Source: Polytrichum commune (Eukaryota; Streptophyta; Polytrichopsida; Polytrichales; Polytrichaceae). From it: a stretch of DNA of 64,000 nt. This document shows, piece by piece, positions 1-64,000 of the stretch. The translations under genes and the position numbers were made by a program. Position 1 is the stretch's first letter. Every line of letters starts with the position of its first letter. The stretch is from positions 4,464,501-4,528,500 of the forward strand of contig OX485805.1 in assembly GCA_950295325.1 (NCBI GenBank). Direction: 5' to 3'. The notes under the pieces are model-generated. The model did no database searches. It was not told where the DNA came from and saw only the letters and a list, made by a program, of their open reading frames with translations.

Positions 1-597
1 ACCATTTGGAGTTACATATTGCTACAACATTTAACTAAGAGTATCATTTTTTACCCAAATACTAATTGTAAACTACGGTTACTTGTCACCAACACTATAT
101 GTCAACCCAACATTATGGGTCATTCCTTGTTATTTTTATAGGGGAATATAGATTCATAGTGTTGCAATTACTGGGACTTACCAAGTGAACTTTCATCCAA
201 ATTTCAATCATCCAAGACAATATTTCATCATAAGAGAAGGCCTGAACTATGATCGGGGAGAACCGGCAGTTAGTTACAGATGAACCGGTTGAGTTTGAGA
301 AATAACCGGTTGAAGTTCAAGATTGCAAGAAAATTACCAATCATTTTAGAGGAATTTATAGAATATACCCCGATTTATCCCAGGAAAACCGGAGGATGTC
401 AACGTGTAACCGATTGGATTGCAAACAATAGGGTCTCAATTGATTATGCCCAAAATCTCCCCGATCACTGGGTCCGAAGGATTTCACGTTTTTCTCAAGT
501 TTTACTAGTCAGAGTGGGTAAAGAAATTTTCGCGAAGGTTCCTGCGACAAAAACATTTACATACTTGCTAGTGGGAGGGCCGCGAGAGAGCGTAGAC

Positions 598-667
598 GCC
601 CACACCTACTGGTGGCAATGAACAGGCGAACTCCGTTCACTGCTTCCCACCACCAGCAGGTGTGGGC
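598..667. repeat. Imperfect hairpin with 18-bp arms
   Basis: Bases 598-615 and 650-667 are reverse complements with one mismatch, enclosing a loop of about 34 bases that itself contains a short inverted match. The arms are GC-rich in an AT-rich setting. It could be a small fold-back element end or a transcribed hairpin; there is no evidence for a specific role. Confidence 0.6.
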
Positions 668-1542
668 AGGGTATTAGTGACATTCTTTGATTAAGGAAAT
701 GTTCAAAATAGCATAAAGATGCAATAAAATACAATGTACGATACAACATAGAATTTTATGTAATATCTAATTTTTTAAGCCATCAAATCTACGCATGATG
801 GATATTTACTCCCCCATTCTTCAAACTATATTTTATAAAGGCCAATTTCAAGCTCAGGACACAATTTCATTATATCATACGTTTATGTTAGTTGTTTATG
901 AATATATACTTTACAATCAAAATTTGATACGTGGATATATGCTAGGTATGGTAAGATGTTAGAGTTAGATTTCAACCTTATGGATGTATTTAATGATAAT
1001 ATATATGTTGTATAACAACTTTCATATTTGTGTGAATGACATTTAAGCATTGAAAGTTGTTCATCTTAAGTCATCTTACATTCAAGAAAAAACACAATGA
1101 CTTTAAAGGTCAAGTGGTTGTTCACCTTCCAAAATCATATTCAACCTAGAATGTGACCAAAACACCCTACCATGCAATGAATTTCATGTAGGAATGTAAC
1201 ACAATTTGAGATTGGATGCACCAACCACACAAGTTTCTTAGATGGTATATTTGGGGTGAATGGAATGTGAATATACAACATGTGGCTCAACATGGGAGTG
1301 GTAGGGAGAGTAATTCAAGCAAGATGGGATAGTGGCAAATTCAAGATCTACCCGCTTAACATGGCAGTGTAAGAAATATAATACAAAAAGTGGACAATAA
1401 TCTCATTTAATACAAGACTCCTACACAATATAAGATTGATTTTGAGGTGGTTCTCACTTAACAATCCAACATTGGTGGAACCCCTATGTGACATTAAAGG
1501 ACCCAATGTTGTGGTACACTTTGAAGAGGGGTCACCAAATAT

Positions 1543-1544
<2 letters not shown>

Positions 1545-1606
<62 letters not shown>
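1545..1606. repeat. Palindromic (AC)n-(TG)n microsatellite
   Basis: An AC tract (1545-1577) is followed immediately by a TG tract (1578-1606). The junction is a perfect palindrome with arms of about 29 bp, able to form a cruciform or hairpin. Open frames crossing it on both strands are artefacts of the dinucleotide repeat. Confidence 0.95.
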
Positions 1607-2630
1607 TGGCATTATTCTAATCCATTTGCTAACCTAAGATTTTTTAAGTTTTTGAAGATAATAAAAAACATGTGAAATCAACAAAAACCATGGGGGTGTC
1701 GCTTTAAGGACCACTTTTCTTAAAAGATTGTAATCTCATTTTAGATGTCCCCTTGTATCATATGCACCCCCACAACCAACCAACGTACCAACCAATCAAC
1801 CATAATTTACCATGGTGTTTTTTTAATTACGTTGCCATAGCGAACACTGAAATAAACTCCCATTTTGTTCTTTATTATTAAGAATAATTAGAAAAATACA
1901 AAACTCATTGAAGATGATTTAAAAACACAACTAAATAATGGAACAGAAAAATCATTACAAATACTAGGAAGAATTCTCTACAATAGACAATGTGGCGATG
2001 GCAAAGCCGTCACTTCACCGTTCCCTACCATTCTAAAATGATAGGGAGACCATAAAAATTTGATATGTTGTTATACATGGTTGCAAAGGGTCGGGACGAC
2101 ACAATATCATGATGTGGGCCGGTTAGTATTTAAAATGTAGGCATTTTACATGTGTTATTGCGATTCCAAGGACACATGTAGATGGATGTTAGTATGATGT
2201 TGTATTAACTTTTGGTCTAATCGGTTATTTAATTGAGAACCGGTCTTGAATTCAAGACCGGCAGTGCTTGGTAGGGAGGACTTGAGGGTTAAGGAAGGAT
2301 AAGGTTTACTAGTGGCAGTGGCTGTCACCTAGCCGCTTAGGGTTCATTGATGCCCTAAATCTAATGGTCTCCTATTGGCTAAAGGATTAGGGAAGAAGTT
2401 TAGGGTTTACCATTAGCAGCGGCAACATATGTTATCTAGCCACTTATGGTTCTTTGATGCCTAAATCCAAAGGTTTTTTATTGGCTGAAGGGGGCAAAAT
2501 GGAAGAAATTTTAAAGGGTAGAGAAAGGGTGGTGAGGCATTCTTGTGGGCATTTTTTAGGGGTTTGAAGGGTTTGTGTTTAGAGAGCTTATGGGGTTGAG
2601 AGAGCGAGTGTTTCCAAATGCTTAAAGAAG

Positions 2631-2642
2631 TTGAGGGTTCTG
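2631..2642. repeat. Left target-site duplication of non-LTR copy A
   Basis: TTGAGGGTTCTG here is repeated exactly at 15402-15413, directly after the (TATC)n tail of copy A. A 12-bp exact match this close upstream is unlikely by chance. A 10-bp partial match at 2281-2290 is a weaker alternative. Confidence 0.65.
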
Positions 2643-2710
2643 GAATCTAGAGTAGAGCAATGAGCGGCTAGTGGAGCTTGGGAGGTGTGACGGGGAGGTT
2701 GTAGGAGGTA

Positions 2711-2762
2711 GGGGAAGAGTCAAGGTAAGAGCGGCAAACTGTTGCTCCTTTGACTCTTCCCC
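2711..2762. repeat. 13-bp inverted repeat near the 5' end of copy A
   Basis: GGGGAAGAGTCAA (2711-2723) pairs perfectly with 2750-2762 across a 26-base loop. It lies within 120 bases of the proposed element start, so it may be a structure in the 5' leader of the transcript. Confidence 0.6.
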
Positions 2763-3456
2763 GGCCACCCACCTCTTCCAAACACCAAAGAGACACCACG
2801 CAACAATATAAAACCTCTGCGCCCTCTCTTCCCCCAGAAGCCCCACAAACCAGCTCATTCACCGTGTTTTCCTATCAACACTCTCTATTGCTTCTTGTGT
2901 GTTTTCTTGCAGATGCTCATCTCAGCTCCACCTTATATCACCCAAAACTGCTCACTATAGATCTCACAGATTCATAGTGTTACAAGATCCACTCTCCTAC
3001 ATAGTTGCCATAGTAGAAACTGCCCGTGTTGACGAAGAGACCCACTGCCGATGCAACACTGAGGAGAGCTGCTGCGAAAAGGAAAGAAGAACCGACTGAC
3101 TACCAGAAGCACCGAAGCAGATCGCCACCGGAGAAGAGCCACTGAAGCGGACGAGCACCGATTTTCACCAGGGGACTACTGAGCCGAAGTCGCGATACCC
3201 ACTGCCTCACCACCCAGAGCTGCTACATACTACGGCAGCAGCAGACCAGAGACACTCGAATCGGCACCAAAAACCTTGCCTGCACCGAAAGTTCGAAACT
3301 CTTCACGCTGCACCGAAACTTTTTTCAGCCCCTTGATACGAAGTGAGAGACCGCAACAGTGAGAGCTTTGTAAGACAACATAGATCAGGAGATGTGTGTT
3401 ATGTTACTGAAAGAGTTACAGAAGCTTTCTCGATCTCATAACTGAATAGTAGTAGT

Positions 3457-4172
3457 AGATCTCATCTCTTTGATTTATCTTAGATCATACACACACACTT
3501 TACTTCTGGAATAGTTGAAAGGGAATCGTAGTAACCCATTCTTGAGGAGAAATCAAGTTTTTGTAAAACTTAGATCCATCAGAGAGAAGCACCACCCACC
3601 ATCTTCTTTAGATCTCATCTCTTTCAATCTATCTTAGATCCTACACACACACTACACTTTTTGGAATAGTTGCAAGGGAATCGTAGTAACCCATTCTTGA
3701 GGAGAAATCAAGTTTTTGTAAAACTTAGATCGATTTGAGAGAAGCACCACCCACCATCTTCTTTAGATCTCATCTCTTTTCAATTTATCTTAGATCCTAC
3801 ACACACACTACACTTTTGGAATAGTTGCAAGGGAATCGTAGTAACCCATTCTTGAGGAGAAATCAAGTTTTTGTAAAACTTAGATCGATTTGAGAGAAGC
3901 ACCACCCATCATCTTTTTTAAATCTCATCTCTTTTCAAATTATCTTAGATCCTACACACACACTATACTTCTGGAATAGTTACAAAAGAATCGTAGTAAC
4001 CCATTCTTGTGGAGAAATCAAGTTCTTGTGTAACTTAGATCCATTTGAGAGAAGTAGCACCCATCATCTTCTTTAGATCTCATATCTTTCAATTAATCTT
4101 AGAACGTACACACAAACTACACTCCCGGAATAGTAGCAAGGGAATCATAGAAAGTCATTATTGAGATTAAGG
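3457..4172 (+). repeat. Five tandem ~155-bp units in the 5' leader of copy A
   Basis: Units begin at 3457, 3610, 3765, 3920 and 4075, giving a period of 153-155 bp. The last unit is partial and more divergent. Each begins with an AGATCTCATCTCTTT-like block, carries a short ACACACAC run and ends with a GAGAGAAGCACCACCC-like block. Position upstream of ORF1 recalls the promoter monomers in the 5' UTR of mouse L1. A promoter role is inference by analogy. Confidence 0.9.
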
Positions 4173-4900
4173 TTTTCTGATATTTAGACTCAAGAGCCAA
4201 ATACCGGCTTTCTCTCGAAGAAACTGATTGAGTAACACTTAGAGAGTCCTACAAAAACCAAAGAAGTATCCATTGGGCAGAGAAGATAGTTGTTACAACA
4301 AGAGATTAACCAAAACATCTACTGCCCCGGACACAGTGTTCAATCAGCCAGCAGCAAACAGTGTTGGTAAGAGAGTTGCAGTCTACTGTTGCCCGCAGTC
4401 TGCAGTAAAACTGCCGCGAACTGCCGCCGACTAAACAAGAGCCGCTGCGGAGGTGTGATCAACTTTGGAGCTACTGGAGGCGCAACAGAAGTCGAGCTGC
4501 TGAAGGATCATTGTGCGACAAAACCCCATCCCAGGTAGGAGGGAGTTCGAGGTGCTGCGAAGGAGAGGAGCAACTCCAACAAAATACTGCCCTTGCTAAA
4601 CCAGGTATCACTCAAAACCCCCACTTAGATAGGCACTTAGACACATAGAGAACACACACACAAACGAAACAAACTAAAATCACAGTAGATACACACTTAA
4701 TCAATTAGAAACACACACACACATTAGTTAACTAGGCACTTAGCTTCTTTTTTGCTCCCTAAAAGTAGAAGTAGTTTTGCTGCCCTTCATCCGCTTGGTA
4801 AGTTTACACGTTAATTTGTTTTCTCATTATTTGCACATAGGCACACACATAGTCTTAGACACATCATAGCATTGATAGGTTTGTTAGGATAGTAAGCAAA

Positions 4901-7098
4901 ATGAAGGTTGCATATGCAACCTACCTTGTTATCATTATGTGGCTAGTACTAGCCACACCATACTGGATATACTCTCATAGTGTCAACTCTCACACCACAT
5001 GGGAATGCCTTACAAACTCTTGCTTTAAAAACACATATAAGAACGTCATAAATCCAAAGGTATGGTATAACAACCGTAATGTTCATATCATAAATGAATG
5101 TTCCATTAGAAATAATGGATCCGTGGTAGTAACGGTAGATGCTTGTGCTTTTAGTTATACTTGCCTCAAATGCTTAGGAGATGTATGGAATGTTAGAGTT
5201 GTGACAAATCATAATCTACATAAGAGCACTTACAACCAATTTGTAAATATTAATATGAAGATTCATATGAATAGGAAAAGGTGTTATAGGATGAATGCAA
5301 GTTGTACTCATACTAGTACTCATATGATGTTAGAACATGCAAATCACTTCTTCTTTCACTCTCAATTCCTAGGAGGCCCACAACTTAATTTGTGGAAAGG
5401 AATTAGAGGAAAGAAAATAAGAAGTATACCTCATTCAAAACTAAAGTACAAAACGTTTGTTTGCTTTGCTTATATCAGAATGGCAACCATCACTCCAACC
5501 TCATTTGCCCGTAAGTTGTTTGAAAATGAAAATATAGATTCTACAAGTGGAAAACGTCCAGTGCTTGATGTGGTATTATCAAGTCAAAAAAAGGTTAAAG
5601 GAATAGTACCCACTGAGAGAACACGCCCCCCCTATTGGCTTGGTTTTCAAGCTATGAACACAATTGCAAAATTTGCCAACATGCCTCTCATTCAAACGCC
5701 TTCTTTCACTGAGTTAGTCAAAAAAGGTATGTGTGAGTCTGAAGCACATGAAATGGTAGAGTCATCTCCCTCCTTTCCGTTCGTTGCCCAAGAAGAGTGG
5801 CCTTCTATACGAACGGATGGTAAGGAGGGAATGCACTACAATCTCACCCAGATTCCTTCAGATATGGAAGTGGGTGACCATGGATTTGCTTTGGACTATC
5901 ACATATCTATCCATTTTGAAATTGAAATAATAAAATTGGATAGAGATGTGATACTCAACTTAACAAAGGATAGACTAAAAACAATGAAGATAGAGGTCGG
6001 GGAAGTCCTAGGGGAGCCCATAGCTGTCCTTTGTTTTCATGGGACCAAAAGATGGAGTGGAATTATTAAACTCCACCTTAAAAACCCTGAAATGGATGGA
6101 TATGGCCTTCTCTGTGGATTGAGACCTTTCATCCTCAAGCTTGGCCAATTTACACATGCTATAGGCAAAGTGTGTAAATCCTTTGATACCATTGCAATTG
6201 CATCCATGCTCTCCGTCAAAGTCACAACCCCATCAATCAAGGGTAAAGAATGGTATGATTTGTTTGTAGAAATAGTTGGGAATGGATTTCGACGAGGCCT
6301 TGACTTTGAAATAACGAATGTGCAAAAATCAGCGGATGCAGAGTTTGCTTGGATCAAAGCACCCTCTCCAGAGGAAGCCAAAAGAATTAAAGCACTCAAA
6401 CTTTCGTTTTTCAATGAAATAGTAGATGTAAACTTTGCAAGTAACGAAAAACTCTCAGAAGATGATAAAGCCCGAAAAAATGCACTCATTCTAATTGCCC
6501 GTAACCTCAATAAGGTAAAAACAACCATGCAAATCGAAGAAGGAATCCGAAAATGCATGGGAGAACTAAATGTTCTCGGTTTTTACTTTAGACTTGAGAA
6601 CGGGAAGCATACGGGCTCATGCAATGTCCAATGCCTCAACTCGTTTGTCTACAAGAAATTTGTTAAGAAAATGAAAAAATATTTGGTAAATATGTTGAAT
6701 TTACCCCCCATCCAAAAAGTCTAGACAGGATAAATGCACCTAGTAAAGAAGAGCTAGTTAGACTTGGATTTTCAGACGTGAACACCGCACTTGCAAACAC
6801 CATCCAAGCTCTGGAGAATGGACCGCACCAAAACATCACCAACAAAGATCTCAACAAGATGGTAGAAGCAGCGGTAAAAAATGAGACGGATGAAATACGA
6901 AAAGAAATGGTGAACCTTAAAGGTGAGATTGTGCAAGAGGCAAAAGTTTATGCCGACCATGTGCAAGCGGAGTCAAACAAGAATTCCAAGCTCCAAATAC
7001 AACTCCTTCAAAGGCAAATGAAGATTACCTTGGATGCTATCGAAGCGGCTCATCCGGACATATCGGAAATTGAAAACAATATGGACTTGACAAACTAA
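4901..7098 (+). pseudogene. ORF1 of copy A (RNA-binding/coiled-coil protein), frameshifted
   Basis: Two open stretches (4901-6724 and 6778-7098) are one gene split by an indel in the A-rich run near 6668-6680; after the shift the protein again matches ORF1 of copy B. An ATG at 4901 opens the frame and is followed by a hydrophobic, signal-anchor-like stretch (about residues 7-23). A second in-frame ATG at 5480 (MATITPT) corresponds better to the MATSREA start of copy B. Shared landmarks are WLGF, a GSCNVQCLN motif (GWCHIQCLN in copy B) resembling RNP1 of an RRM, and a charged C-terminal coiled coil. By analogy with LINE ORF1 proteins it should bind element RNA in the particle. No zinc knuckle is seen. 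Confidence 0.7.
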
Positions 7099-7633
7099 TT
7101 TCGACAAACATCCCGGCGGCGTACAATTATAAATTACTTATAGTATATTTATATACTAAAAACAAAAACAAAATTAAATAATTAATATATAATAAAAATA
7201 AAACCCTACCTATAGTATTCATGAATACTATAACATCAAAAATTCACAAACAAAACCCCCCAACACCTCACAAAAACAAATCTATTTACTCACAATACAA
7301 CAATATCCTATCCAACACAACAAAGTACACAATACGGCCTCGGCCTACCGGCATCGCCACAAAATAAAACTAACAAGATATGTACACTACCACTCCCTCA
7401 ACCCCATCATTAATACAATCACAAAGCCTACCCACCAACATACTAAACCTATACACTACCTCCCAAAAACTACACAAAAAACAATAATTGCCTTACCTAA
7501 TCTATTCACAAAAAGTAAATATAAACTACTCACCTTAAATAAACCTCACCTCAACATCAAACACCATCACAAACCCTATTTCAAACACCTATTAAACCCT
7601 CATTCAAAATACCAACCTCACCCAAAAGATACA
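7099..7633 (+). other. ORF1-ORF2 spacer of copy A with a 17-bp direct repeat
   Basis: This 535-bp AT-rich, G-poor spacer has no long open frame. GGCCTCGGCCTACCGGC occurs at 7336-7352 and again at 7636-7652, exactly 300 bp apart, the second copy beginning within the first codons of ORF2. Copy B has only 83 bases between its ORFs and I did not see the 17-mer there. Confidence 0.6.
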
Positions 7634-7891
7634 ATGGCCTCGGCCTACCGGCCTCGCCACACAAATAATAACACATACCATTTCATAAATAACTGGAGAC
7701 CTAACTCAATAACAAGCCAAAAATCTATAAAAAATACAAACTCACACTTCTCACCCAAACAAATAGAAAACATCATACCCACTATACCTAACCTCTTTAC
7801 TACAACCAAGTTCACAATCATAATATATCCAAAAACAAACATGAAAAATCCAAAAGCACTCCATTCCCACGGATACTACTTTATTAACAAA

Positions 7892-7936
7892 CTAGAATTA
7901 CTAAAATGCGGGGACATAGAACCCAACCCCGGACCA
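7892..7936 (+). other. 2A-like ribosome-skipping motif, copy A
   Basis: The peptide reads LELLKCGDIEPNPGP, fitting the 2A consensus D-(V/I)-E-x-N-P-G-P with the usual upstream LL-x-x-G. In known 2A sequences the ribosome fails to join the last Gly and Pro and continues, releasing the upstream peptide. Here that would cut an N-terminal peptide of 100 residues from the rest of ORF2. Function is predicted from motif identity only. Confidence 0.8.
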
Positions 7937-10900
7937 ATGCCTAACATCCTACTTACACACCCTGCTACACACAAAAAAAGAGCCAACATCTACTTCATTC
8001 CAAACACTATAAAACTACAACCTGAATACCAACACATAGCAAACACATTTGCCCCCATACTAAAAAACACACACCCACTACACCCTCAAGCAATAACCAC
8101 CTACCCGCATGTACATCAATATATCCAAACACAAAGGCAATCACCACTAACCCATATGCTATACGCTCTAATCATCACCATCCACCCCTCAATAGACACA
8201 TGCAATAACATACTAGCCCAACCCCAAAATTACCACTTTAATAACATATGGACGAACACATTGATTATTAGACTAGCCAACCTCACCAACCCCCCCCCCC
8301 CCCCCCCGAAAGGCACATATCAACACCTCACCCCTACACAACTTTTGTAGAAAACAATCAAGATATAATATACCCAAAAAATTCAATACACACAGAGATA
8401 TATGAATTTATCCACAACCAAGATACTACACCAACACCAATCACCCTTCAAAATAAATTTCCCTTCCTCCTAAATCAATTGATCACCGAAGCACTCCGAT
8501 GCCTAGAAAGTATCAACGAATATTCACACCCACCACCACCCCCAGCTACTCCCACACCAACCCCAAGAATTAACACCGACACCGAGCACGAAACAAACAT
8601 AATAACATGGGATGCGTCATCACTCAACACATCATTACCAAACCTACAAAGCCTAATAAACAACTCGCTAAACAACACAGCAATCATACATATCCAAGAA
8701 ACCAAACTAACTGCAAATAAATCTACAAAATACATACAAAATCTATTTCCGGAATTTAAACTCATTTTCAACAACACATATGCACTCACAAGATGCATAC
8801 AACAAAGAATGCCTTATACTCCCGGAAGAGGAGGCTTACTCACACTTATCCACAAGAAATATGCATTCCCTGGGAATATCACCAAAATTCCCACGCCAGT
8901 AAATATATCTCCATACCTACAAATAATTAAAATAAACAACCATCCACTAATGCCTTGGCTAATCATACATATGTACATGCCTACACACTTAGAAGACACA
9001 TGCCTCATTCCACACCTTAAGAACGAAATCACTATACACCCCAATCACATGTATACATTATGTGGGGACTTTAACCGAGATATCGCACTTAGAGGCAAAC
9101 AAAATAACAACATTAACACCCCCCCACAAGAAGAAGATTACCAATGGAAAATTTTCACCGCATCACTCAACCTAGAATATATCCCAACTAACACTAGCAT
9201 CTCCAGACAAGAAGGCTATAATTACACATCAACAAGTCTAATAGATGGATTCTACATTCATTCACCAGACAACAGCAAATTCATTTCTACCACAAACATA
9301 AACATGAATCTAAACTCAGACAATTATCCAGTTGTACTACATATCCCCCACAACACCCTTATAGCCAGATCCCCACCCCCCACAAACACGTCACCAACTA
9401 GAATACTAAACCCAATACCACCAGAAAACATCGAAAAATTCAACATAACATTCTTCGAAGAAAACTCTGCACAAATAAAAGCCTTACCACCATACTCGAA
9501 AACCACCAACACTTAAGCCCGGATCAATGGGCGGAAGCCTGTACAACATTCGACCACATTGTATATAAAATTTCAAAAACAATTGAAGAAACTTATAAAG
9601 CAGACCCACTACCCAACCTTACGAACAGAACATCACAACAAGGTGGTTTTTTGCTACGCAAACTTGAGAGAAAATGGAAAAGAAACCTCAACACATATCA
9701 CCTCATCAGGAAAACCATATACATTGCACAACACGATCCACTCTAGCAAGCACACCCCATCCTCACCGATATACGAAACCATCAACACACAAACATCCCA
9801 CACCCACCTATTACAACGACATCTCCTACTGAATGGATTGATGCCATAGCAACCATCGCAAAAAATACAAATAAAGAAGCCAGGAAAATTACCACAAAAT
9901 ACACCAAAGACTGCATTCTAAAGGCCGTATCAAAATACCGTCAAATGTATGGAAAAAGCCCAAAAAGATAAATCGAAAAGTCTTCAAGAACACTGAAACC
10001 TCACCCCTGGACTCTATCATTGATAGACAAAATAATATATTAACTAACCCAGAAGACATCGCAGCAGAAATATACACGCAACAATCCATCAGTAACCGCC
10101 CTACAGTTTCCACATGCCAATATCAAAATACACACCCACTACACTGCACATGTAGAGTCCGGCAATATCCATGACATGACTTAGACGGATACATCATTGA
10201 CAAACGAGGACAACCCCAAACCCCCCTACACATGTATTTTGACCAAGAAATATACGACTTTTATCTTAAAAACCTAAGTAATAACAAAGCTCCAAGCCCA
10301 GACAAAATACCCAATTCAATTCTAAAAAACATGCCCCCACGCTTCCATAAATTACTCTTCCTATTTTTTAAACATTGTTATAAACAAAAACAAATCCCTG
10401 CTTCATGGAAAACCAGTCTAACAGTTTTATTATACAAAAAAGGTAACCCATCACAACTAACAAACCATAGACCTATTGCACTAGCTAACACCATATATAA
10501 ATTCTACACGAGTACATTAACTTCTATCTTATCAGCGTATGGAGAAAAATACCAAATATTACACGATAGTCAAGAAGGGTTTAGAGCAGAGAGAAGCACT
10601 TCTAGACAAATCCAATTATTAATCGCAGCACTTGAAGACGCAAGACTCACGAACCAAGATATATATATCCTTTACATTGACTTCAAAAACGCCTTCGGCT
10701 CCATTGATCACGCCAGACTTTTAGCCATAATGAAAGATCTGGGATATCCCACTGACTCCATAAATCTCATAGGAAACATATATTCACAATCCTCAACAAT
10801 ATTCACTGGTGAACACTTCGGTAAAACCTTACCAATTCTCATTCAAAGAGGCACAATACAAGGTGATATCCTTAGCCCATATCTATTTATCATATTCCTA

Positions 10901-13900
10901 GAACCCCTCCTCAGAGGGCTACAACAAGGGAATAATGGATACACTTTTGGTACATCTAAAATTAAAATCTCATCAGCAGCATATGCAGATGACCTAGCAG
11001 CAATCGCCAATAAACTAGAGACACTACAAACACAACTCAACAAACTAGACAAATTTTGCGAATGGGCAGGAATGGATCTTGGAATACCCAAGTGCGCAAT
11101 AACTGGATGCCCAAACAAATCCAAACTTCACCCCACAACCGTTAAAGCCCTAATCCAATCTACCAATATCAACTACAGAAACCAACCTATACCAGTCTTA
11201 AACCAACATGAACCATATACGTATCTAGAAATAAATCTTGCACCATCACTCAAATGGAAAACGCAAATAAATACCACTACAGCTAAAGTAATAAAACAGT
11301 GTCAAGCCCTTGTAACATGCCCAGCTACTATGAAACAAAAAATAAACATGGCAGATACAGTCATACGTGCTGGAATAGCATACAGCTTCTACGCAGTATC
11401 ATACTCCATACCAGCTATCAAAAAACTCGATAAAAAAATCATAGCACTTCACAAAACGATATGCGGAATACCCAAATGCACATCTAACATCGCTACACAA
11501 CTCCCACACAACCTATTCGGAATCGAAGCATTCTCACTACAAAATGCCTATTTAAGATGCATTGGAGAACAACTACAAAACGCCCTCAATGATAAAGGTA
11601 GAATTGGGAAAATATATGTTGGTCTACTACAATTCATACTCGCCAAATACGGGGGTTCTAAGGAAATCACCCGCATTAAATATCACCACTGCGTTAGATC
11701 ACCCATCACTAGAACATTATTCTTGCTCAAACATAAAGCCGGAGTCCACCTAAAAAATACAATAAACAATTTCCTACTAACCCCATCCCCACTTGAAACT
11801 GCATGGATGCAGGAAGCACAAATGCTTCATGGACAAAATCCCAACACCTCACTTAAATTACTCCACAAACTACTTGTACATAATATAATCACACTAGACC
11901 AAATTACCATGCCTAATGGTACCACTCTAATGAACCCGAACGAATTCAAAATCTACCACTCCACTCCTTCTAAACTTATCAAAAGCGCACTTAACATAAC
12001 TAATCAATTATTTTGCCACCCCCCTTGTAATTAATGCCCCCTACCATGCCAACAACACCATCCACCAAGATCCCTAAAAAATAAATATATAATAAGACAC
12101 CACAATATCCTACCACACCCACCAACCACCCCCGTACACCCCCTTAACATCCCCATCCCCCCTCTACCCCCTCCTCCAAACAACATGCTTAAAGACCCCC
12201 GACAATTCCCCATACACAAAATAATCGATCATAAACAAAAACAATTCAATGACCATAACGGAATAAAAAGAACAGTCACGTCGTACTTATGTCAATGGAC
12301 TACAACAAATAACAACACATATAACAAATGGCGAACTCAAAGGGACCTATACCCTTACTGTGAAACCAACATATGTAATCACAACACATACCTACTTATC
12401 TATTACTACAAAGAAAGACAACACAAACATTTTTCAAACATAATTAATGCCTACTTCTCCACAAAACAACATAGAGACACAAAATACGTCACACCAACCA
12501 CAATAATTCCACTAGCACATATCTCTATTAATGAATGCAACCCAGAAAACGACATCGAAACAAACTCTGATACCATCCAAACACAATTCGATGTCGCTCA
12601 CATATACGAAGACAATGGCCGACACCTCATTACCATCCCGAAAGCTAGACTAACATGGCTATGGAAACAATACCAATTGGCAAAAAACAACACACACGGT
12701 CTAGAACCATCTACCCAATCGTTCGAAACTGAAATTGTTTGGTTATACCAAAGGTACAAATACCGTATCCCAAAAAATGACCCACTCAAACGAGCCCAAT
12801 ATACAATACCAACCCAAATATTAGATCTCCTGATTACAACATTCAATATTAACCACTCATATTTTTCATCCCCAGTTACATGCCCCACACAATTCACCCA
12901 ATTCTACTCACCATTCTCGCGAGACATAATATTTGGATCCCTAGATAAAGCGTTTGACCATAAATGGCAAGGAATCGGTTACGCACACCCTCATAATACA
13001 ACAGACCTACAACAAGCTATTCACTGGGCGTGCATAGCGGCCCAAAATGATCCATATACAATCACTATACTTATATCTCCGGATACTAATTGGTACCAAA
13101 ACTCCAACCCACACACAGGCCCATTCCCAGACACACATGTCATTGCCCATTTCGCCGCTGATACGATCACGTATGAGGAACCCACAATACCCCCCGAGCT
13201 CAATATCACAAGAAAAGAACCATCTACCATGCAAATATTTTGTATCCATCACCAAAACAATAACATAGGCACCTACGAACAAATGAAATTAATAAACGAC
13301 ACAGCAAATAACCTCCAGATACTACAAAGTCACACACAAACTGCACCACCGACCCCTCCAAACATCACCGTTAACCCTAGTAAAAAATGGGCCAAATCAA
13401 ACTACCCAAATACAATCCCACACAATAATACCCCTATCCCACAACTTCCAAACTACCACACTAATCTACCGCTAAAATTCCACCCCCAGTTCAGCTACTA
13501 CACGGATGGTTCCTTTATAAAACCCAAAGAAATTGCCCCTGGGGTATGGAGAAGAGAAAGAGTTGGATACGGTATCTATAGCCCCAAAGGCTTAAATATC
13601 GCCAAAAGACTCCATGGGCATCAAAACATACTACGTGCAGAAATGATGGCTATACACAAAACACTAAGAATCATCAATACAAAATTCCCTAATGAACCCG
13701 CATTCATATTCACAGACAGTCTAAACGTATTATACCTACTCAACACACAAATTAAACACCCCACTCTCCATAATAGTCACCCCGACCAAATCACACTCAA
13801 CTCCATGGTAAAAATCCTCCAAGACCGAACACAGCCAATCACACTATACAAAGTCAGAGCACACGTCAACATTGACGGTAATGAAAAAGTGGATAAACTA

Positions 13901-14479
13901 GCAAAAGACGGGTTAGAATTAGAACACAGAATTGCCATCCACCCATACGAACATGCCCACGCCATCCCGTACTATTACCAAAAGGACGTCTGGGCCTCGA
14001 TGGCATACGTCCCAGACAAAGGCCCAGTAAGATTCTTAGAAAAACAAATTAAAAAATATGATAGGGAAACCAATATAGCAATCATGGCCACACAAACCCC
14101 CAACACGTGTAAATGGACAGAAAATATAGACATTGACAAAGAACTGTCTAACGAATTATGGACAAATCCCTTAATCACAGACAAACAAAAATCCTGCCTT
14201 ATTAAATTCCGCACAGGAACATACATGGGTAATGCTAGAAAACAAATGTTCTTCGGTCACCAGAGGTACCCCTCTATCACATGCCCTATATGCAATTCAA
14301 ACGATCCAGACACTTGGCTACATGTTCTACTGAAATGCAACCAACAACATATACACTCACTACGAATTAAAAGACATAACAAGCAGTCGGAGAAATTAGG
14401 AAGCTTCTAATCTCGTCCGAAAAATCCCGATGTTTTACTCTCATGAATGCCGGTACCTTCAATAATAACCCCCAAGAAA

Positions 14480-14900
14480 ATACAGTCCCCAATTGGCTAC
14501 TCCCCTGCACATGTAACACACAAAGATGTCATTGCAACGCAAGATTTTGACCTGATATACTCTGCGTTAAATGATTACCATATCAAAATGACCCTCCTAT
14601 TGACATTGACCCTAACCTCACCATACAATTTATTGAATTCACATATTGTAACGACAGATTTTCCCCAGAAACAATAGAAGCAAAAAACAACAAATACAAA
14701 CCTTTGATTGATAGTATTGCTTCCAAAGGATGGAAAATCGAACCACTTATTGTCATCACAGCTGGGGCCCGAGCTACGGCCCACATCCCATCTATGAAAA
14801 TACTAGAAGAAAATCTCAAAATACCCCTGGTTACCATCAAAAACACCTTTAAAAACATTAATACCATTGCAATACAATATGCCATGTCCATCCTCCTCCA
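14480..14900 (+). other. REL-like C-terminal domain remnant, copy A
   Basis: Downstream of the CCHC finger are a C-x-C-x4-C-x-C cluster (PCTCNTQRCHC), then PDIL, then IEFTYC and an Ile/Lys-rich tail. All are conserved with copy B although two TGA codons interrupt copy A. The conservation of PD and E-x-T despite decay argues that the domain was functional in the ancestor. Confidence 0.6.
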
Positions 14901-14984
14901 TAAGAGGAGAATTGAAAACCACCAACCGCTCCCCCAAAACTTAGACCCTCCATAAAACCCAAAAAACTTATATAATATTTAGTA

Positions 14985-15401
14985 TCTATTTACAGCTCAG
15001 AATGAGGGATTGGTGCCGGTTGGTTGGTACAAATTTCCTGCCTTTTACTCACTTGCAGCACCAAGTCACGCGTTACATTTTAGACGATCATACGGACTCG
15101 ACTGAAATCGAACCCGGAACGTCTTAACTCAAACATCCTCCCACAACCAACCGAGGAATCATGACTTGGCGTTCACTCTCATAACAAAAACACTAATTAT
15201 ACCTAAAAGGCATGCACCGCTGTGGGCCATGATTGGCCCACGTTATTTGTTTCTTGGTTACTATAGTGTCCATCCTCGAAAGAGGAGAGTAGTTTTGTCC
15301 CAGCTTCCCCATGTCCTGTGGGCATCGGGTTGTTGGCATTACGAACGGACACTCTATTCACGCCGGCCCCTAAAAAGGACCGGAGTTTCTATCTATCTAT
15401 C
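14985..15401 (+). promoter_or_regulatory. 3' UTR and (TATC)n tail of copy A
   Basis: This segment aligns with 33580-34076 of copy B. It includes a CAGCTCAG-like block, GGTTGGTTGGTA, CTTGCAGCACCAAGTCA and a reverse-oriented tRNA B-box-like AATCGAACCCGG, and ends with an imperfect hairpin (15363-15383) then TTTCTATCTATCTATC. Such conserved 3' ends are what LINE reverse transcriptases recognise to prime reverse transcription. The recognition role is inference. Confidence 0.7.
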
Positions 15402-15413
15402 TTGAGGGTTCTG
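15402..15413. repeat. Right target-site duplication of copy A
   Basis: An exact copy of 2631-2642 directly after the tail of the element. Confidence 0.65.
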
Positions 15414-18400
15414 AGGTTACCTGGAGGAATAAAGGTATGCACTAGGCAAAGTGTTATATCTTCTACATTTGGTTTATAAAGAAGGTAGAATTTGAGTCTT
15501 GGATTTTGGTCTATTGTGCACGATAGAAGAATTATTTTCTGGTAATATTTTAAACAAATATTCTTAGTGAAGTAGATCATTTGTATGCAAAGTTTGAAGG
15601 CGTGATTTGTGTTGGAGAAGGAATAATGAAGTGTTGAAGCAAAGGGGATCTAGAATTATTGGAGCTAAATAATCCTATTTTGAGGGTTTGATTTTTTTGT
15701 AACTATTGTAGTTATGAATGTGAGATTTGGAAGGTGGCTTGGAAGATGTCTTGGCTCAATTGTGGTGAAATTTCAGTTGCATAAGTGTTACAGATTGAGA
15801 GTTATTGATCTTGGTGCAACTAAATTTTTTAAGGGATTGTTGAGGGCAAATATTAGTTTGACTAAAAGTTGAAGCATGAGTTGTAGATTGTTTGTTGGTC
15901 ATGAAAAATGATATGTGAGTTGTATATGGGGTATGCAACTACCTTGCAAAGTTTTGTAGGTAGAACATGAAGTAGTTGAAGGTTATATGAAGTAAAGTTG
16001 ACTAGGTCAGCATTGAGGATACTATGTGATTGAATGAACTTGGGTAGAATTGAGGGATGGCTTTGGGACGATTGAGGAACTAATACATGTGAGGAACAAA
16101 CTTTGAGATTAGAAAGATCTACTTTAACAAAGGACTCCATGTTTTTCCGGACAAATTGTATTCTTCTTGACAACGGGCTTATAATAGTTTGTGTACAATG
16201 GACAATGTGGTGGTGGTGAGGTCATCACCCCACACTTTAAAAACTAGTCGCCCATCCACATTGGGATATTGAGTAAGTGGTCCGGACATTAATTCACATG
16301 TCTTTTTGGTGCTTGTGGAAACTTCAAAACCCCTAAGAAAGCAATGTGCACATAGGTAACATTGGTAGATTTGGATGTAACATGGTAAGAGATATGAAAT
16401 TTTAAGTAGTTTTAGTCTCCCAAAAATAGGATGATCAAGTGGACTCAAGTGAATTGGAGTGGAATTGAGTTAGATGTAGTTAAGAGCAAGAACTCTAGAA
16501 ATTGAGAAGACAAAAGATAAGAGATAGTCACAAGGATGAGAGGGAAGGATGAAGGTGTAATTTACTTGTTTTTGCTAGACGATATATAGTCATTTTGTAA
16601 TAATGTGGAGCTTTTATAGATTTTTTTTTACTAAATATTTATGAAAGTTTCATAAGGGAGGCTCACTATTGGAAGTAGAAATAATAATGAACTGAGGTGA
16701 AATGAACTTGGTAAAAATAAATAAAATAAAATGCCATGTATGTGTCAATTACATTTTAGTAAATTGGAACATGTTACCTTGTACATAAAACATTTCATAT
16801 AATACATTGCACCACAACCTATCTATTCTAATAGAAAAGGGAATATTCACATGATATTCCTTTGTTGACACCGTATGCTAGGAGTGATGCGGCACCGACC
16901 TCGGCTCTTTTATTCATTAAACATAAAAGGCATAAGGAGTACATTAAATAATCTTATTACTATGGGTAGAAAACTTAGCATGGGCCACTCAGTGTTTTAG
17001 TCGGGGTGGTATTAAAGAGGATTAAACCCATGGTTTTGTGTCTCTTTGAGGGACTTACAGATAACTATAGTGTACTTCCCAAGTTGGACAACATAATGCT
17101 TTGTTTCAAAATTGTTACTTGAAGGTTGATACCAAATAATTTTGTCATTTGGTTGTTGTAGCAACATTTGACTGGTAGTCAAATGATGGGGGGGGGGGGG
17201 GTAAAATGAGCCACTAGGACCAAAGGTTGACATTGGTGGGGGGACTAAAAGGTGCCAATAGCATGCAAACAAAGTGACTCTTCATTCACATTTGCCTCGA
17301 TTGAGGCAATAGTTTCTATCTATCTATAGTAATGCTACTGGATTAGATAGGGTGGGGGCATGACAATGAAACAAATAAATATCCTAAAGCAGGGTAGGCC
17401 TGGGGGGTGCATCTACACTTGATTTATGTATACACGTGCGAGAACCCCCTATTTAAGTGAAATTCAAACTGTTTTTTTTACTGAATGCGTGATTACTTCT
17501 AAGCAAATATCAAGGGTCTGTGTTTACGTAAGTGCAGTTGTAAACTTGAGGCAAACTATGGTATGAGTTGAATTTGATAAATAAGATATCGATTGAGTAG
17601 GAATGAGTAGCGTGACAATGGTATGTGTCGGGAGTGGTTGAATTTTTAGTTGATAATGAAAGTAAAATTTGCATGTTAAAGTTGGTCGTACATGTAATCA
17701 CCTTATGTGAGAGAACATTTGTGCCATGGTGAGAAGTTGAACTAAGCTATCGCAGAGACCATGATCCTGATAGTGTGAATGCTATATAATACATTACCTT
17801 AACCTTTGGCTGAGTTAGAGCATGAAATTCACAAAGACCATTGGCTGTGAAGAGTTACCATGATACAGAAATTGCCAACAAACTTGCGGCACGAAGAACT
17901 AGTAATTTTTACTTTGAGTAAGAATAACTTCAGCAAAATGGAATAATATTGAACGAGACCATTATTGGTAATTGAATTGAAAATTTTAATTAATAATCTT
18001 AAGGAGGATTAATGAATGAACTTATGAATGGATGATAAATCTAATGAAGGGACACATCAAATTCTAAATTTAAATACAAACGATAAATTGATGAATTATG
18101 TGATGAAATGATAACATGCGTACGTGGTTTGGCTTATTGTTGTAATTGAGTGACATTATGGATACTTTATCCAAGAGGAGGTAAGAGACTATAGTTGGAT
18201 TTAGTAATTAAAATCATATTTAATCAAATAAGACTAACAAACTTGAAATGATGATTGCATTGCAATTTCAAGTTATACTAAAAAGATTAATTAATACAAT
18301 ATTATTGACTACACCAAAGTACCCTTGGCTTTAGTAAAGATACTCAAATGGGATACTCATGCAAGATAATTGACTATAGCAATGCCTATGCTTGTGCATT

Positions 18401-19129
18401 GCACTTGGTCCAATTAAAATGAACTCACTGCCATACTATTGCATGGATAATTAGAGCGAGGTGAATGATTATCACGGTTGCATGCATTGATGTTGAGATA
18501 TTTTAAAGTTTTTACCTCTAACCCATAATGTAATTGTCAGTTTAACCCGGAAATAAAATGCAATAACCTTGTGTTTCCCCTAACAAAACTTATTGGAGTC
18601 AACTAAATAATACATTTCACGTTTTAAGTATTTCCTTGAGTCAGTTGGTAATCAAATCCAAACTACACAAATCAATGGCTTGCCTACATGGTCCCCAATT
18701 GTTTCCATTGGTCCAAAACCTTGTCTTGATTTTTTGAACTCATCTAATCTACCATGTCCCAAACTCTAGTACTTGTAGATTATTAGTTGGTTTCCCTCAT
18801 GTCCGTTGCACTGCAATGGTAATTGTGGATGACCATTTGTTGCATTGCCAAAAAAATACCCCACAATCCAAACTAAGTCCAAACATCTTAGAAAAAATAG
18901 AAAAAAATGTTGCTATATAATTATTGGCATTGTTAAATGTAAATTGAATTTTGAATACATGTGAGTTGGTCTTTTGAGAGGAAAAATTTCCATTCAAATG
19001 AGATACCAAAGTTGACTTGTAAGTTGTGTATCAACTTTATATTTTAGAACCATTCTCTATGATGATAATAAATTACATGTTTTTGTTGCTACTTTGCCAT
19101 CATCTTTGTTTTTTTTTTTTTTGCTTAAA
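15414..19129. other. Unresolved repeat-like DNA
   Basis: There is no supportable gene. Open frames are short and without recognisable domains. A (G)13 run lies near 17188, and a LINE-like 3' tail lies near 17293-17326. The style of the sequence (AT-rich, no coding signal) suggests old transposon debris, but I cannot assign a family. Confidence 0.4.
17293..17326 (+). repeat. Hairpin plus TTTCTATCTATCTAT tail, possible end of a third LINE
   Basis: TGCCTC-gatt-GAGGCA (17293-17308) is followed by AATAG and TTTCTATCTATCTAT. The arrangement matches the 3' end of copy A, a hairpin followed by AGTTTCTATCTATC. Upstream sequence does not obviously match either ORF, so only an extreme 3' remnant or an unrelated family is possible. 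Confidence 0.35.
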
Positions 19130-21117
19130 TCACTGCCATAACGCACAATTAGTAGTAAAGAAATATTCTCATGTGGCTGGAGTGGATTTCAACAAGACCT
19201 TTGTCATGTGCTCAAATTCATTACCATTAGATGCATTTTCGTACTAAGAACGGCCATCGATTGGAAGCTCCATCAAATGAACTTAAAGGCGTTGCACGGG
19301 TAGATCACTCTAAGGCATTTTTGTGCACCACGTGAGGCTGGGGTTTTTTTTGTTTTGGGGCTATTTACCTTTAAGGGCTGAATTAAAGCCTCCTTATAAT
19401 TACTTAAATTTAAAAAATGACCCATTTGTTTGCACCCTTCCATTACTTATATTGTTCAAGTCATTGCAATTTTTGTACTCTATATTCCTTTTAAGTAATT
19501 AAAGCTAATCTACTTCCTAACGCAATTGACGAATGTTGAGGGAAAGCATGGAAACAAAGAAGGGTGCAAACAGTAATACCATTGTAAACATAGTTATGAA
19601 GAAAACACATAGGAGACCATAGCAAAGTAATACCAATTATCATCCATTCCTGTGAGTCCTAAACCCATTTACATACCATACTAAACATGCCTTCTAGGAT
19701 CCTCATCTTCAGCCCCTATATTAATTTTACAAAAAAAGAATGGCCCACGTTTTATGTTCATCTAACTTACTTATAATGGGATTGTCTACATTTAATGGCC
19801 CCTTCATTATTTGGAATTCCTTTATAATTTTTATTTCAAATGATTTTAATCCTCTCTATATTATGCCGCACGTCGTTTTTAAAATGCACTAAGTGATCCA
19901 CCCGTGAGGCGTTGTCTTTGAATGGAGTATTAGAGGTGAAGATCTATATGAATCAAGCAAAGGGTTTCGTACAAGAGGGGAAAAAACACCTTGTGTACAA
20001 ACTCAAGAGTTTTGTATGGGCTTAAACAATCGCCGAGGGCATGGTACCACTATATCGATTCGTTCTTCATCAACGAGGATTTTTGTAGGAACCAAGCAGA
20101 TCACTCACTATACGTCAAACAAATGGGTGAGTATTTCTTGGCGGCAATCCTCTATGTGGACAATTTGATCATATTGGCAAGAAATGTAACACAATTGAAG
20201 TGACTTATATTGGAGTTCAAGAAAGAATTTGCGATAAGTGATCTCGAAGAGTTGTATTATTGCCCAAGAGTGGAATTTGATAGGAATAAAGAAGCCCATA
20301 CCATCACCATTAACCAAATGAGCTACATTGAGGAGGTCCTTAAATGCTTCAACATAATTGAATACAAACAAGCCCAAACTCCGTTCAATGCAAATTCAAA
20401 CTTGTTAATACTTTTGGATGAGGAATTTTAAAATGTGTAAAATGAATTGCAAGGTGTTTCCTACAAGGTCGGGGTAAGATCTCTTGTGTACGCAATGATG
20501 GCCATGAAGGCTTATATTGCATTTGAGGTGAGTATGATAAGCTAATTTATGTCGAAAGCCAACCACCGCATTGGATGGCTATGAAACGCATTATGAGGTA
20601 TTTGAAGGGCACTTTGGACTGTAATTTATGCCTCGGAAGCAAGGATATTACCTTGAGAGGAATTTGCTATGCGGATTGGGCAGGAGTTGCAAATGACCGG
20701 CGATCCACCACATGTACGTGTTTTTTGTTGGTGTTGGAGTTGTTTTGTGGAAATGTAAGAAACAACCAAGCATTGCATTGTCTACGACAAAGGCGGGGTA
20801 CATGGTCACTAGCCATTGCATGAAGGAAGCGGTTCGGCTTAAACAACTTTTGGCGGATGTGAGATACGAGCAAGAAAGATTGACATCCATCATGTGCAGC
20901 AATCAATGATGCATATCACTTGCAAAGAATCCCACACACCATTTTTATACCAAACATGTCGATATACAATATTACTTCATTAGAGAGAAACTAGAAAACC
21001 AAGAGAAATGCTTGTAGTATTTTCCAACAAAGGGTATGATAGTGAACGTACTAACCAAACCGCTTGCAAATGATGGGCATCAAACATTAATAAAGGAAAT
21101 GGTTTAGAAGCCTTTGA
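19130..21117 (+). pseudogene. Ty1/copia reverse transcriptase-RNase H remnant
   Basis: Frame-broken fragments match the C-terminal half of copia pol: VVKKYSHVAGVDFNKTF, then YGLKQSPRAWYHYIDSFF, LYVDNLIILA (the active-site LYVDD with D to N), YIEEVLKCFN, MRYLKGTLD, ADWAG, DRRSTT, STTKAGYM (SSTEAEY in active copies) and a final NDGHQTLIKEM. Several stops and frameshifts are present, so it is dead. A hAT-like element splits it at 19295-19906. The 3' part runs into the target region of non-LTR copy B. No LTR could be delimited. Confidence 0.85.
19295..19906. mobile_element. Non-autonomous hAT-like element (612 bp)
   Basis: Terminal inverted repeats CACGGGT(A/G)GATCACT begin at 19295 and end at 19906. 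Flanking 8-bp duplications AGGCGTTG (19287-19294 and 19907-19914) fit the hAT superfamily. The insertion lies in the copia RT at the codons for the conserved KTAFLNG-like motif; removing the element and one duplication restores continuity. There is no coding capacity. The same ends recur at 53805 and 57628, so it is a family. Confidence 0.85.
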
Positions 21118-21297
21118 CTACTCGTAAAATAAAAGAGGCATGAGAAATAATAATGTTAGAATAAGGCCACAATGCTAGTTCAAAGAAGGATAAAAATTAT
21201 TTCATATTGTTTGTATGGATCAAAGAAAGAAAGAAAAATAATAAAGGACAAAGCAAAGAGAACATGAGACCATCTCACTCCAAGCATTGTTCATATG

Positions 21298-21309
21298 TCT
21301 TTGTGTATG
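21298..21309. repeat. Left target-site duplication of non-LTR copy B
   Basis: TCTTTGTGTATG is repeated exactly at 34077-34088 after the (TTC)n tail. The first bases overlap the tail sequence, so the true duplication may be 10-12 bp. Confidence 0.75.
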
Positions 21310-21385
21310 GGGTTGCACTCGCTCACACCAACGTGTGTAATCCGAATCACGAGAGGGAGGCACCGAAAATGGAGAGAAGACAGCC

Positions 21386-21547
21386 ACAACGAAGTCTGCG
21401 AGGAAGATCCGAACAGAAGCAGCAGCAGATCAGCCAGTACCTAACAGCATTGAGCGAGAGAAGAGAACAACGAAGTCTGCGAGGAAGATCCGAACAGAAG
21501 CAGCAGCAGATCAGCCAGTAACTAACAGCATTGAGCGAGAGAAGAGA
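21386..21547 (+). repeat. Two tandem 81-bp units in the 5' leader of copy B
   Basis: Units 21386-21466 and 21467-21547 begin ACAACGAAGTCTGCGAGG and differ by very few bases (for example GTACCTAAC versus GTAACTAAC). 81 bp is a multiple of three, but the reading frame has no ATG here. With the 155-bp units of copy A, both copies carry tandem units in the leader although the unit sequences differ. Confidence 0.9.
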
Positions 21548-22658
21548 GACGAAGGCGACAGAAGGAGGTTATGAATACACTGCGGCCCGAACAATCTGCG
21601 GCGCCCCTAATACCGTACACCTGAAACAGAGAGCTCCGAAAAGAGCAACAGTTCGGCAAGCAAGCCCAGCAGATCGACATCAAGAATCTGAACTCAAGAA
21701 CGAGGAGGCAAGTAGACCAGATCTAGATCTAGGAGTGAAGGAGGGTAGGAGCGGAGCTTCACCAACATCCATCAACAAAACTAGGGTTTCACCCTTACTT
21801 ATAATATGGGTGCTAATAAGCACCATCCTCTTGTGTGCTTGCACACACCACAATGCACTTCCATCAAAGCTCACCCCCATCATCAACTCACCAAGCTATC
21901 ACCCACCAAAGACACCACCCACAATCTATCCACTAAGAGGTTGCCACTCAAAGCTCCAAAATACCAACTCATCAATACCACCTCCCACAATCTACCCACC
22001 AAGCTACCCCCAACACCCAATACAACCATCAACTCCCTACTCATCAAGTCGATACTACTCCACCACAAGACCACCTCCAAGCTCGGAATGTATGCCACAC
22101 CCATCCATATCGCCGCCACCACCCACACAACACAAAACCACACACATCAAGGTAAGTAAAGCCACTTGCACTCACCAAACACTCATTCCCACCAAAAGCC
22201 ACCACAAAACAAAAAACAAACTATCTATAAACTTACCTCCAAAAAAAACATATCGGAGCTCTAAACCCCGCCACATGATGATGGTCCAACACTCCCTCTA
22301 TCAGAAATCCGCCAAAAACCACACAAGATCCAACAAAAAGGCAGTCACCTACACACACCCACCACCCCCAAACCTAAAAACCACCCACCCAACAAAAAAC
22401 CCCCCACACACAAAGCATGCAACATCCCAATCTAAGAAAAAACCCACCTCACCAAGGCATACCAAGGCCGAAAATACAACACACAACCTGCACCAACCTA
22501 GAATCGCCGAAACCCCCAAAGCAAATCTCACAAGACAACTCACACATCCAAAAACAACATGCCGCCATCTACATACAAGGCCACACTCTCTCACTCAAAT
22601 ACCCTCGCCTCCCACACTCTCAACCATCCATCTTTTCCACACCTCCCTACCCACCATC

Positions 22659-25082
22659 ATGGCCACCAGCAGAGAAGCCCACAAGACCCCAGCAGAGAGT
22701 AATGGAGCAGATTCGGCAACCAAACTAAGGAATGGCACAGACACAAACTTTACGGGACAGCAGCGACAGTCAGGTCGACGTCTGCAACAGTTACACAGCA
22801 GCAGGCCAGAGAGAAGCGAGAGCAAGGCCGGCAGGAGCACAGGGAGGATGGACGTCGAAGAAGAGGAGCAGCCCGGCGTCGAAAGCACCGGTCGAGGAGG
22901 AGCCACGATGGAGATAGCAGGCAGGGCCAGCGAGAGAGCCAAAGGAGGGGTCGAGGCCGGACGGACCGGCAGCTACAGACTAGGGACCGGGACCCGGAGA
23001 TCTAACGGCTCCAGCAAGAGGAGCGAGAGCGGCGAAGGCAGAAACACAAGGAGCGGTTCCAGACGGAGAGCTCTACTAGACAGCTACAGTGATGAAGACG
23101 AAGAAGAGAGAACCATAAATGGGCAGCACGCAAACCAACCTACCAACGTGAAGGAGATGGCCCCTCCCTCACAAGATTATGATATCGACATGCAATTAGT
23201 GGACATCTCACCCGAGCACGGCGGGAGCTTTCTTCAACTTTCCACATCAAGGGACGAGTATGCGGCCACTCCCAATCAAGCCGGCATACCGTCATCACGA
23301 CTCGAAGCTATCAACCTAGCCGATAGGACCCCTCCAACATCCATGCACAATGACAACACCACCGACACTCAAAGCGCCAAGAGAAGGAGGAGTGAGATGG
23401 ACACACATGCATTCGTGACCGGCACTAGTAAGCAACCAATCACCCGCAACAAAGTAGCAATTCCAAGCATCGACATAGTGGCACACATGTGGCTCGGTTT
23501 TCCCATCCATGAGGCCATGGCATTGCATAGAGGAACCGAGATCATAAGGGAAACCCGCACCAATGAGGAGTTTGCCATGATCGGGACCCCCTCAAAAGAG
23601 ATCCTTGAATTCCGCACCCTTCGAAGAGCATTCCCACACGTCCCTCAAGCATACTACCCGAGCGAGAGACCGGATGCGGTCCCGGGGCACCACCTCCACT
23701 TCACCCAAGTTCCGAGACTAGAAAAGATCGACCCAACCACCGGCCTCTCCGAGGGGTTCCACATCACCATCCGCTTCGACCATGGTTTCAAGAGCATTAG
23801 CCGACATGAGGCGAAGAAAGCATGCTTAGAACGGCTTCAACAAATGGACATCCCACTCAGTAACACATACTCCAACCCTCTTGACATAGGAACCAATGCC
23901 GTTACTAAGAATTGGGCGGGTTTCATAAAAATGCATTTATTACGCCCCAAGAGAGATGGACTAGCATTCTTACATGGCAATAGGGCATTTGTCATGGAAA
24001 TGGAGGATGGAGAGAGAGTAATAGGCAAGGTAGAGAAAGGACATGAATTAGTCACCAAGGCTAGCAATCTACGTTTACACATCAAAGGAGAAACCCTCCG
24101 ACATGAACATCCATTTACCATCTTTGAAGCATTAGTACATGAGAGCTATTACATAGGCAAACAAGATGAATTTATGGGACTTACCAAACCGGAGGTAGAT
24201 AAAAACTACGCTTTTCTTACACTCACTACGGAAGAGGCTAGGGACAACGTGCTCAAAGATGGAATCATCTTCAATCAAGAGAAGCTCCAAGTTAGCGTCA
24301 CACGTGATCGCGGCACCGGCAACCCATCGGAGCTACGCATTAGCACCACGCTCGTCGCCAATAATCTCCCACAACGAGAGTCCCAAACCACTATCTCGAA
24401 GGTCATCAAACAAACATTCGGAGCGGACAACATAGTTGGCATTGGCTTCGACAACAACACCCAAAACGACAAGCAAGCGGGTTGGTGTCATATCCAATGT
24501 CTCAACGCCGCGGTCTACACGGAGTGGCTTCACAAATCGGTCTACATCCTCGGCCGGCGCATAGATTTCATACCTCATCGCGGGAGCATAGACGGCACGG
24601 ATCCTAACAAGACATCGATTCGCCTAGCCCAAGCACCCGTACGTGAGGCGATAGCGGATAAAATACAAGCCATGAGCAATGCCACCAACTCCAACCCGCC
24701 CCTCACCGAAAAGCACCTTACCAAAACCATGAAGGAGTTTGAAGACAAGTTGGATGAAAATTTTGGTACGCTAACCACCATCATCAACAACCACACGGAT
24801 CGCCGATTCGAAGCAACTACGGCCACGATCACACATCACACCGCCAATCTTCAAGCGCTCCTTGGTACGATCGCCCACGAATTTCAACAATCCAACCTCC
24901 GAATGCAAGGCTTGGTGAATGGCCTCTCCGCCGCCGCACCGGAAATCCTACAAAGAACCGCTCCACCCTCGATACCGCAAGGTCTCCATGCGAACACCCC
25001 ACCACTCCCCCTACAAGCCCCCCCGGGCTTCCACACTAACCCACAAATGCATCACCAAGGACCCAACGCATTTAATGGTTAG
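22659..25082 (+). CDS. ORF1 protein of copy B: RRM-like domains plus coiled coil
   Basis: This is an intact frame. I chose ATG 22659 (CATCATGG, strong context, MATSREAH) because it corresponds to MATITPT in copy A and because the open frame extending to 21531 has no ATG near its start. The product is about 807 residues. The N-terminal ~230 residues are Arg/Glu/Ser-rich and probably disordered. They are followed by WLGF, then segments with RRM-like beta-alpha patterns (GFHITIRF, NWAGFIKMHL, STTLVANNLP with GWCHIQCLN as RNP2/RNP1-like), then a C-terminal helical coiled coil of about 130 residues and a Pro-rich tail. It probably binds element RNA and multimerises, as LINE ORF1p does. No zinc knuckle is visible. 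A hydrophobic segment encoded upstream (about 21795-21845) resembles that of copy A ORF1 but lacks an ATG. Confidence 0.75.
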   Translation: MATSREAHKTPAESNGADSATKLRNGTDTNFTGQQRQSGRRLQQLHSSRPERSESKAGRSTGRMDVEEEEQPGVESTGRGGATMEIAGRASERAKGGVEAGRTGSYRLGTGTRRSNGSSKRSESGEGRNTRSGSRRRALLDSYSDEDEEERTINGQHANQPTNVKEMAPPSQDYDIDMQLVDISPEHGGSFLQLSTSRDEYAATPNQAGIPSSRLEAINLADRTPPTSMHNDNTTDTQSAKRRRSEMDTHAFVTGTSKQPITRNKVAIPSIDIVAHMWLGFPIHEAMALHRGTEIIRETRTNEEFAMIGTPSKEILEFRTLRRAFPHVPQAYYPSERPDAVPGHHLHFTQVPRLEKIDPTTGLSEGFHITIRFDHGFKSISRHEAKKACLERLQQMDIPLSNTYSNPLDIGTNAVTKNWAGFIKMHLLRPKRDGLAFLHGNRAFVMEMEDGERVIGKVEKGHELVTKASNLRLHIKGETLRHEHPFTIFEALVHESYYIGKQDEFMGLTKPEVDKNYAFLTLTTEEARDNVLKDGIIFNQEKLQVSVTRDRGTGNPSELRISTTLVANNLPQRESQTTISKVIKQTFGADNIVGIGFDNNTQNDKQAGWCHIQCLNAAVYTEWLHKSVYILGRRIDFIPHRGSIDGTDPNKTSIRLAQAPVREAIADKIQAMSNATNSNPPLTEKHLTKTMKEFEDKLDENFGTLTTIINNHTDRRFEATTATITHHTANLQALLGTIAHEFQQSNLRMQGLVNGLSAAAPEILQRTAPPSIPQGLHANTPPLPLQAPPGFHTNPQMHHQGPNAFNG

Positions 25083-25801
25083 TGACCACCTAGGACATCA
25101 CAAATGGTCTCTTTTTCTTACATATTGTATTACTTTTTTATATATATAATAAAGAGCTCACAATAATGTTGGGTAAACTTGCCCCATACTTAGGCATCCA
25201 CAAAGTCCCCCCCACCGATAGACATACATGTATCTCACTCATTACACTTCTTTCTTTAATAACATACATACACACTAACCCCCCAAGTCCACACCATATA
25301 ACATATCACACCACCTCCATGAATAGCACACACATAGTATACTCATGGATGTTACTCATACATCTATTATGTACCTCCCTTCTACATATAAATAAAGGAT
25401 ACACACTTACGTCCAAAATAACCACACTAGGAGCAAAATCTCCCACATACACGCCCAAATACAAAACTATACCCTCTACCAACCAAGCATACACCATAAT
25501 AATTACACTTCTCACCATGACAACATACGTACACACCAACCTCCTAACATCACAAAACATAACCCACACAATCACATATATCCCCCACACAACATATATG
25601 ACCCATACATCTACCACCACTTCCCCACACCACAACTATACCCACACACACAAAATAACAAACTCCGCACAAACCATAATACCACCAAAATCCCCCCCAC
25701 CACACACACTAATAAACAACATCAACAACATAGGCAATATTTGTCACATAACACACATACATTTTAAAACCCCAAAAACCAAAAACATACAATATTACAC
25801 A

Positions 25802-25858
25802 TGGAACAACTCCACACTCATTCTTCTATGTGGAGATATACAACTTAACCCGGGCCCA
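25802..25858 (+). other. 2A-like motif 1, copy B (GDIQLNPGP)
   Basis: TWNNSTLILLC precedes GDIQLNPGP. It matches the 2A consensus except Glu to Gln. It is part of a repeated module with the next two motifs, which share YYxWNNS upstream. Skipping would release the N-terminal hydrophobic peptide. The Gln may reduce efficiency. Confidence 0.7.
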
Positions 25859-26035
25859 CAATCACACATATGTACATACACCACACATAAACAAATACAC
25901 AACCTATACACAAATCACAACAACACAACCCACACAATCACCCCCATTAATATAATGACACATATAGGCAACTTCTACTACATAACACACACACACCACA
26001 AAAAACCAATAATTAAAATCATAACATACTACATT

Positions 26036-26092
26036 TGGAACAACTCTACACTCATACTCCTCCACGGAGACATTGAACTAAACCCGGGGCCG
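26036..26092 (+). other. 2A-like motif 2, copy B (GDIELNPGP)
   Basis: WNNSTLILLH precedes GDIELNPGP, a full match to D-(V/I)-E-x-N-P-G-P. It lies 78 codons after motif 1. This is the best candidate for an active skipping site in copy B. A membrane-segment-like stretch (YIIITMIILSC) follows it. Confidence 0.8.
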
Positions 26093-26452
26093 CTTTCAAC
26101 CATCCTCAAAAACCTCCCCAAAGAATACACACAAAGAGTTTACATAATAATCACCATGATTATTCTCTCATGCACGTTCACCCACATCACCATCCTAACC
26201 CTACATACCACTTCACTAAAAGCATTTTATGGATACCACACATACCACCCATACCATAAAGCTACAACCACCCTCCCATATAATCATCCCAACCACACAT
26301 ATAACACCCATAACACCATCCAACCCATCCCACTCAACCAATCCACACTCCAAACACCAATTATAATCTTCATAACACATATAAGCACCATCCGTCACAC
26401 AACCCACACCCACCTCAAACATCCAAAAACTAAAGTTACACACTACTATACA

Positions 26453-26509
26453 TGGAACAACTCCATAATCATATTACTAGGAGGTGACATCCACCCTAAC
26501 CCAGGATCT
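26453..26509 (+). other. 2A-like motif 3, copy B, degenerate (GDIHPNPGS)
   Basis: WNNSIIILLG precedes GDIHPNPGS. Glu is His and the final essential Pro is Ser, so skipping is not expected. By position (followed by MPDLLKTHP; MPNILLTHP in copy A) it is the orthologue of the single motif of copy A. It is 139 codons after motif 2. Confidence 0.75.
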
Positions 26510-29500
26510 ATGCCTGACCTATTAAAAACACACCCCCCTGACCACAAGAGAAGACAAACAACATATTTCCTACCAAGTACGATCAAATTCCACCCAGAAT
26601 ACCAACACTTGGCCGAAACATTCAAACCCTTTTTCCAAAACACACATCCGCTACATACACAAATAATACACTCCCTTCCATACTTGTATAATCACATACA
26701 ACAATATAATCACCATCCTCCCCCAAGGGTCATCTATGCAATAATCGTAACCATTAATCCCTCCACTCTAACATGTAACACACTCCTACACCACCAACCA
26801 ATACAAGAATGGACATCTCAACTATTAGAAAGAATGTCAAGATTGCAAAACCCACCAGAAAGACACATAGACATCCCACACCCATATACACAATTTTGTC
26901 ATATATATAAAGATACTATCACCCCTCCCAACACAATACACAAACAATTATATGATTATATACATCTAGACCATAACTCCGTTAATATGGAAAAATTACA
27001 AGAAAAATTCCCATATCTACCACGACAACTACTAATGGAGGCACTAAGATATAACGAACCTATAAATGAATACACACGTCCTAACCCCCCCATTACTTAC
27101 CATTCAACACCCTCGCCCAACCCGGTCCCGCTAACTAGTCAAGAATCATACGCCATAACCTGGAATGCCTCCTCACTAAACACTGCCATGCCATATCTAC
27201 AAGAACTAATTACGGACCCCAACAACCCCCATCAATCATCACCATTCAAGAAACCAAGCTTTCCGCCATTAAATCCACAAAATATATACAACACCTATTC
27301 CCTCAATACAAACTTTTCTTCAACAACACACACAACATCACAAGAATCACACGCCAACGAATGACATATAGAGGATATAGAGGAGGACTACTACTACTAA
27401 TACACAACAAACATGCATTTCCAGGTAATCTTTCCAAAATTCCCACCCCCGCAAACATATCCTCATTCCTCCAAGTAACGCGCATAGCAAACCAACCTTT
27501 ACAACCATGACTCTTAATTAATTTATATATGCCTTCGCATGAGGAGGACCTACCTCTCATCCCCATCATACAAACTAACATCACTCATCAAATCAATACA
27601 CACCCTAATCACGCATACATCCTATGTGGAGATTTTAATAGAGATGTTGCTTTGATTGGAAGACAAAACGACCAACAAACCACACCGCCGCAACCGGAAG
27701 ATTACCTTTGGCGATCCTTTACAACCAATCTAAAACTAACATACATCCCGACAAACACAACATTTTCAAGACAAGGAGAACATAATTACACACAAAATAG
27801 CCTAATAGATGGATTTTACATCAAAACCCCACATAACCACCAATTCACCTCAACTACAAATCAAACAACACACCTAAACTCCGATCATCTACCTATACAA
27901 CTCCGAATACCCCCAAACACACTTATAGCAAGAGAACCAATCACAACCCCCGACCCACCATTTAGGATACTCAACCCTATACCCAAGGAAAACCTAGAAA
28001 CCTTCCACACTAAATTCTTCGAGGACAACTCAAACCAAATCGACGAGCTCATACAATTGTTAGAAAATTACCACTTGACAAATGAACAATGGCAACTAGC
28101 ATGTCAATCAATAAGTTCCCTCACCGACAACATTACAACCACCGTCCTAGAAACATGTAGTGCCCCACCCATTCCCACGCTATCAAACAAAATTGCTAAA
28201 CAAGGAGGCTACCTTCCAAAGAAACTCCAAAAAGAATGGAAAATACATCTATCTACCTACCATCTTATTAGAAAAATAATATATATTATAAAAAACAACC
28301 CAAATTGGCGAATTCACCCCATTATCACACAAGAAATTAACAACCATACCTCTGTTACTATACCCCCACCTCCACATCTTTCCCACCCATACGAAACATG
28401 GTTAGCCAACTTAGCCAACATCGCCAAAGAAGCTAAAAACAAAGCCCGCAAAATAACAACAAACTACACAACCCAACAAATCAAAAAGCCATATGTAAAT
28501 ACCAACAATTATATGACAAAAGTCCCAAGAAAATTAATAGAAAAGTCTTCAAGAATATTGACACCCCCCCCTTAGACTGCCTAATAGACCGATTTAATAA
28601 TATCCTTACAAGCCCCACAAACATCGCACAAGAAATATATGTGCAACAATCCATAAGCAATAGACCAACCGTCCCAACATGCCATTATCAAGCCGATCAC
28701 CCACAACAATGCCTATGTGGAGTTAGACAATATCCGTGGCACGACCTCAACGGATTTACTATAGAAAAGAGAGGCGAAGCCTTAACCCCCTTACACACAT
28801 ACCTAGACCAAGAAACATACGATATATGTCTTAAAAACCTTACCAACGGAAAAATGCCGGGACCCGATCAAATTCCTAACACCATACTAAAAAATATGCC
28901 GCCAAGATTCCACAAGCTTCTATTATTATTTTTTACCCACTGTTATAAACAAAAACAAATACCTGAAGCTTGGAAAACGAGCCTTACGATACTCTTATAC
29001 AAAAAAGACAACCCCCATCACCTCACCAACCATCGACCTATTGCACTTGCCAACACTATTTACAAATTATTTACTAGCACGCTCACTAGTATACTCTCCT
29101 CATACGGGGAAAAACACCAAATTCTACATGATAGCCAAGAGGGCTTTAGAGCTGAAAGATGCACCGCCCGACAACTTCAAACCCTCATCGCTGCATTAGA
29201 AGATGCACGACTCACTAACCAAGACATCTACATCCTATACATAGACTTCAAAAATGCCTTTGGCTCTATCGACCATGCTAGACTCCTCGCCATTATGAAA
29301 GACTTCGGTTATCTGCAAGATGCCGTAGCACTAGTAGGAAATATCTATTCACAATCAACCACCACATTTATCGGGGAATACTTCGATAAAACACTACCCA
29401 TACCCATACAAAGGGAAACCATACAAGGAGATACGCTAAGCCCTTACCTCTTCATCATCTTTCTCGAACCATTACTTAGATGGCTACAACGCGGACCCCA

Positions 29501-32500
29501 CGGATACACCTTTAAAACCTCTAATACAAAATTAAGCTCCGCGGCCTATGCGGACGACCTAGCGGTCATATCCAACAATATGACATCCATCCAACAACAA
29601 TTGAACAAGCTAGATAGATATTGCGAATGGGCCGGAATGGACCTCGGCATCCCGAAATGCGCAATCACAAGATGCCCAAATAAATCCAAACTAAATGCAC
29701 AAGCCTTTAAAACACATTTAACGGCCATCAATATTAACTTCCGAAACCAACCAATACCGATACTAAGCCAACACGAACCATATGTTTACCTCGGAATCAA
29801 TTTAGTTCCATCACTACAATGGAAAACACAAACGCACATCACAACAACCAAACTAATCAAACAATGTAAACTCCTAACCACATGCCCAGCCACCATGAAG
29901 CAAAAAATACAAATGGTTGACACAGTCATAAGAGCCGGCATAGCCTATAGCTTTTATGCCGTCCCATACTCACTTCCCGCTATTAAAAAACTAGATAAAA
30001 AAATAATTGCCCTACACAAAAATATATGTGGCCTCCCGAAATGCCTATCAAACGCCGTTACACAACTTCCACAAAATATGTTCGGCACCGAAGCTTTCTC
30101 ACTAAAAAACGCCTATATAACATGTATCGGAGAACAACTCATCAATGCCCTCAACGACCAAGGAAGACTTGGAAGAATATATAACGGAGTAACCAAACAT
30201 ATCCTTGCCAAACATGGCGGATCACTCCACTTACCACGAATAACCCCACATGATTGCATGAGATCACCAATTACTAGAACATTATACCTACTCAAAAATA
30301 CTAGTGACACTCACCTTAGAAGTACACTTGCAAAATTCCCCCTTCACCCTACGCCATTAGAGACACAATGGATGAGTCAAGCACACCATATACCCACACT
30401 AACTCCCACCACTTCCCTCAAATACTTACATAAATTAATTTTACACAACATAACCGAACTAAAACACATAACGCACCCCAATGGCACGCACCTCATGACA
30501 AATGATGAATTCAAGTACTATTATGCCCCACCCACTAAACTAGTTAAAACCGCCCTAGAACACGCGCGTAAGATATTTTGTAAACCCCCTTGTCATAACC
30601 AATGCCTAAATACTTGCCTAACACATACGACACCCAATACTCTCAAGGACGCCTACAAAATACAAAATCATCATATAAACACAAGCCTAAGTAGACATAA
30701 CATACACCCCATGCCACCCCCACTACCGGAATATCCAAAACCCCCCTTACACATCCAACAAAACCACATACAATTCCCAATACAATCTATAATAAACGAC
30801 CACCCTCACACATACAAAGACAAACACAAAATCACAAAACACTACACATCCTACCTTTGCCAATGGGTACTTCCTAACGAAACCAAATACCATAAATGGC
30901 TCCCACAAAGAGACTTGTTCCCTTGGAACAACCAAAACACTATAAATCACAACATACTACTCTTAACACAATACTACACCCAAAAACAACACCAACACTT
31001 CACCAACATTCTCCAAATAAACTTTAGTGAAGCACAAATGAGAGACACAAGATATGTCCGCCCACCACAAGACATACCTCTATGCCACATTCATATCAAT
31101 GAATGCAACCCAGATAATGACATTGAATGCACACAACACACCATTCAAAGCCAATATGGCGAATCACACATCTATGATAATGACGGACGCCACCTAATTA
31201 CCATTCCCGAACTAAGACTACAATGGCTATGGGAACAATACCAAAATGCATTAAACAAACCACACAACTTAGAGCCCCCCATACAATCCTTTGAAAAAGA
31301 AGTGGCATGGTTGTATCAAAGATACAAATATAGAATGCCCAAAAACGACCCCCTTAAACTCTCACAATACACCCTCCCAAATGCCATCATAGAAAACATC
31401 ATTGACTCCTTCCACATCACCCATTCCTACTTCTCATCACCAATCACATGTCCTACTACATTGAAACAATTCTCCTCCCCATTTTCTAGGGACAAGGTAT
31501 TCGGGTCAATAGGCACAGCATTCCAACATAAATGGGCAGGGATGGGATATGCCCACCCGCACACAGAAAAAGACACCCAACAAGCCCTACATTGGGCTAG
31601 ACTTGCCGCCAAGCATAACCCAGACACAATCACAATACTCATAACAACTGACCCAAACTGGTACCACAACCTCAACCCCCATGAAGGCCCTTTCCCAGAT
31701 TCTCACGTTATCTCACATTTCAAAGCAGACACCATTGCATATGATGAACCCACAATACCCCCGGAATTACGAACTAACCCACGAACAGAAAATCATGACA
31801 TCCGCATATTATGTATACACCACAAACACACGTCCCCCGGATCATGTGAATATGCGAATCGTATGGACACTATTAGCACTACCCTCCAAATACCCACATC
31901 ATTTCACACACCGGCACCGCCTACACCTATAAACACCTTAGTAAATAGAAGCAAGAAATGGTCCCAACTTATATACCCGCCCCCCCATCCACTTACAAAC
32001 CAAACTTCTAACACTCCCATATACACGAATCAAGACATATGCCTACCCCTCAAATACCACCCACAATTTTGCTATTACACGGATGGATCATTCATGCCAC
32101 CCAAAGAAATAACCCGAGGGCATTGGAGAAGAGAAAAAGCAGGGTATGGTATATATAACCCTTTCAAAAACCTCAAAATCACAGAAAGACTACCCGGACT
32201 CCAAAATATACTTAGGGCAGAACTTATGGCTATACACCACACCCTCCACCTCCTCACTACCACATACCGGAATGAACCGGCACATATCTTTACAGATTGT
32301 CTCAATGTCTTATACCTCCTGAACACGCAAACTAAACACCCAACACTACACAATAGCCACCCGGATAAAAAGATACTAGAATCCATAGTTAAGATGTTGC
32401 AATCCCGCACACAAACCACCACACTACACAAAGTCAAAGCCCACACAAACATTCAAGGTAACGAACAAGCCGATAAATTAGCAAAATTGGGTTGTGAATT

Positions 32501-32861
32501 AGAACATAGAGACGCTATAGCCACACATGAGCATGCGCACCCCACGCCATACTACCTCCAAAAAGATTGGTGGCATTCAATGCAAGAAACACCAGACAAA
32601 GGCCCCATCCGACACCTTGGCAAATACATCATCAAACACGATAAAAAACACAACCTATCCATTCTAGCAACCCAAACACATCAATTACATAAATGGCTTG
32701 ATAATAAAGATATCGACAAAACATTATCAAATGACTTTTGGACCAACCTGGCTATCTCAGACAAGCAAAAAACGTGCTTAGTAAAATTCCGAACCGGACA
32801 ATACATGGGACAAGCTAGAAAACAACTCTTTTTTGGTAGAATTGCATACCCATCCCATACA

Positions 32862-32918
32862 TGTAACATTTGCAACTCATTAGAAGCGGATACATGGCTA
32901 CATATACTCCTTAAGTGC
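32862..32918 (+). other. CCHC zinc finger after RNase H, copy B
   Basis: The spacing is C-x2-C-x9-H-x4-C, followed within about 10 residues by KRHN. In R2-type elements a CCHC finger and an R-H pair sit immediately before the restriction-like endonuclease, so the finger supports that reading of the C-terminus. Copy A keeps the same residues (14282-14338). Confidence 0.75.
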
Positions 32919-33086
32919 AAACAACAACACATCCACGCACTAATTACAAAAAGACATAACAAAGCGGTATGGGAAATACGCAAACTTCTTGTCTCAAATA
33001 AAATAACAAGACACTACATACTCATGAACGCAGGTACATATAATGAACTACCCCAAGACAACACAGTACCAACATGGTTACTACCC

Positions 33087-33500
33087 TGCACATGTGGTAC
33101 CCAAAGATGTCATTGTAACGCTAGACTCAAACCCGACATTCTATGCATTATAGGGCACCCTTACGATTCCCCACCACCAGAAGCACCCACACCAGAAATT
33201 ACAGTTCAATTTATAGAATTCACATACTGTAATGACAGATTCTCCACTGAAACCATAAATCAAAAAATCACAAAATATCAACCACTCATAAATAATATCA
33301 TCGCAAAGGGTTGGAACGTAGCCCCACTTATTGTATTAGCATCTGGTGCCCGAGCCACAACTCACATCCCCTCAATGAACGAACTTGAAACAAAGCTCAA
33401 ACTCCCCACATCACAAATTAGGAACACATTCAAACAACTTAACATAATTGCCATCCAATATGCACACTCAATATTAATCCACAAAAGACGAATAGAAAAT
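33087..33500 (+). other. Restriction-like (PD-(D/E)XK) endonuclease-like domain, copy B
   Basis: Landmarks in order: C-x-C-x4-C-x-C (CTCGTQRCHC), KPDIL (PD at 33132-33137), a Pro-rich loop, QFIEFTYC (E at 33216-33218), then KITKY. R2/NeSL-type nucleases show CCHC, RH, KPD, D/E-x-T/K and K-x-x-K-Y in this order; here the gap between PD and E is about 26 residues, longer than usual. This is motif reading by eye. An alternative is an uncharacterised C-terminal domain without nuclease activity. Confidence 0.6.
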
Positions 33501-33579
33501 AGACAACCCATCACAGACCTACAAAATCATAACTAAAATTAGAGAGGGGTAGTGGTCAGACCACTAGTTATTAAGTTAC

Positions 33580-34076
33580 CACCTATAGCTCAGAAAGGCG
33601 GGGAGTAGCCGGCTGGTTGGTATAACTTTCCTGCCTATGATTAACTCACTTGCAGCACCAAGTCAAAGTGTATTGCACTAACACGCTCAGACGGATTCAA
33701 CGCGAATCGAACCCGGACCGTATTAATACAACACGCACGTCCTTGTCCAACCAACCTTGGAACCATGACTTAGCGACCAACAACACAATCAACCATCATT
33801 TATACTCAAACAAATACGCACGCTTCTCGTCTCCAACATAGTAGCAAAACCCACATAATTCTAAACTAAAACCCATGCACCCAACACACCACCCTCCCCC
33901 CCCCCCCCCGGTTCAACCGGTTAAAACATCGGTTACTAACATAGTGTCTACTCCCTGCAAAGGGTGAAGTAGTATTACACCCAACGCCGCTACCCTGGGG
34001 TACGGCCACGGTTGTCCTACGAACAGACACTTTATTCACTCCGGTCCCTAGTAGGGACCGGAGTTCTTCTTCTTCT
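33580..34076 (+). promoter_or_regulatory. 3' UTR and (TTC)n tail of copy B
   Basis: It aligns with 14985-15401 in copy A. It contains TAGCTCAG, GGCTGGTTGGTA, CTTGCAGCACCAAGTCA, a reverse B-box-like GAATCGAACCCGG, a poly-C tract near 33895-33909, and the terminal hairpin. It ends in a TTC repeat instead of TATC, so the tail sequence differs between copies while the hairpin is kept. Confidence 0.7.
34041..34061 (+). other. Terminal 3' hairpin of copy B
   Basis: CCGGTCCCT-agt-AGGGACCGG is a perfect 9-bp stem with a 3-base loop immediately before the TTC tail. Copy A has the same hairpin with one mismatch (15363-15383). It is a plausible recognition structure for the element's reverse transcriptase. 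Confidence 0.8.
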
Positions 34077-34088
34077 TCTTTGTGTATG
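34077..34088. repeat. Right target-site duplication of copy B
   Basis: An exact copy of 21298-21309 directly after the tail. Confidence 0.75.
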
Positions 34089-36532
34089 TATATATGCTTG
34101 TGCAATATCGTTACTAGTTCTTATTGACTTCCAATATTTGGTACAATCTCGTAGTGTCCTATTTCGGAGAGGGTGCCCTTTTGTCAAGGTCTATGGAACA
34201 AAGTTCGAGAATATGGTCTTAGAATTCTCACATATATTATTAAATATTAGGAATAAAAATAGGGCATTGCTAAATCGACCACATAGTTTGTTAAAAGGAG
34301 CATAGAGACACGTTGCATGGTCACGTGACTTTGTCAAAATTAGATTTTTCATCGTACACATGAAGAGGAGCAAGGACTTAGTTCTATGTTGGAATTAGTA
34401 AACTTGGCCAACTTGGATGACAAGTCAAAGCCTAGTCGACACCTTACATATTGAATATGATTATTTGACCAGTGTGTGTTCGATTTAACAATCCTTTGAA
34501 TATATACATTTGGAATGGAAATTCATGGATGATATTGCAACATAAATGGCACCTTTAGCTTTGCACCATTTTCTCATAGGAAATGAAACATGCAAATAAT
34601 GCGAGATGATTAGCAAATCAAGGCATTCTATATCAAATTGAAGACTCCCTTTCTTATTGAATGATACATATAGGTCCCCCCATTTATGTTGACTATTGAT
34701 ACTGGTTAGCAAATTGAGCATATAATCCCCTCTCTTTTCAATACATGTGGGTGCAAGCACAATAAAATGGACACCTCTTGATCCTTGCACATGTTTAAGT
34801 GAAAGGGATTCAAGCTTTGAGTTTTGTGATAAAAAGAAAACATCATAAAAGTCCTTAACACATATTGATTTACAAAGCCAAGAAATTCACATTGATAAAA
34901 AAAATCTCAAAAAAATCTCTACAAATCTTAGAAGACAGTGTCAGTGGTGTGCAAGTGGTGATATTGAGCAAATAATTGTCAATAAATAAATAAATATGAT
35001 AAATAGCATTTGATTGATAATTTTCTACAAACATATTTGATGATGACCTCAAGTGTATGATGAATTCAAGGAATGTGGAAAATTAATGAAATTCAAAATA
35101 GTTAAGGTCATGAATTTTACGTCTCTACAAGATCTAGCCATTTGCTTTTGAGCTTTAAATTTATTGATAAGTTTAGCCAAAAAAAGATAATTAAATAAGC
35201 TAAATTCAACCCAATTGCACCAAACCCAATTATGTGGCCATGAAAATCATGTGTTTTTGAAAAAATGGGGTCATGTGGAGCTCACCCAACCTCCATCTTG
35301 TGCCACCATGCACTTACACATTAGTTGTCCATCACTATAACTTTACTGCCCAAGTGGATGGGACAACACTTAGGGTTTTTCCTTATCTCAAAATTCAAGA
35401 TTAGATTATAGATGGTGGAAATGCTACATCTAATAATTGGCAATTGCCAAGTGGTGCCCCCGCCCCTAACCCCTCCTATGCCCACTTGGCTACCCTACAT
35501 GACTCTTAACGAGCAATCTCAGCTTCGTTCCTAAAACAAAAGAATATGGGTTGAAATTTCAACGCTCTTATAACAAGTTTGTATCAATTTGTGACCAAGA
35601 GAGAGACAAGTCTTAATGTTCCCACAAATTTATAGATGGACTTAAAGTTGCAATATTTCACTATGTATAATTTATAAATGGGATGAGGTTTCTCCTATTA
35701 GAAATTATGATATTTAATTATTTTTCTCATATGTTACAATTTCGCTTACATTTTATTCCCACTTTATTTAATGAGTTTTGCTAAATCATGTGGTATCAAT
35801 ACCATAGACTAAGTAAAACATTACTATCATATTTTTTTGGGGTTTGTAAAAATTGTCATTTATCCCATGGACATACATCCCTAGTTCTTTAAGAGTTGAT
35901 CCTTAAGCATCTTAGAGACCTACACTATGCCTCTACATGCAATAAGACATGTAATTGACCTACATACTTTCAATTTTGATCAAATGTGTCATAAATGATT
36001 GTACTCAAAATTAACTCATTATTCTAATGCTACTTTTCAAACAAGTTAAACATAAGATTTTTTTACTGAAAATTTGGGTTCCAATACATAGACTTGGTGT
36101 CTTCAAATGAGAATGTATATTTAGTATTTTGACCATCCATGCCATATATGGGTATTGCCTATTTGACATAAGCTTATGATGTACCAAATAATGCTTCAAA
36201 CCTATATATATCAAAAAATATGACTTACAAACTTAGTGAGGTTGGTAGAAATCGTGCATATAAGGTAAACATGTGTTGCTCAGATATTTTTGGCTCTACA
36301 CTAATCTACACTTCTCGGAGGATCTGAAACATGCAATAACTGTAAGTTAATTATTAGCAATTTTAGGTCATGGCCGTAACCATTTGTCTCATAATATGCA
36401 AAGCTTCAAAATTATTTTCATAATATGATAAAATGAATTTTAAAAAAATGCTCATATCAAATGAAATCTAACTATTTCTTTGAAATAGCATGTTGAATAA
36501 CAATTGTTGCATACCAAGTTTTCACAAATTAA
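34089..36532. other. Repeat-rich DNA without a gene
   Basis: 34150-34660 is a copy of the repeat that is tandem at 36.5-39 kb (shared block: GGCATTGCTAAATCGACCAC). 35222-35600 is the inverted partner of 38985-39335. The remainder (34660-35220, 35600-36480) shows nothing I can name. 36295-36430 is similar, in reverse orientation, to the last 150 bases of the window. Confidence 0.6.
35222..35600. repeat. Left arm of a long inverted repeat pair
   Basis: The sequence from GTGGCCATGAAAATCATG to the TTATAACAAG region matches the reverse complement of 38985-39335, with small indels. The arms enclose about 3.4 kb containing the ~500-bp tandem units. They may be long terminal inverted repeats of a fold-back or Mutator-type element, or simply two oppositely oriented copies of one repeat. 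Confidence 0.7.
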
Positions 36533-38966
36533 AGTTGAGTTTCGGAAAGAGCATGAAGTTCATGCGGGAGGAGCCTAGGGCTCCAGTATTGCAAGCTAAG
36601 CATAATGAACTTATGATAATTTGTTGCAGACATATGGGAGACGTGTTCAATACTGATGAGTACATACAAATAATGAAGTCTGTACTCACTAGCCAAAGCT
36701 CAATGGCTACAAACACTTGAAACCTAAGGTAGTTTTTATGAATGATCACTAAGCTAAATTTGTCCTATTCCCGAGAGGGTGCGCTTTCATCGAGGCCTTA
36801 TGGAACAAACTTCAAGAACATGGTCTTAAGGTTCTCACATATGTCGTAACATCTTAGGAATAAAAATAGGGCATTGCTAAATCGACCACATAGTTTGTTA
36901 AAAGGAGCATAGAGACACGTACGTCACATGGGCACGTGATTTTATGAATATTTGATTTTTCATCGTACACATGAAGAGGAGCAAGGACTTAGTTTTATGT
37001 TGGGATTAGTAAACTTGACCAACTTGGATGACAAGTCAAAGCCTAGTCGGCACCTTACATATTGACTATGATTGTTTAACCAGTGTGTGAGGAGCTTAGG
37101 GCTCCAATATTGCAAGCTAAGCATAATGAACTTATGATAATTTGTTGCAGACATATGGGAGACGTGTTCAATATTGATGAGTACATACAAATAGTGAAGT
37201 CTGTACTCACTAGCCAAAGCTCAATGGCTACAAACACTTGAAACCTAAGGTAGCTTTTATGAGTGATCACTAAGGTCCGTACCACATGGGGGGGGAGGCA
37301 AGGCGTATTGCTTGTCCCCATTGGCCGAGCCCACCTGCCATTCACCACACCCTCGGCAGGCAGGTGAGAGGCAATCTGAGCTGGCATGGGAGAGCGGCAG
37401 GGACACTCTGCCAGGGAAAATACTATGGCAGAGGGACCCTGCCGTGCCACATCAGACGTCGGGTCCCCAGGTGGCGCCTCCTTCGGCACACTCTCTCCCC
37501 GCTCCTGCTCCGAGCTCCGACCATTTCTCCTTCGCTCACTCTCGCTCCTGCTCTGAGCTCCCCACAGGTCGCCACTCCCCTCCGCCACACTCCTCCCTCC
37601 TCCACCCTCCTCCTCCCACACCCTCCCTGGCCGCAACTTTGAAGGAATTGCAGCTTCGAAGCCAATCCCTGGTTTTTTTTTTTTTTTTTTGCTTCCCCGG
37701 CAACTCAATCCTCTTGAATTTCGGCACTGGTTAGGTACGCCACAATACTCTTGGGTTTAGGTACAGAAATCTGTGTAGGTTCGGCACTCAATTAGCAGGT
37801 AAATTCAGCACAAACGTTGAGTGTTGATGAATAAGCTTCAAAGATGACAGGTCGACATCCTAACATTCTATCCTAGGCGGCAGAGTGTGGTGGGGGTGGA
37901 AGGCAGCGGCTGACGTGCCACCCCCACCCTATCCCTAAACCTAGCTTGTACGGCACTAAACCCTGCCAATAGTGTGGTATGGGCCTAAGCTAAATTTGTC
38001 CTATTCCCAAGAGGGTGCGGTTTCATCGAGGTCTTAAGGTTCTCACATATGTTGTAACATCTTAGGAATAAAAAATAGGGCATTGCTAAATCGACCACAT
38101 AGTTTGTTAAAAGGAGCATAGAGACACGTACGTCGCATGGTCACGTGACTTTATGAATATTTGATTTTTCATCGTACACATGAAGAGGAGCAAGGACTTA
38201 GTTCTATGTTGGGATTAGTAAACTTGACCAACTTGGATGACAAGTCAAAGCCTAGTCGGCACCTTACATATTGACTATGATTGTTTAACCAATGTGTGAG
38301 GAGCTTAGGGCTCCAATATTGCAAGCTAAGCATAATGAACTTATGATAATTTGTTGCAGACATATGGGAGACGTGTTCATTATTGATGAGTACATACAAA
38401 TAGTGAAGTCTGTACTCACTAGCCAAAGCTCAATGGCTACAAACACTTGAAACCTAAGGTAGCTTTTATGAGTGATCACTAAGCTAAATTTGTCCTATTC
38501 CCAAGAGGGTGCGGTTTCATCGAGGTCTTAAGGTTCTCACATATGTTGTTACATCTTAGGAATAAAAATAGGGCATTGCTAAATCGACCACATAGTTTGT
38601 TAAAAGGAGCATAGAGACATGTACATCACATGGTCATGTGACTTTATGAATATTTGATTTTTCATCGTACACATGAAGAGGAGCAAGGACTTAGTTCTAT
38701 GTTGGGATTAGTAAACTTGACCAACTTGGATGACAAGTCAAAGCCTAGTCGACACCTTACATATTGACTATGATTGTTTAACCAGTGTGTGATCAATTAA
38801 CAATCCCTTGAATATATACATTTGGAATGGAAATTCATGGATGGCATTGCAACATAAATGGCACCTTTAGCTTTGCACGATCTCTCATAGGATATGAAAT
38901 ATGCAAATAATGCGAGATGATTAACAAATTGAGGCATTCTATATCAAATTGAAAATTCGTCCTTGG
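36533..38966. repeat. Tandem ~500-bp repeat array
   Basis: Units consist of block A (CTAAATTTGTCCTATTCC through CTATGATTGTTTAACCA) and block B (TTAGGGCTCCAATATTGCAAG through GATCACTAAG). B 36570-36750, A 36750-37088, B 37088-37273, [insertion], A 37986-38297, B 38298-38480, A 38480-38790 with an extension to 38966. Units are highly similar. Short open frames within are repeated shadows, not genes. Further copies lie at 34150 and 41875. Confidence 0.85.
37274..37985. mobile_element. PIF/Harbinger-like non-autonomous element with GC-rich cargo (712 bp)
   Basis: Terminal inverted repeats GGTCCGTACCACA and GGCCCATACCACA (11 of 13 identical) bound the segment, flanked by a TAA duplication (37271-37273, 37986-37988). 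Two paralogous uninterrupted sites in the same array (GATCACTAAGCTAAATTT near 36745 and 38474) show exactly what the empty site looked like. The interior is markedly C- and G-rich against AT-rich flanks and may be captured gene sequence. Long open frames within it reflect base composition. Confidence 0.85.
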
Positions 38967-38984
38967 CTATATTATACAAATTTG

Positions 38985-39335
38985 TTATAAAAGCGTTGAG
39001 ATCTCAAGCTATAGTCTTTTGATTTAGGAACGAAGCCGAGATTACTCGCTAAGAGTCATGTAAGGCGGGCAAGTGGGCATAGGAGGGGTTAGGGGTGGGG
39101 GCACCACTTGGTGATTGCCAATTGTTGAAAGTAGCAGTTCCACCATCCATAATCTAAATTGGGATTTTGAGATAGGGAAAAATCCTACATATTGTCCCGT
39201 CTACTAGGGCGGTAAAACTTTAGCAATGGACTACAAATGTGTGAGTGCATGGTGGCACAAGATGGGCGCTAGGTGACCTCCACATGACCCCCATTTTTTC
39301 AAAAACCCATCATTTTCATGGTCGTTTTATGATAA
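38985..39335. repeat. Right arm of the long inverted repeat pair
   Basis: It is the reverse complement of 35222-35600. It begins after the last tandem unit and ends near the CATTTTCATGGTC motif. Orientation relative to the left arm is opposite. Confidence 0.7.
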
Positions 39336-41129
39336 TTTTTTTTATGGTTGCATTATAAATGTAGTTAAAAAAAGGATTGAAAATTGACTAATTAATTGCC
39401 ATGTGCTAAATTCGGACCGTAGCCTAGGAGATAGAAAAAATCAAAATTGGGAAGGTTGGTGTCTGATACGAGAGGTTGCATACTGAACATGCATTGAGAC
39501 ATTTTTTAGTATGTAGAATAGGTAGGAGTATGAGAAGAAGGAGACTCCAAGAGAGAGTCCAAAAGAAGTCGAGTATGTGAGAGATTTTTGTGAGGGACAA
39601 TAGAATTTTGGGAGTTCACAAATCAGTGTTTGATATGTGTTTGAGGTTGAAATTATCTTGGGCCATAATCTATTTTCATAATTAAAATTTTCGGAAGTGA
39701 TGCCTTGGACCATGAATTGCTCATGTGACTGCTTAATTTCTTTGCAGTGATGTTGAATCGATTGTTTGTGGTGATGTGGATGCTCAAGTTGGTCGTGTAA
39801 TGATCATACCCTTGGAATCTCAAATTTGTGAATGTTTGATTGTATGGGCTTGCTATCATAATATTCTCATACTTAATTTGATCCAAGTAAGAGTGAATGT
39901 ATGACTATAGTCATGTGTGGTGGATTCTATCCTTTAGTGCGTATGCACGTTGAAGTGACTCACAACAAGTGTGAGTGAATTACCTATCCTCCGAAGAATG
40001 GACAGGGTTGATGTATGATGCCAAGAGTCCGAGATAGACTATGGTGTTGGAAAGTATTAGTAGTCGGTACCCTGGTAAATGAAAGAAACCTTGGAGCAAG
40101 GGAGAGACAATAATCTTGAATGTTTAAGCCCGGAAAATATCAGAGTATACTACCAAGACCATTGACTGAGGAGGGATTAAGTACAACCTTGCCATGAATG
40201 TGTAGGCATTAAGAGATGAATGAAAGGATTACAAGAAAATCCTACATGGTCTGTAGTGATTAGACAATTATTAGGGCCACGGATTTAATTAGGAATGTTC
40301 ATGATAATAACGGATCACAAACAATTTGAGAAATTTGGAATGATTTCAAATTGAGATATCATGAGCCAATGGAACTCATACTCTCCATCACAGTTGATAG
40401 CGTAATCAAAATGTGAGCAAGAGACAATAGGACTTATTAACTTGTGAATTGGAAACCTCATTGCTTTAAGTGCAATACATTATGAAAAGGAGTGCAGGCT
40501 ATGGATTGATCCAATACAAACACTTTTCTCTAGAGAAGGAGGAGAGCGAAAGGTCAATAGTCTGAGGAGGTCATTGAATGGCCGAGCAAAACCATAGTCT
40601 ACCAAGAGTTTCCGAGAAGCCCAAGAGTTGGAAGAGGCTATGATCAAGTAAGCCTCCACCTTAGCAAAGGTTTCTAACCTAAAATGACCATAACCGAATG
40701 TATCGGGTGGACCATAATCTAAGGATCTACCTCATTTAATGCATATTGATTGCATTAATGATGTATGGACATAGTGAAATTCAACTTTGATGGATAACAA
40801 AGGAGTTAAATATGAATCATGGTATTTTCAAGCATTATGATTAAGAAGTGATACGATCAAATTAAAGGAAAGACAATTGCTAGACAATATAACTAAATTC
40901 ATCTTCAATCAAGAAAGACTGAAAATCTTGTAAGTGTAGGAAGATATGTGAGGATATGGTCTCAGGGTTCTCACATATCTTCCTACACATTAAGAATAAG
41001 AATAAACCATTTCTAAATTGACCACGTAGTTAGATACACAAGCCAAAGAATGAGCTAAAGATTTGAAAATCCAATTCTCCTGCATGAAAATGAAGGTTGG
41101 TAGTTCCAACAAAGAATGCAAACGACAAG
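39336..41129. other. Unresolved DNA
   Basis: There is no supportable gene. AT-rich sequence with short open frames only. 40940-41040 shares the GGTTCTCACATAT and GACCACGTAG blocks of the ~500-bp repeat, so some of it is older repeat debris. Confidence 0.4.
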
Positions 41130-41580
41130 AAGACGACGTTTTTTATGTTTGAAATGGGCTAGTAGATTATATATTTTGTTATACATTATATTTGTACAAC
41201 AATTTATTATATATGTTGTATATATAATATATTGATTGATGATATCAAAGTTTTAATATGTAGTATATATTTGTATGGTTGAATAAGGATTTATTTAAAT
41301 AAGAGTTTGAATTATGTTTTCAAACATTAATAAGTACACTACACTCAATAATGAACACAATTGAGAGGACCTATGTATCCAATTTAAAAAGCAACAAACA
41401 CGCATTTCCGATAGCCACAACTAAATCAAAGGAGGTCTAATTTTTAGTCTCATTTCTACATGTGTCATCGTCAAATTTGCTAATGGAACTCGATTATATT
41501 TATATAAATCTAATCAATAGAATTTGGAAAATATGAAAATAGAACCAAATAACATCCACATACCTTGATTGGATAATATC
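41130..41580 (-). repeat. Copy of a long-TIR element end
   Basis: This segment is the reverse complement of 58745-59165, including the ATTTGGTTC-like terminus and the AT-rich inner part. No partner end was found nearby, so it is probably a truncated copy or one end of a degraded element. Confidence 0.65.
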
Positions 41581-41874
41581 TTAGTATTTCTAAGTCAAAC
41601 CGGTTACATGTTCACATCTTTCCGTTATTCAACTACAGGCTCTTTTGGTTCAATGATTACAATCTCACTCCTTAACAACATTTTCAAACCATGCACAACT
41701 TGTGCATATCTTTATAATATATTACCATACATATATAGAAATAGAAAAAATACTAAATTTGACATATTCACTTATGTAATAAATCAAATAAGTGAATTTG
41801 AAAATTCATTTCATAATATAAATAAAATCAATTACATAATGTATTTGGTCATTTAAAATGAAATATAACCATTT

Positions 41875-42540
41875 CTAAAAAATGGCATGTTGAATAACAA
41901 TTACTGCATAATAGACTTTCACAAATTAAAGTTGAGTTCCGGAAAGAGGAGGACAATCATGCGAGAGATGCTTAGGGATCCATTAGTGCAGGCTAAGTAG
42001 AATGTACTTATGATAATTTGTTGCAGACATATAGGAGACGTGTTCAATATTGATGAGTACAGACAAATAACTAAGTTTGCACTCACTAGCCAAAGCTCAA
42101 TGGCTACAAACACCTGAAACCTAAGGTAGCTTTTATGAATGATCACAAAGGTAAATCTACCCTATTCCCGAGAGGATGCCCTTTCATCAAGGTCTCGAGA
42201 TGATTCACAAATCGAGGCATTCTACATCAAATTGAAAATTCATCCTTTCATTGAGGTCTTATGGAACAAACTTCAAGAATGTGGTCTTAGGGTTCTCACA
42301 TATCTTATTACATACTAGGAATAGGGCATTGCTAAATTGACCACATAATTTGTTTAAAGGAGCATAGAGACACGTCGCATGGTCATTGTACACATGAAGA
42401 GGAGCAAGGACTTAGTACTATGTTAGAATTAGTAAACTTGACCAACTTGAATGGCAATCAAAGCCTAGTTGACACCTTACATATCGCCTATGATTGTTTG
42501 ACCAATGTGATTGATTCAACAATCCCCTGAATATATAGTG
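41875..42540. repeat. Dispersed copy of the ~500-bp repeat
   Basis: Block B (41920-42150) and block A (42150-42510) occur in the order seen in the tandem array, but more diverged and with an extra internal duplication near 42200-42260. Confidence 0.7.
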
Positions 42541-45500
42541 GGATTTTGTGATCGGTGCTTGTATTTCGTGAGAGCGCTCAATTGAGGTTGCTGCCTGTTG
42601 TGCGGATTCGATCGAGGCAGTACATTTGTGTTGCCTTCGTGCCTTCATGCGGCTTTTGTGTCTTTGTCGTGTAGGTGATGGGGTTAGGAAGCTTGCATAT
42701 CTATCACCTGCTGCTGGTACAGTCTACTTAAGTCTACTTTTGTGGATGTGATTCTGTGCTCCTCTTTGGCAATTTAGTCTTGCCGCCACTGCCTTGAGCA
42801 AACTTGTATAGAGATATCGTGTCCGTTGCCTCCGCCTCTAGCCATTCTAGTGTTGCGTCTTTTCGCCGTTGCCGCTTCTTTTCTCTTCTCTTTCTGAAGC
42901 ATTTGGTGTCTGGCAGCGAAGACAGAAGTATATATTGCATCTATTAGTCATTCATGGTGGTTCAAACCTCGCTTTTTTGTTGACTTTTTCAACGCTAATT
43001 TATAGAATTGCAATCTATTGTCAAATTGCAACGTAAAATTGCAATCTATTGTCCTGAGCATTCTCTCCTCTTTGAGGCTTTCTTCCAACTTTCTTTTATG
43101 ATTTTATTATGCTCGATTGTCCAGTAGATTTCCGTTAAGCATCCAAGCTCGGCAAAAGCCTTCATCGTGACTACTCAGAGGAGCCCCCTTTTTCTTTAAT
43201 TTTTTGAAGCCATGCTGCGTGGACCTCTACACTCTCGTCGAGTCGTCGCCGCACTTGGTTAATCTTAGTAGAGCTGGTGGAAGATCATTTCCGCTAACGG
43301 GTTATGCAAGAATTGGCTCAATAAAAACTTCAACAATTCAAGCTCTATTTAGAAAGCTGTTCCTACAGCTTCTATGAGTTATATATTGTGAGGAGTATCT
43401 AAGAAGGGGCTATGAAGGAGACAATCTGGGCTTGACAGTGTTTGAATTCAGCAAAAGGAACAGAGAAAGGTACCGGTTTCCACGGTAGTGCAAAACGTTT
43501 TCAAGGAGAGATAGTGGTTTTTATAGGGATGGTGGCATATGTGCCCCTTGCAACGCACACAAAGTTGAGACCCGCAGGTCCGCTTACAGAGCAACTGTCT
43601 GGGTCAACTGTGACAACCCCTGAGTTATGCAGCTAAACTTGATTGGCATAATCGCGGTGGAGAAAATTACCACCACTCACGGTAAATTGTTTTTTGGATG
43701 ACCATACTCACAATAATCATAGTAAATAACAAAAAAATAATGCTACAACGATCTCCATCATTTTGGAGCAAAGGGGACATCAAAAGAAACTCTATGGGAT
43801 CCATGGTAGCATACAATATGCTTTTAACAGTTTTGTGCCCAACACAAATGATGAATTGAACACTTCAAAAGAGTCTTCAGGATGATGAAGAACTTGGAAC
43901 AACTTGCTGATGAAGAACTTAGGGTGTGAGCAACTTGGCCTCCGTCTGTAGTGGCATCCCCAACTATTCCACATCCGGAAGTTGACGGAAAGTTTGCTGT
44001 GATCGGAGCATGAGTCTCCATTGTCGGGACAGCTGTCCTCTGTATAGAATCAGGAGACCTAGACGATCAAACGTGCTGTACTTACTAAAATTCAATCGCT
44101 GCTGAAACAGGTTGCGGTTGAGGAGTGGGCGAAGGAGTCACAAGCTTTTGGTCAGCCAAGTTGAAGAGCGGGCAGGACCAAGTGTGCCCCAGTAAGTCCG
44201 ACCTCCTCCTCTCTTAAAGAGTCATGCATGCGATCTGTCTGTCAGCTTCACTTTCGCCTGCATCGCCACCATAGCCAGGGTCAACTTAACTTACTCACAA
44301 GCTATACTGTCTGAGTTTAGTTCTCTCCTTCATTCGACCTCCTCACTACCTTGTTTTCAAGCTAATCTTGAAAGCTGCCATGTGCACTTTGTTCATGCCT
44401 GTTGGCTGGATTTTTAGTACCCAACAATATGTTCAAACGCACTTCCTCATTTTCTCCACCATATGTACGTGAGGGCCCTCAAGCTAGTCCATCCCCTCTT
44501 TCCGTAATGTCAAGGATTCTGGTAGATGTAGCACTTTCAATAGCCGTGCCATCTATATGTTTCTTAGATACTGAGCATATTAGGTGATGAACATCAAGTC
44601 CCTGTTTAGTGACCCTCACACCCTCTATGCATCATACCTTCGTCGCTTTACTTTAAATCAAGGCATATGGATGTCGAGGTTTGTGATAAGATGCACACCA
44701 TCATCCACATATTTGCTAGATACTGGACATAGGTGATGAACTTGAGAATCCCTTTTCATCGACCCTCGCATCAGCTATGCATCGTACCTTGGTTGCTTTT
44801 ATGTTAATTCAGTGCATAGATGTTTTGAGTCTCTACATATGGATGTAGAGGTTCATGATGACATGACCCAAATGGGGTTAGAGATGCTCACCCTTTGTAG
44901 CTCCCACTTAATTTATATTTGAGCAAGCCCTAATTCTATTCGCTTCCTTACATCAGCTCCCACCATCTCATGTGCATCAAAGAAACCACCCTTACAAACT
45001 CTTTAATAATATTGGAAGCAGACGAGTATAGCAACGAAATGTTGTGAAGACGTTGGTAATCTTTAGTGGCATTTTTAAATCAAGTGATTTACATATTTAT
45101 AGGATGGTAGAGAATATAATGCTCAAATTTCTTATTACAATGTACCAATAATGTGAATTTGATCTTGTTTTTTATATTTCTTGAAGAACTTATTGTGTGG
45201 TAATAACTCCACTTTTCATGAGCATGAGTGCAATATATGCAACTAAAGACCTTATCAACTTGATCGTGTATCTTTATTTGATTCAAAGAGTGTTGTAGTC
45301 TTCAAATTTTGAGGACATTCTAGGTAATTTTATACTTCTCATCTTCATTGCATCCAAAGTCAATCTCCATTAAGAATGACAATATTGAGTTGATAACTGG
45401 GACAAAAATAGGAGTATTATTTATCCACTAAAATCATAAATTTGCACATTGTGAATTGTAACTTGCAAGAGGTTTCTTGAAGTTTTTGAAAGGGATTGAA

Positions 45501-45954
45501 TGGAGTGTTGCTTCCTAGCACTTGAGGACTTGCATTTGGGTGGCCACCCACTTTTAGCAGCAAGTGGCTTATAAGTCGATGTGGAGGGGTTGGAGATTAT
45601 GTTGGAAAAATATTGAATTAAGCATACTAGCCCCTATCTAAATAGTCAAAAAATGCATGAGCATACGAAACAAAAAGGAGGGTGCCCTTTTGTGTTTCAT
45701 ATGTTGCTAATATAAGAGCAGTTGGGGCCAATACTAACTAAGTATGTAGAATGACAATTTGTATGTTCCTATGTCCATGTATATTTTCATTGTGAGTTGT
45801 GGAGACTTTAGGTGGTTGTCACTATGACTTTTTGTTACATGGATGTTTGCAGATGGAGTGACCACTTTTATATGCTTGGAACTACATAGATTACCCCTTC
45901 TTTGGACATTTGTTGGCGATCGAGACAATATGGTTTTCTAGCAAATATTTCATC
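42541..45954. other. Unresolved region upstream of the kinase-NLR gene
   Basis: No coding region is supportable. 42545-44560 has a somewhat higher GC content and many short open frames on both strands, without recognisable domains. 44561-44865 is a two-unit tandem duplication. The final kilobase is AT-rich and would contain the promoter of the downstream gene, but I cannot identify a TATA box or start site with confidence. Confidence 0.4.
44561..44865. repeat. Two tandem ~151-bp units
   Basis: Blocks starting TTCTTAGATACTGAGCAT (44561) and TTGCTAGATACTGGACAT (about 44713) are followed by corresponding GGTGATGAAC and CTATGCATC motifs. Diverged but clearly duplicated. Confidence 0.7.
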
Positions 45955-47631
45955 ATGGCGAAGCTTTTACAATTGTTTTTGGAGCAACTATCAAGGTTTT
46001 GGGATTTTATTGGCACTTGCTTTATGATGTTTTGGACATGTCAGCAAAGAGGAACCATTCACATATATGACATTGGAGGTTTATTGCAATGGCAGAAGGA
46101 AGAAATATGTAGACTTGAAGGGATTTCTAATGGCAACGAAATACTGAATAAAAAGCAATGTAAACATCTTCTCACCAAGCTTGAAAAAATCCAAGAATGT
46201 GTTCGTAAGATGATCACGTTGGGTAGTGAGGTCCAAAAGTTTGGTGTTGCACTTGAGGAGCTATGTTGTATTATACAAAAATTGGGAGTTGTGACGAGTG
46301 AATGCGGAAATCAAAATTGGAGTCAAGCAATCGCATTCCAAATAAATAACAAGGAAGCTTTTCGAGAACTTGTGTTTGATTTGAGGTGTTGTTGGGATGT
46401 GATATATGAGATGCATTCAACAAGCCATCTAGGGTTGCATCCTGTCATGTTTACCATTGACCTTGACATGCCTACCTTGAAAGAAATTGAGGACGACGAA
46501 AAAGTTCTTCAAGAAAGCCTCAACGATGGTAAAAACTATGAATGGAGAGAACATTTACAGCAAAGATTGGGGGATTTGCAACTAGAAGGTGGAGAACTTG
46601 ACGGTGTGGAGGTTCCAATTGTCATTGATTCATTGAGACCAAAACTCCTTACACAGATTGGGGAAGGAGCATATGGTGTTGTGTACGAATCAATATGGTT
46701 GGGTTTTAAATGTGCAACAAAGATATTGCCAGCTTCATATGGAATCCAAGATATTCTCAAAGAGGTTGGTATACTAGCAGGCCTGAGCCATCCGAATCTC
46801 ATCAAATTCATTTATTGTGGAGTTTGCAAAAAGGGGAATGGCGAAACTCTTGAGAATTTGTATTTGGTGATGGAGTTCATGGACATGAGCTTGAGTGGCA
46901 TGTTGAAGAAGCAATCTAAACCGTTATCATATCTTCTTGCAATTGATATTATGCTTCAAATTGCAAGTGGCGTGTGTTATCTTCATGACATGCATGTTGC
47001 TCATCTTGATTTGAAGCCGGACAATGTGCTCATGAGACCCAATTCCGTTGAGGGAAGAAAATTGAATCCTACCCGATTTTTTGTCAAGTTGGCTGACTAT
47101 GGTACTTCCAACATTGAGGTTGAAAGCAAAGTTATTGAGGAACAAGAGTGCCACCGTGTTGGTACAACTAAGTATATGGCACCGGAAATAATTCAAAAAA
47201 ACCTCAAACCTCATGCAAGTTTATTTCAAGCTGATGTATGGTCCTTTGCCATGACATGTTCAGAGATTTTGTCACAAATTGCTCCATTTGGGAGCAATTT
47301 CATACAAACCAAAGACATTTTGAAAAAAATAAAGGAATTTGAGAGGCCAAAATTGCCAATGAATTGTGAAGAGCTTACGAGGTTGATCGAGGAATGTTGG
47401 GTGGAGGATCCTTTACAAAGGCCGACATTTTCGAAAATTTGTGAAAAATTGATTGAATTGAAGAAAATGTTTTTGAGAGGAACATATTCACCAAGTCTAT
47501 ATCCCAAGTTTGAAAAGGATGGAACCTCGCTCCAAAAGAACTCAAGAATAGAGAAAGCAAAGGAGGTCAAGGAGAAACATGCTATAGAGGTATGAACCAT
47601 TTTGGTGTTAAAATATTTAATAAACTATTCA

Positions 47632-47673
<42 letters not shown>

Positions 47674-50600
47674 AAGCTTGTCATTTTCATTGATTTAGAT
47701 TAAATGTAGGTGTCTGAGGGTGTAATTTTGAATGAGGTTATGTTCTTATTGCATGCATTGTTTATGTAGGTGAATGAAGCAACAATGCAAGTGAACAACA
47801 TGGTGGTTGGTCTTGAACGAAACCTTTCAAAAGTCAAGGATCGCCTCAAGAAAGTGAGGATTTTGGGCGTCATTGGCATGGGTGGAATTGGGAAAACTAC
47901 ATTAGCAAATGCCATATATGATGAATTGAAGTCCACATACAATGCATCGTATGTTGCCAAAGACTTGAAGAATAAAAGTGATTCCCTTGGAATTTTATGT
48001 GACATGTTCAAAGACATGTTAAAAGATTTTGAAGAAGATCCTAAAAGCTTGCCAGAAAAATTGGTGGATGCACAAAACATGTTGAAGCAATTTGTGGTTG
48101 ATAAGAAGGTTCTCATAATATTGGATGATATAAGGGATCATCATCAACTAGATGATCTTCTCCGTGAGGATATTTTGAGTGACAACGTGGGCATAACATT
48201 GATTATAACAACCCGCCATTGGGACAAGATTAAACATCGTGTCGAGGAGAATGGCAAAATAGAGGTTGAGACATTGGATGAAAATGCAGCAAAGGAGCTT
48301 TTTACCCTTCATTCATGTGGGTCTAGAGGTTCTTTACCAATTGAATTTCGTGATATAGGAGGTAGGATAGTGGAAGCTTGCAATGGCTTGCCTTTAAGCC
48401 TAAGAGTATTGGGTGCATTTTTGCGGGATAAAAAGAGATTGCGAAGTTGGGAGCGAGCATTACGCAGACTGAAAAGGGGAAGATGTTTGGATGGTAACAA
48501 AGAATTTGAAGACACGAAGCTTTGGAGCACATTAAAGATAAGCTTTGATGGATTGGAAATGGAAGAAAAAAATATGTTTTTGGACATAGCGTGCTTCTTT
48601 TGCAAGGACATGTGGCCTGAAGGCATGTCAATAAGTAGAGCCTTGCATGTGTGGACCATGAATGACCTCCCCCCAATGAAATCATTCAATATGTTGATAG
48701 AGCAGTCATTGGTAAATGTTGATAGAGATGGACACATAGAAATGCATGACCAACTACGTGACATGGGACGAATGATTGTGGAAACGGATGAAGAATACTT
48801 GGGCACTCGAGTTTGGAGCGTTGACTTGATTTCTTCAACCCAATCTATAAGCAAGGTATAAATTGTAATGAACGATCTGTATGACAATGTTTGTTCCATG
48901 ACGTCTTTGTAAAAGTGTATACAAACAAAACGAGTTATTTAATCTGGATTTTATTGGACGGTTAGTTTCATGTTTATGATGGTCAAGACGTTTCTAATCA
49001 TTTTAGGTTCTTGTATAGTCTTTGCAATAATTTGCTTTATTCCATCTTTTTGCAAAACAATATATGATTCTATTCATACTCTACTTGTTTTGATATCATA
49101 TTTTGACATCTTGCAAAGCAGGGCACCAAGAAAGTTGAAGGTATATTGTACAAAAGATCGCAGTGCCATTTACAAGGTCGAAATTATTGTTTAGACTTGG
49201 ATCTAAGCAATCTTCGACTATTGACAATTCATGATCATACCAACAATGCATCAACCGATTTCCAACTATTCAAAGTTCCTCATTCACATAATCAAGAACA
49301 TTTATATCAAATGAAGGCCATATTTATAAATGGTAACTTTCGACAATTGCCTGCACAACTGTGGGAATTGCGTTCTTTGAAAAGTTTTGATATAGAGGGA
49401 TTGGAAGCGCTCAAAGTGTTGGATGAGGGACTTGGGCAATTGACTTCCTTGACACACTTGAATTTGCGAGAATGTCGGCTTCTGACAACATTACCGGAGG
49501 GACTTGGAAACCTTGTTTCTTTGACGCATCTTGGTTTGGCAAATTGTTCAAGCTTGACAACGTTACCGGAGGGACTTGGAAACCTCACTTCTTTGACGGA
49601 GCTTGATTTGATAAATTGTTCAAGTTTGACAACGTTACCAGAGGGACTTGGAAACCTCACTTCTTTGAGGTGGCTTGATTTGTGGGGATGTTCAAGCTTG
49701 ACAACGTTACCGCAGGGACTTGGAAACATGAGTTCCTTGAGGAAACTTTGTGTGTCATATTGTTCATGCTTGACATCGTTACCGGAGGGACTTGGAAACC
49801 TCACTTCTATAAGAGAGCTTTATATGGAAAGATGTTTTGACTTGATAACGTTACCGGAGGGACTTGGAAACCTCAATTCTTTGTGGAAGCTTGATTTGAC
49901 GGGATGTTCAAGCTTCACAACGTTACCGGAGGGACTTGGAAACCTCACTTCTTTGACACATCTTCGTTTGTGGGGATGTTATAGCTTGACAACGTTACCG
50001 GAGGGACTTGGAAACCTCACTTCTTTGACAAAGCTTGAATTGACAGAAAATTACAGCTTCACAACATTACCGGAGGTACTTGGAAACCTTTGTTCGTTGA
50101 GGAAACTTAATTTGTTGGGATGTTCAAGCTTGACAACGTTACCGGAGGGACTTGGAAACCTCACTTCTTTGACGCATCTTGGTTTGGCAAAATGTTCAAG
50201 CTTGACAACATTACCGGAGGCAATTGGAAACCTCATTTCTATGAAAAAGATTTATTTGACAGGATGTTCAAGATTGACAACATTACCGAAGGGACTTGGA
50301 AACCTTACTTCTTTGACGGAGCTTGGTTTGAGAGAATGTTCAAGCTTGACAACGTTACCAGAGGGATTTGGAAACCTCACTTCTTTGACGTTGCTTGATT
50401 TGTGGGGATGTCGGTATATAACAACATTACCGGACGGACTTGGAAACCTCACTTCTATGACGCAATTTGGTGTGACAAACTGTTCAAGCTTGAAAGCGTT
50501 ACCGGAGGGACTTGGAAACCTGACTTGTTTGACGGAGCTTTATTTATGGGGATGTTCAAGCTTGACAACGTTACCTGAGGCACTTGGAAACCTCATTTCC

Positions 50601-52481
50601 ATGACAAAGATTTATTTGACAGGATGTTCAAGCTTGACAACCTTACCGGAGGGATTTGGAAACCTCACGTCTTTGAGGGAGCTTGGTTTAAGAGGATGTT
50701 TAAGCTTGACAACATTATCTGAGGGACTTGGAAACCTCACTTCTTTGACGTTGCTTGATTTATGGGAATGTCAACATTTGACAACATTGCCAAAGGGACT
50801 TGGAAACCTCAATTCTTTGTGGAAGCTTGATTTGACGGGATGTTCAAGCTTGACAACGTTACCAGAGGGACTTGGAAGCCTCATCTATATGACAAAGATT
50901 TATTTGAGAGGATGTTCATGCGTGACAACATTACCGGAGGGACTTGGAAACCTCACTTCTTTGACGGAGCTTGATTTGGCTGGATGTTCAAGGTTGGAAA
51001 CATTACCACATGGACTTGGAAACATGTGTTCCTTGAGGAAACTTGATTTGACAAGATGTTCAAGCTTGAGAACATTACCGGAGGGACTTGGAAACCTCAA
51101 TTCTATGTGGAAGCTCAATTTGACGGGATGTTCAAGCTTGACAACGTTACCGGAAGGACTTGGAACCCTCATTTCTTTGACGGAGCTTGATTTGTTCAGA
51201 TGTTCAAGCTTGATAACTTTACCGGATGGACTTGGAAACCTCACTTCTTTGGCGGAGCTTGATTTGTCGCATTGTTCAAGCTTGACAACGTTACCGGAGG
51301 GACTTGGAAACCTTGTTTATTTGTTAGAGCTTAATTTGATGTTATGTTCAACTTTGACAGTATTACCAGAGGGACTTGGAAACCTCAATTCTTTGACTAA
51401 ACTTGATTTGTGGGGATGTTCAAGCTTGACAACGTTACCAACAGGACTTGGAAACCTCACTTCTTTGACGGAGCTTGATTTGTGGGGATGTTCAAGCTTG
51501 ACAACGTTACCTGAGGGACTTGGAAATCTTATTTCTTTGACACATCTTAAATTGGGGGGAGGAGCAAGCTTGACAACATTACCGAAGAGACTTAGAATAC
51601 TCAGTTCTATCATGAAGGTTAATTCAAGGGATTGTTTAAACTTGACAACGTTACCGCAGGGACTTGGAATCCTCACTTCTTTGACAAACCTTATGTTGAT
51701 GGGATGTTCAAATTTGACAACGTTACTAGAGGGATCTCCAATCCTCACTTCTTTGACGGAGCTTGATATCTGGAGATGTTCAAGCTTGACAACGTTACCA
51801 GAGGGAGTTGGAAACCTCACTTCTTTGACGGAGCTTCATTTGCTTGGATGTTCAAGTCTAACAACGTTACCGGAAGGACTTGGAAACCTCATTTTTTTGA
51901 CGAAGCTTAATTTGTGGGGATGTTCAAGCTTGACAACGTTACCGGAGGGATTTGGAAACCTCACTTCTATAACGAAGCTTAATTTGTGGGGATGTTCAAG
52001 CTTAAAAACGTTACCAAAGGGACTTGGAAACTTGACTTCTTTGACGGAGCTTGATTTGTGGGGATGTTCAAGCTTGACAACGTCACCGGAGGGAGTTGGG
52101 AACCTCACTTCTTTGACGGAGCTTAATTTGTCGGAATGTTCAAGCTTGATAATGTTACCGCAGGGACTTGGAAACCTCACTTCTTTGAGAGAGCTTGATT
52201 TGTGGGGATGTTCAAGCTTGACAACATTACCGGAGGGACTTAGAAACCTCACTTCCTTGACAAAGCTTAATTTGACTGGATGTTCGAGCTTGACTACGTT
52301 ACCGGAGGGACTTGGAAACCTCACTTCCTTGACAAAGCTTAATTTGACTGGATGTTCGAGCTTGACTATGTTACCGGAGGGACTTGGAAACCTCACTTCT
52401 TTGAGGGAGCTTCATTTGTTTGGATGTTCAAGCTTGACAACATTACCGGAAGGACTTGGAAACCTCATTTCCTTCACGTAG
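45955..52481 (+). CDS. Protein kinase-NB-ARC-LRR immune receptor (PNL class)
   Basis: Three exons joined by phase-0 GT-AG introns: 45955-47589, 47770-48855, 49122-52481, about 2026 residues. Start is the first in-frame ATG (CATCATGG). Residues 1-230 are helical and cysteine-containing, without a confident family. Kinase about 235-506: GEGAYGVV loop, ATK lysine, HLDLKPDN (HRD with Arg to Leu, so non-RD), DYG, APE. NB-ARC about 582-880: GMGGIGKTT P-loop, VLIILDDI, IITTR, GLPL, LDIACFF and MHD motifs of TNL type. GTKKVEGI follows the second splice. LRRs from about residue 1010: some 42 units of 24 residues. Kinase-NLRs are known from mosses; the protein should be an intracellular ATP-binding immune switch. 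The C-terminus ends on a stop inside the repeat consensus, so it may be truncated. Confidence 0.85.
47590..47769 (+). other. Intron 1 of the kinase-NLR gene
   Basis: GTATGA at the donor and TTTATGTAG at the acceptor, 180 bp, phase 0, between the kinase and NB-ARC exons. It contains an (AT)n microsatellite at 47635-47670. The kinase frame hits a stop just inside the intron, and the NB-ARC frame resumes right after the acceptor. Confidence 0.85.
47635..47670. repeat. (AT)n microsatellite
   Basis: About 18 AT units inside intron 1. Confidence 0.95.
48856..49121 (+). other. Intron 2 of the kinase-NLR gene
   Basis: GTATAAAT donor and TTGCAAAGCAG acceptor, 266 bp, phase 0. Splicing joins SISK to GTKKVEGIL, a junction typical of the NB-ARC to LRR linker of TNL-type receptors, which supports the model. 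Confidence 0.85.
49430..52481 (+). repeat. 72-bp LRR-encoding tandem array (~42 units)
   Basis: Each 72-bp unit encodes xxLPEGLGNLTSLTELDLWGC-type repeats of 24 residues. Units are nearly identical at DNA level (TTACCGGAGGGACTTGGAAA recurs), indicating recent expansion or gene conversion. Long minus-strand frames through this array are composition shadows. Confidence 0.95.
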
Positions 52482-53804
52482 CTTGATTTGTGAGGATGTT
52501 TAAGCTTGACAACATTATGCGAGGGACTTGGAAACCTCAATTCATGACAAAGATTTATTTGTCGGGATGTTCAAGCTTGACAACATTACTGGAGGAATTT
52601 GAAAACCTTGGTTCTTTGACGCAACTAGATTTTAGTGGATTTTCAAGGTTGACAACATCACACCAACAACTTGGAAACCTCTATTCCTTGAGGGAGCTTG
52701 ATTTGAAGGGAGGTTCAAGCCTGACAAAGTATTTTTTGACAAAGCTTGATTTGTGGGAATGTTCAAGCTTCACAACATTGGCACATGGACTTGGAAACCT
52801 CACTTCTTTCACAAAGCTTGATTTGAGAGGATGTTCAAGCATGCCAACATTACCAGAAGGACTTGGAAACCTCCTTTCCTTCATGTAGCTCGATTTGTGG
52901 GGATGTTCAACTCTAACAACATTACCGAGGGGACTTGGAAATCTCATTTCTTGGACAAAGGTTGGTTCGAGGGAATGTTCAAGCTTGATAACGTTACTGG
53001 AGGGACTTGGAAACTTCACTTCTTTGAGGGAGCTTGGTTTGACGGAATGTATAAGCTTGAGAATGTTATCAGAGGGACTTGAAAACCTCACTTAATTGGA
53101 CAAGATATTCAAGCTTGATAACATTACCGGAGGGACTAGGAAACCTCATTTCTATGACGAAAATTTATTTGATGTGATGGTCAAGCTTGACAACATTACT
53201 GGAGGGACTTGGAAACCTCACTTCTATGACGAAGCTTAATTTGTGGGGATGTTCGAGCTTGACAACATTACTGTAAGGACTTGGAAACCTCACTTCTTTG
53301 TTAAAGCTTGATTTGTGGGGATGTTCAAGCTTGACAACATTACTAGAAGGACTTGGAAACCTCACTTCCTTCACGTAGCTTGATTTGACGGAATCTTCAA
53401 GCTTGACAACAATACCGGTGGGACTTGGAAACCTCATTTGTTTGAGGAAGGTTGGTTTGATGGAATATGCAAGCTCAATAATGTTATCAGAGAGATTTGG
53501 AAACCTCGCTTTTTTGATGCAACTTGGTTTAACTAAATGTTTAAGCTTGACAACATTACCAGACGGACTTGGAAACCTCATTTTTTTTTACAGAGCTTCA
53601 TTTGCACTCTTGGTCAAGTTTGACAACGTTACCGGACGCACGGACTTGGAAACCTCATTTTTTTTACGAATTTTCATTTGCACTATTGTTCAAGCTTGAC
53701 AACGTAACTGGACGGACTTGGAAATCTCACTTCTTTGACGGAACTTCATTTGCACTATTGTTCAAGCATGACAACGTTACTAGAGGGACTTGAAAACCTT
53801 AGTT
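52482..53804 (+). pseudogene. Decayed extension of the LRR array
   Basis: The same 72-bp units continue beyond the stop at 52479-52481, but with further stops, indels and frame changes. The same Glu-to-stop change within the TEL position (CACGTAGCT or CATGTAGCT) recurs at 52886-52888 and 53376-53378. The repeats end where a hAT-like element begins at 53805. It could be transcribed as 3' UTR. Confidence 0.8.
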
Positions 53805-54442
53805 CACGGGTAGGTCATTCTATAGGTTTTTTGTGCACCACGTGTGGCTGAGGGGTATTTATTTAGGGGTTATTTACCTCCAAGGCACGACTTAAAAGCT
53901 CCATGTAATTACTTATATTGCCCATGTCATTGCAATTATTTGTAGATTAGTTTCCTTTTATTTATTTATTTTAATATTTAAAGAATGTATGCAACGCAAA
54001 AGTGGTGGGAAAAAGCATGGCAACAAAAAAAAACATTTCCATCGGATCGCAGGTTACATATCTAAAGCACATTGAAATGGTTCAAAAACATCTTTTGGCA
54101 AGTTCTTTTAAGTTGAATCTCTGTAGTTGTCTGAAGATAGGTAAACAATGAGGTGTCAACTAATTAGTGTTTAAAGCCACTTAACAATGCATGTAATCGA
54201 TGACCTTGAATCTTGGATTCACTCATGAAGCTAGAATAGGAAGAGACTTCCTACACATGCCTCGGGGAGGTTACTGGCGAAAATCATAAAGACAACGTGC
54301 GATAAAAAATAAGGTCTAATATATTCATTGTAGATAAATTTTGCAACTTGCCAAAAAGAAATCTTTGAACCGGGGGTATCCATCTCTAGGGTGAACATTC
54401 ACTACACCACTGAAGGAGGTTATTGGATAACCACCGAGGGAT

Positions 54443-55231
54443 TCAATGTGCTATACGTAGGAGACTTAAAAAAGTAGAGTCTTGTGAGCATATCTTTTTT
54501 GCAATGGAACGAATCTCTTTGAATTGAAGAACTTGCAATGAAACTTCTTGAACCATCTGTGTGCTGAGTTTTTGCAAGTTAGACTTTTTGCAATTTTGCA
54601 ACTTTTTGGCTAGTTTCCTTCGAAGGAGTTCCACCTCCTCTTCCAGCTCTTCCACATCCACCTCCTGCAAGTTTTGGTGCTGGACAGGCTTCCCAGTTGT
54701 AGCATCACTGAAGCGGCTTCCCACCATCACCGGAGGTGAGTGCTCCACATCGCTGCAACTCTCTCCTTGGTTGCAAAAAAATCTGCACCATGCCCAGATT
54801 TCTCCACTCGTGTCACGAAGAAAGAAACTTGAGAAACTCAAACCCAAACCCAAACCCCTGGTGCTACCATCTCAAACCCAAGTACTCTCCAGCCAGTTCC
54901 CTCCAATTCACTCAAACTAGCACAACATACATTTTCAAACAACAGAAAATAAACCTTCCAAGAACAATATATAATCACAATATATAACCACTTTCATGCA
55001 AAAATCGCTGAAGTACCTTCATTTCAAAAGAGGTCGAGGAATTATGGAAAAGAATCGGAGGATGGTGGATGGAATACATAATATCAGCACACTCACACTT
55101 GGTGAACTAGAACGGATTTGGGACTGAAGAAGCTCAAGGCGGTTTTGAAAATCATGCAGCTGACTCGTACTCGGCTTAAGATCCGCTTGTATTGACTTCA
55201 CTTGCATCTCGAATTGTAGCATACATGTCAT
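54443..55231 (-). pseudogene. Unrecognised coiled-coil gene fragment inside the hAT-like element
   Basis: On the minus strand two coding-like blocks occur: 55231 to about 55090 (MQVKSIQADLKPSTSQLHDF and LELLQSQIRSS, ending at a GTGAGT donor) and about 54853-54443 (EVDVEELEEEVELLRRKLAKK, then a helical tail and stop). Heptad-like Leu and charged residues suggest a coiled coil. Exon boundaries and start are uncertain. I do not recognise the family. Position between hAT-like ends suggests a captured host gene; it may alternatively be a resident gene. Confidence 0.35.
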
Positions 55232-56364
55232 GGATCCATCTCAAAAAATATGCACATATGTAGGACAAGTCTAGGAAATCCACTGGATATTGTATTTGAA
55301 GGAGCTCAATACCCATAACATGCCATACTTGCCAGGAGAATGAAAGCACAAACACGAAAGAAAATCCACACTATTGTGCTCTACAGCCAACACCACTATT
55401 GATATGGCTTTGTGTCAAGTGCTTGAAGCTAATCAACGACCTATCTTTGCAAACGAAAGTCACGTGTCATGCTCAAACATGAAGATTTATGGGGATACCT
55501 GGGCATTTGCATTTACTTCTACCCTTTGCAAATCCCCCTGTCAATTGTACCTCTGAAATGGTTAGATTTTCTTGTCCTTATTCTCTAGTTTGCACCTTCA
55601 ATTGAATGATTCGTTACCACGTTTTGTAAAGGAGAATGTGAAAATATATATATTCACATACTCGGATGAAGTTATGCTCAAGCCGGAACAAGTTTTTATC
55701 AGATGGTTACAGAGAAGGTTTAAGTCACCACACTCGCAAGAATGGACATACTCTAGGTCATTGAAAGTATAGGAACAAAGACCTAATATTTCTCATGGAG
55801 TTGCTGGATTTCAGCTTGCACAGCTACACTTGTTTCTGCTTTCAGCTGCAACCACAAAAACAAATCGATCTAATCATTGACCACTGGTAGCTCAAGGAGA
55901 ACAGTTACAAGAGATGACTGTAATGTGATAATCCGAAGGAACTGGCAGCCAAGACAGGTAGATTTGGTTCACCTACATGCATGTTGCACTCAGCTCCACA
56001 ATCTAAAACAATACATAAGAATGCGATTGTCAACTTCTGGATTCCTACATCTTCAGAAAAATGCAGACATGGCTGAGGAGGTGAGCTTCACAAAAACACC
56101 AAAACTCAATGTACCAATGAGAGTTCTGGAGAAATCTCGACCAATCATTACTTACAACAATAGAAAGCAAAAGCTACTAATTCATTCAGGAATAAATTGA
56201 AGGAAGTTGAAATAGGTCTAGTTGCAAACCCTTGCGACAGTAGCTTCTTCAGCTTTGGACACCACAGCCAAGATTTTCTGCTCAGTCACATGTTGAGCTT
56301 TTGGGTGCCTCCTGGAGATGTGAAACTCCTCACACCCCATTGCTTCATTGAAGAAATGAACTAA

Positions 56365-56793
56365 GGGCTGCTTTACACGTAGAGGCCGGGCCAATTCCTC
56401 TTGAGGCCGATTGCATGAAATTTCAGCCTCTTTTGGGTTGGAGGCTGGCCTCAACTACACATTATAATAAGATTTTAATGGGGGCCAATTTTTTCCATAC
56501 GTAAAGGCCTTAGGGCCAAGAAGCTAGGCCGATTCAATAAATCTAGGATAATCCAACGGATCTAGCATAATCTAGCATAGAGCCATTCATATTTTCACAT
56601 AATCCAATGGATAAAGTTCGTTGAAAAGATCATATTTTATTAAAAAAAAGTTTAAAACAAATTGAAATGTGACATTGGTCCTCCAATGTGGATGCACCCA
56701 ATTCAACAAGCTCGGGCCGTGTCATACCGTGCATTTTTTGATTAAAAAATTCATACCACCAAATTGACCCGGCCTCTAGGTGTAAAGCGGCCC
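56365..56793. mobile_element. Tourist-like MITE (429 bp)
   Basis: Terminal inverted repeats GGGC(T/C)GCTTTACAC(G/C)TAGAG, about 31 bp with three mismatches, bound the segment. The flanks are TAA on both sides (56362-56364, 56794-56796), the 3-bp duplication of PIF/Harbinger elements. There is no coding capacity. It is nested in the hAT-like element. Confidence 0.85.
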
Positions 56794-57639
56794 TAAGAAA
56801 CCACCAATAGTACAACCCTCAATTGTTTGTTGGCATCCTTATGTTCCTTCCTAATCCATGAGAGAACTAAAACATCTAGCCAGAAGAGTCAATTTACACA
56901 TCAACAGATTGGACGAATGAAAGCTATGAGTTCTTATGATGAACACAGAAATGTGAAATGACATGCTGCAACCTAAACTCTTCAATGCCAACGAGAAAAG
57001 AAGACCAGCTGCCTAGGGTAACTACCTGTCACACAAACAAAACAAACACAAAAAGAACCTTAATCTTCAGGCACCTTCGACCACCACTGCACTACTCCAA
57101 ACGAGAACAACATACAAATGCAAATTAAAAATTTCCTGCTCTCCAACAACAAAGATGAACTCAAGGCCAAAAATGCTAAGGAAACAAAATGCTAGTCCGA
57201 AAAATAAACCCCCTCAGCTCCAACTTTTCCAAAAGAAGGCTACGAAGAGAACCCATCGAAAGAAGCCACGGGAGAGTAGCCACCGAGAGAGGTCGGGAAG
57301 AGAGTTAGGGTTAAGGCTTACAATTTCATCCATTTTGGGGCAAACGATGAGCCATTTTTCATGCATCCCTCGTGAGACATGCATACAAGATTGATCCTAC
57401 TAAACATACATCCTAGGATCTTTATTTTTAGCCCCTATATCTTTTTTTTACAAAAAATGAATGGCCCACATTTTAAACCTATCTACCTTACTTATGATGG
57501 GATTGTCTACTTTTAATGGACCCTTCATAGTTTGGAATTCTTTTATAAATTTTATGTCAAAGGAATTTAATCCTCCCTATATTATGCGGCACGTTATTTT
57601 TTGAAATGCACTAAGTGAACTACCCGGGATTGTGTTGGA

Positions 57640-58470
57640 CAAAATATGGTTTGGAAATATATTTTTATTGCTCCATAGGTTTTTGCTTATTCAAAAGAAA
57701 ATCATTAGTGTTCCTCGAGGTGAAAGATTGGTATTGATTATAGCACACGTCAAGAATTTGACTGCGTTGAAAAATATTGTGGGGCCATTAATGGCAACCA
57801 CATCAGATTAGCCGAAAACCCTTTTATGAACTTAATTCATGATGATCATTGAACCCGAATGATCATCATTCAATATTAATACGAGGTGTTTGTGATGCTA
57901 ATCTTATGTTCTGGGATGCATGTGTAAGGGCACCTTGAGGAACTCACGATGCTACTCACTTTCAAAATTCATTTTTGTACAAGGATTTTTTGGGGAGAGA
58001 TCTATTTTGCAAGAACCAACTATTCAACTAGGCTCTCGGCTAGTTCAGCCTTATATCGTGGATGATTCTACCTATTTGTTAGTGATCCACCTTATGAAGA
58101 CATTTTTTGATCGAGGCAATGGTGATATGTATAAAGATACTTTTGACAAGGCATCTAGAGGGGATAGGTTTAATATTGAAATTGTTTTTGTTGAACTCAA
58201 GAATAGTTAGATAATTCTTAAGTGTCTTAATTTCATTGTCATGTATGCAGGCCAAAATATTATTGCGTGTTGTGTTCTACACAACTTTTGTAGGATAACA
58301 ATGAACGACTTTGAAGTGGAAAATTAGTGGATGCCCATCCAAACCTTGATAATTTGAGGGTTACAAAAAGACCAAATACTAAGAAAGCATCTAGACTTGT
58401 CGTAATTGTCATTCGTCATGTTAATTTTGAGAAATGGTTAGATTTCATTTTGAATGACTAAATACATTTG
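57640..58470 (+). pseudogene. PIF/Harbinger transposase (DDE_Tnp_4) remnant
   Basis: Fragments in shifting frames read CGAINGNHIRLAE (the usual AIDGTH-type motif with catalytic Asp to Asn), GVCDANLMFWDACV, GTHDATHFQNSFLYKDF, PYIVDDSTYLL, FNIEIVFVELKN and IIACCVLHNFC, the order of a Harbinger DDE transposase. Stops (for example TGA near 57935) and frameshifts make it dead. Confidence 0.8.
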
Positions 58471-58744
58471 TAATTTATTATATTATATTATGACATGAAT
58501 TTTGAAATTCCCTTATTATGTTTATTACATATGTGAATATGTCAACTTTATATCATTATGGTAGGATAATATATATCTATATGGTAGCATATTATATAGA
58601 TATGCACTAGTTGTGGGTGGTTTGAAAGTGTTCTTAAGGGGTGAGATTGTAATCATTAAACAAAAAGGACCGGCTGCAGAATTATGGATAGATGTGAACA
58701 TGTAACCAATTCAACTTAGAAACACACTAAAATATTAACCAATC

Positions 58745-60482
58745 AAGGTATGTGGATGTTATTTGGTTCTATTTTCATGTTTTTCAAAGTCTATTGATTA
58801 GATTTATATAACAAAGGTCGAATTCTATTAGCAAATGTCACGATGACACATTTGTAGAAATGAGATTGAAAATTAGGGCCTCCCTTGATTTAGTTGTGGC
58901 TATTGGAAGTGCATATTTGTTGATTTCCTAATCGGATACATAGGTCCTCTCAGTTGTGTATATTATTGAGTGTAGAGTACTTATTAATGTTTGAAGACAT
59001 AATCCAATCTTTATTTATGTCAATATTTATTTAACTAATAAAATATATATTAAATATAAAAACTTTGATATCATCAATCAATATATTATATATACAACCT
59101 AAATAATTACATAATTACATAATTATAATGTGTATATTTATTTTATTTTATTTTATTTTTACTAGCCCGTTTTAAACATCAAAAGCATCATATTCTTCTT
59201 GTCGTTTATGTTGTTTGTTGGAACTTCCAACCTTTATTTTCATGCAGAACAATTGGATTATCAAATCTTTAGCTCGTTCTTTGGCTTGTGTATCTAGCTC
59301 GTGTAACCATGGTTGAAAAGTTTGCTTCTTATAATGCATTTGGACAGCTATTGGGAAGTATTTTTTAGTTATTACCATTTTGGTATTTTCTGAAGACTTA
59401 TAAACATCTACAAATATATTCAAGAAATTTGTAATAAGTTGGCTAAGAGTGTCATTATGCTTGAAATTCAATTTACCCTTCACATTGGATAATTTGCAAG
59501 TTGTTTTTTTGTGGAGATTTTGTAGTTATTGCATAACGAGTGTTATCACTAACCTCCACCTTGGGATTTGTTGGTGTCATGTGCACTAGACTTGGAGGAA
59601 TCTTCTGGTTTAAATCCAATGTCTCATATTGATCCAAGCCACTATTTGTGCATACGTAATGCACTTCACCTCAATCTTGTGATCATGGTAGACCAAAGCA
59701 TTTTGGTGTAGTTGCCCAAATTTGATCACATTCCTCATACCAAACCCAAACTAAAGGTGTCTCGCCTGAAATTTTGACAACCTATACACGTTTTTTGGTA
59801 TTTTTGTTAATTATCAATTTTACTTTTAATGTTTATTTTGTCAATTGAATCCTTGCTTCTTCATTGAACCAAGTGGTTAGTTTATGCCAATGACGATCTT
59901 TTGCATTGAATTGTCTTGAATGATAGTATTAGTCCTAGAAAAAAAAACAATAAAATCATAATACACACATCTAACCACTGGGTGGCAAGTTCCTTAGAAG
60001 TTGACTTGGTTGCGTCTCAATTTGGTGGTGCCCATCGTACAATATATATTTACAATAAGACATAAGATTGTTTTGTGCATGACTATGGCACACTTCTTTA
60101 TAGCCACTCAAGTGGCTTTTAAGTGGCTTGTTTTCTTGATCGGACCCCTAGATTTGATTGGTATGGGGTGGGGTGAAGATCACAAAGCAAACATCATAAA
60201 AACACATGTTCAAAACAAATTGCACTATGTCTTTAGATATGGATAACAACTCTACATTCAATAATACTTACAATTGGGAGGACATGTACGTGTATCCAAT
60301 TAAGAAATAAAAAACATGCACTTCCAACAATTACAACTAAATTAAGGGATGCCTATTTTTCAATCCAGTTTTTACAAATATTTCATCGTAGATTTGCTAA
60401 CGCAACACAAGTTTGTTGTGTAAATGAATTGGTAGAAGTTGGCGAACATGAAAAACAAACCAAATGACACCAACACACCTTA
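58745..60482. mobile_element. Element with ~230-bp terminal inverted repeats
   Basis: 58745-58985 and 60262-60482 are inverted copies: AAGGTATGTGGATGTTATTT on the left, AAGGTGTGTTGGTGTCATTT read inward on the right. They enclose a minus-strand coding remnant. 41130-41580 is another copy of the left end. Superfamily is uncertain: the Harbinger transposase next door suggests PIF/Harbinger, but no clear target duplication was found. Confidence 0.6.
59163..59690 (-). pseudogene. Remnant of a second transposon protein, possibly Myb/SANT-like
   Basis: Two adjacent minus-strand open stretches (59690-59473 and 59483-59172) read NPKVEVSDNTRYA and then a basic, helical tail ending KRQEEYDAFDV; upstream fragments (WHKLTTWFNEEA near 59850) recall the Myb/SANT-like DNA-binding partner encoded by PIF/Harbinger elements. 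Frame breaks are present. Assignment is tentative. Confidence 0.35.
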
Positions 60483-63199
60483 ACGTCTATAATCTGAGGT
60501 TGGAGGGGCCTTCTGGATGGTTGTAATAAGTCAAACCAAGTTGCAAGTACTAACACAAGAACTGGCTGAACCATTTAACCTAGACTTGACATGCTCGTTG
60601 CTTCAAATATGCATGACAAGCAACTTGTTGAAAGCATTTTACTTCACAAAGAATATGTATCTACAAGTTTCAGAAAGCCATCTCACCAAAGTATTTCCAG
60701 CATCTCCTTCATGTTATGGTCTAAACGAGTGGTAATATGTTCTAGACAGTACATATGTGGTTGATCACTCTAAAGCTATGTATGGTGATTTGTTCAAGAA
60801 ATTGAAATGATCTGATCTGGGCCAGTGATGATCTGGAGAAGTAATTCATATATTTATCCAACCTCCACTTTATGGACAAAGATTCTAGCTCACTCATATT
60901 CTATAACTTCCTAAAATTTGTTCCAACCAACAACTAAGTTGCAAGAATGCACTTGTAGATACTCTTGTATGTACATGAAGAATGAACATGAAGAACCGAC
61001 TACTAGTTATAAATGAATCGGAAGAGTTTAAGAAATAACTGCTCAAAGATGAAGAGTTCAAGAAACTAACCTGAAGTTGTGTTTAATCCATAGATGCACA
61101 ACACAATGAGGAAGGTGTCTTATAAGGAAATTTTCAACCAGAAGAGAGTGACCGGCAAAGGCTAATCTTGGAGAGATTTCCATTTGGTGGTGGGCCCCAT
61201 ACATCCGACACGCGTCCAAACGTGGATGTTAGAGTGTAGGTTGTGGCCATCTTCGGCCCTGTCAAACATGTTGGATGGTGATGGCCCACCATGACGTCAT
61301 TGTGGAAGAATGTGAGCCCAAATTGATGCCCACATTGGTTGTTAACACTTGTAAAACATTACAAGTGGTGTTTTGGTGATTTATGATTATTCACAAAAAT
61401 ATAAAAAGAATGAAGCTTGAAGAAAGCTTAGTTTGAAGCATTAGGCTTTTGTGGAGTGGATTTAAGTAGGAGAAGGACAAACCTTGGTAAAGTGTGGTAG
61501 GTAGAAAGCCAAGGTTAGTTAAATGTTTGAATTAGGATCTTTGTTGATCATTTGAGGGAGGAAGGCTTAGGAGATAGGATTAGAGCCTACAAAGTAGGAG
61601 GAGATCTGGAGGACTTATCGTGAGCCTAGAGGATGCTCATCCCCTCAAACTCACTATATAATCCCTCATTCTTCCCTCACTCATCCTCTCTTCCCTTCGT
61701 GCTCCAAGGCACCCCACGTGTTATAAGTGTGGGTGTGTTGAAAGCAAGATTGGAGTACATGTGTGTGCTTAGTTTTTAGTTGGAGAGCCAAGGCTAGTTG
61801 GCCTTGAAGAGGGGTTGACCTCTTGTTAGAATTAGTTTTGGTGTGAATAATTTAAAGATATTTTATGGCTTCAAGTTGTAGTATTTGAGTTCATATTTCT
61901 TGGGTATTTCTTGAGTAGTCTAGGTTGTAAGGGACATAACTTCCGAGCAGAAGAAGATACTTCGTTGAAATTTAGAGGGTTAGTAAACAACTTGTTTATA
62001 TGAACATGGTCAAAATCTGAGGATGTTTGGAGTACTGGAGCAGCAGTTATGACATTCTGAACTTTGCCTACATTTTCGAGCTGAAATGGGCATAACTCCT
62101 GGACAGAGGCTTGGAAACGCATGAAATTTTGAGGGATGCGTTGTTCTTAGGTTTCCTAGTTGTGGTACAAATTTCAAGTCATTCCAAATAGATGAGAAGG
62201 AGATATATCATTCTGAAGTGTTTTCAAGAGTTGCAGACTAAAAAGGCCATAACGTTTTGGCAGAAAATAAAAATAGTTTGAAATTTCAGGGGGTCATAAA
62301 AAATTAGTTTTTGTGATTGCTCCCAAAATTTGAAGTTCTTTGGAGCCTGTGAGAGGAAGTTATGATATTCTGAAATCTGGGTAGACTGACACACTAAAAT
62401 GGTCATAACTGTCGGGCAGAAAATGGGATAGGCTAACAAATTGGTGAGATGTTTTTTGCCTTGTCTCCCCAGTTACAGATAAAATTTCAGGACATTCCGA
62501 GAAGTAATGGGAAAGTTACACTATTAGCTAGTAAAGTCTAGGGGAACAAAAGAAGTTTGCTTGGTTCCATTAGGGATAACCATTAGTTCATTAAACCAAT
62601 ATAGTGGTTGAAGCGTGAGGAGAAAACTACAATAAGTGACAAGTATTTATCAATACTTAAACTTGTGTAATTCATGAAATCAATAAGCGAGAACTCATGT
62701 AGTAGTGTGGAGTCGACGGCAATGACTCGCTTCACAAGAGGGATATCTTTGAAGGTATGCATGGCCAAAGCGGCCGGGTGGACTTTAGAGAAGTACAAGG
62801 ATGTGACATTACCCGATGTTAAGGAGTGTAAAAAGACATAGTATAGACTTGGCTAAGTTGTGTATATTCCAACGATAGATTGGAATCATACATTGTGTTA
62901 CAAAGAGAGAAATCTCTACATGTCATTATAAACTTCTCCATTCGGGCTAGGACGAAATTGAAGGGTGGAGGCTTTTTGGTGACAGAGAATTATTCACCTC
63001 TAGAAACTGCATTTCAAATTTGGTGTGATTGGACCCTCTGGCCCCAATCATACCAAACTTTTTGTCCAGTTCTAGCCATGAAATTGATGGGGATTATGTT
63101 GAGAAACAAATGTTGGCCCATCATTTTTTACACTATTACAACTAGAGATGCCAACGGATGGAGCCAAAAGTGGCCAGTGTGATCAACCCCTCAAATGGA
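60483..63199. other. Unresolved DNA
   Basis: No gene is supportable. 60990-61080 resembles 240-330. 61880-62540 contains three or four diverged copies of a module with CATAACT...GGACAGA/GGGCAGAAAATGG and AAATTTCAGG blocks at roughly 130-170-bp spacing. Short open frames have no recognisable domain. Confidence 0.45.
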
Positions 63200-63547
63200 G
63201 GTTACACACGTTTGAAAACGTTGGTTTTGGAACGGCGTTCGGTAAGCCAAGGTAAAAAGTATGTTGGCCTTGACATGTGCCTAACTTCAAGGAGCTAGGT
63301 TTTGAAGTTGGTCCCTCATTTATTGGGTATAATCATCCGTTTTGAACTCTGATCCAAGATGGTGGTTTTGCAAGGCTTAAGACCTTCATATTTGATCGGA
63401 GTTGAAAATATACGGTTTTAACTAATAAAAGAGAGACCGACCTCAAAACCCAACTCCTCGAAGTTAGGAACATGTCAAGGCCAACATTCTTTGACCTTGG
63501 CTTACCAAACTCCGTTCCGAAACCGGCATTTTCGAATGTATGTGGCC
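63200..63547. repeat. Fold-back element with ~147-bp arms
   Basis: 63200-63345 and 63402-63547 are reverse complements with scattered mismatches over their whole length, separated by about 56 bases. GGTAAGCCAAGGT and TGTTGGCCTTGACATGT are the best-kept blocks. The whole can fold into one long hairpin. No target duplication is evident. It may be a fold-back MITE or a source of small RNAs. Confidence 0.75.
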
Positions 63548-64000
63548 TCCCCTTCATTCATTGAATCTTCGTTGTTGGCCGACACACCTTGACGTGGAGG
63601 TTCACCCTTAAAGGACGTAGACGTCCAATTTATGACCTAATATCAACATGACAATAAACTAGACACTTATGTTTGAGTGGTATGTGGTTAGGTGTGGATC
63701 TAAGAACTGGCACCAAAAGAGGCATCATGTGTTTAACATAGATTGGACCATGTGTTCAAAATGTGTTGAACATTCTAAGCTCAATACTCAACGTGATTGA
63801 GGGAGCCTATACCACAACTTGATGAACACGGGAATCTTCACTTTGATAATGAATAAATCATAAGATATTTCATATGAACTTTGCATATTATGAGACAAAT
63901 GGCTACGACTTGAAATTGCTAATTATTAAGTCGCACTTATTGCTTGTTTCATATGCTATGAAAAGTGTAGACTAGTTTAAAGCAAAGAATATCCAAGCAA
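63548..64000. other. Terminal unresolved segment
   Basis: No gene is visible. About 63850-63990 is similar, in reverse orientation, to 36295-36430 (shared ATTATGAGACAAATGG), so it is part of a dispersed repeat cut by the window end. Confidence 0.5.

Follow-up and report, generated by a model that had tools for sequence, protein, structure and literature searches.

Does a land plant harbour a LINE in which an APE endonuclease and a restriction-like endonuclease (RLE) are encoded together? This pairing is otherwise reported mainly from green algae, and the question is raised by a 64,000-nucleotide stretch of Polytrichum commune DNA (contig OX485805.1, positions 4,464,501 to 4,528,500; hereafter, the window), for which an initial annotation had proposed an element with both nucleases at 25166-33536, either a relative of Dualen/RandI or a dual-nuclease lineage of independent origin in a bryophyte. 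Our analysis indicates that the element is probably a Dualen/RandI-type LINE, about 10.7-12.8 kb long and recently active in this land plant. The dual-nuclease claim itself is upheld at the level of sequence, with an APE and an RLE region that are both under purifying selection. The features of the window are as follows.

4774-15402, plus strand: second element of the group, L009 subfamily, also defective (genome comparison)
21298-21309, plus strand: 5' target-site duplication (TSD), TCTTTGTGTATG, a 12-mer recurring at the 3' junction
21310-34077, plus strand: whole element, a full-length but defective copy (TSDs, 3'-end matches, shared 5' part)
21522-25079, plus strand: ORF1 frame, stop to stop (open frame)
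25094-27361, plus strand: ORF2, N-terminal part, carrying three 2A-like motifs (open frame, motif positions)
25832-25858, plus strand: 2A-like motif GDIQLNPGP (motif reading)
26066-26092, plus strand: 2A-like motif GDIELNPGP, fitting D[V/I]ExNPGP (motif rule in the available extract of PMC4981915)
26483-26509, plus strand: third 2A-like motif, with NPGS; NPGP in the sister copy at C2:51458781 (motif reading)
27161-27888, plus strand: APE with WNASSLN, QETKL, CGDFNRD, IDGF and SDH (Pfam Exo_endo_phos_2, 9.2e-7; motifs)
29001-29804, plus strand: reverse transcriptase (RT) with FKNAFGS and YADD (Pfam RVT_1, 1.6e-27; R2 RTs best in the PDB)
31254-31634, plus strand: PCIF1-like methyltransferase domain (PF12237, E 3.4e-9, 37.0 bits, cut-off 31.1)
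32067-32495, plus strand: RNase H (Pfam RNase_H, 6.9e-15)
32862-32918, plus strand: CCHC zinc knuckle (motif reading, alignment)
32952-33533, plus strand: RLE with RHN, CTC..CHC, KPD, E (in FIEFTYC) and K..KY (R2 profile match, conservation, dN/dS, fold match)
33944-34065, plus strand: structured 3' UTR with a GC-rich stem-loop at its end (covariation in alignment)
34061-34077, plus strand: (TTC)n tail instead of poly(A) (junction reading)
34077-34088, plus strand: 3' TSD, TCTTTGTGTATG, its first letters common to TSD and tail

The span first given for the element proved too short: it runs from about 21310 to 34077 with TCTTTGTGTATG at both sides, seven letters of this duplication being certain and the first letters also compatible with the TTC tail. 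A repeat of this length was reached by 2 of 2000 letter shuffles (230-base upstream flank). As to the 3' boundary, among the 39 other long matches to the 3' end, 38 terminate no more than 14 bases from the same point, and the 5' part is common to two other copies, in which it starts at about 21369 and 21432. TSDs of up to 12-14 bp were found in three copies of the element group; none was found at C1:17.95 Mb or C5:35.13 Mb, two L009-subfamily copies at which they were sought, and inspection by eye revealed no clear TSD for the second element of the window. This second element shares 96.8% identity with the C1:17.95 Mb element along 10.7 kb, and the RLE of the window copy is readable only in separate frames. 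The letters flanking the insertions differ at each of 17 junctions, and no site specificity was seen. Four copies had been taken as 5'-truncated, a reading that was rejected since their sequence runs on past the end of the protein match; for these, 3' junctions were obtained first, and 5' ends then for two. Kinase, NB-ARC and LRR frames adjoin the elements within the window, and ARAGORN found nothing in it. LEAFY-family matches are present in the host genome and, like these adjoining frames, support a land-plant host.

The RT-to-end protein of the window copy has 32 matches, 65-100% identical, in the 408-Mb genome. Among 11 sister loci of about 10 kb, all selected for long frames, six carry an unbroken ORF2 frame from the 2A-like motif to the RLE: stop to stop in L009 and L011 (2625 aa each), and within the retrieved pieces in L018 (2779 aa), L019 (2757 aa), L020 (2663 aa) and L021 (2372 aa). 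The order in intact ORF2 is 2A-like motif, APE, RT, PCIF1-like domain, RNase H, zinc knuckle and RLE. The ORF2 of the window copy consists of three different open frames (25094-27361, 27511-28572 and 28437-33533), with APE separated from RT by frame breaks and itself broken by one frame break plus one stop. The initial annotation had described an ORF2 with APE, RT, RNase H, CCHC and the C-terminal motifs; the motifs lie where it placed them, but ORF2 is not a single frame in this copy. It lacked ORF1, the three 2A-like motifs and the PCIF1-like domain. No Pfam family matched ORF1 above cut-off, and the segment 23490-24734 aligns to the ORF1 of another subfamily (28% identity, 418 aa, E 1e-44). 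The 2A C-terminal rule, D[V/I]ExNPGP (PMC4981915, available extract), is matched exactly by the second motif of the window and in L009, L011, L013, L015, L018 and L022; the variants GDIQL, GDIQP, GDIHP and GDIKP occur elsewhere, and no 2A-like motif was found in L017.

The enzymatic motifs attributed to ORF2 were all located. Those of APE are QETKL (27247-27261), CGDFNRD (27625-27645) and SDH (27880-27888), the YADD of the RT is at 29547-29558, and the D-E-D-D residues of RNase H are in YYTDGS, LRAE, FTD and NEQAD (32073-32474). A Pfam APE match was obtained for the window copy, L018, L021 and L022 (below cut-off in L022), and was absent at E 0.1 in L009 and L019, although the motifs are present in both; the APE regions of these two are 69-70% identical to that of L018. 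In intact sister copies the APE and RT motifs share one frame, and APE dN/dS is 0.08-0.13 (3 pairs), indicating purifying selection. The best PDB match of the RT profile was 9nl2 (R2; E 1.4e-28), with R2Bm at 2.4e-17, which does not improve on L1 (3e-16).

At the C-terminus, RHNKA (32952-32966), PCTCGTQRCHC (33084-33116), KPDIL (33129-33143), FIEFTYC (33210-33230) and KITKY (33264-33278) follow the zinc knuckle, as the initial annotation had it. Aligned to the R2 RLE with hhalign, this region scored 32.9 (probability 48%, E 1.8e-4); 200 column shuffles gave a mean of 12.7 (sd 2.2, maximum 21.6, best probability 3.2%), the C-termini of four host L1s 19.2, and no other ORF2 block exceeded 14.9. 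The residues P-D, E and K..KY are conserved in all nine RLE rows, which span about 42-99% ORF2 identity, and RLE dN/dS is 0.084-0.096 (4 pairs), pointing to purifying selection as strong as on APE. An AF2 model of the RLE, built from a window-only alignment (mean pLDDT 38.6), had R2Tg at Foldseek rank 1 (E 5.9e-3, prob 0.94; no match of this or of the PCIF1-like model reaches 0.001), and R2 occupied the first four rows in VIA (Z 5.5-4.6). An hmmsearch of the PDB with the RLE profile alone returned nothing useful and did not find R2. The outcome that the initial annotation had named as refuting for the C-terminus did not occur: the R2 RLE was matched by profile, and R2 was the best fold match of a low-confidence model. 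The identity of the C-terminus as an RLE is supported by the profile match, the fold match, the motif conservation in 9/9 rows and a dN/dS near 0.09.

The 3' end of the element is a structured RNA. In the alignment of the 3' UTR, 97.5% of cells are paired and 22 cells are changed on both sides, compared with 10.1 in shuffles; Rfam gave one chance-level match, far below the gathering score. The tails in the element group are TTC or TATC repeats, not poly(A), and in the available extract of PMC3747384 (table 3) algal RandI has short non-A 3' repeats in 8/8 families. The 3' structure and the short-repeat tail together offer a concrete template-recognition site for testing.

The PCIF1-like domain is widespread in the genome: PF12237 scored above cut-off in all 150 scored matches, from 697 candidates, and hence at no fewer than 150 places; it fell below cut-off in L021 and L022 (27.4 and 26.1 bits vs 31.1). 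Segments of the types LP..., FASPL.C and FGS.G align weakly to solved PCIF1 chains (E 0.04 and 0.36), and GYAHPHT (31545-31565) occupies the expected NPPF position, as assigned from one weak alignment to these chains. The catalytic NPPF tetrad was found in 0 of 25 rows (24 distinct loci), and [NDS]PP[FYW] was absent from the domain in nine ORFs and from 20 genomic stretches. The domain is under purifying selection although it has no NPPF. An AF2 model of the region, again from a window-only alignment (mean pLDDT 37.4), gave no meaningful Foldseek match, and none to PCIF1. The domain probably binds capped or 5'-terminal RNA without catalytic function. It would be a case of a mobile element taking up the fold of an RNA-cap enzyme.

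These features suggest a possible insertion route. The 2A-like motif, as read from the sequence, may make ribosomes skip and so detach the enzymatic portion from the leader of ORF2, and the ORF1 and ORF2 proteins would coat the element RNA. The RT would recognize the 3' stem-loop and repeat tail, and the PCIF1-like domain would hold the capped or 5'-terminal end without catalysis. One nuclease, most likely APE because of the T-rich junctions and short duplications, would nick the first strand, the end of which would pair with the tail and prime reverse transcription. The RLE, which adjoins the zinc knuckle as it does in R2, may cut the second strand nearby, or help to do so; we infer this allocation of the first nick to APE and the second cut to RLE. 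RNase H would remove the template RNA. Near-identical one-frame copies, in which both nucleases are selected, make these strand-cutting roles testable in a land plant. A fuller reading, which we put forward tentatively and regard as possible rather than probable, is that a large land-plant branch of dual-endonuclease LINEs captured the PCIF1 cap-methyltransferase fold and lost NPPF, with selection maintaining the domain to read capped 5' RNA ends. A 2A-released polyprotein would then recognize both template ends, RT/RLE binding the 3' stem-loop and the PCIF1-like domain the 5' cap, and would employ its two nucleases on the two strands.

Several other explanations were weighed against a Dualen/RandI-type LINE. 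An apparent double-nuclease ORF could arise if one element had inserted into another, or if an assembly error had joined two of them, and the two nucleases are indeed in different frames in the window copy; this reading has a practically negligible probability. Unless every one of these loci is misassembled, it is refuted by six sister copies, distributed over contigs C1, C4 and C5, in which APE to RLE is one frame and whose subfamilies are down to about 42% alike. It is also very improbable that the element is a plant L1 carrying a generic C-terminal tail. APE is common to both, and a clade of the moss elements with all L1s was not rejected by the AU test (p 0.31), nor was one with R2 (p 0.55). 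However, the RT tree, for which the tool warns of long branches meeting, places the elements in a separate clade (support 100/96) apart from L1 and R2, so that RT placement inside plant L1, named initially as refuting, did not occur, and grouping with the host-genome L1s, human L1 excluded, was rejected (p 0.03). Moreover, at E 0.1 Pfam shows neither RNase H nor PCIF1 in the host L1 proteins L023-L025 (L023 and L025 end in a stop, L024 is cut at both ends), and the host L1 C-termini score within the shuffle range against the R2 RLE, unlike the element.

That the C-terminus is a nucleic-acid-binding remnant, with DNA cut by APE only, would suit both the seemingly non-specific insertions and the TSD lengths, which reach 12-14 bp and fit APE elements; the invariant RLE motifs and a dN/dS as low as that of APE speak against this, and we consider it unlikely. 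We likewise find it improbable that APE and RLE were united separately in plants, in a dual-nuclease lineage outside Dualen/RandI. The RT forms a well-supported clade of its own, which the AU tests allow beside either L1 or R2, and the PCIF1-like domain, the 2A motifs and ORF1 go unmentioned in the available extracts of the Dualen descriptions, but the unusual set of APE, RT, RNase H, RLE and a non-A tail matches what these extracts say of Dualen/RandI.

This probable Dualen/RandI-type LINE of a land plant can be set beside the known systems. Among the matches listed in our literature search, there was no land-plant dual-nuclease LINE (prior mention is possible in Kojima and Fujiwara 2005), no PCIF1 domain in a LINE (prior mention is possible in a review of eukaryotic adenine methylation) and no 2A in a plant LINE; no relatives outside the host genome were found with RT and RLE alignments against viral contigs or with the RT against genome contigs. 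With PCIF1/CAPAM, the cap-adenosine m6Am methyltransferase, the element shares a PF12237 match above cut-off and weakly aligned segments, but its domain has no NPPF. Two of the host L1s (L023 and L024, of L023-L026) likewise have APE and RT in one ORF, whereas the RT of the host L1s falls in another clade and their C-termini show no R2-like RLE signal above shuffles. R2 (R2Bm 8gh6; R2Tg 9dou/9nl3; 9nl2) provides the best PDB match of the RT, and its RLE can be aligned with that of the element at RHN, KPD and K..KY; in contrast, the element has APE, RNase H and a PCIF1-like domain, and the R2 group has no APE and is usually target-specific. As in 2A-bearing non-LTR elements, namely LINEs of trypanosomes and animals (PMC4981915, available extract), GD[IV]..NPGP lies upstream of APE, here in a plant host and with up to three motifs per ORF2. 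Dualen/RandI of green algae, compared here through extracts of published descriptions rather than sequence, combines APE, RLE and RNase H in one element (RNase H: PMC4640811) and shares with the moss element this combination and a non-A 3' repeat tail; the land-plant host sets the latter apart, as do the TTC/TATC repeats of its tail, which those extracts do not mention either. APE-bearing LINEs have been proposed to have arisen when APE replaced an R2-type RLE, because of the position of Dualen, in which both nucleases are kept (PMC4640811, available extract).

Target-site duplications (TSDs) at both ends delimit an element of about 12.8 kb; the initial annotation had given it as 25166-33536, a span that holds the motifs it listed but falls short of the element.

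21310-34077, whole element, about 12.8 kb, bounded by TSDs
21298-21309 and 34077-34088, TSD pair TCTTTGTGTATG, from flank comparison
25094-27361, 27511-28572 and 28437-33533, open frames of ORF2 in the window copy, in three different frames

In two sister copies (L035 and L036), flank comparison also gave TSD-type repeats, 14 and 13 bp long. All three window-subfamily copies with both ends read had TSDs, as against neither of two copies from the subfamily of L009, another sister locus. Shuffling the letters of the upstream flank reached the TSD lengths in 2, 0 and 0 of 2000 trials for the window and the two sisters; the first TSD letters may belong to the TTC tail, and by our count 7, 12 and 10 letters are left without them. 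A DNA search of the genome showed the 5' side to be common to two other copies (97%) from about window positions 21369 and 21432 onward, and on the 3' side, where 40 places were scored of 1234 candidates, the long matches ended at query 534-547 (window 34073-34086) in 38 of 39, the window itself excluded. Leaders of 59, 28 and 22 nt (within window 21310-21430, in L035 and in L036) separate the 5' TSD from the shared body; they look mutually unlike by eye, as if they were extensions from other RNA or upstream promoters. Right after the leader the shared body begins with a tandemly repeated stretch. The sequence directly upstream of the element (20600-21308) matches another repeat family, with over 30 matching places, most of them 75-82% identical. 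By eye, L036 (C6:3092150-3092550) appears to lie beside or inside the 3' end, in reverse complement, of an L009/L019-kind element, which would make it a nested insertion within the element group.

The ORF2 of the window copy is broken, with a stop within the APE part besides the frame breaks. In the genome searched (407.8 Mb, 64 contigs), where the window is C3:4464501-4528500, the protein from RT to the end matched at least 32 places at 65-100% identity (29 candidates scored of 8131), seven of which, the window's own counted, cover residues ≤2 to ≥1625 without a stop. We analyzed 11 sister loci (L009, L011, L013 and L015-L022), each about 10 kb long and all picked for long open frames; eight further loci do not extend to the 2A region. 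In six of the 11 (L009, L011, L018, L019, L020 and L021), a single stop-to-stop frame begins before the 2A motif and takes in everything through the RLE, and L013, L015, L016, L017 and L022 are each broken somewhere. The ORF2 domain set proposed initially is found in one frame in these six sisters but is split into three frames in the window. ORF2s of different subfamilies can be as little as about 40-45% identical, with the domain order unchanged. The ORF2 proteins of L009 and L011 (2625 aa) show 32 differences, and the two loci are 99.0% identical across 10.7 kb, which shows that they moved recently. ORF1 is a separate protein; that of the window and that of L009/L010 are 28% identical over 418 aa (E 1e-44).

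The APE, RT, RNase H and C-terminal motifs of the initial annotation were all present at the window coordinates checked, and Pfam detected APE (Exo_endo_phos_2, 9.2e-7), RT (1.6e-27) and RNase H (6.9e-15). Five APE motifs share one frame with RT in L009, L018 (without the IDGF spelling), L019 and L020, as do four of the five in L021. The Pfam APE domain scored above the cut-off in the window, L018 and L021 and slightly below it in L022; neither L009 nor L019 gave a match at E 0.1, and the APE regions of these two are 69-70% identical to that of L018.

For the second nuclease, nine C-termini were excised by the zinc-knuckle pattern, which is therefore common to all by construction; RHN, P-D, E (in FIEFTY) and K..KY are kept in all nine. 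In hhalign they scored 32.9 (probability 48%, E 1.8e-4) when aligned to the RLEs of three R2 proteins; for comparison, 200 column shuffles averaged 12.7 (sd 2.2, maximum 21.6, best probability 3.2%), the reversed profile scored 16.8, four L1 C-termini from this genome 19.2, and the other ORF2 blocks tested at most 14.9. With other settings the score was 36.8 and the probability 85%. A comparison with restriction-endonuclease folds had also been proposed for the C-terminus. The AF2 model is poor (pLDDT 38.6), and a direct PDB profile search with the C-terminus did not find R2, but R2Tg was the top Foldseek match of this low-confidence model (E 5.9e-3; none ≤0.001), and in VIA-align R2 RLE regions took the first four places, with Z of 5.5, 5.4, 4.7 and 4.6, middling by the tool's own note. 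The following rows mix unrelated proteins with bunyaviral cap-snatching endonucleases, which are of the PD-(D/E)XK kind.

Rough dN/dS values were obtained with our own NG86 script from six non-independent pairs, with dS often >1 and saturated cells dropped: 0.082, 0.116 and 0.133 for APE, 0.084-0.096 for RLE (four pairs), 0.035-0.059 for RT and 0.048-0.141 for RNase H (five pairs each), 0.092-0.172 for a PCIF1-like domain (six pairs), and 0.45 and 0.55 for the region upstream of the 2A motif. The low values show selection to maintain the two nucleases as well as the PCIF1-like domain. The dual-nuclease reading holds, with APE motifs and an R2-like RLE match above shuffles, both under low dN/dS.

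The PCIF1-like domain, unnoticed initially, is a PCIF1_WW match (PF12237) between RT and RNase H (window, E 3.4e-9; score 37.0 bits, cut-off 31.1). A genome scan gave 697 candidates, and all 150 scored exceeded the cut-off (best 55.6 bits), many within frames of 1000-2900 aa; the position between RT and RNase H applies to the fetched elements. The domain was not found in three L1 proteins of the same genome (one of them, L024, cut at both ends), and a fold search with a low-confidence model of it did not find PCIF1. Alignments to PCIF1 structures (E 0.04 and 0.36) span the FASPL.C and FGS.G segments, and the weaker of the two sets human NPPF against HPHT. NPPF was absent from 20 genome matches and five full ORFs (one locus counted twice), and a search of nine ORFs and of the frames that match in the 20 stretches gave no [NDS]PP[FYW]; at the place of NPPF the 20 matches carry HPH (17), HPP (two) or HPY (one), and L021 and L022 diverge more. 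Since the NPPF-type tetrad is missing, the sequences make a catalytic m6A role unlikely, and we infer a binding role.

The window copy and 10 of the 11 sister loci each carry between one and three GD[IV]..NPG[PS] motifs; the broken copy L017 has none, and an identical MPNIL comes after the motif in L009, L018, L019 and L020. Some motifs deviate at E from the published 2A rule, D[V/I]ExNPGP (PMC4981915). At window 25823-26509 the 2A-bearing segment (YYTWNNS..ILL.GDI..NPG) appears triplicated, suggesting duplication of 2A modules. The last 120 nt form a conserved RNA structure with 97.5% of cells paired, in an alignment of nine of thirteen sequences (near-duplicates removed; L021 and L022 without this stretch). 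Cells altered on both sides numbered 22 versus 10.1 in shuffles (0/500 as high) and at most five in any slid version, the structure having been derived from the alignment used to test it and much of the signal being one two-subfamily split; pairs changed on both sides numbered six, not above shuffles (225/500).

The flanking letters differ among 17 junctions, and the first base after the tail is a purine in 10/11 and 5/6, a weak preference because tail trimming excludes T in the first set (10/11). Insertion would proceed by target-primed reverse transcription, with the tail pairing with the target; APE would nick first and RLE may act in second-strand cleavage. The 2A motif would lead to skipping, and the PCIF1-like domain could bind RNA.

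Elsewhere in the window we found:

45862-52478, + strand, protein kinase, NB-ARC and LRR frames side by side
41028-41737 and 58572-59299, arms of a long inverted repeat, 82-90% complementary, about 17 kb apart
35254-35584 and 38974-39304, arms of a 331-nt inverted repeat, 84% complementary, 3.4 kb apart

The frames at 45862-52478 are probably one kinase-NB-ARC-LRR resistance-type gene, a kind typical of mosses. Its LRR region is a strikingly regular array of about 50 near-regular units of 72 nt (24 aa), and the long inverted repeat flanks the gene. LEAFY-type SAM matches (four places in the genome), together with these adjacent frames, point to a land plant.

The initial annotation had looked to the RT for a placement apart from plant L1. 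In a tree of 19 rows (eight group elements, four L1s of the same genome, human L1, three R2 and three group II introns), the element group formed a clade of its own (100/96) apart from L1 (95/98) and R2 (92/94), but the joins among the three are unsettled, with a tool warning of long branches: by the AU test, joining the group to all L1 gave p 0.31 and to R2 p 0.55, and joining it to the same-genome L1s without human L1 gave p 0.03. In RT profile searches two R2 proteins were nearest (1.4e-28 and 8.8e-27), with R2Bm (2.4e-17) and L1 (3e-16) about level. Among the literature matches listed, there was no report of APE combined with RLE in a land plant. Together, the results support a relative of Dualen/RandI, the green-algal LINEs carrying both nucleases, or an independent dual-nuclease lineage, in a land-plant host that is probably a moss. 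The window subfamily has (TTC)n tails and the L009, L018 and L019 kinds have (TATC)n, whereas the putative ends of L021 and L022 are TTTTC-like; according to a table in PMC3747384, algal RandI has non-A repeat ends in 8/8 families, and flowering-plant L1 has (A)n in 224/233.
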